Source: Plumapathes pennacea
Taxonomy: Eukaryota > Cnidaria > Anthozoa > Antipatharia > Myriopathidae
Assembly: GCA_964036295.1 (NCBI GenBank)
Contig: OZ038473.1
Coordinates: forward strand, 2,635,501 to 2,699,500
Length of the DNA stretch: 64,000 nt
Reading direction: 5' to 3'
Of the stretch, positions 1-64,000 are shown one piece after another. The translations under genes were made by a program, and so were the position numbers. Within the stretch, counting starts at the first letter, position 1. Every line of letters starts with the position of its first letter. The notes beneath the pieces are model-generated. The model was not told the origin of the DNA, did no database searches, and saw only the letters and a program-made list of their open reading frames with translations.

Positions 1-3000
1 AAATTGACGGAAGATACATTCCAAGGATTTTCTTTTTAGGTAAGACTTGGACATTTGTTTTCTAAGACTTAAAACTTGGACTACCCCATGCAACCATTGC
101 GAGCACGCGCCAACCGTTGAATTTTCTCTCTTCATGCACTCTTTCTACAGATATATATCGTTTGCATGCATTTTATATCTCTTGATCAGATGGATGCCAA
201 TTCTCGCTCAGCTCATACGTAGAATGTGTGTTATGAACTCAAAAGAGGTCCGACCAACACTGTTGTTGCGATTTTGTTTTTGTTTCAGGTCCCGAAGGAG
301 GAGTTATGAAACATATTTACAATAAAGATGGGCGACACAAGGAAACAAAATTCTACTATGGAAAGACGTCAGAAAGTAAGACTGACAATGTATATTTGCA
401 ACTATTTTCTTATTTCAATATAGCTGCCGTTTTACGAGTTTCTTACGTCACCATTTTAGTTACATGACAGTTGCTATGTTTTTGCGGACTTTCCGTTGAA
501 CAGCCACAAGTTGAGACACTGTTTCTACTTCGTTCCCTTTGCTCATTGATCCCCATTTTAATTTTCTAAGTAAAATATCAGTTCCCTGTGGAACCTGGCA
601 GTTTTAGGCGGTTCAACATTTGAAAGGAAAGGAGAGGGTATTAGATTTCAGAAATAATTACGATATTGATTTGGAGTGTCTCAACAGGTATTGTCCAAGA
701 TAGTAGTTGTCTTTGCTACCATATGTACTGAGTCTATCATTCTTAGTACCACTATACAGTCTCTCTAGGCTTTTTGGTTCAGATTTCTGATCTTTCTCTG
801 TCGTTCTGGTTTCTCGAAGTGTCTCCAATGTCTCTATATATCTTATTCCTCCTCCTTTGGTTATACTCAGTTGCAGATAGCATGCGCTTGGTGATCAAAG
901 AGAGTGTCAAAGACTTTGATGAAGCTGACTTAGAGCCAGCAGAGGAGGAGAATAAATCCACAGAAAGACAAAAGAGCGAGCTGGCAAGAGGTTACTGTCT
1001 TAACTGACTCAACAAACCTGAATCAGTAATAGTGACAGAAATCATGTTAACAATAGCGAGAAGTTAGTATGTAGTCATTTACAAGCAAAAGGAGAAATAA
1101 TAGTGACAGAATGTATTTGCTATAGTGGTTGTAATTAGTGGTAAGGGGCCAATAAGTGCGGTAGAAGTTCTAAAAATGTCCAGGAAAAGAAACGGCCAAC
1201 GACCCAGGTGTATTTGTTGCAGGGTTTGGTGATTACATAAATTGGAAAACATACGAAGATGGTTTGAGGGATGCCAAGGAGGAGTAAGTACCATGTTCAT
1301 TTTGATCGAACCTGACTGTTGTTAAAATCGTATGAGCATTAAAGTGCACATAAGCCTTCAGAGGATACATTTTTATACGGAATTAGGAAGTAATCTAAGC
1401 AACTTATGCCCAAAAGAAAGCCTTTCCGAAGCGTTCTTATATTTTTTTCACGCGTTTGAAATCGAAAATATAAAATTCAGACCGCGCAATGTAAGAGACT
1501 GGGACCTGTGACGTCAGAGGAGTGGCGCGTTTCGGCTCGGCACCTCTTCATAGCTCTTATTTATCAGGTTTGTGTACGTTTTTCTCGCTGTTTACCCGTG
1601 TTTTTGGACTCGTACGGCAATGGCGAGCTCTAGAAGCGATGAAGAAAGCGGTATATCTGATATCTGAACTATATTACATTGATTCCACGTGTATACTGTA
1701 CGATATCCACTATGAAGTCCAACCCGTGCGCTGACAGGAGCTACTTGCTGACCAAGAATGGCATGAAGCGTAACAGAAAGGAAAAGGAGGGAAAAGAACA
1801 AGAACCATAACACTGCAAGATCGCTCGGAAGAACATTTTGGAGCCAGTAGTTGGTAAGCGTAAAATATGTCCGAGTTTTGCATTTGTTTACGTGGTACAT
1901 CTGTAATTGCTTCTCTGTGTTTTACTCATATTTTAGGTGTTCGTGTGGGAATTGCAATGTTGATGTGCTACGGCAGCATCGGCATTCACAAGCATTGAGA
2001 TTCTGCGGATGCCTCACGATAACTCTCGCTCGGGATTTCGACTGAGAGCAGTTGCGTAACTCGTCACGGCAGTTGACCACGGTCAGTTATATTTGACTTC
2101 GAGAGAGAGCGGCTCTTCTGAAAACTCCTGGAATGTACAAAAACAGTCATTCTAAACTAGACAATAAAGTATTACACTTTAATTGCGGTTTGTGGCGCCC
2201 TTCTTCACCGTTTGGAGGATTTTGCTTTCGCCGCGGTGGATCAACAGGCGACTGTCAACAGTCAGAACGACTCCTTTCGGAGTTTGCCAAAAATTTCCAA
2301 CTTCTGCGGCCGTCGTCTAACTTCGGCGATGTGGAAACCAAGTTGTTTGAGTAAATATGTGCCACAAATCCGGCACACGGTCGACTATAGCCCTAGAAAA
2401 ATCTAGCCGAAAAACCATCTTTCGCTCGGTTTCAAACATGAATTGCAGTGTCGCAGTGTTGACCTTATCGACCATAAACCTCCGGCGAACGCGATGATTT
2501 GCTCATTTGATATTCGATACCTACGATAGAAAAGGTAACAAACTTCCCACAGCTGAATATATTTTGGATTAAATATAATTACTTATTACTACCCGTCGAC
2601 AAATTGTGGGACCCGACGATTACTCGGTCAATCTTTCCCCTTCTTATCAACTTTGTACTGCAATACCGAGATTGTCCTTTACCAGGTCCAAGTCGAGATT
2701 GTGCAATTCGTTATTGTCAATTCCATGCAATGTCAAAATCATCTGGTTTGAAATAAGCTGAGCAGAACCGGAATTGATCGTCAGCTCCCATTTCACACGT
2801 TTGGCCTTGACAAACTGGACCATTTCTCTTTCGCTTCCTCGCTTCACCTCTTTGGTCATTCGGAAACTGAATCATATAAAATGCGAATCCTTGCTTATGA
2901 TCTGGCTCCAAGGAGCAGCCTCCAACAACACATCTATAAGGCATTTCGGAGTAAAACCGGTGAAAACTCTGTTCGGACGAGTCGAGACGCCACTCCTCTG

Positions 3001-5993
3001 ACGTCACAGCCCAGGCCCTTGATCAATCATCTTACGCGGACAAATCTAAACCGGAAGTCAAAATGGCACTTTTTCGCATGTTTACCGGGCGAAAAAAAAT
3101 ATAAGAACGCTTCGGAAGGGCTTTCTTTTGGGCATAAGTTGCTTAGATTACTTCCTAATTTCGTATAAAAATGTATCCTCTGAAGGCTTATGTGCACTTT
3201 AAGACACAGACATCACGGGATTGCTTTGAAGAATCAATTATACTATGCAGAACTGCAGAAAATTAAAAGGAAGTCAACATTTGTATAACTTCTGAGTCTC
3301 AATTTGATGTAGTAAGCTTTTTCTACCCACGTTAGTGACAAGATGATGGTATTGATCATTCACAAGACATGGTGTGGATCATGCAAAGGTGATTATAATC
3401 TGTATTGCATTATGGGATATTCTTACATATGGGATATGCTTACACGTGTAGTACGTGTGCAATGCATACTGGGATACCCATGCAGTGCCTCCTGGGATAT
3501 ATGTTTTCATTTTTCTGTGCCTCAACCATCTATGCCTCAAACAATTCCTCTACAGATTTATTATCCCCAGTATTATTCATAAATAAAGCGTCATAAATAA
3601 ATATCCAACTTGAACAAACTGATTCAAATGAAACATAACTCACACTTGCTTACTCTTTTCTTACTGTGAACAGCACTTAAGCCCAAGCTTGCGAGCCACA
3701 AGGAGTTCGAGGAAATGAGCGAAAACTTTGTCATGGTAAACACGGAAGACGACGAAGAACCAAAGGGAAGCCAGTTTATCATCGACGGAGAGTACGTGCC
3801 AAGAATCCTGTTCTTGGGTAAGGAGTTCATAACTGCAACAGTAAATTAAAATTCAGTTTAGTCCTGGCGTCGTGAACTAATATGAAACATTCCTCGCATT
3901 CCAGACTCCAATGGCAAAGTCGACAAAAGTATCTGGAACGAGGGGACAAAACACCCGCATGTCAAGTATTACTATGCAAACGGTCAAGAAAGTAAGTACT
4001 TTTGGCTACTACATTTTTATGACATCGACATCACGACACGGTGATTATAGATAGATTAAAGACTCGACGATTATAAATTTTTGATTAACTATTCTGATCG
4101 TTTTGTTTCCCAGTTGTGAACGCAATGAAGAGGGCTCTGGTGAAGAAACAAACAGGAAAACTACCGCAAGGTATAAATTTTCTATTTGTTGAGTTACATT
4201 ATGAGTAACTAACTTATGTTTTGTAAAATTTGTCAATTTACATGGCATAACTAATACTGGCCGAGTACTCATGGGAACTTTTTATATATAAAGTGCTACT
4301 CTGACTTCATGCATAAAAGAGAGACTACTTATATGAGTTCGTTGCCTCAGTTTGCAATATAAAAGAGAAAGGAATAATTTAAAAAACAAGAAACTGCAAT
4401 GAATGCCAATATGATATTAAAGAGGGTCTAGATGGGGTTTACTGTTAAGTGTTATGGGCCTGAATTTTTTACTGTTAAGTGTTATGAAGCCAAAAAAATT
4501 GATGTTAATGTATTATGTAAAAAAAAATACAGTTAAATAAATATTAAATAAAACAAAACAAGAGGGCCTAAATGGGGTTTACTGTTAAGTGTTATGGGCC
4601 TGAATTTGTTACTGTTAAGTGTTAAGCAGACCCCCCGCCCCCCCCCCTCCCCCCCCCCCCCCCCCATCTAGGCCCTCATAAAAGGAACAACAATATTGTG
4701 GTGTTGACGGGTTGAAATATTGCGTTAACATTATAAGATTTGCCGCACTCACTTCTTCTAATTAAACGTTAAGCCAATACAGAGGAGGCCAAGGAAGCCA
4801 AGCAAGAAGACAAAGAGAGTAAAGATCCTTGGTGGAAACGTTCGGAGGAAGCTAAAGAAGGAAAAGGCAGAGGTAACAATCATGGGGAAAACAATATAAA
4901 GTATACTATATTTCGGTCAAAAAAACGTATTTCCGCGGCGTCGACAGCATATGGCAACTAAATCAAATCGATACTACTCGATGCAACCTTAAAGCGGTCT
5001 CACGCTCATAACTCAGTGACTGCATTGTTTCAACAGGATTCGGTGATCACATCAAATGGATGACGTACAGCGAAGCAGTCAAAGAGTCAAAGACCAGGTA
5101 CTCAGTTATGCTCACCAATAGCAGTAAATGTAAAATTAATAGCAGCAGTAAAGATAACAACACGAACAAGCTCAAGTCTATCACCTTGTAAACAAGGATT
5201 TCTTAGCAAATATTCATCGGTTTGACTGAAAATCACTGTGAAGAGCTGACATGCATAGGTGCCATGAGGCAACAAATACAGGTTCTCCCAACCTTTTAAG
5301 AAGAAAACGTATGAGTGACGTAGCGAGAATTGATAGTTTAATCAGTTGTCATCTGAGAAAGGTATCAAAAGTCAATTTCTCCATACTTTATGATATATCT
5401 CTGGTGGGAGAATGAAAGAGAAAATTGAACTTGATCACTCTTTAGAGTGAAAGGGTTAAGGACTATCTACAGTTATGTTTGACTACGTGTTTTTAATTTC
5501 ATCATCCTCCTTAGCAACAAGATGATGATGTTGATAATTCACAAGACGTGGTGTACATCTTGCAAGGGTAGGTGAATCTGGCTAAGAAAACCCTCAGAAA
5601 TGACAAACTGTATATTTAGTTTCTCACTTTGATTTTCCCCATCTGCTGCTTTCTGCACTGAGTAGGTCAATCTTACACGATACATCAATCTCGCGTCCAT
5701 CGCATGCACGTGGTATTCACACTCAAGTGTTTCTTAATTTATTCTTCTTGCAGCTTTAAAGCCAAAATTGGCCGATCACAAAGAGTTTGGGGAGCTTTCT
5801 AAACAGTTCGTTATGGTGAATGTTGAAGACGACGAAGAACCCAAAGGAGATCAGTTTAAAGTGGACGGTAGCTACGTGCCTCGCATATTTTTCATTGGTG
5901 AGTGGATGGTTCTTCTGAAAAATTGATTAGTGTATTAATCGATTGCCAGTCAGTCATTCAATCAGCCAATAAACCAACCAATCAATAAGTCTG

Positions 5994-6033
<40 letters not shown>

Positions 6034-9000
6034 CCAATTAACTCATCAATCAATCAATCAATCAATCAATTAATCAACCAAATAACTCATCAATCAATCA
6101 GTTAGTCAGTCAATCGGTTAATAAATCACTTGGTCAATCTTTAGTCAATCAATCAATTAGTTTAGTGGTTTCTCACTTGTTACAAAATTGTTGTGTTTTA
6201 AATGCGGAAATTATAATTTGCCACTATTTCTGATATCAGACCCCAAAGGAGAAGTGCAAAACGATCTTTGGAACGAGAACACCAAGTATCCTCACGTGAA
6301 GTATTACTATCATGCTGCTGACGAGTGTACGTATTGAAGCGACTTAACTTACAACCTCTTTTGTTCGTGACTATTATTTGAATTAGCCAAGAGTTAGTCA
6401 GAGGATTCACACGTATTGTTTACTTAAGTGGTCAACTTACTTACTTACCTACTTAATTTACTCAACACATAACTGTAACGAGTTTCTCTGCTAATCTCAA
6501 GATGATGTGACGTGTTTCAATAAATATATTCTAGCATTCTATCTATACGGTTATCTATGGAAGCTCAAATGATATAAGCCTCCGGCTTCTTTTTTGAGCT
6601 CCCTCACCACACAATAATACAATAACACAAAATAATACAAAGAAAAATATATCAATACGTATATGTACATATTAATTTAGTAATATAACTGCGTGTGGAA
6701 ACAAAAATAAAAAATAATAAAAAATAAATAAAATATTGACATTTCACAAAATTCTTTAATTCAAAAGTTATAGATTTAATCATCCGCGGTCCAGGCACAT
6801 TCCAACAAAATCTATTCGGTCTTTCCACTTGGCCTGAATGCTTCAATATTATTTCTAGTGGTCGATGTAATGAAGAAAGCTCTGAAAACAACGGAGTTGC
6901 CAGTGTCCGACAATGGTACGTATAGTTTAAAAATGCTGTGCGCATGTGATTAATGCTATTTGTGCACGTGATTAATGCTCTTGACGTACGTGATTCTAAC
7001 AAGAAAGGGACCGACAATTTTAGGGTTTGGATCTCACATCCAGTGGATGACGTTTGACAGCGGATTGAAAGAGGCCAAGGAAAAGTAAGTCGATAATCTC
7101 AGTTATTTCATGCTGAAAGAAAATGCAAATAAGTGCATAACCTCAACTCTCACTTCCTCAAGATTATTTGTGTTCTCTTCGTAATAGTAAATACGGAGTT
7201 CTTAAAGTTAGTGTATTTTCTATTTTCTGAAAATGGACAAACTACTCGACGTTGGTAGCAATTACAAAGTTGGAGTTTTCAGGCCTCTTTAGTCAGCAAG
7301 TGCAAGTCAGTCTAACTTGTTAAACCTGTTTGTCTTACAGGAAAAAACCTGTTATGCTTGTGTTGCACAAGAGTTGGTGCCAGCTCAGTCAAGGTACGCA
7401 TGCGTGGAATTATTTCTCCCGGGTTTTCTTCAGCTGCTTCCTTGCTAACGTGCAAAGTGCACTCTACCTGTCTGCCTGCGTGCTTGATCTAAAGCCCTCG
7501 CCAAACGAGGTGCAAGTCAATGCAAGTCGATGCAAGTTTTCAAACTTGCGCGGACTTGCGTTTCGTTTGGCCACCAACTTGCACGGACTTGCATCGACTT
7601 GTAGTGACTTGCATGGAATTTGAACATGTTCAAATTTTCATGCAAGTCGACGCAAGTTTTTCACCTAATACAGCAAAGAGCGCGTTAGCAAAGGCAAGTC
7701 TAAATCAAAAAAATCAAAAGTAAAAGCCTCCTCATTAAGTCCCAGCTCAAGAGAGACTTTTTACTCGGTTTCTGACTCAGAACCGTCTAAAAAAGAAAAG
7801 GTTTTTACAAAACTTGCATGAGCTTGCATCGACTTGCGTCTCGTTTGGCCACCTTTTGCAAGTCGATGCAAATTTTTTTGTCGTGTCGAACTTGCATCGA
7901 CTTGCATCTCCTTTGGCCAGGGCTTAACTGACAGGACGCTCTTCTAAACTGCAGCCATGAAACCCAAGTTTGCCGAGTCAAAGGAAATTGGAGATCTTAG
8001 TAAGACATTCGTCATGATCAATCTCGAGGTATGCATAACTAATATATTTGCTTTGTTTGTATGATTTGTTTAGTCAGAATAGGAAAAATATGTATTCATC
8101 TGTACACCCATTTTCCTCTTTTTTTGTTTGTTTGTTTGTTTGCTTGTTTTGTTTCTTGGAACAGAGTGCAACTATATTGTCTGTATCCTTTATTTATCTA
8201 TATTTCTTTAGGATGACCAAATTCCAAATGACAGCAAGTATGCCCCAGACGGCTCTTATGTTCCACGAATTCTTTTCCTGGGTAAGTTATGTCATTTCTA
8301 GGAAACAATTGAATGCGTTAACTGAACACAAAGAATCGTCACTACTAACTGTTTCTTTTTTCTATGAACAGACTCCACTGGTGATGTGAATAAGGAAATA
8401 ATAAACGAAGACTCCGATTTGAAGGACTCAAAGTTCTATTATCACAAAGCAGAAGAAAGTAAGATATGGAAATGCCTCTACATATATCAAAATGTCTGTA
8501 TATTCCTTTGTCTGTCGATAGGTCTGACAGTCCAGCTGTTTTATTGTCATTTCAGTTGTAAAAGCAATGAAAAAAGCAGTACATGAAGAAACTAACCTAG
8601 ACAGAGGTAAGTTTGATTTCTAATAGTCCTCCCAACACCACCCTATTTTCAAACTAAAACACAAAAAACTGGCTTGCGGGAAACGTTTTGGACATCTAAG
8701 AAGGAAGCTAAAATGTACGGTTCATAGTCAAATGGAGCTGATGTAACAACTAAAATTCCAATCTGTTTCCTTTTGTCGTTTGAAGGATTTGGTAAAGATA
8801 TCAACTGGATGACATACGAACAGGGATTGAAAGAAGCAAAAACCAGGTAACGTGATTTTTTAAAATGATATATTCCCTGTAAAGATTGCCACGGTCTATT
8901 ATTAATCACATAACTCTTTCAGCAAAAAGCCAATGATGCTGATAATACACAAGAGTTGGTGCGGCGCTTGTAAAGGTAATGCTGTCATAATTGCACTCTT

Positions 9001-12000
9001 AAGTATCTAAGTAATATAGAGAATTGGTTCTTATTATATACATACTGAGACATACTCACGAAAAAGCCATATCGTAAAATTTCGTACGCAAATGAGTTCT
9101 AGCCAATGAGAGGCCGCGAACGACGCTTTTCACACGTGAAAAAAATCGTTCGTCCAATCACAAGCTGCGAACGACGATTTTTCACTACTTTTAAAGGGTT
9201 TCCCGGTCCCATCATAAATGTCTCAGTATGTATATAATAAACAGAAAACATCATGGAAAGTGCTTTGTACAGTTTTTATTCACTCGTTGTTTCGTATCAT
9301 AAAACTCACTCGCTTGCAAAGCCTCGCTCGTTCGTTTTATGATACTTCACAACTCGTGAATAAAAACCGTACGCGCGCACTTTCCATGAAGTAATCTCTA
9401 TATACTGTACTTTTGTTTTCATTCTCACTACAGCCCTGAAGCCGGACATATCAGAGTCAAAAAGGATCCAGAAATTGAGCAAGGAATTTATCATGGTCAA
9501 CGTAGAGGTAACTGAAAGATAAATTGTACCATTCCATGCTCCGTAATTACAGACAGACTGTACAATGTATGTATTATTTATGGCTACAGTGTGTGTTCAT
9601 TTGTTGTCGGGATTTGTACAGTCCAGTTCTGAGAACGTGTTACTGGTAATTTAGAAGTTTCTTGTTGAAAGTATTGTGGTTATTCTTCTAACAGGATGAC
9701 GAGGAACCACATGACCCCCAGTTTGATGTGGATGGAAAATATTATCCAAGAATCTTTTTCTTGGGTCAGTATCAAGCATGATTTTATGCAACTAATGGCT
9801 TAATTTTTCCTGACAAGATTTCAGTATCAAAGGAAAATATAACTGAAGTTAGCAAACACCTAGGCTGTCAAACAAAACCTGTAGGTTTTACCATTCGAAA
9901 TGAAGCGAGTACATTTTAACAGCAGTGTCAAATTATACCTAAAGGAGTGACCACTCAAATGAAAGTTCTCAATGACTACATTCTAAGAACTATGTTAACG
10001 ATGTCGTTGAACAGAATTACATATATTTTTCATAGCACAGTGGGTTGGTAATTTAATGTTGAAGTTTTCTTATCGTTTTTCTACACAGATTCCGAAGGAA
10101 AAGTCCAAAATGACTTGCACAACACTGATCTTCAGTATCTCAAGTTCAAGTACACATATGCAGATCCTGATCTCCGTAAGTTCTAATGCAAAAGTATCAG
10201 TGACATTCTTGAGTCGGCCATGACGTACTTACTGATACATTTTTGCACAGTTGAGGAAGCGATGGAAAAAGCAATCGAGAAGTTGAAGCCACAGTCAAGC
10301 TTGGACAGAGGTACGCTAGGATTGTGTCATTTTCTTGGGCTTTTTAATGGTTTGACCAGTCATTGGCCAAGGCGTGGTTGTCCAAGCGAAAACAGTTCCC
10401 CTATTAGAGTCCTATTTTAATTTTTTTTTGTACAATTTTCTCTATGCGTACCAAATGATGTATTCTTGGCTCAGTTGCAGAGGACGCGATGGAAAAAGAA
10501 ACCGAGGAGGTGAAGCCAAAATCAAACCTGGACAGAGGTACGATCCCATTATGTAATTTTGTTCGTTGTTTCTAAACTAATTCGACCAGATAAAAAGATG
10601 CAAAAAATGTCCTAGGCCTCAAAAAATATATCAAAATCAAGTGCGCACAAAAACCTAAATATAAAAATTGTATATGCTAATAAGGTCCACACAGATACAC
10701 TCTTACATCATGCCATCGTCGATCATGCAGGTTTGGGAAAGAACATCGATTGGAAAACTTTAGAGGAAGGCCAAAAAATAGCTGCAGAAAGGTGAGGCAT
10801 GGTTGAAAAACTTCATAAAGCTACATAGGTATATTTCAAACATTATTCTTGGCAGAAATACGCCAATTTAAGACAGCAATCATCATATTTTTGTGAAGTT
10901 GTTTTACTCATCAAAAGTATTTGTTCTTCTATAGTTGGAAGCCACTCATGTTGATTATTCACAAAAGCTGGTGCTCAGCTTGTAAGAGTAAGTAATACAC
11001 AATAGTAGGTTGTACTGCAATACGAATATTTGCGAATAAATGTTGTTCGTGCTGCATACGGAACAGTAAAATTAATGTCTAACTCTGTTTTTGACTTTAG
11101 CGTTCAAGCCCAAGTTTGCTGAAAGTCAGAAGATAGTCGACATGAGCAAAAATCTTGTCATGGTCAACGTCGAGGTAACGACCGACAAAGAGAAATATGA
11201 AAATATATAACTTAAAGGACCTCTCAGCCAATTCGATATCATTTACAGCTAGAAATGTGTTATGAAGTGGAGAGAGAGAATTCCTTGAAAATAGGCAGAC
11301 AAAAAAATAAAGAATATTAGCGAGTTCAGAAACAGGTTCTTATGTGCAGTAAAGTCCCTCTTAGCGAGCACCCCTTTGAGACGGACACCTCTCTAAGACA
11401 GACACCTGTGGTCCCTGCCGTTTCTTCAGTCATTTACTCTAACTGAACTTTCTAGAAGACGGACACCTCTTTAAAACGGACAGTAACTCTTAGAGAAAGT
11501 TGACTGTATTTGTAACATCTTTGTATTGTTTCCAAGGATGAATTTGACCCTACTGACGAAAAGAAATACGAGTTGGACGGAGCATATGTCCCCAGAATTA
11601 TATTTATAGGTAAGCAAGGTTCTTTGCATTTCAGTGGCATATGCAGGTGTCGAGTTGACCGTATAAATATATAAGAAAGCTATGAGTTATGTATGTCAAG
11701 ACTGGTTGTTAGTAGCATTATCTCAAATATAAGATGCGGCTTAATCCTCTGCGCTAATATGATGACGGCTATGATACAAATATAATGGCGAGTTGAGTAG
11801 ACGCGGAATGTTGCTTAGGCTGATTTATGCTGCATGCAAGGCTAATATTTGCGCAATAAGAAAGGAAAGGGACGCTAAAGCTCATAATATTCGTTTTTTG
11901 AACTTTGTCTAACTTGTTTACTCTTCTCCCAAATATGTTCTTACCAACAGGCCCAACCGGTCAAATTATGAAAGACATTTCAAATTCGGGAACAATTTAC

Positions 12001-12474
12001 AAGGAAAACAAATACTACTACTGGGAGCCTAACTCAGGTAAGACAGAGGATAGGACAAAGTTACTGTGATGTCACGCGCAGACAAAGTTACTACGATGTC
12101 ACGCACAGACAAAGCTACTACGATGTCACGCACAGACAAAGTAACTACGATGTCACGCACAGACAAAGTTACTACGATGTCACGCACAGGACAAAGTTAC
12201 TGTTGATGTCGTGCACAGGGCAAAGTTCCTGTGATGTTACGCACAGGTTAACATGTATCTCGCTCCTAGCCCCAAAACCTGTGAAATTTCTGGTGAAAAA
12301 ACGAGTAAAGAGGTCATTCCAATAAAATAGGAGCATTATGAAACAGGGCACTTAGATTGAACCTAGCTAATGGTCTCTTTTTTCCATTTAATCGTAATAG
12401 TGATTAAGTCCATGGAGAAGGCGGTGGACAGGGTGAAAGTGATGTCGAAGCCACAGAAGAAGGACGAACTTTAA
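1..12474 (+). CDS. TXNDC12-like: Multi-domain TXNDC12/ERp18-like thioredoxin protein with KDEL tail (5' partial)
   Basis: Predicted ER-luminal thiol-disulfide protein; the 5' end lies before the window. Exons: 1-39, 289-375, 871-990, 1223-1283, 3336-3388, 3674-3817, 3905-3991, 4114-4170, 4783-4872, 5037-5097, 5515-5567, 5754-5897, 6240-6326, 6859-6915, 7024-7084, 7341-7393, 7955-8028, 8212-8281, 8372-8458, 8556-8606, 8786-8846, 8923-8975, 9434-9507, 9695-9764, 10089-10175, 10251-10310, 10475-10537, 10731-10791, 10935-10987, 11101-11174, 11537-11609, 11951-12037, 12401-12474. They join into one open frame of 807 residues. The end of one domain and five whole domains are seen. Each domain starts GFG(D/S/K)xIxW (GLGKNIDW in the fifth), then has an active site in IHK(S/T)WCxxC, then ALKPK..., VPRI(L/F)F and a KYYY-type end, as in TXNDC12 (ERp18). 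Active sites in order: WCGSC, WCTSC, WCQLS (second Cys lost), WCGAC, WCSAC. The protein ends KDEL, the ER retrieval signal. TXNDC12 itself has one domain, so this is a several-fold expansion. Family is sure; client proteins are unknown. Confidence 0.88.
1343..3198. mobile_element. Kolobok-like DNA transposon in an intron, TTAA-flanked
   Basis: A 1.86-kb insertion in the intron between the exons at 1223-1283 and 3336-3388. The first about 190 bases (1343-1535) return as the reverse complement at the other end (about 3000-3198), with ends AGTGCACATAAGCC and GGCTTATGTGCACT. Single TTAA tetranucleotides flank it at 1339-1342 and 3199-3202. It encodes a THAP-like zinc finger on the minus strand. 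TTAA target duplications plus a THAP protein are the hallmark of the Kolobok superfamily. No full transposase frame remains, so it is a non-autonomous or decayed copy. Confidence 0.75.
2717..2944 (-). pseudogene. Decayed THAP-domain gene of the Kolobok-like element
   Basis: Reading from the ATG at 2944 on the minus strand the protein begins [11 protein letters not shown] and continues for about 75 residues to a stop. The C-x4-C pair, a central FP, and a late [11 protein letters not shown] segment follow the layout of a THAP zinc finger (C2CH; normally CSxHF then a D and F). The fourth zinc ligand, normally His, is Tyr here, and the usual central Trp is not seen. No transposase core follows. 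THAP domains bind transposon ends or promoter DNA. The missing ligand suggests it no longer folds around zinc. Confidence 0.6.
4423..4678. mobile_element. Short inverted-repeat element with internal duplication and poly-C
   Basis: Starts GAGGGTCTAGATGGGG and ends CCCCATCTAGGCCCTC, near-perfect inverted repeats. Inside, the segment GGGGTTTACTGTTAAGTG recurs at about 4434 and 4572, and a long C tract lies at 4631-4665. It sits in the intron between exons 4114-4170 and 4783-4872. Family not identified. Confidence 0.5.
5956..6160. repeat. (AATC)n microsatellite
   Basis: Repeats of ATCA/AATC, cleanest at 5995-6069 and decaying to both sides, in the intron between exons 5754-5897 and 6240-6326. 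No sign of function. Confidence 0.9.
7490..7926. mobile_element. MITE with multiple internal GCAAGTCGATGCAAG palindromes
   Basis: The ends TAAAGCCCTCGCCAAACGAG and the complement of CTCCTTTGGCCAGGGCTTAA match. Inside, GCAAGTC(G/A)ATGCAAG and its complement recur many times near both ends. It lies in the intron between exons 7341-7393 and 7955-8028 of the poly-TXNDC12 gene. No coding capacity. Confidence 0.65.
9041..9389. mobile_element. Composite of two palindromic MITE modules
   Basis: Module A (9041-9230) begins CATACTGAGACAT and ends ATGTCTCAGTATG. Module B (9251-9389) begins TCATGGAAAGTGC and ends GCACTTTCCATGA. The pair, with the same junction sequence, recurs in reverse orientation at 57061-57423, so the two modules move or spread as one unit. 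Intronic between exons 8923-8975 and 9434-9507. Confidence 0.7.
11346..11511. mobile_element. Tc1/pogo-type MITE
   Basis: Ends resemble CAGTAAAGTCCCTCTTAG and the complement of CTAAGAG...CAACTTTCTC with terminal CAGT. The body has the degenerate AGACGGACACCTCT repeats common in pogo/Tigger-like MITEs. Intronic. The family call rests only on the ends. Confidence 0.45.
12050..12247. repeat. 27-bp tandem repeat, about seven copies
   Basis: Unit GACAAAGTTACTACGATGTC followed by ACGCACA, repeated about seven times with drift at the ends. It lies in the last intron of the poly-TXNDC12 gene. Each unit holds GATGTCACGC. Confidence 0.85.
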
Positions 12475-12577
12475 ACTGGAATGGAGCTGAGCGAATTACT
12501 TCTCCAGTACATCAGATAGAATAGTCAGGATTCACTTAGTCCAGCTTTGTAACGTTTTGAATTTCAGCTTGCTTATT

Positions 12578-12583
12578 AATAAA
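12578..12583 (+). terminator. Polyadenylation signal of the poly-TXNDC12 gene
   Basis: AATAAA lies 104 bases after the KDEL stop codon, followed by T-rich sequence. It is the first canonical signal downstream. Confidence 0.6.
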
Positions 12584-12891
12584 ATCCTCTTGCTCTTTAC
12601 AAAAAGTGTCAATTTTCTGTCTATAAATTGAATACGACTTCTATTTTATCCGAGTGTAATTGTGTTGATTTTTTCCCTGTTATCGTTAATTGAAATTTTG
12701 AGATACTCGGTAATTTTCCCTCTTATTTGAAATAAGTTACTTCGCCGGTTCGCACTGCATCCGTTTACTATGGTCGTTTACCCGTGAGCCTATACCCAGA
12801 TTGCGCGCTGTTTATAAGCCTGGTTTTTACAAGCAACGCAATCACAAGCACAAGGATCAAAATATTTTGAATCTTATGTTTTGCGCTGACG

Positions 12892-12956
12892 TCGAGCCTC
12901 GTTTTCACGTGAAATTAGAACCTTGCGCATGCGTCGTTCGCGCGTGAAAACGAGCC
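12892..12956. promoter_or_regulatory. Inverted repeat with NRF1-like site upstream of the ABHD14 gene
   Basis: CTCGTTTTCACG and its complement CGTGAAAACGAG flank a GC-rich core about 270-330 bases before the hydrolase start. The core contains TGCGCATGCG (12924-12933), close to the NRF1 consensus common in housekeeping promoters. Whether it acts as promoter DNA is inference; it could also be a short hairpin element. Confidence 0.35.
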
Positions 12957-13222
12957 TGATAAGTTTGCCGCTGGATCTCTAATGATCGCGGACGCACTGG
13001 CGACTGGGCAGAGTCTAACAACAAGCTGAGTTATCAAGATCAAAAAACCGTTAATAAATCTTTTAAAAGTTATCCTTAAAACCAACCTGTAACCACAATA
13101 AACTAATAAGCAGCATCAAAAAACACATTTTTCCGGCATAAATACGGTAACCAAGCAACTCTTCATTCTCCATTTTGTCTTTATTCATTTAGCAAGAAGA
13201 GATTCACGCATTTTTATCGGGG

Positions 13223-14239
13223 ATGAATATATTTTTCTGTCGACTACAGCTCAGAAAAATGCAAGGTAAAACTATAACTGGGCTGGTGATCACGGGCATC
13301 CTGTTTGTCAGTGCTTTGTATTTCATCTACTCCGGATCAGGCATCATAGACGGGCTGAAGAGCGTTTTTAATCGGAGCGACGAAGATGCCTCAGTCAGTC
13401 GCGTGAGTGATACTCAAAACAAATCTGTCGCTGAAAAGAATGAGAAAAAAGACATAGAAACAGTACAAGAGAAGAAAGAAGACCAACCGGAGACACAGGA
13501 AGATACGTCAAATTTAAGCGACGGTGCATTGAATCAACAAAAGGGCGAAGAAGGAAATAACCTCCTTATTCCGAATGCAGAAATGATGGATTCTTTGAGC
13601 AATGACAGACACATAGTCTCGTACGATGAAGGTTTTACCCAGGCTGGGGACTCAGTGATATTTTGCCGAGACGCAAGACCAACAGATCGAAACTTAGAAA
13701 AAGCTACCATTCTTTTACTTCATGGCTCCCAGTTCTCATCAACAACCTGGATAAACATCGGCACAATGAAGCTACTGGCCGCTTCGAACTACCGCGCAGT
13801 AGCGATAGACCTGCCAGGAAAAGCTAAATCTAAAGAATCAAAGATTCCTGATAGTCCAGAAAAGCAGCTACAATTCATGCTTGATCTGATCCAAGCACTA
13901 AAGCTCGAACGACCAGTTATTGTTTCACCGTCAAAAAGTGGCGATTACGCCATCCCGTTTCTGATGAACTATCCTGAAAACGTGCGAGGCTTTGTAGCAT
14001 TAGTTCCAACGGCCACCTCTAGGTACACCAAAGAACAGTACGAGCATATATACGTGCCCACCCTGGTCATTGTCGGTCAGCGGGATAATACGCTCCTTGC
14101 GCATGCGTCTGTGGATAGTCTTCAACATGTTCCTAATCGAAAGATGTTCGTGATAGACCATACGGCGCATGCGTGTTATGTTGACCACCCACCCACGTTT
14201 CACAAGCTTCTTTTGGAGTTTTTAAAAACCTTACAATAA
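13223..14239 (+). CDS. ABHD14: ABHD14-type alpha/beta hydrolase with N-terminal membrane anchor
   Basis: 338 residues in one open exon. Residues 17-37 form one hydrophobic segment (TITGLVITGILFVSALYFIY), giving a type II membrane protein as in ABHD14A. A Lys/Glu-rich stalk (about 50-120) follows, then the hydrolase fold: oxyanion loop LLLHGSQFSSTTW (164-176), YRAVAIDLPG (190-199), nucleophile elbow SPSKSG (Ser237 expected nucleophile), acid Asp288 in VGQRD, and His316 in TAHACYVD. The SPSxSG elbow and HACYxD end are typical of ABHD14A/B rather than other hydrolases. ABHD14B is reported as a protein lysine deacetylase; whether that holds here is unknown. A second ATG at 13259 (MQGK) would keep the anchor. 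An acceptor-like TTTATTCATTTAG at about 13192 leaves room for an upstream 5'UTR exon. Confidence 0.85.
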   Translation: MNIFFCRLQLRKMQGKTITGLVITGILFVSALYFIYSGSGIIDGLKSVFNRSDEDASVSRVSDTQNKSVAEKNEKKDIETVQEKKEDQPETQEDTSNLSDGALNQQKGEEGNNLLIPNAEMMDSLSNDRHIVSYDEGFTQAGDSVIFCRDARPTDRNLEKATILLLHGSQFSSTTWINIGTMKLLAASNYRAVAIDLPGKAKSKESKIPDSPEKQLQFMLDLIQALKLERPVIVSPSKSGDYAIPFLMNYPENVRGFVALVPTATSRYTKEQYEHIYVPTLVIVGQRDNTLLAHASVDSLQHVPNRKMFVIDHTAHACYVDHPPTFHKLLLEFLKTLQ

Positions 14240-16129
14240 GTTGTGTTCATGCATTGAGACTACTGGTTGCATTTTACTGTGTCCCAATCCCTAAAAAGGA
14301 GTATGTGGGGTTAGCCTGAGAAATCATTATCCGAAATGAAAATGAGATTACACGCGGAATGCGTACGCAAAGGTGTGTTCTTATACCTCGTTCACACCAG
14401 TGCTTAAACCTGTTTAAAAGGTGTTTAATTAGGTCGGCCGTTCACAATGCGCGCACGGCAAAACTAAACTGGTTTAGAATCCGTCCAACTAAACAACCTG
14501 TGCAAGGTGGTGTAAAATGTTGTGTAATTTAACACAAAATCAAAACAGGTTTTAGAGAACACAGTCTAGTAAACTTGGTTCAGTTAAACAGGTTTAGTTG
14601 GTGTGAACAGGGTATTAGTGCCAAACATTTCTATTCTATTCCTCCTTCGTGGAAAAAATCGTTTCGATAAGTCTGACACTCACTCAAACATTCTTTTAGT
14701 CAATCCTTATATCAAAATGTAATACCAGCTCTTAAGAGAACTAGGTTGAATGCGTCGGCGTGGCGGAAGACAAACTGGTGTATCAACCAAGTGTTGATGA
14801 GGGTAATGGAACGCCGTCAAAGAGACCAGTTTGTCTTATATCAAAATGAGCGCTTTCCGTGACTTTAGAGTGACGTAAACTAACAAATTAAAGCTTTTCG
14901 AGCTACGAAAGTTCACAAAATCCTGTTTATAGAGTCAAATACATTTTCTGTTTCGAGTAGTATTTGTTAGTAGAACTGAACTCTGATTGTATATACTATA
15001 TATTTGATGGAAGTTTATTGTAACGTAAACCTGCAGTCTAATAAATATACGCTGACATAAACTGGCAAATGTCACTATATTTTAGAGTATGAAAGTAAAT
15101 AAATTATGTAGTAAGGGTTTGCAGTAAAATAATTAACTCTAGCGTCATGGAACAAGCGTTGTATCATCCTAGCCCACGTCTCACTGTCAACTAAGAGATA
15201 TGTCCCTTAACATAATGCAATATTTATTTGCTGTAAAAATAATGTTCAGTGAAACAATAAAAAGGAATTATAGAAATCTCACATTGTAGTTCTCTTTCGG
15301 CAACAGTTTTCCGTGTAAAAGCAGTCCTGGTTTTTCATTAAAACCATTATAAGATCTCGTTCACTAACAGATAATTTAGTGTAAAACAACTTTAATTAGG
15401 AACCTGCTGTCCCTGGCCTGCTCTCTAGCTTGCAGCAAGTCGGGTCTCCTGCACGTGCTTTGGAATATAAACAAGCTACGCGAAAGAAGCAACAATCCGA
15501 ACTCAAGTCACGAACATTACTTTAAAAACACTATTAGACTTATCTCTTGAAGTTGGAGTTGAGCTTTCATTGTGAAAGTTTTTGTAAGTCAAGAAATCAT
15601 TACTTACATAGCTTTCCTTGACCTTTAGACGCATATAATATTTGAAGGTACCAGTTTGATTGACATTCGTCCGCAATCGCATTCTAGCCCAGTTGATTCA
15701 ATTATAACCTAATGAAAATGCTAATATAGCTATTGTTTTACCTCTTTGTGTGTGTGCGTGTGTGTAAAGCAGCAGTGTTAGTGGGAGGAATACTTGCTCA
15801 ATCTAAAGTTTGTTTGACAAACAATTTTTGATGATTGGATAAATGATAAAAGTTGAAGTTGACTTTCCACGTGCTTTCCCTAAGAAAGATTTGAATTGAT
15901 TGGCAACACACTGAGTTACTAGCAGGTGGACATAATTATTCAAAGTAAAAACCCGTAGTATCCTACTTTTTTAGTGAACGCCGTTATTTGAGTCTTTCCA
16001 AATCCACACACACTGACAATTGAATAATAGTTAAACTGCAGTTAAAGCTATCATATCCAAACAAAGAGCTTAAAAATGTATATGAACGCAGCCGTATTGA
16101 GCTAGCTGCGAATCGGTTTTACGATGTTC
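14240..16129. other. Intergenic stretch downstream of the ABHD14 gene
   Basis: No supported coding exon. AATAAA motifs at 15040-15045 and near 15255 could end the hydrolase transcript. One Harbinger-type MITE lies at 14394-14614. The rest is AT-rich sequence with a short inverted pair (AGACAAACTGGT / ACCAGTTTGTCT) at about 14768-14838. Confidence 0.5.
14394..14614. mobile_element. PIF/Harbinger-type MITE
   Basis: Begins TACCTCGTTCACACCAG and ends GTTGGTGTGAACAGGGTA, imperfect inverted repeats, flanked on both sides by TTA (14391-14393 and 14615-14617). TTA duplications and short inverted ends suit Harbinger MITEs. The interior repeats TTTAAACAGGTTTAG-like pieces. Confidence 0.6.
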
Positions 16130-16133
16130 TTAA

Positions 16134-16365
16134 AGGTGGTGTTACACTGGTCGATTTGCAACGACGATTTGCAACGCCGATTTGCTCCAAACTCACGCAA
16201 CGGTGTTGCAAGTTTTTGAATCGCTTTCAAAAACTTGCAACGCGTTGCAGCACAGCAAACATCGCGAAAAATCGTTCGCAATGCCGTGTTATACCTCAAC
16301 GTTTTTTTAGAGCAACATCGCATCGTTGCAAATCGTCGTTGCAAATCGACCAGTGTAACACCACC
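16134..16365. mobile_element. TTAA-flanked hairpin MITE (Kolobok or piggyBac type)
   Basis: About 47 bases at each end are inverted repeats (AGGTGGTGTTACACTGGTCG at the left). TTAA flanks both sides (16130-16133 and 16366-16369). The centre repeats TTGCAACG motifs. The AG start and TTAA target match the Kolobok-like element at 1343-3198 better than piggyBac. Confidence 0.7.
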
Positions 16366-16369
16366 TTAA

Positions 16370-19046
16370 AATGGGGATTACCGGCCAAATTCATGTTTAG
16401 AAGGCCTGACGTGATACTGATCATAATTATAATATAACAATATATCACTTAAAATATGAGGATGAATTACTGTACCATCAATGATACGTTTTCATCCTCC
16501 GCTTTTGCTATTATACCACACTGAGGAAACAGAAACTTAAGGCACTCTTGACAGCGTTTTCGAATCGATGCGTAGAATCAAACCGCACCCGTGCAGCCCA
16601 GGAGATAAAAGAGCCGAAAACGCAATCCACGATACACATTTGGTTCTAAACATCTGCGCGCCAGGTGTATATTTTCGGGAAAGTTATCACAAGCGATCAG
16701 CTTGATACGAAAAGTACAAGACGCGTGGAACAGGAGGGGGGTAAAACGTGGGAAGTCTTCCATAAGTGCGAAGTCAGTCCAACCTACTTCGTTATTCGTA
16801 TTAGTCAATCCCTTCTTAGCTCTGCTAGGTTTCATTTGACAGTTCACGAGTTCGACTAAGCTTTTCTCGTCTTTTTCAGCGAAATTTTTAAATGCTGAGT
16901 ACTGTCATCACTCATTCGTTGGTCCCCTGCGTCACACAACTCGAGAACTATACGAGATGAAACTGAACCTATGATTATGCATCGAATACTAATCAACCGT
17001 CTGTCGGTTAAACTCAAGTTAGTCTGCCAAACGGCCTGGTATGTAAGTAGAGATTTCATAGTGATTTCATGCAACTCTGTTATATATGTTGAGACCGAAC
17101 ATATTCAAACTCTATTACTCTATTACTCTATTACGAACTGCGCAGTTCACTGTCTTCGCTATACGGCATATCGTGCCTCACGGAGCGTACAATATGCTAT
17201 CGCGCAATGCACTGATTTGTTCAATTGACCAGTATGGGCCTCGATTATGAAATTCAAATAATGTTCGAACAAATCAACTCGAGCTAGTAAAGCCCAAGGG
17301 ATGGTCAGGCTTGCAAGTAACAAAAGATTTGTTTGTGCTAGACTCCTCGATTTAACGAGATTAGGGTTATTTACAAACGCCCTTTCAGCTGCTAAACACG
17401 TGCTGATTAGTTTATTATGCAATTAATCTATATTCCTCAGTTGTTTCACAACTTTTTGAGGGGATGATATTCTGCTTCGCCACGCGCAAGGATCGCAGTT
17501 AGCGTTAACTTATCCTGCTTGTATAGTAAACGTATCTTATTTGTGTGACATGTAAAAGTACAAACCGAAAAAGTTAGAACTATGATCAGTAATCAATATC
17601 AAATCTGAACTAGGAGTTGATTTTGAAGACCGAATTCCCTTTCTATGGATTATACCATCTAAAAACACAACGAATGGATCAGAAACGTATGTCTACAAGT
17701 TTGCGTCGAGACGACTCAGCTGTTCCTCTTAAATGTGAGCTTATCTGTAAAGCAACCAGGAAAAACGGGTACGTATACACATTATTTACTCGATTTCGTT
17801 TACGCTGTCGTGAAGAAAGTCTTTGGATCTTTTGCATGACATTATTGAAGAGTTAACTGCAGAATTTTTCTTGAAAAATCTATGGCCGGCGGTGGAAAGA
17901 CCGCACTCCTGGAATATTTAAACAAAGTTTATATAGGATGGCTGCACCGCGGAGAAGTGAATTTCGTATCTCCAATAATTATTTGAACAAAGAGAGCGAG
18001 TAAGGTATCGATTAAATAAGAAGAAGAGTTCGTATCTCAAAGCAAACTAACACAAAATTTCAGTGAAAATACCGACATATTTTAACCTCTTTGGAGAGCT
18101 CTCACGTTATTGGCTACAGTACACCCAGTAGCCATGGCAACATCAATATACAGTATAGTAAGGACACTATGTATCGCAAAATTTGCTTTTACACATCCCT
18201 CAGAGTGCGTGTTCTCCGATCGGTGAAACTAAGACCAATGGTATATACTGTGTCAAAATTATCCACGGTTTGAATCGGAGTATCCTTGGCGAGAATATAT
18301 TTTAATTTCTAACCTGAGATTGCGACTTTGAACTTCAAAGAGCTAGAACTTTCGAGTTGTGAGTTGTAAGTTGCGAGTTTAAAGTACCGAAGCTCGAGTT
18401 AAAAAGTCGCGAATAACATGGCAAGCCAAAAATTAAACTTATTCTTGCGGACCTTGGGAAACGTATGCTCATGTACTTCAGTGCCATCTAGAATTCCATT
18501 TTCCGCTAATAACATACAAAGTAACCTTGCAAAGTTAATGAACTACGACCTAAGTGATGGGCATATGGACTAAAGCGCTTGTTTACACTGTAATAGCTGA
18601 ACATGAGCCATTTATTAGCTCAAGTCTTCGGTAGCAGTGATGTCAAAGGTTATTGCTGAGTTTTGACGACTGAAGCTCGTTTTAACTCTGGTACCGTAAC
18701 TAAGACAGTATAACAGTATGTTGTTTGGGTTTTCTCTTAGCTCTTAGATAGCTCAAATATCTGTTGTATAACTTAATGCTTTCATACAATAATATGCCTT
18801 GCTAACATGTTATATTTCCTGGCTGTTTCGCTCGACTGAAGGTCCACGCCTATTTGAACTCTAACTCACAATGCATAACACTTGAAAATGACGGGTGACG
18901 AAATGCTCGTTTTATTTGTGGAACTAAAAGCCTACTAATGTACCCGACGATCATATCTAAATATAATTAGTCTTGTAGAGTTATGGTAATCGAATACGGA
19001 TAAGTTTGTGCATCAGGTTGTAGTGGCGTACCGTGATACTCACATA
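16370..19046. other. Non-coding intergenic stretch
   Basis: Only short chance frames are seen on either strand. No domain, RNA gene or clear repeat was recognised. Confidence 0.4.
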
Positions 19047-20540
19047 CACTGTAAAATGAAAAGAGCCATCTTGGCCCCAAAATTGGGGTCGTTTCGGTGA
19101 GTAAAAAATGGCACCTATTTTTGGGGCCGTTTTGGTGTAAATATTTGGGGTCGTTTTGGTGCTAACTTTTGGACTGTAACGACCCCAATTTTAGGGCCAA
19201 ATGGGATCATTAAATGGTCCAAATTAGAAAAAACAGGGGTCGTTTTGGGTCTGATAAAGGCTGTTTTGGTTTTTCTGGGCAGCCAAAATGGCTACAAAAT
19301 AAAACGGCCCTATCACAAATGGCCCCTCTAAAAATAGCCATTTTGGCTCTTTTGCAGGCCACTTGAGTACCTTATCAGATCTTGTATGAAATACAGCATG
19401 TTCACACACAAATCACGAAATCTGAATCGTTATACAATGCATTTAATTCACACCAAAAGAATGTTCTATTTGACATGTTTCCTTCAATGTTATAGCCAAT
19501 AACAACTTTCTCAATTCAAAATCACATACAACTGTAGTAAATATATAGAATAAAACCTGAGTGTAAGAATCACATGCAACTCATGCATGTTTTACCATTA
19601 TCTAATTCCTGAACATTACATTTAATTCAAGCTACAAATTTTGTTGATTTGTTTCATCATATCATATTCATACAAAATAAATAACTTTAAAATTCATAAA
19701 CTAATTTTGTGGATTTCATGTTGTTTATAGATAAAATACAAAAACTTGAACAAAACTCAAACTGCTCACTAAAGTGGGACATCCCCTCACCTTTCACTTA
19801 TGCAAGGCATTCAGGAATGTTACAATGCTAACCTGGGTTTGTCCCCTTTGCAGACCCAGGAGGGTTTCTTCTAGAAATGCAAGGATTGCCTTGCAACTAG
19901 TGTAGCTTTATTAAAAATATAAAATGATGCCATTGATCCTTCCACTACAATATGAAGTAAGTCCACGTCGAAGGTGTTTCCAATCGCAACGATTTGTGGT
20001 TGGACGAAACTCCTTATTTCTTCGTCCACATTACTGTCTCTCTAAAATAAGAGAAAATATTAAAATATATATTAGCAATAATAATAATGATAATAATAAT
20101 GATAACAACAACAACAAAAGTTAACAGTTGATAATATGTATCAGTGAAAAAGGTAAGAACTATGGTACAACAAGAACAAAATCATACTTTGACAATCATG
20201 AAACTATTTCTGTTAATCTTTATAAGCCATAATAGACCCAATTGGCTAACATATTTACATCCTTGTAGCCACCAATTTCAGATCACGTGACAATTACTTT
20301 GGGTGGTTACAATTATTGTCCTTTTAGAACACACTCCTGTGCACTCAGTTGCGTGTAAGAAATTGCACAATTGTAACTACCCAAACAAATCATCATTGAA
20401 TTGGGTGGCAACAAAGATGCATAAACATGTTAGCCAAGGGAGAACAAACTTGCTTTGGGAAGTTTGAGTTACCAAGGGTTTGAGCTGTCAAGAATCTTCT
20501 GTAATCTGCAATACATAAGCCAAATTTTCATTGAGGTCTT

Positions 20541-20646
20541 ACCATTAATACTGTGATGACTTCCTCTTGTGCACCATGTTTCTTTCCTCCCTTTTGGCGA
20601 AGTGCTTTGTTGATTACAAGTAATGCCGTTCGGTCTTTGAATTCTA
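20541..20646 (-). CDS. Candidate short exon inside the transposon
   Basis: Minus-strand segment between an acceptor ATCTTATTTAG and a donor ATG|GTAAGA. One frame reads EFKDRTALLVINKALRQKGG and continues KKHGAQEEVITVLM, helical and coding-like. It does not join in phase to the serine-rich exon as drawn. No family recognised. Confidence 0.25.
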
Positions 20647-21319
20647 AATAAGATAATCATATTAGTCTTCCAGAAGAGTTGCACAGTAGAGGAGAGAATA
20701 TAAAATAAAGATCATTATAAAAAAACTTTATTTATAGACAGGTGCAACTTTTATTCTTTTTATCAGCAAGTTAGATGAAATCTATCCATACCACTGGAGA
20801 AAGCACCCTAAAATTAGTTTGTAATAAATTGCAATTACAATTACACCTACACATATGCCTCCTCAAAGGCATAAAAGAAATGAAATGGGATCCCCAGAAT
20901 TATCAAGTTCTTTGAAATGGAAATTGTTTTACTGTTTGTCACAAAAGTACAAGCCAATGTTCCAAGACACTTTAAAACACTGCGGTAATGTCCAGAACTG
21001 AGAACTGTACATGTTGCATACAGAAATTCAAAAGCAGTAATCTAATAATAATAATAATAATCACAAATAATTCGAGCTTTTTTGACTTGAATTTGACAAT
21101 CAAACATTAGTATAGAACCTGTGGGTCCAAGTGGCGCCTTCTGTCGAACATATTACAAGTCTTGATGCTATAAAGTTTTGGACTGGAAATCCTTTTCTAA
21201 ATTATGCATACAGTACTTCTGTTAAACTCCTAAATCCATAATTTACCTTGTCTGTTTCTACAGTATTTTACCCGGAACCATGTCCTGACCTGCTCAATTG
21301 CTTACAGCATATCTTACCT

Positions 21320-21591
21320 TGCCTGATGAGGAATTTGATGGTAAGCGTCCATCAAAATAGTGCAAGTTTTTTTCGCTTTGCATGAGGAGCTGGTGCAATC
21401 GTCTTTTTCATTCTGAATTTCTTCGTCTGAATATACATCATCGGAGGACTGCATTGGCGTCGATGAGAATGATGGACCACCTAACACACTTGATGATCGA
21501 AAACCACTTGAGCTGGTTATGCTGGCACTGGTGAACTGAATCTCATCACTGGCATCGGTTAATGATGACTCTCCAGACAAAGATACGCTCT
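21320..21591 (-). CDS. Candidate serine-rich exon inside the transposon
   Basis: On the minus strand an acceptor TTTCTATTGCAG is followed by an open segment rich in Ser and Asp/Glu (SVSLSGESSLTDASDEIQF and on), ending at a donor GGCAAG|GTAAGA near 21318. A second open frame near its end reads LHYFDGRLPSNSSSGK, so the true phase is unsettled. No family recognised. Confidence 0.3.
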
Positions 21592-21969
21592 GCAATAGAA
21601 ATACAAAAAATCAACCTCGGAAATATATTCAATGCGAATCGAGTTAGAAAGACAATTATTTAAGAAGAGGGAGAGTTTTCCAACGCCATCGTTCATCCGT
21701 CGCCCGAGCTTGTCCGTTACAGTGAGCGCGCTCAAATGTGCATGAATGAGCATGCTCGCGCGCGAGACCGCTGGAAAATTTTCTGAGCCTCGAGCCCAGG
21801 CCTTTCCGCGACGTTACAATCTGGTAGGAAGTTTCGCACGAAGTCTTACCTCTTCAACAGATAGTAATTTCTTGAACTTTATCCGCTCGGAAAGTACTTC
21901 TTCAACTCGGCGCTATGTGAGTATAGCCACCAGGTCTTCACCGTCAGCATTCTCACCAACTGCAAGAGT

Positions 21970-22151
21970 GCAAGCAAGAGAACGATCGAATGCAAGTTTG
22001 CCCATGACGCTTCAAGTCTTTGAGTGAAATATCGTTAATATCAACAAGTTTCATAGACTTACTCAGTCTTTCCAGTGTCGCTGATGAGAATCCGTGGAAC
22101 CCAAGCCAGCGTTCAACCTCTTCGCTTGTAAAATTGGGATTGAATTCCATT
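21970..22151 (-). CDS. Candidate first exon inside the transposon, SAM-like start
   Basis: From the ATG at 22151 the minus strand reads MEFNPNFTSEEVERWLGFHG and then FSSATLERLSKSM...ISLKDLKRHG. The EEVERWL...GF...L...DLK pattern recalls the start of a SAM domain. A donor-like TTG|GTGAGA lies near 21970. The frame does not join cleanly to the next candidate exon, so the model is incomplete. It may be transposon-encoded or a captured host fragment. Confidence 0.3.
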
Positions 22152-22575
22152 TTAAAACGGAGAGAGATGTGTGCTCGAATCTTCTCTTCGGGAGGTTTGT
22201 GCAAGAGCAAACCCGCTTTTGGAGGGAACTGTGTTTTGTGCAAACCTTGTATATTTGTCTAACATGCAAACTTTCTCCGAAATAGATATCTGTTTTATCT
22301 AAAATCGTATAGGATTACTCTGTGTCAAAATGGATTATAATAGGGCCAAATCAGCCCATTCACTGTTGGTCCTAGAAAGGGCTGATTTGTTAGAGAAAGG
22401 CCAAAATGGTTTTTACAAAACCATTTTGGGATAATTGAACGGCCAAATCAGCCCTCATACGTTGCCATTTTGGCCTTCTGAGTTCAGAATAGCCCCATAA
22501 GGGCCAAATCGACTCACATGACTTTGGGGCCGTTTTGGCTTTTGGGGCCAAGACGGCTCTTTTCATTTTACAGTG

Positions 22576-25500
22576 TACTTCGTTAAACATGCAGTGAGAA
22601 TACTGAGGCAGAATTCGACTCCTTTAAGCTGGCGGTTCACTCGGTAAAGCAAGCGCAAGAGAAGGGAAAAGTTTCCACTATTCTCTTGCGCTTGCGTTTG
22701 CGCTTGCTTCTCACAACTTTACGGCGTAAACCGGTCGCTTGCGGCTTTACTCGTGCGAACCAGCCTTTAGAGGCGTCATCACTTGCCTTAGAACCAAGCT
22801 TAGTACGCGGCAATGCGCATGGGTTATTTTTTCGCCTCATGTACAAGCTGAAGCTTGTGTTAGACAACAAATATGGTAAGGTCAACCACAGGTAAGGGCA
22901 CTTCTGGTTTCTCCGGGATAAAAAAGTAATCTGGCCATTAAATATTCCTCGTGAATGCAGAGTCGTCAATTTTGTCTGGAGACGAAAGAAAAATCTTGTA
23001 TATATTTACGCTAGATTTCTGTAACCAAGAGCGGAAGACACGTTGAAACGACAGAATGCACTCAGAAAGTAAAATCAATTGAATTTGAACACGTGGTCAG
23101 CAGCAACGCTTATGTAACCGCCTTTTGTTCTAATCACAAGAAAACTCCACCAAAATACAACGAAATTCACTCAGGTAAGGCTATATAAATCACAGGCTAA
23201 CCTCAATATATGGAGCTTAAATCCGCAAAATACCATCAAATAAAGATTCATCACAATGATTTAGATGGAGACGGTCTTCGAGTAATCATATGTCAAACTT
23301 GTCTTTCATGTCCTGCATGAGTGAGATACTGTTAAATCGTAACGCTTTTGAGTTTGTGTAGGTGTATGGCCGCAGAATTTACTTCCTAAGTGCGTACTTC
23401 AAGAAGGTTTATTTTTGGACATTTGGGCACCCAGGGGAACCTTCCAGAACGTTTCAAGAGCAGAGCGGGTAAAGAGGTTGAGCACCTGCTATAATTTACT
23501 ACAAAGCATTTTACATTTCATTTGGCTGAAGCAGCAATAAAAAAGCGGACGACGTTTCGCAGCATCTTACGACTAAAGACGTCAGTATTCTTCAGCTGTG
23601 TGAACGCATGGCTTTTACAGTTTACGGGACTTCCAAAATACCAAGAACTGAAATAACGTGTTGAAGAAAGTACGGTACAACTTGTTCATTATTATCTTCG
23701 AGTGTTCATCTCGATATCTCACGAACACTCGAATAATTGTCCCCATAACTGGTAAATACGAAAACGTTCCGACAAGAACTAACGTGCATACAACGTATTT
23801 CTTGTGACTAATGTTTTTACTTGCATCAGTGATGTGATGAAAAGACTTTCATCAATACTTTTGTTTAGCCATTTAAATTTACAACTGGCGTGTAGTAACC
23901 CCCGACTGTGTTATGAAAGCGTGTTCTTCGCCTAACTTTGTTGGCTTTCGTTTAACTGCTCAGTCACACCTTGTTTTCTATTTTGTTGCGTCTTAACTTG
24001 GCAAATTAATACCGTAGTGTTTTGCCACCAGCTTATTGAACAAAAGACTTATTCAATCTTTTCAGAAGCGATGAAGAATTCATCAAAGGAAAAATAAATA
24101 CTAAGTGATAGTGATCTTCACAGCTGTGAAGTCCTTGCAGGGTGCCGGAGGCTTCAAACACGATTCAAACACACATACTCTGCGATATCGCTCTGGGTGC
24201 ATGCATGCGATCATACCCTGCCATAACCGCGGGTATTATTTCTAAACCTGAAATATCGATATCTAAGCAATCGCAATCACACAACATCAATCGAATCGAA
24301 TTTGCATTCAATGTTCCTTCCCCCAGCTCAAGTCCAATGTGCGACGAGAGCTGACACAGTGTATTTAAACAGTGAATAGTTTTCATCATTTGAAAGTGCG
24401 CTACTAATATAATTATCCTGTGTTGACAATTCTCCGGCTGTTGCATTGGAGAGAAAACAACCCAATAGTTATTGTCGTTTTTCTGTTATGAAAGTCAGCC
24501 TACAATTAAAGGCTTTCAGTGTCATAAGGTGAGAATTGGGCAACATCTACAAACAGATCCGTCAATAAACCGTCCATTGTTTAACTCAAAAAAACTTCAA
24601 GGCATTTAAAGATAGCGTGTTTCAAGGTAAAGCTGACAGAGTTAATGATCCAAGAAAGAATAAATATAAGCCCGCGTATTTCATGGAAGGAAAGGCGTCA
24701 TTCAAAGAGCAGAGCATATTAAGTCAGATTGCTCAAGGTGTTACATAACAAAGACACCAATGAGACATACCAATTCCACAAGTTGTCCGTACAAAACTCA
24801 TTGAACTTGACAGCAGAGAAGATTGGCCTTACTGAGAAAGCGGACTGACGGAAACTTTTGAAGCAGCAAAAAGCAGCAAGACCCCCTAAAACCAACAACT
24901 CATTTGTAAGTTACATAACTCCTCAGCGAGCACGTGCTGGTATGAGCCAAGGTACGCCAAGCAGGTCCGGAGGCCGTGTATTTATTTGAAAAGTTCTTTA
25001 AATATTGTGCCAAAGTCCTTTAGACAATAAATAACAGGATTATATGAGTTGACTTTGTATTCTATAAAAAATAAACAAATACGCGCTGGGAAGGGTAGAC
25101 GGTTGTTACCATGAAGATCTAATCTCGTGTTCATCCAGCCCTCAGTTTAAACTGCTTACATCCCACGTAATACTGTGCTTATTACGCCCCAGCACTCCGG
25201 CATAAAAGTGTACGCACAGTACGACAATGAGAGAACGTAAGGGTTTGATAATAGGCTATCGATGCCCCTAACTGTTTCATGTGCCCAGCAATTGTTTAGT
25301 TCACACTTGAAATGTGTTTGAAACACAAAAGGCTTTAAGATGGCATTGTGAAGAAATGACATACAGGGCAGAACACGGAAAGTTAAACGGTTACGCGCAT
25401 CCGTAGGACAAAACCGAACGATCTGATACTTCGATATCTGGATGTGTTTTATTAGACATTAGTGATCTGATGAATGGCGGAAAGAATATTAACAGTGATA

Positions 25501-26135
25501 AACAAAAAGAAAGCAATATTGAAAACGCACAATAGCAGGTATCCATTGTTTTTCTAAACGCCTTGGTCCTTTGTTATTAAACGATTCAGACCACGTTTTG
25601 TGAGATTCAACACATGAGCGCTTTCTGGCCACGCTGGGACGAACTAGTACCCGCTGGTCGCTGGAAAGTAGCAATGCGAAAGAGCAGTTGCTTTGCCGTG
25701 CGATATACTTATACGGTTCGACTACTCAAGTGAAAAACACATTCACAGCAAATATAAGGGCTTAGGTTGTGTGTTCTCATGAAATAAAACTCAAGGACTG
25801 TGGAGTACCCTTAATACAAGACAATCGATTGTACTCAAATTTATCTCGAACTGTCTTCATTTATTTTGGCCTCCACTTTTTTACAAACTTCGAAATCGTG
25901 GACAAATCTAATTGTGGGTATCATATTGCGCTAACGATAAAATAAGCATGTCCATTGCTCGTATAATTGTTAAAATTCAATTTGACTACAAATTCGTTGG
26001 GCCTAACATTCTACGCGACACAAGGTCGAAACTGCACAACCAGTCCGCATTTCGACCCAGAAAGATAACTTGCAGGGCATAAATTGTACTAACTTTTTTG
26101 AAGTCCTTTACCAACACAGTAGATAAAAACATTGT
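22576..26135. other. Non-coding stretch 3' of the Sox gene
   Basis: No supported gene. A palindromic element lies at about 22626-22770: AAGCAAGCGCAAGAGA and its complement, ends AAGCTGGCGGTTCAC and complement of GGTTCGCACGAG-like sequence. A related piece returns near 63430-63485. The rest is AT-rich and may hold the 3' UTR of the Sox gene; a minus-strand AATAAA is at 25860-25865. Confidence 0.45.
22626..22770. mobile_element. Palindromic MITE with GCGCTTGC repeats
   Basis: Inverted arms built from AAGCGCAAGAGAA / TTCTCTTGCGCTTGCG around a short centre, with imperfect outer ends. A diverged copy in the same family is at about 63430-63485. Confidence 0.45.
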
Positions 26136-26873
26136 CTAATACCCGATATCACTTCGCATAGCAACACGATCGGCGGGAAAGCGAGGCAAGCCACTTCTGC
26201 TGTCGATTGGCGTCGGAGCGTGAATCACGGGACCGGAGTCCGGCATCAGTCCTCTGTGATGAACGAAGTGTCCGAGTTGAGTGAGATGGGATCTTGTCGG
26301 TATGTGCGTCGTATAAGCCATGGGGCCTGATGCGTAGGGAATTTCCCGCATGTACGACGAGCAAGGAGCCTTGAGCTCGGGCGGACTCTGCAGAACTTGA
26401 TAGTGAGGTTGGAAGTGATAAGGTGGAGGCGGTTCAGCTATGGAACAGTTTCCTGTACAGTTCGTGTAAAGTGATGGCGGAGGCAGAACGTGTCCCGGCA
26501 GTGGAGCGCACATTGAACTAGGCGGGGGGATCCCCAGCGTTAATTCAGGGTATCCGTAAGGACTCAAGCCGGGTGGTTTCAGCTTTGGACTTGCCTTGGG
26601 TTTCCTCTTCGGCTGATATTTATATTCTGGGTGATCCTTCTTATGTTGTTCCCGCAGCTTTTTCGCTTCCTCAACGTAAGGGTCCTTCTGATCCGGTGTG
26701 AGTGAATTCCACTCCATGCCCAGTCGTTTACTGATCTCCGAGTTGAGCATCCGCGGACATTCTTCTGCGATGCGCCGTCTTTCCTTCCTCGACCACACCA
26801 TATACGCGTTCATCGGTCGCTTTATGTGGTCTCCCGGTTTAGTCATAGTCTCACCGAGTAAATACTCCTTCAC
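26136..26873 (-). CDS. SoxB2-like: SoxB2-like (SOX14/21-like) HMG-box transcription factor, single exon
   Basis: 245 residues with one HMG box at about residues 15-93: [17 protein letters not shown], then [12 protein letters not shown] and [21 protein letters not shown](F/Y)MVWS is the Sox signature, and NSEISKRLG with an HMG box very close to the N terminus points to group B. From the inner Met at residue 10 (26846) the start [20 protein letters not shown] parallels SOX14/21, so that Met may be the true start. The box diverges at several places from typical SoxB (AEECPRML, the [13 protein letters not shown] stretch), and its end resembles SoxE/F, so subgroup assignment is tentative. The tail is rich in Pro, Tyr and His, as in activation or repression regions. 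It binds DNA in the minor groove in the nucleus; neural or ectodermal roles are known for relatives. Confidence 0.88.
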
Positions 26874-26946
26874 TATAACTCAATCGGATATGGCACTCGT
26901 TTTCGATGACTTGTGGTTTGTGGAGTGAGCGCCCAGATGTGGTAAA

Positions 26947-26953
26947 TTTTATA
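26947..26953 (-). promoter_or_regulatory. TATA box of the Sox gene
   Basis: On the minus strand TATAAAA stands 74 bases before the first ATG and about 100 before the second, after a GC-rich GCGCAGGGC. This is a normal spacing for a TATA promoter with a short 5' UTR. Confidence 0.5.
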
Positions 26954-26959
26954 CCAAGC

Positions 26960-29900
26960 CCTGCGCTTTTAAAACTTTGTTTAGAGACAAAAACCACGTT
27001 ATGAACAATGGGGCGCCCGAGCGGTCCCCCAAGTAGAGATCCATTATGTGAATTTAGACGTATTTAAATAATTGATAATGTAGAAGAATAGGTTACCCTC
27101 ATGAAATTAACGAGCGAGCGTTCTACTGAACAATGGAAATTCGAGAACACTGCTGCATTATTAAAATGGCAAGATGTCCAGTTGGATAAGTAAACGAGAC
27201 CGAAACTGGTGGCTTTGCCCGCCCACGACCCAGTAAAGTGACAGAAAGGGCATCTTCTTGTCTTCTCTGTTTTCTCAGTACGCTTTACTAATTCATGAAA
27301 GAGAACAAAAGAACATAAAGGAAAATCTTTACTAGTCATTTTCTCTTGTTCAACTGTGAAAACCCTTACACAGATCTCAAAGACCAAGTGTTTACCAAGT
27401 CTGAAGAAATTGCACTTTTTTTTTAGGAAAAGCTATTATCATCAATCAATCAATCGAGCTAGGATAATGGCTCTTTGAGAGGGGCATTTCGAATGCTTTT
27501 ACTTAATTTACTTAAAATGGATGAAAACACTAAATGAAGGTTCTGTCAGAGTCTTGAGCGCGTTGGAGAAGCCTAGTATAACCTTTCTCCGGGAACCAAA
27601 ACTGGTGGCTATAGGTTTCCAACTGCGTCAAAGTTGATTCAAAATCTACTGCTCTCAACTTTACAAGGCTATATAACAAGACTGTCGAAATACGGAAATT
27701 TAACGCCGATGTATGGTGTTTGTGAAAGTCTAAACATTCTATCTTTTAGAGAGCATGCGAGTTTATTTGCCGATTTCTCTGGGATGCAATTTCAACCATA
27801 ATTGTATTCTATAACAAATACGTAAAACTAACACTAAATAGTCCCCGAATAATAAACAAATAATTTTAAAACCTCTAGCCCTTAAAATGACACCTGCCGT
27901 AGTAAAGGCAAAAAAAAGATCTGAAAACACTAAAATGGTTCCAAGACGAACATCTATCAGGGTCTTCTCGCCATTGTTCGTTCTTTCTTGATACAATTTA
28001 ACGCTTGATAAACGTATGCTCTCAAGTTTATGGCTCGCAGTCAGAGGTAATTATAAAGTTGTATTAGGTACCATGAAGCAAACACTCTTAACATGTGACA
28101 TTGCACTTCGCTTTCACCCTTGCTTCCGTCTCGCTTTGCCGCTTAGGTGTTATGACGCAGGGTTGAATTATCTCATCTATATTCGGTGTTTCGGTCACTT
28201 TCGCATCGAGTGTTCCGTCTGTGTGCTATTTATTTCCACTGCTACGCTATTCTTCATTGGTAACAAAGCCGCAACAAAACCATATATGGAGGGTAATTGT
28301 TTGTCAAAGAACTTGCTGTAAACAGGTGCCGAAAAAGCTCGACTTTGCGAGCAGCTGGGGGGACGGTTGGATGTGCATTGCAACTCAGCCTTTTCACAAT
28401 AAAAATATTCCCACCCCCTTGATAGTGAAAAGACGAACTGATGGGATTTCAAATCTCAAAACGAAGTTGTCCTGTTCTCCGCACTAACGTTATAAAAGGC
28501 GTTTAAGCAAAAGGCTCTTTCTCAAAGCAATGTGGGTAGATGCAAAAACAAGCCGTATTAACCAAGAACATGCTCTGCAAACTTTAAAGCAAAGCTCTAC
28601 TCCGTGATAGCTCGAGGCTTTTTAGCGCAGTACTTGCAAAAAACACTTCCGATTAACGTTCGCGTCGACTTTCTTATTATAAACAACGCGACAAAAGAGA
28701 TTATCGTTTAAAGTGACTTTATCTGTGAATTCAAAAACGCTTTTAACACGTGCAGCTTAAATCATAAAGGAAACACGTGTGAATTTGTGTGTCTCTTGTC
28801 TGGTAAAGATAGGAGACGATTCTTTCATAAAAGAGATCTACTGATCTACTACTGGTCATAGCCTTTGTTGACGGAGGAATTTAACAAGTCCATCTGTATC
28901 GTTTGTATCGTCTCGAATGGCCTAAAAGACTAGTCGGGACTAAAGTTTTATTTACCGCATTTCATCGTCTGTTGCATGGGCAGACAAACAGAATAGCGGA
29001 TAACTATGTTCTGTAGCAGCATCTTCATAACGCACACCTCATGTAAAACGTATTCGGTGCCACCCTAGTTCATGTCAGTGAAACGCGCGATGTGCACGTT
29101 CGCGCAGGAAATTCGTCGCTGGTTCCGCTGAATACACTCTTCCTGTTATTACTGTCGTGCAGTTGGCTACTCTATAGCGCACTCTCACACAGTTTACACT
29201 ACTCATTTCTACTAACTTTTACTCTCTTGTTAATACTTGTTGATGTAGTATCGACTTGAAAATCCAGTTCGTGTTTTCACTCGCGCTAAGCTTTCATTTC
29301 GTATTTGAGTATTTCAACCGAGAAATTAAAACAATACTCTATAATCAATCGAGCATTTATTAACGTTTCTAATAAGATTTTCATGTCCATTATTTCAGCG
29401 CAACACGAAAACAGTTCAGAATTATATAGCACCTATTGAAGATTGTATTATACCCTTGGCAGTCTCTAAAGACAAACGCAATGGCCTGGAAATTTGAAAT
29501 GATTGTTCTCAAGTATAGTAATAGATACTTTAAACACCGGTTAACTTTAGTTAGTGTTGTTCTCGTAACAAGTGTTACCTCGCAGGTGTTAGTGGCATGG
29601 TTCTCGTGGAAAACTAAAGGAGCTTTTGTTCTTCTGAAATAATAGACTTAACCGAGTTTAACTGCGGTACATTGGTAAAGCCTTGAAACAGTGGAATCCA
29701 ACGATATTACATGCATTTGTTTTACTCGCAAGACGAAGTTGGCTCAGTTTAGTACATGTCGTTAATTATAGTTTACCCAAATATCGGGTCCCGTGCTAAG
29801 CTTTTAATGGCCAAGCAGACAAAAAAGGAAAATAAACTTCACACTGAGGAGTCCGTGTCACATGTTTCAAAAGACGTACGGTACGCGTAGAACCTGGTGG

Positions 29901-32900
29901 CTCTATTCGTCCTTTGCAAGTGCCCAAACATGACGTTCAATAGCTCATGACACTTCCAAGCTGATGCTGACGCTCAGAACGATTCTGATAACGTGGGAAA
30001 GAAACCGAAGTAGTAGATATTCTAATTCGAATTGAGCAAAAGCTTCAGGTTAGTCGAGGGCGAGGACAAGCTATTTCTTGATTTAATTGGTTAATTGGCC
30101 GTTAACCCAGATCACGTTTTCCCAATAATTAATATGATTCATCTCTTCTGTGTAGATTCTTGTCATCAAAATATATCCTTATTGCTGGTATACAAAGCGA
30201 GATTTACGTTAAAATAAAACAATAAAGCAACCCTTTGAAGTGCCGACGAACTAAATAACTAGACTAATTTTAGGGTGAATTCAGACAAACTCTAAGAAGT
30301 TGGCCAACTTAACAGCGAACTACTGGGAAACGCGCGAACGCAGTATGAAACCCACGGATTGTGTAAAAGGTCTGGACATTAAAAATTGAGGACGAAACTA
30401 CTCTTTATTTGTTCTCTCTTTGACAGTAGAGCGTTAAATACACTAACCAGGAGACAGTCTTGTTTCAGACTATAGCGCTGAACCTAACAATTCAGAATGA
30501 AGTTGAACCGCTTACTTTTAAAATGGCATAAAAAAATCTCCTACATTTCAACGCGCACTAAAATGTGATGAAACGATACAAAAAGCAGTTTCGTAGTCCT
30601 GGAGGTAAGGGATGAGAAATCGCTCGAGATTTGAGCGAATGAATTTACCTATTTCGGTAATGGTATTAAATCTCCCTTAAACAGTACAATTTAGTATTTT
30701 TTTTTCCGGGGACATGACTTTTCATTCTTCCTTTTGAGATACTCACACGGGTAATTTTGTTTTCTTGTTTGTAAATATTCTCGAAAATTTAAATCAAATT
30801 TATCAACCAGCTGGTCGGAAATAAAAAAAACACTAAACACTACTACAGCGATAAAAACAAATTAATGAACTTGAAAGCATCACAATAAGCGATATTTAAC
30901 TATTGAATTAGACAGGTAAGTCCGATAACTAAAGGATTTTTTCACTCTTTCCTGCAACATGTGTAGTGAACCGATTTAACTGATTTAAATTACTCTTCGG
31001 TTCCAAAAAGGACGATCTTAAGATGCGTCAGTTTTATGATAAACAAAGATTAAAGACTTGTCTTCAAGTTGTGTTATAAATCATAAGTATAACTCAAAAT
31101 GACATGTTTTACTGAACTGAATACCCCGCAGCGATACACGTGTTTAATTGTGGCTGTGTTGTGCTTTCAGACCCGACCGCGACGCGCTAAAATTAAAGAG
31201 TATAAACAACTATGATATCTAGACAATCTCATAAAGAAACTTTAACCGCAAATATGAACTATTAACGACATCCTTTTAACCGTTAGCTTTTGGTTTGATA
31301 TTCGCAGGACCCAAAGATTGTTGCAGCCTCCTAAATAGTACACATAAACAAAGACACAGGAAAAAAACAGCTGGAAAAAAGGACACGCAGGGCGCGAGGT
31401 GCCTTGTCTTGTTCATTCACTGAAGACACATTGCTCTGTTTCGTTGTCCTGGGAGATGTAGATAAAAGTTTAAACTACGCAGGGTGGTCAAAACCAATAG
31501 CCTTTCACAGGTGTTTTATTAACAGCTGCTAAAATTTAAGCTGTTAAATTGAGAAGTCAAAAACTTCATTAAAGCAACCCTTCACACCAATTGACCAGTT
31601 GATTTGCTTGGGGGCAGTAAAGCGCGATATATATTAGAATGCAATGTGTTATAGTATTGTAAGTATCCACTGTTTCCTTGACCGTACTTATAGTTCAAAT
31701 AACACACGAAACAGGAATATATTTATTCACAGACACGGAAAAACGATAAGCAAAATTACTCCGGTTGTTGAACCAAACTTCTGGTCATTTTAAGGTTGAT
31801 AAACTCGTTGAATGAAGCGTTAAGATGCTGTCAAGTGCTCCTTATCAATCACAATACACATTTACAATCATCCTAACAAAAACATCAGACCTTTGTCTTT
31901 AGATCTGCCTTTAAATAAAAATGGTTGTGTTATATTAAGTGTTCGGCGAAATGAATTGATTTGTTGACTGCCCCGCAGGAGTTTTATTAGCACGTGCCAC
32001 GTTACGTAAGGCAGACTATACCACCTCGTGCTTTATTCCCGTTTTCTCTCTCCACGTTTAGTTACATAATTCCAGCAAATGATCCGTTTGAATCGCTGTA
32101 AAACCCAAGGATAAACGACAAAACACCCCGATATTTGCACGCATTGGAGGGGCACATATCTCAATACAATAAAAGAATTTTCATTTTGACAAAGTCAACC
32201 TTATAAGTGAGTTGTGTTTGGAACTCAAGCAATTTATAATAGACATCAAGACCGAAAGACCGAAGACAATTTACCATAAAAGAGAGAAAGATGAAAGTTG
32301 AAATGTTCGTATGGCTCGTTAGGGAATCATGAGATTCGGGCCTACGTACATTCATATTTCCGAGAGATTTCCTCACTTAGCGGTTTAGTACATCAGTTAC
32401 GGACTCAAACCTCTGCTGTTTCTAAAAAGAAAAAAATATGTAATCTGTCGCGTTCACAATATATCTCCTCGTACAGCCACGCGCGAAACCCTTCCCAAGG
32501 ATCACTGAACCGTGAAGAGACCGCGGAAATGCGCTTTTTGGCCGTGCGGTCATTTGAGTCAGCGGCAATGCACAAAATTTTGTATTTTGATGTGACGCTT
32601 AAAAAGACTAGAAAGAAAGTTAATGCTTGGACTCAATAGTCAACTATATCACTCTACTTCATTACATTTTTTTTTATCGAAGAAGGTTTTCCATGTTGAA
32701 GAGCAAGTAATCTTTCACTCCCAGAGAGATCTGAAACTTCAATTTCCTTCGGTTTCTCGCAAGAAATAACTCACGCAGTACGGAGAACTTGAAACTGATT
32801 GAACTATCAATTCTCATTACATCACTCGTACATTTTCTTGTTAAAAGGTTGAGAGAATCTGCATTTTGAGCTTTGAGTGAGTTAATTAGTTGCCGAAGTA

Positions 32901-32950
32901 AACATGGACTTACGTTTTCAGACTACATGGAAAACCAGCGGGTTTTTCTT
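26960..32950. other. Gene-free region upstream of the Sox gene
   Basis: About 6 kb without a convincing coding exon on either strand. A few AATAAA and TATA-like motifs occur by chance. Its position 5' of a Sox gene makes it a candidate regulatory region; nothing in the sequence itself proves this. Confidence 0.4.
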
Positions 32951-32961
32951 CATCATTATTA

Positions 32962-33018
32962 CACAGCGGAATCCTGATTTTTCGAACCAAAAATCGCTTC
33001 CCTTCCGGATTTCACTGT
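32962..33018. mobile_element. Truncated pogo/Tigger-like MITE
   Basis: ACAGCGGAATCCTGATTTTT to GGATTTCACTGTATTA. It is a short internal-deletion form of the element at 39101-39262, with the same ends and TA flanks. It sits at the left edge of the duplicated channel unit. Confidence 0.5.
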
Positions 33019-33040
33019 ATTATCTTGCGTCTGCTGTTTC

Positions 33041-34631
33041 ATCTTTTGATGATTTACTAAGTCGTGGAGCCGTGCTGATACGGGTGGAAGAGAATTCTAT
33101 ACACTAAACGGCATAATGAACACCCAACAGGTCTATGTTGGCGCTTCTCAAGATTTTTTTCTTGTTAATTTACCAAGTGCTTTTCCCACGGGTTACATGA
33201 ACATCCCTGTGAACGTGACTGAGAATTTATGGAGTTACAATAAAATTTGAGAAATAGCGGTCAGGTGGTTCAAACAGGCTTACGCATATAAAACTAGTAG
33301 TTTCTATTTCTTTTTTTTTTTTTTTTTTTTTTTTTTTTGCGCGCAAATGTTTCTGAGATGAAGTTTTGGTGGGAATGTGATAGAATAAATATTCTTCGTG
33401 TATCGTTCAAAATATATGAGGAACTGCGACAGACAACCCGCCTTCAACCCTATAAGGAACGGGATCTTTCTCGCGTGATGCTGTATGACCGCGAAGTTTT
33501 TTGTCTCGTCAAAGTATTTAAGTTGCACAGTCTAAATGGTTGAATCGAAAAAAATAAGCATTATAATAATTGTTATTTGCCAAGTGCAAAATAATACAAT
33601 CGAGAAATTTTAATGGAACTAAAACTTGACAGGCCAGAGACCAGAAGTATAATTCCCACGCTCTAAAGAGCATCCTCCTCTAAGCGCAAATGAATATACC
33701 ACCAACAAGCGACTGGTACGGAAGCTTGATAAGGATCCAATGAGTATCAGACATTTCTATAACAATTATAGTTAAAGAAAAGGACTGACAATGTGCTTTT
33801 GAATTATATACACATGCCAGAGGGCTTGACTGTTTTTAGATCAGTTTTTCCTCTTGACTAGTATACTATATTAAATTTCTGTTCGGTCGACGCAGATAAA
33901 CAGCAATTCTTGCAGAGAGTAAGTAACGGTCAAACTGAATGAATACACTTATTGGTGCAGCAAATAAACGATTGCAAAGAGAAACAGAATACGGTAAAAG
34001 ATAATGTAAGCAATACATTAGTACGCCCCGGTACCGCCCTCTTAAAAGCTGCTCGTATGTCAATTAATTTTACAATTCGTTCCTCACGTCTTCAACCTTC
34101 AAGCGAAATGGAGCATTGAATCCGTGGTAATCCACCTTATTTAAACTTGCAAAGTTTTAAAATGGATATTATCCCAACCTATTTACAAAAAAAATACACG
34201 AGTAATGTAATGAGAATAGCTCAGTCAGCTTTAATATGAGCAAGGTATCAAAAGTCAAGTTCTCCTTACTATATGATAAATTTATAGAGAGAAAATGAAA
34301 GAGAAAATTGAAGTTGATCCAGGTAAATTGGGAAAAGACTTCTTAATTTAGATGCTACGTGGAAAGCAAGTCCACAGATAATTTTTACAGTCATACTGAC
34401 CTAACATACATTAAGTTGCTTTAGCATATTCAGACATTAAATATTTATTTCAAACGATTTTCCTTATAAAGATGTTGACACCTGTTTTTGTTAATATATT
34501 TACATCAATATTAGTTTTCGCTTGGTAAAGAACATTCCTCGCCCAAGGACGTTCCTGTTTGTTAGGACAGGAGAAAACTACACGGAGGAGAGTAACCAGA
34601 AAACTCGACAGCGAGCGACACTGAATCTAAG
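33041..34631. repeat. Upstream arm of the channel duplicon (copy 1)
   Basis: Matches 39294-41806 almost throughout (for example GTCGTGGAGCCGTGCTGATA at 33061 and a near match at 39309). The 39-41 kb version carries extra insertions, notably the element at 40135-40748. So the duplicated unit includes at least 1.6 kb of upstream DNA. A pure T tract is at 33309-33338. Confidence 0.7.
34401..34631 (+). promoter_or_regulatory. Conserved promoter-proximal block of the channel genes
   Basis: A block beginning CTAACATACATTAAGTTGCT and running to the ATG is nearly the same before all four copies (starts 34401, 41577, 47091, 52316). It holds CTTATAAA (34464-34470) about 160 bases before the ATG and a shared ACGTTCCTGTTTG segment. 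Conservation partly reflects recent duplication, so promoter function is inference. Confidence 0.4.
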
Positions 34632-37600
34632 ATGCGAGTATTTGCTCTGTATTGCTTGCTGATCTGTTCCTGCGTTGTGAAGATTTTGGCGGTCTGTTCA
34701 AACCTTGATACTTCATTGCTCCCAGATACTGATCTCAAACAATGTAAAAAATTACCGTTCTTTGCCTCGAGCCCAGCACAACCATATTTTACTGTGATGG
34801 CTAACATCTCGTGGTTGGAGCGGCCGCCTCTTATGTACAACGACACATCACTTCTTGCAAACTCCTCAAGCAACGACTCGGCGAAGATAGGTATCTTCCC
34901 TGATGTCCTTGAACGTGCTTTCGAGATATGTTCCTATCGAATCAACCGAAAAACTAGACTTAATTACGGCCCCAAGGAGTACACGCTGAACGGTTTGCAC
35001 CAACAAATCCTGAACGGACCAGCGGACATAATCTTACCAGTACACAGCACAAAAGATTGGAGTTATGGAGGAATCGATCATTTAGAATTTGTAGAAGTCC
35101 TTAAATCACCAGGAGTTGTTGTTATAGTGGATAAAGACAGCCAAGGCCGGCAGGAAAGTGCGTTGGTGCTGCAAGTACTTAGCGGTATATGGCCCACTAT
35201 GCTACTTGCTGTAATTCTCTCTGCAATGTCAGGGATATTTCTCTGGATTCTGGTAAGACGTATATGGAAGTATATAGAATTGAAGGTAGTTACCTATAGA
35301 CGCTAAATAGTCAGTATTCATTCCTTTGTAGAACTCCTAAAAGATCTATAAAGACAACCTCACATTGCGCAGCAAATTCACATTTAATTTCTCAGCTCAT
35401 CTTACACGAACCTTTGTACGTTTTAGGGTACCGTCATCTTTATCCTTGTTCTTTAATTGTGAAAAAAAAAATCCAAAATCTATCAATATTTAGAATCTAG
35501 AAAATGAAAGAACTTAGCAATCCTTTCCATAACCGACTCAGTTGAGTACAAGATTTAGTTTGCTTATTTGGTGCTATTCGGTGCTACACACACTTATATT
35601 TCAGTTCAAGTTTTTAAACATTTCTAGACAATTTTAAATCGGCTGGGAAGGACGGGTATTGTCTTCATTAAGCTTAAACTTCTTTAACGGCGATCAGCTT
35701 TCCAACATCAACTTTTAGTTGATTTATCATTCGTTTTGTCTCCGCTGCCGACTAGTTCTCGCAAGTACTGGTATTCTGTTTTTAGTTACCTTTGTACGTG
35801 TGTACAAAGTACAGTTGAACCTCGCTATTTCAAACTCGGTTAATTCGAGTCCCCATTATTTCGAAGTCAAGCCGAATTCCCTTGGATATAATTTTTCAGT
35901 AATTTACTATCGGCTATTTCGAACCCCCGCTGTTTCGGACTTTTTTTCATGTCCCGTGCGACTTCGAAACAGCCGGGTTCGACTGCAGTAGCAACACATA
36001 TTATAAACTATTTGTTTTTTTTTTCCTTTCTTGAAGTTTTCACAATAACGTCACACTTTTCTTTTTTTTTTTTCGTTTTCTCGTGTTGTTTTTTCACCTG
36101 CACCCAATATGCATATAGATTGTTTGACGGGCAATAAAGGATAGATTGTATACCAATCAAGAATATGTATAACTTCCGAATAATCGTATTCAAAATGCAA
36201 GACAAATGAAAAGTGTATTTTGCCAGGTACAACAAGGTATATTCTGATAATAACGAGACTTAAGCGTGTTTTGTTCTCATAGGAAACAGCCAAAAATCCT
36301 GCAGATTTCCCACGCCTGCTTCATCAAGGAGCTTTCAATGGATTCTGGTGGGCATTCGTTACCATGTCAACGGTGGGGTAAGCCGGCCGACGACTAGAGT
36401 CAAGTATTTATAGTCAAAATCTGTTCTTCTCCTGTATGTAAACTCATTTGATTTATATGACTGCATCGTATGTTCACAGGTATGGAGACAAGGTCCCCAA
36501 GTCGATTCAAGGCCGCATTTTTGCTGTAATCTGGATAATGATCGGGATGATAATTTGCTCAACTTTGACCGCGACTTTAACTTCAACGTTTGACAAAGTC
36601 AATAAGGCAAATAAAGAATTTGAGCTGACGGGAAAACAGGTAAACTAAGCTTCAAGATATAGCATTGCTTTCTAATGAAAAAATTGGTATTCCTTAGTAT
36701 AACTGCTATTCCTTTTTGTGTCTCCTCTGTTTTTCTAAAAAACTATTTATCTATCTCTATATAGTTTAATTTACTGGTCCTAAAAAATCTTGCATCTTTT
36801 TCCCGCTTATATTTAGTTAGTTTTCTAAGTTGCTTCAGTGCCCTCTTCTTTCCTCCGGGAATTGAGTGGATTATCATGTAATCAACCGTCTAATCCTACA
36901 GACTGGCGCTATTGAAGACACACAAGCGTACTACGAGGCCATCAAACGGGGAACTATTGTGACAGGTAGTCATCCAAACCATACTTGAAGTTTATCAATA
37001 CGAATCGCAAACGGAGAAGTTTAACTATAAGACAACTCACAGCCACAAAGGGGATCAGCAATTGGATTCTAAGCCATGACGTACAATACCCTCATAACAA
37101 TATGGGAGCATTTTGACAAGTGTGAGTTCAATTTATACCCATCACATAATGCAAGAATTGCATAGGTTTTATGAAGTACATCTACAACCAGAACGAATCG
37201 GATCTGCACTTAACATAATCCAATTCCTACAGTATCACATGAATCCTAAAGGTATCACTCTATAAGTTCGCGATCTGAATATCACACTAACACTAGGTGT
37301 AGCAGCTACAGGAAATCCGAGATTTTTTCCCCTTAATTTGGAAAGTAGCATGCGTAAAACTAATAAACGCATTCTCCGTTCTATTCTCTCCAAGCTTTTA
37401 ACGACTTTGAAGAGATGCAGCATGCACTCCTTGTAACAAAAAAGATCGAAGCCATTCTGGAGGAAATTCATCCAGCGACCTACAGCTTACAAAAATTTAA
37501 CGATCCCAGGCTCACCATCGTAAAATACTTGGAAAGTGAGCGTCGCTACGGCTTTGCTATCAACAGTAAAAGACATCCGGACTTACCTGGATGTGTACGC

Positions 37601-38188
37601 TCCCTTATCGTGGACAGACAGAAGGACATCTTTATGCTGACTAGTAGACACCTAACCAAGGCTGAGGTGGGTGACAGACCAAAGTAATCCACTACTACGG
37701 TTAGCAAGAATAAGATAAACAAATTTGAAATTAGTTTGTGGCTTATGTGAAATTTTTAAAAAACGTGTTGCGTATTACATCGAGCATGGGGCCGGAGGAC
37801 GGTTCTGGTTTTATATAGTTGGGAGGTGTCGCTAGTTTTTCGATCAACGCTGCCATCATATATCGATAGTGTTCTCTGACCATGGTCGACCATGGTCAGA
37901 GTTGTTTCATGACCACGGTCAAATATTTGTGGCCACACATCAAAAATATCCACAAGTCCAACAGATTTCGACAAAATCACATGAATGAAAATAAGGAAAT
38001 ATATATTTTTTCGTTTCTTATTCTGAACAAAGGATATCACCAAGAAGATTGAAAAAGGCAGACTGGAGGAATTGTTTGACAAGCACAAGATAACAGCTAT
38101 TGGTGGAATTTGCTTCGTCTCCATCATAGTATGTGCAGTGCTTATACAGCAGACCTATTCCTTGTGGAAACGGATGAGAGCGCGATGA
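34632..38188 (+). CDS. Glutamate-receptor-like channel with K+ selectivity filter, copy 1
   Basis: Exons 34632-35252, 36283-36377, 36480-36639, 36902-36965, 37395-37666, 38033-38188 give 455 residues in one frame. Order: signal peptide (1-21); S1 lobe (about 58-185, with ISWLERPP, GIFPDVLERAFEIC, NGLHQQILNGPADIILPV); M1 (188-207); re-entrant pore GFWWAFVTMSTVGYGD (filter 237-242); M2 (about 250-272, ending CSTLTATLTS, in the place of the SYTANLAAF motif of animal receptors); S2 lobe (293-423); C-terminal TM (about 425-447). This is the GluR0 plan with an added last TM. TVGYGD predicts K+ selectivity. The expected ligand arginine after the PVHST stretch is not seen, so the ligand is unknown. 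The tail ends early (RMRAR) because an 11-base unit is triplicated at 38173-38205. First of four tandem copies. Confidence 0.85.
35810..35990. mobile_element. pogo/Tigger-like MITE in intron 1, copy 1
   Basis: Starts CAGTTGAACCTCGCTATTTC and ends with the complement (GAAACAGCCGGGTTCGACTG), next to TA. The interior repeats TATTTCGAA motifs. The same element is at the same place in all four copies. Confidence 0.65.
37874..37901. repeat. Perfect 28-bp palindrome in intron 5, copy 1
   Basis: CTCTGACCATGGTC followed by its exact complement. Present also at 45696-45723 and 50891-50918, decayed in copy 4. Confidence 0.8.
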
Positions 38189-38876
38189 GAGCGCGATGAG
38201 AGCGCAAAAGCACCAAAGGGGAGCAAGCAATTGCGACCAGGCAGCGAATCCAGACGCTTATGTATAGATTAAAAACCAGAGCAGGTTAATCCTTTCACAT
38301 TCAAAAATGTTCAACTTCAATATTCTCCTTCAGTTTCTTACCAGGAATATGTCTATAGTATGGAGAACTTGGCTTTTGAGAGCTATCTTAAATAAAAGCT
38401 GATTAAACCATCAATTCTCACTACAACACTCATACATTTTATTATTAAAAGGTTGGGAGAATCTGCATTTTAAACTTGGGAGTGAAAGGGTTAACTGTCT
38501 GAGTATATGTTATGTAAATATCCAAACTTTGCAGCAAAATAGAGAGAAATTTCGTACTATGAAAGCCATAGAATTCTGACCCCTTTCTTTCAATTTATTG
38601 GCCAACAAACTGTGTGGTTTTGATGAAAGACAAAGATAAACTTAAACTAAACCTAAAATCAAAATTATGTAATGAATACCGTATTAAGAATACATTGCTG
38701 TGATAAGATATCAGAGTCAGTAAATTTCTGTTACTATGGTAACCAACGGTCATTAGCAGAGATGTACATTACTCAATATATCTTAAGCATCAGAAGCGAA
38801 GTTCGTGTGGCTTTGACAAAAAACAAATCCTCGTTTCCATAAATCGAGGTCAAATTTCTGACCTACTTGTAATAAA

Positions 38877-39084
38877 TTATGCTCTGTTCAAAACTGTAGC
38901 AGAAACCAATTCGACTAATCTTAGAGGCTCATCCACCAATATATATTTGCCACGCCCAAACACAGAATTTATGAAAAAAAGCTTTAGTTGCAATGGGGCC
39001 ACAACGTGGAACAAGCTTCCTATTGATTTACACAAGGCCATATCAGCAGAATCATTTAAAAGCAAACTTAAGGCCATCAACCTC
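38877..39084 (+). pseudogene. C-terminal remnant of a LINE reverse transcriptase ORF
   Basis: The frame reads LRGSSTNIYLPRPNTEFMKK followed by SFSCNGATTWNKLPIDLHKA and ESFKSKLKA. The NGA..WN.LP.(D/E)L pattern followed by a short SFK..LK is the usual C-terminal end of L2/CR1-type non-LTR retrotransposon proteins. There is a stop just upstream, and no reverse transcriptase core. A second copy is at 58126-58335. Confidence 0.65.
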
Positions 39085-39100
39085 TTATTCATCATTATTA

Positions 39101-39262
39101 CACAGTGGAATCTCAATTTTTCGAACCCTCGATTTTTGAACATCCCGATTATTCGAACCAAAAATCGCTTCCCTTGGACCTCTTAACACCGTGTGGTAAA
39201 TTTTACCCCCGATTTTTCGAACTGCGATAAGTCAAACCAATTTTCGTTTTCGGATTTCACTG
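39101..39262. mobile_element. pogo/Tigger-like MITE
   Basis: Ends CACAGTGGAATCTCAATTTT and complement of GTTTTCGGATTTCACTGTA, with TA on both sides. The interior is full of TTTTTCGAAC motifs in both orientations. It lies just after the LINE remnant. Confidence 0.6.
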
Positions 39263-40134
39263 TATTATCTCGTGTCTATCCTCTGTTTCATCTTTTGATG
39301 ATATACTAGGTCGTAGAGCCGTGCTGATACGGGTGGAAGAGAATTCTATACACTAAACGGCATAATAAACACCCAACAGGTCTATGGTGGCGCTTCTTTA
39401 GATTTTTTTCTTGTTAATTTACTAACTGCTTTTCCCACGGGTTACATGAACATCCTTGTGAACGGGAGTGAGAATTTATGGAGTTACAATAAAATTTGAG
39501 AAATAGCGGTCAGGTGGTTTAAACAGGCTTGTGCATATAAAACTAGTTGTAGCTTTCGCTAAGTGCCAACGAGAGAAAAAGAACTCGATGACAGATGCTA
39601 GTGAGTGCATGTGTTAACCTCGTGCAAAATGCTCCCTCCTGATTGGCTAAGAAACGATAAATCAACATCTCTTTTCATTGGCTCTGTTGGCTCTAATATT
39701 TCCGGCAACAAAGTCTCCAGGGAATCTACACCTTACATTACACTTTTAACAGCTCGATCGAGAATTTTTCTGCCTGCTGCAATACTTTGCGTGGCATTAT
39801 GCTGGCCGCCTCACAAGCCGACCGTCTTCGCTCGGCTTGCTCGTTGGCAACTAGTAGTTTCCATTTTTTTTTGCGCGCAAATGTTTCTGAGATGAAGTCT
39901 TGGTGAGAATGTGATAGAATAAATATTCTTCGTGTATCGTTCAAAATATATGAGGAACTGCGACAGACAACCCGCCTTCAACCCTATAAGGAACGGGATC
40001 TTTCTCGCGTGATGCTGTATGACCGCGAAGTTTTTTGTCTCGTCAGAGTATTTAAGTTACAGTCTAAATGGTTGAATCGAAAAATAAAAAAAAAAAGTAT
40101 TTTCATAACAATTATTATTTGCGAAGTGCAAAAT

Positions 40135-40748
40135 TTAAGAAATATATAACGCGTCACCGTGTAATATAGCCTCATCTAAACACGCGGGAAGTTGGGAGAA
40201 CACGAGAGTTAGCGTAAGGAAACCACGAGGCCGCCGAGTGGTTTCCGGCGCTACTCGAGTGTTCTCCCAACTTCCCAAGTGTTTAGATGAGGCTATATTA
40301 CACGGGAACACGTTATATATTTCTTTTATAAAATAATTAGTCAAGTAAAAAACATCGTGTATCGCGTCAGCGTGTAATATACTCTCTTATTATATAGACA
40401 CGAGTGTTTTACTGGAAAATATGCCGTGCGTAAAATCCATACGAAACTACATCCGGGACCCGAGTGGCGTATTTTCCACATCCTCACTAGTGAGGGTATC
40501 GTTGGCATCATTTCTCGCTTTTGCACGGTTGTTTGCGCAATTTCTCGTAAAACACTCGTGTCTAATATAATAAAAAGAAAATTACACGGCGGCTTGAAGA
40601 TATGGATTTTATTTTCTCGCGGTAAAAACAATATTTTACCACTCGAAAATAAAATTCATATCTTCGCGCCGCCGTGTAATATCCTCTATATCTAACACGG
40701 TTATTTAGCCAATCAGGGCGCGCGTAGTATCATAGTTATTTTATAAAA
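40135..40748. mobile_element. Palindrome-rich composite element (about 610 bp)
   Basis: Three large hairpins follow one another: GCCTCATCTAAACAC arms (about 40165-40300), ACACGAGTGTTTTAC arms (about 40396-40562), and GCGGCTTGAAGATATG arms (about 40590-40680). Compared with the paralogous spacer near 33585 (GTGCAAAATAATACAATCGA), the whole block is an insertion. The same block in reverse orientation is at 56665-57682. No coding capacity; family not identified. Confidence 0.7.
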
Positions 40749-41806
40749 TACAATCGAGAAATTTTAATGTAACTAAAACTTGACAGGCCAGAGACCAGAG
40801 GTATAACTCCCACGTTCTAAAGAGTATCCTATTCTAAGCGCAAATGAATATACTACCAACAAGCGACTGGTACGGAAGCTTGATAAGGATCCAATGAGTA
40901 TCAGACATTTCTATAATATAGTCAAAGAAAAGGACTGACGCTGTGCTTTTGAATTATACACACACGCCAGACGGCTTGACTGTTTTTAGATCAGTTTTTC
41001 CTCTTGACTAGTATACTATATTAAATTTCTGTTCAGTCGACGCAGATAAACAGCACTTCTTTCAGAGAGTAAATAACGGTCAAACTGAACAAATACACTT
41101 ATTGGTGCAGCAAATAAACGATTGCTTAGAGAAACAGAATACAGTAAAAGATAATCTAAGCAATAAATTAGTACGCGCCGGTCCCGCCATCTTAAAAGCT
41201 GCTCGTATGTCAATTAATTTTACAATTCGTTCCTCACGTCTTCAACCTTCAAGCGAAATGGAGCATTGAATCCGTGGTAATCCACCTTATTTAAAATTGC
41301 AAAGTTTTAAAATGGATATTATCCCAACCTATTTACAAAAAAATACACGAGTAATGTAATGAGAATAGCTTAGTCAGCTTTAACATGAGCAAGGTATCAA
41401 AAGCCAAGTTCTCCTTACTGTATGATCAATTTATAGAGAAAATGAAAGAGAAAATTGAAGTTGATCTAGGTAAACTGGGAAAAGACTTCTTAATTTAGAT
41501 GCTACGTGGGAAGCAAGTCCACAGATAATTTTTAAAGTGCATGTCACTAAAAAAAAAATACAACTATCATACTGACCTAACATACATTAAGTTGCTTTAG
41601 CATATTCAGACATTAAATATTTATTTCAAACGATTTTCCTTGTAAAGATGTTGACACCTGTTTTTGTTAATATATTTACATCAATATTAGTTTTCGCTTG
41701 GTAAAGAACATTCCTCGCCCAAGGACGTTCCTGTTTGTTAGGACAGGAGAAAACCACACGGAGGAGAGTAACCAGAAAACTCGACAGCGAGCGCACTGAA
41801 TCTAAG

Positions 41807-44800
41807 ATGCGAGTCTTTGCTCTGTATTGTTTGCTGATCTGTTCCTGCGTTATGAAGATTTCGGCTGTCTGTTCAAACCTCGACAGTGCTTCTTCATTGC
41901 TACGAGACACTGATCTCAAATCTTGTAATGATCGTAAAAAAACATCGTTCGAGGTAACGCCCAACCGGAGTGAAGTACTTCCTGTAAACTCTTCAAACAA
42001 TGACTCAAAGAGCATATTTTTAGAACCACCACCACCACCTTACTGTGCTGCGACGGCTAGAATTTCGTGGTTGGAGCGGCCACCTATGGTGTACAACGAC
42101 ACATCACTTCATGCAAACTCCTCAAAACACGACTGGGCGACGAAAGGTATCTTCCCTGATGTCCTTGAACGTGCTTTTGAGATATGTTGCTATCGCTTCT
42201 ACCAAAACACAACTACAATGAATTACGGCCCCAAGGAGTACACGCTGAACGGTTTGCACCAACAACTCCTGAACGGATCAGCCGACATAATCTTACCAGT
42301 ACACAGCACAAAAGATTGGAGTTATGGAGGAATCTATCATTTAGAATTTGTAGAAGTCCTTAAATCACCAGGAGTTGTTGTTATAGTGGATAAAGACAGC
42401 CAAGGCCTGCGGGAAAGTGCGTTGGTGCTGCATGTACTTAGCGGTATATGGCCCACTGTGCTACTTGCTGTAATTCTCTCTGCAATATCAGGGATATTTC
42501 TCTGGATTCTGGTAAGACCGTAGAATTGAAGGTAGTTAACTATAAACGCTAAATAGTCAGTATTCATTCCTTTGTAGAACTTCTAAAAGATCTATAAAGA
42601 CAAAGTCACATTGCGCAGCAAACTTACATTTAGGTTCTCAATTCATCTTACACGAACCTTTGTACGTTTTAGGGTACCGTCATCTTTATCACTGTTCTTT
42701 GTGAAACAAAAATCCAAAATCCATCAATATTTAGAATCTAGAAAATGAAAGAACTTAGCAATCCTTCCATAACTAAAAATGAGTATTTTTGAGTACAAGA
42801 TTTCACTTATATTTCAGTATATTTCTTCATGTTGAGAGCCTCAGTTCAAGTTTTTAAACATTTCTAGACAATTTTGAATTGGCTGGGAAGGCCGGGTATT
42901 GTCTTTATTAAGCTTAAACTTCTTTAACGGCGATCAGCTTTCCAACATCAACTTTTGGTTGATTTATCATTCGTTTTGTCTTCGCTGCCGACTAGTTCTC
43001 GCAAGTACTGGTATTCTGTTGCTTTTTTAGTTACCTTTGTACGTGTGTACAAAATACAGTTGAACATCGCTATTTCGAACTCGGTTAATTCGAGTCCCCA
43101 TTATTTCGAAGTCAAGCCGAATCCCCTTGGATATAGTTTTTCAGTCATTTACTATCGGCTATTTCGAAACCCCACTGTTTCGAACTTTTTTTCGTGTCCC
43201 GTGCGACTTCGAAATAGCGGGGTTCGACTGCAGTAGCAACACATATTATAAACTATTTGTTTTTTTCTTGTCTTCCTTGACGTGTCCACAATAACGCCAC
43301 ACTTTTTCTTTTCATTTTTTCGTTTTTGTTTTTTCACCTGCACCCAATCTGCATATAGATTGTTTGACGAGCAGTAAAGGGTAGATTGTATACCTCTAAA
43401 TCAAGGATGTCCTTGGGGGCTAAACTTCCGAATAATCGCATTCAAAACGCAAGACAAGTGGGTGCTATTTCGGTCATTACCTTTAACAACCGGTAAAGTT
43501 AACATCTGATTCAATCAGCTTGAAGGACAGCATTCATGAAAAACTGTATAGATCTCAGATTAAATATTTTCACCGAACAATTGAGTAGGGCTACACTCGG
43601 ACATATGCCATACAATGACTTCCTTTCGACCTTCTAAAAAAAGAAATTAAAATAAAAAAAAAAAAGGAAAAACAAAATGGGAATTTTCCTAAAAATATAG
43701 CCTATTAAACTACAGGTTGAGAGAATCCTAATTTTGTGTCTTGAATCAGGGCTCAAAGAATGAGCCCGAAAAGTGCTTTTTTCCAGGTACAACAAGGTAT
43801 ATTCTGATAATAACGAAACTAAAGCGTATTTTTTCCTCACAGGAAACAGCCAAAAATCCTGCAGATTTCCCGCGCCCGCTTCATCGAGCTTTCAATGGAT
43901 TCTGGTGGGCATTCGTTACCATGTCAACGGTGGGGTAAGCCGGCCGACGACTAGAGTCAAGTATTTATAATCAAAATCTGTTCTTCTCCTGTATGTAAAC
44001 TCATTTGATTTATATGACTGCATCGTATGTTCACAGGTATGGAGACAAGGTCCCCAAGTCGATTCTAGGCCGCATTTTTGCTGTAATCTGGATAATGATC
44101 GGGATGATAATTTGCTCAACTTTGACCGCGACTTTAACTTCAACGTTCGACAAAGTCAATAAGGCAAATAAAGAATTTGAGCTGACGGGAAAACAGGTAA
44201 ACTAAGCTTGAAGATGTAGAATGATTGCTTTCTAATAAAAACATTGGTATTCCCTAGTATAATGGCTATTCCTTTTTGTGTCTACTCTGTTTTTCTAAAA
44301 AGCTATTTATCCATCTCTATATAGTTTACTGGTCTTAACAAATCTTGCACCCTTTTCCCGCTTATATGTAGTTAGTTTTCTAAGTTGCTTAAGTGCCATC
44401 TTCTTTCCTCCGGGATTTGAGTGGACTATCATGCAATCAACCGTCTAATCCTACAGATTGGCGCTATTGAAGACACACAAGCGTACTACGAGGCCATTAA
44501 ACGGGGAACAAATGTGACGGGTAATCACCTAAACCATACTTTGATTAATGGTAAAGTTTATCAATACGGATCGCAAACAAAGAATGTTAATTATGAGACA
44601 ACTCACAGCCACAAAGGCGATCAGCAGCTGGATTCTAATCCATGACGTACGATATTCTTATAACACTATGGGAGCACTATGTCAAGTGTGAGTTCAATCA
44701 CAGGGCGCAGAGGAGTTCGCTTACTTTCCATTATGTAAAGCCCTATATATTGACTTACATGAAGGATACCGCAGGACAATTAAATTACGGGCGCACTGCG

Positions 44801-46078
44801 CGTCATGTCTGTATTATGCCTTCGCGCGCCCGCGATGAAATCGTCTTGCGGTATCATTCATGTGGGCCAATATAGAAGGGTTTTACATAATGGTAAGCAA
44901 GCGAAATCTTCTGCGCCCTGTGGTTCAGTTCATACCCATCACATGATGCAAGAATTGCATAGGTCTTATGAAGTACATCCACAACCAGAACGAATCCGAT
45001 CTGTACTTAGTAAAATCCATTTCCTAAAGCATCACATGAATCTTAAAGGTATCACTCTAAGTTCGCGATCAGAATATCAGACTAACATCAGGTTAATTTC
45101 TGTATAGCAGCTCTAGGGAATTCGATATTTCCCCTCTTACTTTGGAGAGTAGCATGACCAGATAATCGTAAAACTAATAAACGCATTCTCCGTTCTACTC
45201 TCTCCCAGCTTTTAACGACTTTGAAGAGATGCAGCATGCACTTCTTGTAACAAAAAAGATCGAAGCCATTCTGGAGGAAATTCATCCTGCGAGCTACAGC
45301 TTACAAAAATTTAACGATCCCAGGCTCACCATCGTGAAATACTTGGAAAGTGAGCGTCGCTACGGCTTTGTTATCCACAATAAAGGACATCCAGCCTTAC
45401 CTGGATGTGTACGCTCCCTTATCGTGGACAGACAGAAGGACATCTTTATGCTGACTAGTAGACACCTAACCAAGGCTGAGGTGGGTGACAGACCAAAGTA
45501 ATCCACTACTACAACTGGCAAGAACAAGATAGAAAAATTTGAAATTAGTTTGTGGCTTATGGAAAATTTTAAAAAAATGTGTTGCGTATTACATCGATAC
45601 ATCGAGCATGGGGCCGAAGGACGGTTCTGGTTTTATATAGTTGGGAGGTGTCGCTAGTTTTTCGATCAACGTTGCCATCATATATCGATAGTGTTCTCTG
45701 ACCATGGTCGACCATGGTCAGAGTTGTTTCATGACCACGGTCAAATATTTGTAGCTGTACATCAAAAATGTCCACAAGTCCAAAAGATTTCGACAGAATC
45801 ACATGAATGAAAATAAAGAAATATATATATTTTTTCGTTTCTTATTCTGAACAAAGGATATCACCAAGAAGATTGAAAAAGGCAGACTGGAGGAATTGTT
45901 TGACAAGCACAAGATAACAGCTATTGGTGGAATTTGCTTCGTCTCCATCATAGTATGTGCAGTGCTTATACAGCAGACCTATTCTTTGTGGAAACGGATG
46001 AGAGCGCGAAAGCACCAAAGAAGGGGGGCCAAGAAAACGCGACCAAGCAGCGAATGCAGGCCCTCATGTATAATTTAA
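41807..46078 (+). CDS. Glutamate-receptor-like channel with K+ selectivity filter, copy 2
   Basis: Exons 41807-42511, 43843-43934, 44037-44196, 44457-44520, 45209-45480, 45857-46078; 504 residues, frame intact. Same plan as copy 1, with TVGYGD split by the intron between exons 2 and 3. The segment between the signal peptide and ISWLERPP is about 28 residues longer than in copy 1 and includes an EPPPPPY stretch. Exon 2 lacks one codon (LHRAF where copies 3 and 4 have LHRGAF). In S1 the pocket-side segment is DWSYGGIYHLEF (Tyr where copy 1 has Asp). The tail is full length, with a basic RKHQRRGAKK and final SCII. A reading from an earlier ATG at 41735 is possible but would bury the signal peptide, so 41807 is chosen. 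Confidence 0.85.
43055..43235. mobile_element. pogo/Tigger-like MITE in intron 1, copy 2
   Basis: Orthologous insertion to that at 35810-35990: CAGTTGAACATCGCTATTTC to GCGGGGTTCGACTG, TA-flanked. Confidence 0.65.
44699..44922. mobile_element. MITE in intron 4, copy 2
   Basis: CACAGGGCGCAGAGGAGTTC at the left and complement of AAATCTTCTGCGCCCTGTG at the right, 224 bp. The flanks GTTCAAT and GTTCAGTT look like a target duplication of about 8 bases, hAT style. Copy 1 lacks it (GAGTTCAATTTATACCC at about 37120). Confidence 0.65.
45696..45723. repeat. Perfect 28-bp palindrome in intron 5, copy 2
   Basis: Same palindrome as at 37874-37901, unchanged. Confidence 0.8.
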
Positions 46079-47317
46079 AAACCAAGGCAGGTTAATTCTT
46101 TCACTCTCAAGAGTGTTCAACTTCAATTTTCTCCTTCAGTTTCTCACCAGAAATATATCATAGAGTAAGGAGAACTTGGTTTTTGATACCTCGCTCAGAT
46201 GATAGCTGATTAAACCATCAATTCTCACTACAACACTCATACATTTTATTCTTAAAAGGTTGGGAGAATCTGCATTTTAAACTTGGGAGCGAAAGGGTTA
46301 ACTGTCTGAGTATATGTTATGTTTTCGTACTATGAAAGCCATAGAATCCTAACCCCTTTCTTTCAATTTATTTAAATTATGTAATAAATACCGTATTTTA
46401 AAGAACACATTGCTGTGATGAGGTATCAGAGCCAGTAAATTTCCGTTACTATGGTAACCAACGGTCATTAGCAGAAATGTACATTACTAATATATCTTAT
46501 ATATCTTGAGCATCAGAAGCAAAGTTTGTGTGGCTTTGACAAAAAACAAATCCTCGTTTCCATAAATCGAGGTCAAATTTCTGACCTACTTGCAATAAAT
46601 TCTGCTCTGTCCATATTTAGAACAGACTGTTAAAGAAGTTGTTTAAACGCTCATAACTAAGAAAGTGTGATTAACCTCCCAACAGATGAACTAAATTCAC
46701 CGGCAGCTCATAAGGCAGGGTTGTGCCCAAGTTCCTGAATCTTAGTTCAGTCAGCTATCATCTGAGCAAGATAAAAAAAAAAAGTTCTCCTTACTGTATA
46801 ATCAATTTGTAGAGAGAAAATGAAAGAGAATGTTGAAGTTAATCTATAGGTAAACTGGGAAAAGACTTCTTAATTTAGATGCTACGTGAAAGTGAGTCAG
46901 AATTATTTGCTCCCATTTTTCTACCGCACGCCAATTACGGTTAGTTTTACACGGTTATCTGAGAAACGAAACCTCTGTGACCATATTATCCTTGGAAGCG
47001 AGACAATAGCATAAAAGCTTTTAGACAATTTAAGACCACAGATAATTTTTATAGTGCATGTCATTAAAAAAATAAAATTATCATGTTAACCTAACATACA
47101 TTAAGTTGCTTTAGCATATTCAGACATTAAATATTTATTTCAAACGGCTTCCCTTATAAAAGATGTTGACACCTGCTTTTGTTATATATACCAATATTAG
47201 TTTTTGCTTAGTAAAGAGCATTCCTCGCCCAAGGACGTTCCTGTTTGCTAGGACAGGAGAAAACTACACGGAGGAGACTAATCAGAAAACTCGACAGCGA
47301 GCGACACTGAATCTAAG
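46079..47317. other. Spacer between channel copies 2 and 3
   Basis: Similar to 38189-38900 and to 51274-52533. Contains the decayed pre-LINE segment GGTAACCAACGGTCATTAGC (about 46453) and the promoter-proximal block from 47091. No gene seen. Confidence 0.6.
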
Positions 47318-50300
47318 ATGCGAGTCTTTGCTCTGTATTGTTTGCTGGCCTGTTCCTGCGTTATGAAGATTTCGGCGGTCTGTTCAAACCTTGATACTTC
47401 ATTGCTCCCAGATACTGATCTCAAACAATGTAAAGAATTACCGATCTTTGGCTCGAGCCATGATGTGATGGCTAACATCTCGTGGTTGGAGCGGCCACCT
47501 ATGGTGTACAACGACACATCACTTCTTGCGAGTTCCTCAAGCAACGACTCGGCGAAGATAGGTATCTTCCCCGATGTCCTTAAGCGTGCTTTCGAGATAT
47601 GCTCCTATCGCTTCTACCAAAAAACTAGACTTAACTACGGCCCCAAGGAGTACACGCTGAACGGTTTGCACCAACAAATCCTGAACGGACCAGCGGACAT
47701 AATTTTACCAGTACACAGCACAAAAGATTGGAGTTATGGAGGCATCGATCATTTAGAATTTGTAGAAGTCCTTAAATCACCAGGAGTTGTTGTTATAGTG
47801 GATAAAGACAGCCAAGGCCGGCAGGAAAGTGCGTTGGTGCTGCAAGTACTTAGCGGTATATGGCCCACTGTGCTACTTGCTGTAATTCTCTCTGCAATAT
47901 CAGGGATATTTCTATGGATTCTGGTAAGACCGTAGAATTGAAGGTAGTTAACTATAAACGCTAAAAAGTCAGTATTCATTCCTTTGTAGAACTGCTAAAA
48001 GATCTATAAAGACCTCGCATTGCGCAGCAAATATACATTAAGGTTTTCAACTCATCTCACATGAACCTTTATACATTTAGGTTCTCAACTCATCTCACAC
48101 GAACCTTTGTACGTTTTAGGGTACCGTCATCTGTATCACCGTTCTTTGTGAAAAAAAAAATCCAAAATCCATCAATATTTAGAATCTAGAAAATGAAAAA
48201 TCTTTTCCTTCCCAATCCTTTCCATATCCGACTAATTTGAGTACAAGATTTAGTTTGCTTATTTGGTGATATTCGGTGCTACACACACTTATATTTCAGT
48301 ATGATATTTCTTCATGTTGTGAGCCTTAGTTCAAGTTTTTAAACATTTCTAGACAATTTTAAATTGGCTGGGAAGGCCGGGTATTGTCTTCATTAAGCTT
48401 AAACTTCTTCAACGGCGTTTAGCTATCCAACATCAACTTTTAGTTGATTCATCATTCGTTTTGTCTCCGCTGCCGACTAGTTCTCGCAAGTACTGGTATT
48501 CTGATTTTAGTTACCTTTGTACGTGTGTACAAAGAACAGTTGAACCTCGCTATTTCGAACTCAGTTAACTCGAGTCCCTATTATTTCGAAGTCAAGCCGA
48601 ATCCCCTTGGATATAATTTTTCAGACATTTATTATCGGCTATTTCGAAACCCGCTGTTTCGAACTTGTTTTCATGTTCCGTGCGACTTCGAAATAGCGGG
48701 GTTCGACTACAGTAGCAACACATATTGTAAACTTTTTTTTTTTCCTCTTCCTTGACGTTTTCACAATAACGCCACACTTTTCTTTTCTTTTTTTTTTTTT
48801 TTCGTTTTCTCGTGTTGTTTTTTCACCTGCACCCAATATGCATATAGATTGTTTGACGGGCAATAAAGGATAGATTGTATACCAATCAATAATATCTATT
48901 AGGGTAAACTTCCGAATGATCGCATTCAAAATGCAAGACAAATGAAAAGTGTATTTTGTCAGGTACAACGAGGTATATTCTGATAATAACAAAACTAAAG
49001 CGTATTTTCTCCTCACAGGAAACAGCCAAAAATCCTGCAGATTTCCCGCGCCCGCTTCATCGAGGAGCTTTCAATGGATTCTGGTGGGCATTCGTTACCA
49101 TGTCAACGGTGGGGTAAGCCGGCCGACGACCAGAGTCAAGTATTTATAGTCAAAATCTGTTCTTCTCCTGTATGTAAACTCATTTGATTTATATGACTGC
49201 ATCGTATGTTCACAGGTATGGAGACAAGGTCCCCAAGTCGATTCAAGGCCGCATTTTTGCTGTAATCTGGATAATGTTCGGGATGATAATTTGCTCAACT
49301 TTGACCGCGACTTTAACTTCAACGTTCGACAAAGTCAATAAGGCAAATAAAGAATTTGAGCTGACGGGAAAACAGGTAAACTAACCTTGAAGATATAGCA
49401 TTGCTTTCTGATGAAAAAATTGCTATTCCTTAGTATAATGGCTATTCCTTTTTGTGTCTCCTCTGTTTTTCTAAAAAGCTATTTATCCATCTCTATATAG
49501 TTTACTGGTCCTAACAAATCTTGCACCCTTTTCCCGCTTATATGTAGTTAGTTTTCTAAGTTGCTTCAGTGCTATCTTCTTTCCTCCGGGATTTGAGTGG
49601 ACTGTCATGTAATCAACCACCTAATCCTACAGACTGGCGCTATTGAAGACACACAAGCGTACTACGAGGCCATCAAACGGGGAACAAATGTGACGGGTAA
49701 TCACCTAAACCATACTTTGATTAATGGCAAAGTTTATTAATACGAATCGCAAACAAAGAATGTTAATTATGAGACAACTCACAGCCACAAAGGGGATCAG
49801 CAGCTGGATTCTAATCCATGACGTACGATATTCTTATAACACTATGGGAGCACTATGTCAAGTGTGAGTTCAATCACAGGGCGCAGAGGAGTTCGCTTAC
49901 TTTCCATTATGTAAAACCCTATATATTGACTTACATGAAGGATACCGCAGGACGATTAAATTACGGGCGCACTGCGCGTCATGTCTGTATTATGCCTTCG
50001 CGCGCCCGCGATGAAATCGTCTTGCGGTATCATTCATGTGGGCCAATATAGAAGGGTTTTACATAATGGTAAGCAAGCGAAATCTTCTGCGCCCTGTGGT
50101 TCAGTTCATACCCATCACATGATGCAAGAATTGCATAGGTTTTATGAAGTACATCAACACCCAGAACGAATCCGATCTGTACTTAGTAAAATCCATTTCC
50201 TAAAGCATCACATGAATCTTAAAGGTATCACTCTAAGTTCGCGATCAGAATATCAGACTAACATCAGGTTAATTTCTGTATAGCAGCTCCAGGGAATTCG

Positions 50301-51273
50301 ATATTTTTCCCCCTTACTTTGTGGAAAGTAGCATGACAAGATAATCGTAAAACTAATAAACGCATTCTCCGTTCTATTCTCTCCAAGCTTTTAACGACTT
50401 TGAAGAGATGCAGCATGCCCTTCTTGTAACAAAAAAGATCGAAGCCATTCTGGAGGAAATTCATCCTGCGACCTACAGCTTACGAAAATCCAACAATCCC
50501 AGGTTCACCATCGCGAAATACTTGGAAAGTGAGCGTCGCTACGGCTTTGTTATCCACAATAAAGGACATCCAGACTTACCTGGATGTGTACGCTCCCTTA
50601 TCGTGGACAGACAGAAGGACATCTTTATGCTGACTAGTAGACACCTAACCAAGGCTGAGGTGGGTGACAGACCAAAGTAATCCACTACTAAAACTGGCAA
50701 GAACATGATAAACAAATTTGAAATTAGTTTGTGGCTTATGTGAAATTTTTAAAAAAACGTGTTGCGTATTACATCGAGCATGGGGACGAAGAACGGTTCT
50801 GGTTTTATATAGTTGGGAGGTGTCGCTAGTTTTTCGATCAACGCTGCCATCATATATCGACAACATGGTTGACCATGGTCAGATAGTGTTCTCTGACCAT
50901 GGTCGACCATGGTCAGAGTTGTTTCATGACCACGGTCAAATGTTTGTAGCTGTACATCAAAAATGTCTACAAGTCCAAAAGATTTCAACAAAATCACATG
51001 AATAAAAATAAGGAAATATATATATTTTTTCGTTTCTTATTCTGAACAAAGGATATCACCAAGATCATTGAAAAAGGCAGACTGGAGGAATTGTTTGACA
51101 AGCACAAGATAACAGCTATTGGTGGAATTTGCTTCGTCTCCATCATAGTATGTGCAGTGCTTATACAGCAGACCTATTCCTTGTGGAAACGGATGAGAGC
51201 GCGAAAGCACCAAAGAAGGGGGGCCAAGAAAACGCGACCAAGCAGCGAATGCAGGCCCTCATGTATAGATTAA
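47318..51273 (+). CDS. Glutamate-receptor-like channel with K+ selectivity filter, copy 3
   Basis: Exons 47318-47923, 49019-49113, 49216-49375, 49633-49696, 50388-50659, 51052-51273; 472 residues, frame intact. It has the shortest linker after the signal peptide (KELPIFGSSHDVMANISW). M2 begins RIFAVIWIMFGMIICST, with Phe where copies 1 and 2 have Ile. The exon 5 segment SLRKSNNPRFTIAKYLESER differs from the other copies (SLxKFNDPRLTIVKYLESER), as does DITKIIEKG at the start of exon 6. Full-length basic tail ending SCID. Plan, pore and membrane segments as in copy 1. Confidence 0.85.
48535..48714. mobile_element. pogo/Tigger-like MITE in intron 1, copy 3
   Basis: Orthologous to 35810-35990; ends CAGTTGAACCTCGCTATTTC and GCGGGGTTCGACTA. 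Confidence 0.65.
49875..50098. mobile_element. MITE in intron 4, copy 3
   Basis: Orthologous to 44699-44922, same length (224 bp) and same flanks. Confidence 0.65.
50891..50918. repeat. Perfect 28-bp palindrome in intron 5, copy 3, with partial extra copy
   Basis: Same palindrome as in copies 1 and 2. A partial extra unit, ACATGGTTGACCATGGTCAG, precedes it at 50863-50882. Confidence 0.8.
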
Positions 51274-52533
51274 AAACCAGAGCAGGTTAATCCTTTCGCT
51301 CCCAAGAGTGTCCAACTTCAATTTTCTTCTTCAGTTTCTTACGAGAGATATATCATATAGAAAGGAAAACTTGGCCTTTGATACCTTGCTCAGATGAAAG
51401 CTGATTAAACCATCAATTCTCACTACAACACTCATACATTTTATTCTTAAAAGGTTAGGAGAATCTGCATTTTAAACTTGGGAGCAAAAGGGTTAACTGT
51501 CTGAGTATATGTTATGTAAATATCCAAACTTTGCAGCAAAATAGAGGGAAATTTCGTACTATGAAAGCCATAGAATCCTAACCCCTTTCTTTCAATTTAT
51601 TTAAATTATGTAATAAATACCGTATTTTAAAGAACACATTGCTGTGATGAGGTTTCAGAGCCAGTAAATTTCCGTTACTATGGTAACCAACGGTCATTAG
51701 CAGAAATGTACATTACTTATTATATCTTAAGCATCAGAAGCAAAGTTTGTGTGGCTTTGACAAAAAACAAATCCTCGTTTCCATAAATCGAGGTCAAATT
51801 TCTGACCTACTTGCAATAAATTCTGCCCTGTCCATATTTAGAACAGACTGTTAAAGAAGTTGTTTAATCGCTCATAACTAAGAAAGTGTGATTAACCTCC
51901 CAACAGATGAACTAAATTCACCGGCAGCTCATAAGGCAGGGTTGTTGAATCCAAGTTCCTGAATCTTAGTTCAGTCAGCTATCATCTGAGCAAGGTATAA
52001 AAACTCAAGTTCTCCTTACTATATGATAAATTTCAGGAGAGAAAATGAAAGAGAAAATTGAAGTTGATCTATAGGTAAACTGGGAAAAGACTTCTTAATT
52101 TAGATGCTACGTGAAAGTGAGTCAGAATTATTTGCTCCCATTTTTCTTCCGCACGCCAATTACGGGTAGTTTTACACGGTTTTCTGAGAAACGAAACCTC
52201 TGGGACCATATTATCCTTGGAAGGGAGACAATAGCATTAAAGCTTTTAGACAATTTTAGACCACAGATAAATTTTATAGTGCATGTCATTAAAAAAAATT
52301 AAATGTCATGTTGACCTAACATACATTAAGTTGCTTTAGCATATTCAGACATTAAATATTTATTTCAAACGGCTTCCCTTATAAAAGATGTTGACACCTG
52401 CTTTTGTTATATATACCAATATTAGTTTTCGCTTGGTAAAGAGCATTCCTCGCCCAAGGACGTTCCTGTTTGTTAGCACAGGAGAAAACCACACGGAGGA
52501 AAGTAATCAGAAAACTCGACAGCGAGCGACACT
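51274..52533. other. Spacer between channel copies 3 and 4
   Basis: Closely matches the copy 2-3 spacer. At about 51519 it has GTTATGTAAATATCCAAACT, the empty site for the element inserted at 56665-57682. No gene seen. Confidence 0.6.
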
Positions 52534-55500
52534 ATGCGAGTCTTTGCTCTGTATTGTTTGCTGGCCTGTTCCTGCGTTGTGAAGATTTCGGCGGTCTGTT
52601 CAAACCTTGATACTTCATTGCTCACAGACATTGATCTCAAACAATGTAAAAAATTACCGATCTTAAAATTGAGACCAGCAAAACCATATTTTACTGCGAT
52701 GGCTAACATCTCGTGGTTGGAGCGGCCGCCTCTTATGTACAACGACACATCACTTCTTGCAAACTCCTCAAGCAACGACTCGGCGAAGATAGGTATCTTC
52801 CCCGATGTCCTTAAGCGTGCTTTCGAGATATGTTCCCATCGAATCAACCGAAAAACTAGATTTTATTACGGCCCCAAGGAGTACACGCTGAACGGTTTGC
52901 ACCAACAAATCCTGAACGGACCAGCGGACATAATCTTACCAGTACACAGCACAAAAGATTTGAAATATGGAGGCATCAAACATTTGGAATTTGTAGAAGT
53001 CCTTAAATCACCAGGAGTTGTTGTTATAATGGATAAAGACAGCCAAGGCCTGCAGCAAAGTGCGTTGGTGCTGCAAGTACTAAGCGGTATATGGCCCACT
53101 GTGCTACTTGCTGTAATTCTCTCTGCAATATCAGGGATATTTCTCTGGATTCTGGTAAGACCGTATATGGAAGTATATAGAATTGAAGGTAGTTACCTAT
53201 AGACGCTAAATAGTCAGTATTCATTCCTTTGTAGAACTAAAAGATCTATAAAGACAACCTCACATTGCGCAGCAAATTTACATTTAGTTTCTCAACTCAT
53301 CTTACACGAACCTTTGTACGTTTTAGGGTACCGTCATCTTTATCATTGTTCCTTAATTGTGAAAAAAAAAAATCCAAAATCCATCAATATTTAGAATCTA
53401 GAAAATGAAAGAACTTAGCAATCCTTTCCATAACCGACTCATTTGAGTACAAGATTTAGTTTGCTTATTTGGTGCTATTCGGTGCTACACACACTTATAT
53501 TTCAGTATGATATTTCTTCATGTTGTGAGCCTTAGTTCAAGTTTTTAAACATTTCTAGACAATTTTAAATTGGCTGAGAAGGCCGGGTATTGTCTTCATT
53601 AAGCTTAAACTTCTTCAACGGCGTTTAGCTATCCAACATCAACTTTTAGTTGATTCATCATTCGTTTTGCCTTCGCTGCCGACTAGTTCTCGCAAGTACT
53701 GGTATTCTGTTTTTAGTTACTTTTATGCGTGTGTACAAAATACAGTTGAACCTCGCTATTTAGAACTCGGTTAATTCGAGTCCCCATTATTTTGAAGTCA
53801 AGCCGAATCCCCTTGGATATAATTTTTTCAGTCATTTATTATCGGCTATTTCGAAACCCCGCTGTTTCGAACTTTTTTTCGTGTCCCGTGCGACTTCGAA
53901 ATAGCGGGGTTCGACTGCAGTAGCAACACATATTATAAACTTTTTTGTTTTTTTTTTTTTCCTTTCTTGACGTTTTCACAATAATGCCACACTTTTCTTT
54001 TTTTTTTTTTCGTTTTCTCGTGTTGTTTTTTCACCTGCACCCAATATGCATATAGATTGTTTGACGGGCAATAAAGGATAGATTGTATAACAATCAAGAA
54101 TATCTATTGGGGTAAACTTCCGAATAATCGCATTCAAAATGCAAGACAAATGAAAAGTGTATTTTGCCACGTACAACAAGGTATATTCTGATAATAACGA
54201 AACTAAAGCGTATTTTCTCCTCACAGGAAACAGCCAAAAATCCTGCAGATTTCCCGCGCCCGCTTCATCGAGGAGCTTTCAATGGATTCTGGTGGGCATT
54301 CGTTACCATGTCAACGGTGGGGTAAGCCGGCCGACGACCAGAGTCAAGTATTTATAGTCAAAATCTGTACTTCTCCTGTATGTAAACTCATTTGATTTAT
54401 ATCACTGCATCGTATGCTCACAGGTATGGAGACAAGGTCCCCAAGTCGATTCAAGGCCGCATTTTTGCTGTAATCTGGATAATGTTCGGGATGATAATTT
54501 GCTCAACTTTGACCGCGACTTTAACTTCAACGCTCGACAAAGTCAATAAGGCAAATAAAGAATTTGAGCTGACGGGAAAACAGGTAAACTAAGCTTCAAG
54601 ATATAGCATTGCTTTCTAATGAAAAAATTGGTATTCCCTAGTATAATGGCTATTCCTTTTTGTGTCTACTCTGTTTTTCTAAAAAGCTATTTATCCATCT
54701 CTATATAGTTTACTGGTCCTAACAAATCTTGCACCCTTTTCCCGCTTATATGTAGTTAGTTTTCTAAGTTGCTTCAATGCTATCTTCTTTCCTCCGGGAT
54801 TTGAGTGGACTATCATGTAATCAACCACCTAATCCTACAGACTGGCGCTATTGAAGACACACAAGCGTACTACGAGGCCATCAAACGGGGAACAAATGTG
54901 ACGGGTAATCACCTAAACCATACTTTGATTAATGGCAAAGTTTATCAATACGAATCGCAAACAAAGAATGTTAATTATGAGACAACTCACAGCCACAAAG
55001 GCGATCAGAACTGGATTCTAATCCATGATGTACGATATTCTTATAACACTATGGGAGCACTATGTCAATCACAGGGCGCAGAGGAGTTCGCTTACTTTCC
55101 CTTATGTAAAACCCTATATATTGACTTACATGAAGGATACCGCAGGACGATTAAATTGCGGGCGCACTACGCGTCATGTCAGTATTGTCTTCGCGCGCCC
55201 GCGATGAAATCGTCTTGCGGTATCATTCATGTACATAATGGTAAGCAAGCGAAATCCTCTGCGCCCTGTGGTTCAGTTCGTACCCATCACATGATGCAAG
55301 AATTGCATCTTAGGTCTTATGAAGTACATCAACACCCAGAACGAATCCGATCTGTACTTAGTAAAATCTATTTCCTAAAGCATCACATGAATCCTAAAGG
55401 TATCACTAGATATAAGTTCGCGATCACAATATCAGACTAACATCAGGTTAATTTCTGTATAGCAGCTCTAGGGAATTCGATATTTCCCCTCTTACTTTGG

Positions 55501-56414
55501 AGAGTAGCATGACAAGATAATCGTAAAACTAATAAACGCATTCTCCGTTCTATTCTCTCCAAGCTTTTAACGACTTTGAAGAGATGCAGCATGCACTTCT
55601 TGTAACAAAAAAGATCGAAGCCATTCTGGAGGAAATTCATCCTGCGACCTACAGCTTACGAAAATTTAACGATCCCAGGCTAACCATCGTGAAATACTTG
55701 GAAAGTGAGCGTCGCTACGGCTTTGTTATCAACAGTAAAAGACATCCAGACTTACCTGGATGTGTACGCTCCCTTATCATGGACAGACAGAAGGACATCT
55801 TTATGCTGACTAGTAGACACCTAACCAAGGCTGAGGTGGGTGACAGACCAAAGTAATCCACTACTACAACTGGCAAGAACAAGATAAAAAAAAATCCAAT
55901 TAATTAGTTTGTGGCTTATGGGAGATTTTTCAAAATGTGTTGCGTATTACATCGAGCATGAATGCCGAAGGACGGTTCTGGTTTTATATAGTTGGGAGGT
56001 GTCGCTAGTTTTTCGATCAACGCTGCCATCATATATCCGGCGACAACATGGTTGATTATAGTCAGATAATGTTTCATGACCACGGTCAAATATTTGTCGC
56101 CGCACATCAAAAATATCCACAAATCCAACAGATTTCGACAAAATCACATGAATGAAAATAAGGAAATATATCTTTTCCGTTTTTTATTCTGAACAAAGGA
56201 TATCACCAAGATCATTGAAAAAGGCAGACTGGAGGAATTGTTTGACAAGCACAAGATAACAGCTATTGGTGGAATTTGCTTCGTCTCCATCATAGTATGT
56301 GCAGTGCTTATACAGCAGACCTATTCCTTGTGGAAACGGATGAGAGCACGAAAGCACCAAAGAAGGGGGTCAAGAAAGTGGGACCAGGCAGCGAATGCAG
56401 GCGCTCAAGTATAA
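52534..56414 (+). CDS. Glutamate-receptor-like channel with K+ selectivity filter, copy 4
   Basis: Exons 52534-53154, 54227-54321, 54424-54583, 54841-54904, 55564-55835, 56199-56414; 475 residues, frame intact. Same plan and TVGYGD filter. The S1 segment is DLKYGGIKHLEF where copies 1 and 3 have DWSYGGIDHLEF, a charge change in the lobe. VVIMDKDSQGLQQ also differs. A small deletion near the end shifts the tail frame, giving RRGSRKWDQAANAGAQV in place of the basic-plus-cysteine tail of copies 2 and 3. Intron 4 happens to be open in the exon-4 frame (a 211-residue run at 54805-55440), but the part after 54904 is intron and MITE sequence in the paralogues. Confidence 0.85.
53741..53922. mobile_element. 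pogo/Tigger-like MITE in intron 1, copy 4
   Basis: Orthologous to 35810-35990; ends CAGTTGAACCTCGCTATTTA and GCGGGGTTCGACTG. Confidence 0.65.
55070..55270. mobile_element. MITE in intron 4, copy 4
   Basis: Orthologous to 44699-44922 with small internal deletions (201 bp). Confidence 0.65.
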
Positions 56415-56664
56415 TTTAAAAACCAAGGCAGGTTAATCCTTTCACTCCTGAGAGTGTTCAACTTCAATTTTCTCCTGCAGTTTCTTACCAGAGATATATC
56501 ATACAGTAAGGAGAACTTGGCTTTTGAGAGGTATCTTAGTGAAAGTTGATTAAACCATCAATTCTCACTACAACACTCATACATTTTCTTCTTAAAGGTT
56601 GGGAGAACCTGCATTTTTAACTTGGGAGTGAAAGGGTTAACTGTCTGAGTATATGTTATGTAAA

Positions 56665-57682
56665 TTTATAAAATAACTATGATACTACGCGCGCCCTGAT
56701 TGGCTAAATAACAGTGTTAGATATAGAGGATATTACACGGCGGCGCGAAGATATGAATTTTATTTTCGAGTGGTAAAAACAATATTTTACGAACGAGCGC
56801 TTCGCGAGTGAGTAAAATGTTGTTTTTACCACGAGAAAATAAAATCCATATCTTCAAGCCGCCGTGTAAGTTTCTTTTTATTATATTAGACACGAGTGTT
56901 TTACGAGAAATTGCACAAACCCGCAAAAGCGGGAAATGATGCCAACGATATCCTCACTAGTGAGGATATGGAAAATACGCCACTCGGGTCCCGGATGTAG
57001 TTTCGTATGGATTTTACGCACGGTATATTTTCCAGTAAAACACTCGTGTCTATATAATAAATAGAGATTACTTCATGGAAAGTGCGCGCGTACGGTTTTT
57101 ATTCACGAGTTGTGAAGTATCATAAAACGAACGAGCGAGGCTTTGCGAGCGAGTGAGTTTTATGATACGAAACAACGAGTGAATAAAAACTGTACAAAGC
57201 ACTTTCCATGATGTTTTCTGTTTATTATATACATACTGAGACATTTATGATGGGACCGGGAAACCCTTTAAAAGTAGTGAAAAATCGTCGTTCGCAGCTT
57301 GTGATTGGACGAACGATTTTTTTCACGTGTGAAAAGCGTCGTTCGCGGCCTCTCATTGGCTAGAACTCATTTGCGTACGAAATTTTACGATATGGCTTTT
57401 TCGTGAGTATGTCTCAGTATGTATATAATAAGAGAGTATATTACACGCTGACGCGATACGCGATGTTTTTTACTTGGCTAATTATTTTATAAAAGAAATA
57501 TATAACGTGTTCCCGTGTAATATAGCCTCATCTAAACACTTGGGAAGTTGGGAGAACACTCGAGTAGCGCCGGAAACCACTCGGCGGCCTCGTGGTTTCC
57601 TTACGCTACTCTCGTGTTCTCCCAACTTCCCGCTTGTTTAGATGAGGCTATATTACATGGTGACGCGTTATATATTTCTAAA
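56665..57682. mobile_element. Palindrome-rich composite element, inverted copy with nested insertion
   Basis: Reverse-complement copy of 40135-40748, inserted in the copy 4 downstream spacer: the flanks GTTATGTAAA and TCCAAATTTTGCAGC are contiguous after copies 1 and 3. It carries a nested insertion (57061-57423). Confidence 0.7.
57061..57423. mobile_element. Nested two-module MITE composite
   Basis: Reverse-complement copy of the unit at 9041-9389 plus flanking junctions, inserted into the larger element. TATAATAA stands on both sides (57053-57060 and 57424-57431) but only once at the matching empty site (complement at 40388-40395), so it is a likely 8-bp target duplication. Confidence 0.7.
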
Positions 57683-57849
57683 ATCCAAATTTTGCAGCAA
57701 AATAGAGGAAAATTTCGTACTATGAAAGCCATAGAATTGTGACTCAACAAAGTGTGTGGTTTTGACGAAAGACAAAGATAAAGTTAAACTAAATCTAAAA
57801 TCAAAATTATGTAATAAATACCGTATTAAGAATACATTGCTGTGATGAG

Positions 57850-57960
57850 TTACCGTAAAAATTTGAATAAGCGCCATCCTCCACTGCGTTTTTTTTTTAA
57901 ATTTTTATTAAGCACCCCCTTCCAAATAAGCGGGCGGGCGCTTATTCGAATTTTTACGGC
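57850..57960. mobile_element. Small hairpin MITE
   Basis: TTACCGTAAAAATTTGAATA at the left and its near-complement at the right (CTTATTCGAATTTTTACGGC). The matching spacers at about 38700 and 46420 lack it (GATGAGGTATCAGAG), so it is an insertion into the copy 4 flank. Confidence 0.6.
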
Positions 57961-58125
57961 ATCAGAGTCAGTAAATTTCTATTACTATGATAACCAACAG
58001 TCATTAGCAGAAATGTACATTACTAAATATATCTTAAGCATCAGAAGCAAAGTTTGTGTGGCCTTGACAAAAAACAAATCCTCGTTTCCATAAATCGAAG
58101 TCAAATTTCTGACCTACTTGTAATA

Positions 58126-58335
58126 AATTATGCTCTGTTCAAAACTGTAGAAAAAACCAATTCGTATAATCTTAGAGACTCATCCACCAATATATATTTG
58201 CCACGCCCAAACACAGAATTTATGAAAAAAAAAAATAGCTTTAGTTACAATTGGGCCACAACGCGGAACAAGCTTCCTATCGATTTACACAAGGCCACAT
58301 CCCCAGAATCATTTAAAAGCAAACTCAAGGCCACC
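58126..58335 (+). pseudogene. Second LINE C-terminal remnant
   Basis: Reads NIYLPRPNTEFMKKKNSF, NKLPIDLHKA and ESFKSKLKATNL; paralogue of the remnant at 38877-39084 with small changes. No catalytic core. Confidence 0.6.
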
Positions 58336-58772
58336 AACCTTTGGTCTTTATCACTAAACTTAAACTTACCTGCATATTTCTTATTTTAACACGGCTTGTA
58401 TGTAAATCAACTATAGTTGTTAAAACTTTCGTGTATAAACAATAAACATTCATTTATTTATGCTCTGTCCATATTTGGAACAGACTGTTAAAGAAGTTGT
58501 TTAATCTGTTATAAACTAGGAAAATGTGACTAACCTCCCAACAGATGAACTAAATTCACTGGCAGCTCATAAGGCAGGGTTGTGCCCAACTTTCTTAATC
58601 TTTGCAGCTTCCTTGATCACACTTTGAAATACCGTGAACACTGGCATTCAGGTCTGAGAGGGGAGAAGATTTTGCAACAAAGGTAAAAAAAAAAAAGTGT
58701 ATTTTGGTCTGAAAATGGTTTTGATAACCGGATGGCACATTCCCATCTAAAATTATGCGGAGTACCACCCCT

Positions 58773-58799
58773 CCCCCCCCCCCCCCCCCCCCCCCCCCC
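58773..58799. repeat. Poly-C tract
   Basis: 27 consecutive C bases within a C-rich stretch. Confidence 0.9.
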
Positions 58800-59164
58800 T
58801 CGTGTGGAGGCAGATCACTGCAGAATGAGAAAGAGAAAACGATGAAAAACAACCCACCCCTCCCCCTCAACCAAGCATGGTGCGCGTTTGCGGTATAAAA
58901 ATGAATGATGATATCAAAATGTGTTGACAATCATGTGAACCTTGACGCAATGTTACTGGTACAGGTAATCACGTCATCAGCCGGGAATTTCCCCTCGCCA
59001 GCCACTAATAAGTCCAACGAATGCATATCAGAGATCATAAGCAGGATCTACCCGTCGAAACCAGACGGTCTTTTGCTACACAGAAACATTTTTCGTCTTT
59101 TAATCTGTCGTAGCAGTGAGTTGAAGCCATTTTGTGGATATCAAGAAAAAGGAAACGAGCGCTC

Positions 59165-62100
59165 ATGCAGGGTAAGAAAGAAAAGGAGCAACTTTGTCCG
59201 ACGAGTTCACACATTGTGTTAAATTAACTTTTTTTGTTTTTTTTTTTTTCAGGAAAAGAAGGGTCGGCGGCTTCATGCGCCATGGTCAGTCTCCAAAATC
59301 AATCGAAGGGTAAGTCAGTGTCTGTCGCCGTAGTTCGGCTTTCACTGTTAGAATGCCTGTGTCGAAGATTCTTTCTCGTCCACCGGTTTGACTGCGTGTT
59401 GTTAGACAAAATGACGAACGTCAATAATTTCCTCGTCTCTGTCAAAGTCGTTTCCAAGAAATGCTGATTTTGATCCGAGAAGACAGTCCACACAATGTTA
59501 AATCGAGAAGCACACTTTAAAGTTTCGAACCGATTGCTTCCGCCAAACTTGATATGCTTCGAAGTGTGTATAATGTTTTCAAGACCGCTATTAGGTTGAT
59601 GTTGATAAGCTTAAACGCCGTAATGGTTAGAATTAGATATTGAGTTGTGTTAGTCCTTCGTCGGAGTAAGATTTGTCGCCTTTAAATGAATCCGAGGAAT
59701 CGAAACTAGGCAGATTTTTCTTTTTCTTTGCGAATACAAGATTTTAGGGTAATCCCCGAATATTCCGCTGGGAAATTCCCTTTCACGAGTCACCTGACCT
59801 GTCCGCTCGTTTGGACGAAAACATCACAACAACATTCGTCTAAAAATAGTTTCAAAACAAGAGCGAGTCGATTGCAACAGCCAAACGGGAGAGAAGTTGA
59901 TAGTTCGCGATTTGCCGGCGTTGAAATTGAAAAATCGAAACCTCAAGTTTTTTTTCTTGTACTACTCAAAAACAGAGCGTTTCCATGTCTTTGCGTGCCC
60001 TCACGTGATCTTCGGGTAATCCCCGAATTCTGGGATATTCCCTATCTATCACTTCATCTGGCCTGTTCGTGTGATCGAGGTTTACGTTCTAGTAATGCCT
60101 TGTGCGTTTACGTAGAAACCTCGAAAGTTAATTTTGGAGCTGACGGATATATTTTTTACTTGTGTCTGTGCTTACGTCTTTCAGCGCGCAATCCCTGCAG
60201 GGAAACCCCCGATAGTCTGATTTCAGGGAAACCCCCGGTAGTCTGATTTCAGGGAAACCCCCGGTAGTCGGATTTCAGGGAAACCCCAGGTATTCGGATT
60301 TTGTTGTTCGTATAATTTTTCATTTTATTCATCATTTTGCAACCGCAGATATACCATTACACAACTTACCACATCAAACCACGGAAGGCTTAAGTCGACT
60401 ATTCGATCCACCCGGACTCTTGGACTGGAAAAAGATGGTAGAAAACTTTCCTGAACGGTACACGTACAAGACATATGAGGTTCGAGAGATCGAAGAATTA
60501 CAAAAACAGCACCGCAAGAGCCCAACAGGAATATTATTTGACCACCTTCAGAAGCGTGGCTTTACTGCGGGCGATCTACGAGAGGTTCTCGAGAAAATGA
60601 ACCACAACTGGGGTTTACAAATTCTTGAAAACGGTAGTGTTATTCCACTGAGTTCTTATCACACTGTTTTTTTTTTTGCTTACCCATATCCTTCCAGTCT
60701 CCCACCCCCACTTTCTCCCCTTTTTAGAATTTAGGCGTCACACTACCACGTTACCGACCACACACCGACAATGTTCCCGACCAGTAACGACCACACACCG
60801 ATCACGTCACCGACCGCACTCCGACAATGTTCCCGACCAATAACGACCACACTACCGATCACGTTACCGACCGCACTCCGACAATGTTCCCGACCAATAA
60901 CGACCACACTACTAACAACGTTACCGACCACACACCGACAGTGTTCCCGACCAATAACGACCACTTTACCGATCACGTTACCAACCGCACACCGACAATG
61001 TTCCCGACCAATAACGACCACTTTACCGATCACGTTACCAACCGCACACCGACAATGTTCCCGACCAATAACGACCACTTTACCGATCACGTTACCAACC
61101 GCACACCGACAATGTTCCCGACCAATAACGACCACTTTACCGATCACGTTACCGACCGCACACCGACAATGTTCCCGACCAATAACGACCACACTACCGA
61201 TCACGTTACCGACCGCATACCGACTGTTTCCGACCAATACCGACCACTTTACCGATCAAGTTGCCGACCGCATACCGACCAATAACGACCACTTTACCGA
61301 TCACGTTACCAACTACATACCGACAATGTTTCTTGATTTGTAATATGAACGAACGAGCAGGCGAGCAGACAAACATTTTCCTAGAAACTTTAAATTCTTA
61401 GAATAAGTAAACTGTAATCAATTCAATTCATTTTAGGGTTGCAGACACTATCGCAACAGCACCTCTTCAAGAAGCCACTGAGGCAACAAGAACCAGAAAA
61501 AGTAGGTAACTGAAGTGGAGGTACATGAAAAAAAATAGGCATTTGAATGCTCCACGTCCGAGACTATTAAATATTTAAGAGATAAATAATATATTCACGC
61601 CCGATCTTTATGGGCATTTACTAATACGCATATATACATACTATATGCATACAGTATGGCAACAAATCTTCATCAAAAGTTAAAATAATGATTAATAATT
61701 CATCAGATTTTTATTGGCATTTACAAAGTGTGCACGTAACTCAAATGCTGAGCTTGGATTGGTTTGCACACTTATGAATTATTAATGAATTTTGAAAGTG
61801 CACTTTGGTTGGCCTCAGGTAGTGTTATAATTTTGCAGAGACCAGAGTGGAATGGCGTAGAATGTACACGTCCTATTCAAGTCCAGGAAGAACAGGAAAA
61901 TCACACAAACAGCCAGCGGGTACGGTTAAAATATTTCCAAAAATTAATAAATCAATAAAATCTAAGGGAGTCCTAATTGCCAGGGCCTACCTCTTGGTCC
62001 TGTAAGATGGCAGATACATTGAGTTACAATCAAGTTTTAGTCCAGGTGAGCACTATTTAGTTTTGGTCTCCAAATTGAATAAATTAACGTGAGGTTAATG

Positions 62101-63038
62101 TGAGCTTGATGTGTTAAAAAATCAGACTGTTCGGCTGACGGTTCGAGGGTTCGAAATAGACAGTGCAGAACTAGGAAAGTTGATACGTAGAAAGATATTT
62201 ACACCATGCTTGATGGCGGCCACCGGTCACGACTATCAAGTTCCAATGTTTCGGCTTGTTCCTGTTTACTAGGAACAAGCCGAAACATTGGAACTTTTTC
62301 AGTCAAACGAACCGAAACAGAGAAGCCTGGGATCAAAGGTGTTTTGTTAAAGATCAATTGAGGCACATGCAGAAGCAGTCAGTGTTGTACTAGTAGTAGA
62401 AGTGCAGCAGCAGTAGATATAGCAGTAGCAATGTAGCATTACCTGCAACAGCAGTGGTAGTGTAGTAGAAGTAGCAGCAGCAGCAACAGCAGTGGTAGCG
62501 TAGAAGTAGTGAGCAGCAGCAGCAGTAGCAACAGCAGTTGTAGTGTAGAGCAGTGGTTCAGACGGTAGGAACTATCTGTAAGATGGGCCGATGAACACAG
62601 GTTAGGGGGGTGAGGGTGGGTGAATATGGTTTGCATTTTACGAGGAGTAAAGTGACGTGAGCGATAAGAATATGAGTTAAGTCCCCCCCCCCCACCCACC
62701 TCGATGACCACCTTGTAAAGCCACTTGAATTTTTTAAAAAAGCACGAGGAAGATCTATTCGTTTCTCCAGCATCTTCACGTTAAAGTTTTTATCAGTTCT
62801 TCCAACCACCTTTCTTACTACACAGGATTGGAAGCTAAGGAGCAAATCAGTCCAAGTCAGCCCTGAGCAAGGTATTCAGGAGCAAGCCAAAACATTACAA
62901 GATAGACACGCCGATCCAGAACCTGAAGACACTTCTGACGCGTGGTACTTGTTAGATCTACTCAAACGGGTCTCTGGGCCATTTGCATGGTGCTTCGCTC
63001 CAGAGAAATTCAGTTTAGTCCCCGCGGAACAATTCTAA
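59165..63038 (+). CDS. Death-domain protein of MyD88/IRAK type without TIR or kinase domain
   Basis: Exons 59165-59171, 59253-59309, 60349-60633, 61437-61501, 61839-61919, 62826-63038 join in one frame (235 residues). A start at 59282 (GCCATGG, better context; 223 residues) is the alternative. The 60349-60633 exon encodes a six-helix death domain: IPLHNLPHQTTEGLSRLFDP, then LLDWKKMVENFPE, YEVREIEELQ, SPTGILFDHLQKRGFTAGDL and REVLEKMNHNWGLQILEN. The IPL...T...LS..(L/F)DP...DWKK start and SPT...LLFD..... (T)xGDL(xx)(L/V)L end match death domains of MyD88 and IRAK adaptors in Toll/IL-1 signalling. What follows is a Gln/Glu-rich linker and a short C-terminal segment (SDAWYLLDLLKRVSGPFAWC); no TIR or kinase is present. 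It may modulate such complexes by homotypic binding. The exon-4 to exon-6 phase depends on using donor AAA|GTAGGT at 61502; an alternative donor gives an early stop. Confidence 0.65.
60198..60301. repeat. 26-bp tandem repeat, four copies
   Basis: Unit CAGGGAAACCCCCGGTAGTC plus TGATTT repeated four times with small changes, in the intron before the death-domain exon. Confidence 0.85.
60737..61325. repeat. 57-bp minisatellite, about ten copies
   Basis: ACAATGTTCCCGACCAATAA recurs every 57 bases from 60768 to 61173, then drifts. Because 57 is a multiple of 3, several frames on both strands stay open (Thr/Pro-rich on plus; VVVIGREHCRCAVGNVIG on minus). It lies within the intron between exons 60349-60633 and 61437-61501. 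Confidence 0.9.
62238..62296 (+). other. Perfect 26-bp hairpin in intron of the death-domain gene
   Basis: Left arm 62238-62263 (AAGTTCCAATGTTTCGGCTT on) and right arm 62271-62296 are exact complements around a 7-base loop GTTTACT. Size and near-perfect pairing would suit a short precursor hairpin of a small RNA, or a tiny foldback element. No second copy was noticed in the window. Confidence 0.45.
62385..62555. repeat. AGC/AGT trinucleotide-rich repeat
   Basis: Imperfect runs of GCAGCAGTAG in the intron between exons 61839-61919 and 62826-63038. Open frames across it (poly-Leu on minus) are by-products. Confidence 0.8.
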
Positions 63039-64000
63039 GACCCTTTAAACTTGCAATTAAATTGCCGACAGTGGTCGATGTAACTTCGAAGATGTTCTTG
63101 ATTTTACTGTAACAACTTATATGTACCTCATCTCAAACATTATATTTGATTTGCTTAATTCGTGCAGTTAATGTAATTTAGACATCATTTAAGGGGCATG
63201 TGACTTGAGCATCAGCAGTGGAGAGTATGATTTATCACTTAAGTGTTTACTGAAAGCGTAATGTAATGGATGATGGTTACAGGGATAGCTCGTAATGGGG
63301 GAAAGAATGAAAAAACTCAGATGCACCAGGAAAATAGCTTAAACTATGTACAACAATCACTAAAGCTGCACGATACAGACGTGTGAAAGAAAGCGCAAGC
63401 AATCAGTTTCTAGAATGTCCAATATTCTGTTAAGCAAGTGCAAACGCAAGCAAGAGAATGGAAAGTTGCTTTACCAGCCTTTAGCCCTACGATCGTTTCA
63501 ATGATTATTTCTGAACAAACCTGCTTTGTGAATGTAAGTAACTAAATAAAAAAATGCGGATTAAAACGGAAACGGTGGTCTTTTCTTCCCAAAATTAACA
63601 ACTTGTACTATATACTATTACTACACAACGACAATCGATTTATTGATTTTCTTCTTTCTTATTATATAGCATAATCTGAGATGAATGATTATCATGCAGA
63701 GGCTTTAATTGTTCAGCGAAGTCCAACCACAGGGCGCAGAAGAGTTCGCTTCCTTTATTATGTAAAACCCTATATACTGACTTACATGAAGGATACCGCA
63801 GAACAATTACTTCGCGGGCGCGCGAATACATGAAAGATACCGCAGAACAATTACATCGCAGGCGCGCGAAGGCATACGTGCAAGATAGAAAATTACTTGC
63901 CCTGTGGTCTAACCGAACACTTTTCACAGTGTCTTCATGTTCCCCCCTTCAGGGTGAATACGTAGCCTCTTATTTCGACGTCTCAAGCCGTCGAGCCCCT
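63039..64000. other. Downstream of the death-domain gene
   Basis: Contains AATAAA at 63545-63550, a possible polyadenylation signal; a diverged copy of the GCAAGCGCAAG palindromic element (about 63430-63485); and a degenerate copy of the channel intron-4 MITE (63728-63906). No gene seen to the window end. Confidence 0.5.
63728..63906. mobile_element. Degenerate copy of the channel intron-4 MITE
   Basis: CACAGGGCGCAGAAGAGTTC at the left, GCCCTGTG at the right, and the shared ACTTACATGAAGGATACCGC inside, here partly duplicated (ATACCGCAGAACAATTAC occurs twice). Confidence 0.6.

Follow-up and report, generated by a model that had tools for sequence, protein, structure and literature searches.

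What kind of channel is encoded by four neighbouring genes that join the selectivity filter of a potassium channel to the ligand-binding lobes of a glutamate receptor? The genes lie in the genome of Plumapathes pennacea (an assembly of 290 Mb in 24 contigs), within the stretch of 64,000 nucleotides that we analysed (the window, positions 2635501-2699500 of contig C12). They are arranged head to tail on the + strand at 34632-56414 of the window, from the start codon of gene A (34632) to the stop of gene D (56414). In the spliced models, gene A (34632-38188) encodes 455 aa, gene B (41807-46078) 504 aa, gene C (47318-51273) 472 aa and gene D (52534-56414) 475 aa, and these open frames agree with the four intact copies of 455-504 residues described in the initial annotation. 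Each gene consists of six exons in identical order, all six being found in every copy by exon-repeat comparison, and GT-AG borders are seen at all 20 introns, whose phases (0, 2, 0, 1, 0) are common to the four copies. The exons of the spliced models are:

34632..35252, + strand, gene A exon 1: signal peptide (by eye), S1 lobe, M1
36283..36377, + strand, gene A exon 2: pore helix, first filter half (ends STVG-)
36480..36639, + strand, gene A exon 3: second filter half (-YGD), M2; PF07885 match
36902..36965, + strand, gene A exon 4: S2 start
37395..37666, + strand, gene A exon 5: remaining S2
38033..38188, + strand, gene A exon 6: last TM, C-terminus, stop
41807..42511, + strand, gene B exon 1
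43843..43934, + strand, gene B exon 2
44037..44196, + strand, gene B exon 3
44457..44520, + strand, gene B exon 4
45209..45480, + strand, gene B exon 5
45857..46078, + strand, gene B exon 6, with stop
47318..47923, + strand, gene C exon 1
49019..49113, + strand, gene C exon 2
49216..49375, + strand, gene C exon 3
49633..49696, + strand, gene C exon 4
50388..50659, + strand, gene C exon 5
51052..51273, + strand, gene C exon 6, with stop
52534..53154, + strand, gene D exon 1
54227..54321, + strand, gene D exon 2
54424..54583, + strand, gene D exon 3
54841..54904, + strand, gene D exon 4
55564..55835, + strand, gene D exon 5
56199..56414, + strand, gene D exon 6, with stop

Two further reading frames lie upstream of the array in the window, one with an HMG box on the - strand (26136-26879) and one for an alpha/beta hydrolase on the + strand (13193-14236); both are consistent with nuclear DNA of an animal.

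Throughout the array, a signal peptide (judged by eye only) is encoded in exon 1 together with S1 and M1; exon 2 supplies the pore helix plus the filter through STVG, exon 3 YGD and M2, exons 4 and 5 the S2 lobe, and exon 6 the last TM. The order S1, M1, P loop STVGYGD, M2, S2 and last TM, which had been proposed for a single spliced gene, is thus seen in all four copies, and the last hydrophobic segment is present in all four proteins (best 19-residue hydropathy 2.76). Chance ORFs or pseudogenes are excluded, because the frames of all four copies are intact and their splice sites match. By their sequences, the genes are recent intact copies, with 85-93% pairwise identity between proteins and dN/dS of 0.42-0.80. 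Divergence differs by region: mean dN is 0.251 in the N-terminus, 0.075 in S1, 0.017 in the pore, 0.030 in S2 and 0.000 in the last TM, and mean dS is 0.388, 0.111, 0.026, 0.065 and 0.043, respectively, so that dN/dS is about 0.65 alike in the N-terminus, S1 and pore. The regional contrast in dN is matched by dS and therefore gives no support for faster selection on the outer domain, nor, through it, for chemoreception, and gene conversion would be as good an account of the pattern as selection.

The K+-type filter claimed for the array, STVGYGD, is found in the P loop of all four spliced proteins. It is missing from the unspliced DNA because intron 2 (phase 2) interrupts the codon of the first filter glycine, between TVG and YGD. 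A search of the raw window DNA allowing up to two mismatches returned one unrelated match, with 1.24 expected by chance, and TVGYG does not occur in the six-frame translation of the window. We compared this intron, on its acceptor side, with seven putative K2P loci of the host genome, the first-pore exon being readable in six of them; in these six the acceptor fits phase 1 of the filter Gly codon and so differs by one base from the phase 2 of the array, and a filter intron common to the two was rejected. Each window protein has a single P loop, and K2P channels have two pore domains per chain.

Profile searches recognise the pore more readily than the lobes. In Pfam, genes C and A match Ion_trans_2 (57 bits), Ion_trans (41-42) and Lig_chan (39-44), all above cut-off, and neither matches Lig_chan-Glu_bd or SBP_bac_3; of the families singled out in the initial annotation, Lig_chan and Ion_trans_2 were recovered and SBP_bac_3 was not, and the lobes therefore go unrecognised by Pfam. 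The same holds for 11 members of the family, in which no ligand-domain Pfam family was found and the single weak matches were unrelated (best E 0.015), while NCBIfam gave sub-cut-off K+ channel matches only for the two proteins tested. Among solved structures, gene C matches a Kv-type bacterial channel best (4h33, E 2.3e-11), with GluN1 and Kv chains next in rank; the GluN1 match (5un1, E 3.5e-9) covers residues 98-269, from late S1 to M2. The window ligand domain searched as a single sequence against solved structures gave zero matches up to E 10. A ligand-domain profile gave 39 sequence matches, with GluR0 at the top and no eukaryotic glutamate receptor, AvGluR1 included, among them.

The fold was examined in predicted structures of two relatives, P0001 and P0205, whose identity to the window proteins is at most about one third. 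Both models have a two-lobe ligand domain whose nearest matches are GluR0 and bacterial glutamine-binding proteins, and the two-lobe arrangement on which the earlier proposal depended is to this extent borne out. These models have a single membrane span ahead of the P loop and none of the voltage-sensor segments of a Kv channel. For P0205, GluR0 scores Z 21.5, about 3 Z units above the AvGluR1 ligand domain in the same table; AvGluR1 (as its LBD structure) is listed for P0205 and absent among the 50 matches listed for P0001. Full-length Foldseek comparisons (50 matches listed for each model) gave low query-normalised TM-scores, 0.26-0.38 for P0001 and 0.33-0.45 for P0205, with rmsd of 9-16.5 A. 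For the window genes themselves, the presence of the lobes is supported by the GluN1 sequence match and by the modelled fold of the two relatives.

The array is not unique and represents one cluster of a family spread over several cnidarian classes. In two follow-up protein searches, for which the best 120 of 329 and the best 120 of 181 matches were listed, relatives carry the stony-coral and anemone names Oculina, Porites, Montipora, Acropora, Pocillopora, Stylophora, Desmophyllum, Exaiptasia, Actinia, Actinostola and Nematostella, and further listed sources are Xenia, Dendronephthya, Paramuricea, Rhopilema, Hydra, Hydractinia and the annelid Dimorphilus gyrociliatus, with at least two proteins. 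Relatives that are full-length or nearly so are listed from stony corals, anemones, octocorals, a jellyfish, hydrozoans and the annelid. Matches of about 300 aa in the search with 329 matches were taken as first exons running into an intron, on the basis of P0100, P0110, P0134 and P0150, and were left uncounted. The first search had its best matches with a named source in Porites (39% identical) and Oculina (34%). Nematostella contributes at least 10 of the listed matches (best 120 of 181), possibly including isoforms. Some relatives bear extra ectodomains, namely CUB + Ig (P0248), FN3 (P0281) and EGF repeats (P0265). Database names of the listed matches are mostly 'uncharacterized', 'potassium channel domain-containing' or Kv-like, and once 'Cubilin'. 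Next after the family come prokaryote-type channels with SBP_bac_3 + Ion_trans_2. In a FastTree phylogeny of 199 rows (2 of 201 were dropped as shorter than 300 aa), with an outgroup made up only of prokaryote-type channels and P0005, the window genes fall inside a 13-member hexacoral clade (support 0.992), their pairing with P0001 is weak (0.41), and the animal clade contains no outgroup member (support 0.82).

The host genome holds at least 30 family loci beyond the array. We scored 150 of 237 candidates from an Ion_trans_2 profile search of the genome, and 34 matches start at profile position 41, as expected for the -YGD exon, four of them in the window. All 30 loci outside the window match the family by tblastn; 27 also show an S1 segment, complete or partial, within the stretch examined, and the intron between TVG and YGD was also detected in 27 by a pattern script. 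A second cluster lies at C12:10.05-10.10 Mb, and its identity to the window genes is 42-50% in S1, 50-63% in exon 2, 65-68% in exon 3 and 63-68% in exon 5. We read the array, with a probability of about 0.72, as four recent paralogues of a cnidarian iGluR-type family with a K+ filter, predicted to form ligand-gated, hyperpolarising channels.

Conserved residues bear on what such channels might bind. We compared 118 of 131 listed cnidarian-type proteins, chosen by length and by the motif G[YFLI]G[DN], leaving out P0291 (without the filter motif) and 12 proteins under 440 aa. Within this set, TVG[Y/F]GD is present in all 118 and has Y in 117. The S2 acid that binds the amine in iGluRs is D or E in 117 of 118 relatives and E in all four window genes. 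The S1 column of the carboxylate-binding Arg has R in only 10 of 118 relatives versus 76 of 77 prokaryote-type channels, in a gapped loop of uncertain alignment; the window genes are gapped at this column, and their loop (LPVHSTKD..HLEF) is without any Arg. This is suggestive of a mostly lost Arg. The adjoining column has K in 35 of 118 relatives, and the window loops contain Lys as TKD in all four genes and, in gene D, also as LKY; a Lys could therefore replace the lost Arg in the pocket. The name 'glutamate' receptor is doubtful, since there is no evident canonical Arg for binding the carboxylate; with this Arg generally not found while the S2 acid is kept, canonically bound glutamate is probably not the ligand. 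A pair of adjacent Cys in S1 and a Cys in S2 are conserved in 108-111 of 118 relatives, making a possible family disulphide; of these, the first S1 Cys and the S2 Cys are present in the window genes, and the second S1 Cys occurs in gene B only.

With a pocket so diverged, the lobes could be purely structural. Such proteins would be ligand-independent K+ channels, of a leak or voltage-insensitive background type, whose lobes now serve as a structural or protein-interaction module. The mostly lost Arg column is in keeping with this, as are the 11 of 11 members without a recognised ligand-domain Pfam family and the fusion of CUB/Ig, EGF or FN3 ectodomains in relatives. We nevertheless consider it unlikely, since both models are two-lobed and strongly match amino-acid-binding proteins, and the S2 pocket acid is kept in nearly every relative. 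A ligand-gated channel is what we prefer.

How does the family compare with known systems? GluR0 (Synechocystis, Nostoc) and other SBP_bac_3/Ion_trans_2 channels have in common with it the S1-M1-P-M2-S2 order and a K+ filter, and GluR0 is the top match both for the fold of the two models and for the ligand-domain sequence. Unlike the GluR0-type channels, which almost always keep the Arg column, the window genes have a span after S2; by hydropathy, a hydrophobic segment follows S2 in 115 of 118 relatives versus 0 of 77 sampled prokaryote-type channels. Animal iGluRs (AMPA, kainate, NMDA, Epsilon, Lambda) likewise have three membrane spans and, going by the models, a similar LBD-TMD arrangement. 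Also common to both are the GluN1 match of gene C, the S2 acid and a partial SYTANLAA-like motif: the end of M2 has S in 102, T in 106, A in 91 and then T in 70 of 118 relatives, resembling SYTANLAAF, which an excerpt of one paper gives as an iGluR motif (PMC6307864). In contrast to animal iGluRs, the array has a K+ filter instead of the Q/R/N site, its genes are by their length without an amino-terminal domain, and its ligand domain is unrecognised by Lig_chan-Glu_bd.

The closest animal precedent is AvGluR1, reportedly described from a bdelloid rotifer by Janovjak in 2011 and Lomash in 2013. Excerpts of four papers present this Adineta vaga receptor as K+-selective, with a four-segment layout and a TXVGYG signature (PMC12226733, PMC12332018, PMC11479355, PMC3483616), which overturns the initial statement that no described animal family fits. 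As far as those excerpts go, it resembles the array genes in being an animal protein with an extracellular bilobed ligand domain, three membrane spans plus a P loop, and a TXVGYG-type filter. The array family differs in a much diverged ligand domain whose Arg column is mostly lost, in its expansion and in the extra ectodomains of some relatives. One could see in the array direct AvGluR1 orthologues, amino-acid-gated K+ channels of ordinary pharmacology. We find this quite improbable: the Arg column is for the most part not kept, GluR0 outscores AvGluR1 in the same structure table, and the 39 profile matches are free of eukaryotic glutamate receptors. The kind of channel is already known, from GluR0 in bacteria and, by the same excerpts, AvGluR1 in a rotifer. 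New with respect to the titles and excerpts covered by our literature search (most subscription papers lay outside it), none of which describes a K+-filter iGluR family in cnidarians, is a cnidarian family that combines expansion and a split filter with additional ectodomains and an Arg column that is mostly lost. For Nematostella, an excerpt of one study places 11 iGluRs in NMDA or AMPA/kainate clades (PMC1876816).

That the splice model wrongly joined ordinary Kv or K2P fragments to unrelated exons is highly improbable: database names such as 'potassium voltage-gated channel subfamily B member 1-like' and the 4h33 match of gene C would fit, but the six-exon order is identical in four copies, unbroken full-length proteins occur in many species, P0093, P0198, P0211 and P0213 come from contigs no longer than 1.8-3.5 kb, which appear transcript-like, M2 ends in the SYTANLAAF-like motif, and a Kv/K2P fragment was rejected on the single hydrophobic span before the P loop, without voltage sensor, in the models of relatives and on the one P loop per protein.

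As ligand-gated K+ channels, the products of the array would work by a scheme that follows, by analogy, what is established for GluR0, AvGluR1 and iGluRs. Four subunits would surround a single central pore, and the last TM would pack on it like M4 of iGluRs. The bilobed S1+S2 domain, of the GluR0/periplasmic-binding-protein type, would bind and enclose a small extracellular molecule, probably other than canonically held glutamate, and the closed lobes would pull on M2 and open a K+-selective gate, by which the cell would be hyperpolarised or shunted. We favour a role in chemoreception of environmental or symbiont-derived molecules because of the large tandem expansion. Insect and protostome IRs are expanded chemosensory relatives of iGluRs that often lose ligand-binding residues; IRs are not known to have a K+ filter.

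Animal iGluRs are thought to descend from a K+-channel stage, and GluR0 and a single rotifer receptor have so far been the basis for deriving them from a K+ channel and a bacterial binding protein. Tentatively, and at somewhat less than even odds, the family may be an unrecognised large cnidarian class of inhibitory chemoreceptors with a K+ filter, an iGluR fold and ligands other than glutamate, enlarged in tandem in this genome at least and in some relatives fitted with CUB/Ig, EGF or FN3 ectodomains, and may preserve the K+-channel stage of iGluR origin with the last TM already present. Its occurrence in hexacorals, octocorals, a scyphozoan, hydrozoans and an annelid would make this intermediate stage directly testable, also in tractable animals such as Nematostella and Hydra. 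If this is true, cnidarians would gain a fast ligand-gated K+ inhibition and a candidate set of chemoreceptors.

Beyond the array of four genes, members of the same channel family are clustered elsewhere in the host genome (G000), both on the array's own contig (C12) and on contig C4:

G000:C12:10054000-10098500, second tandem cluster of family members (loci L009-L012)
G000:C4, about 5.98-6.28 Mb and about 8.46-8.57 Mb, more clusters of the family (loci L013-L016, L029-L032 and L035-L040)

The C12 cluster, which shares its contig with the window array, holds at least four family members in tandem, and their S1 lobes are 42-50% identical to those of the window genes. For several of the C4 loci, the best match is a CUB/Ig- or FN3-bearing relative.

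Two reading frames were found upstream of the array:

13193-14236, + strand, alpha/beta hydrolase reading frame
26136-26879, - strand, HMG-box reading frame (Sox-like, as judged by eye)

On the 3' side of the array, a tandem repeat (60740-61281) consists of seven overlapping copies at a 57-base spacing.

At the edge of the family, P0005 (473 aa) branches just outside the cnidarian-annelid clade in our tree (support 0.80); its source may be a different eukaryote. P0015 (287 aa), a search match, was too short to be included in the tree.

In the window genes, the intron between exons 2 and 3 is a phase-2 intron that interrupts the codon for the filter glycine, and the same holds across the family. 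Among the seven host loci taken for K2P channels (L041-L047), the acceptor fits phase 1 of this same glycine codon in six. The intron sites of these two K+ channel families, the array family and the putative K2P channels, are adjacent, not identical.
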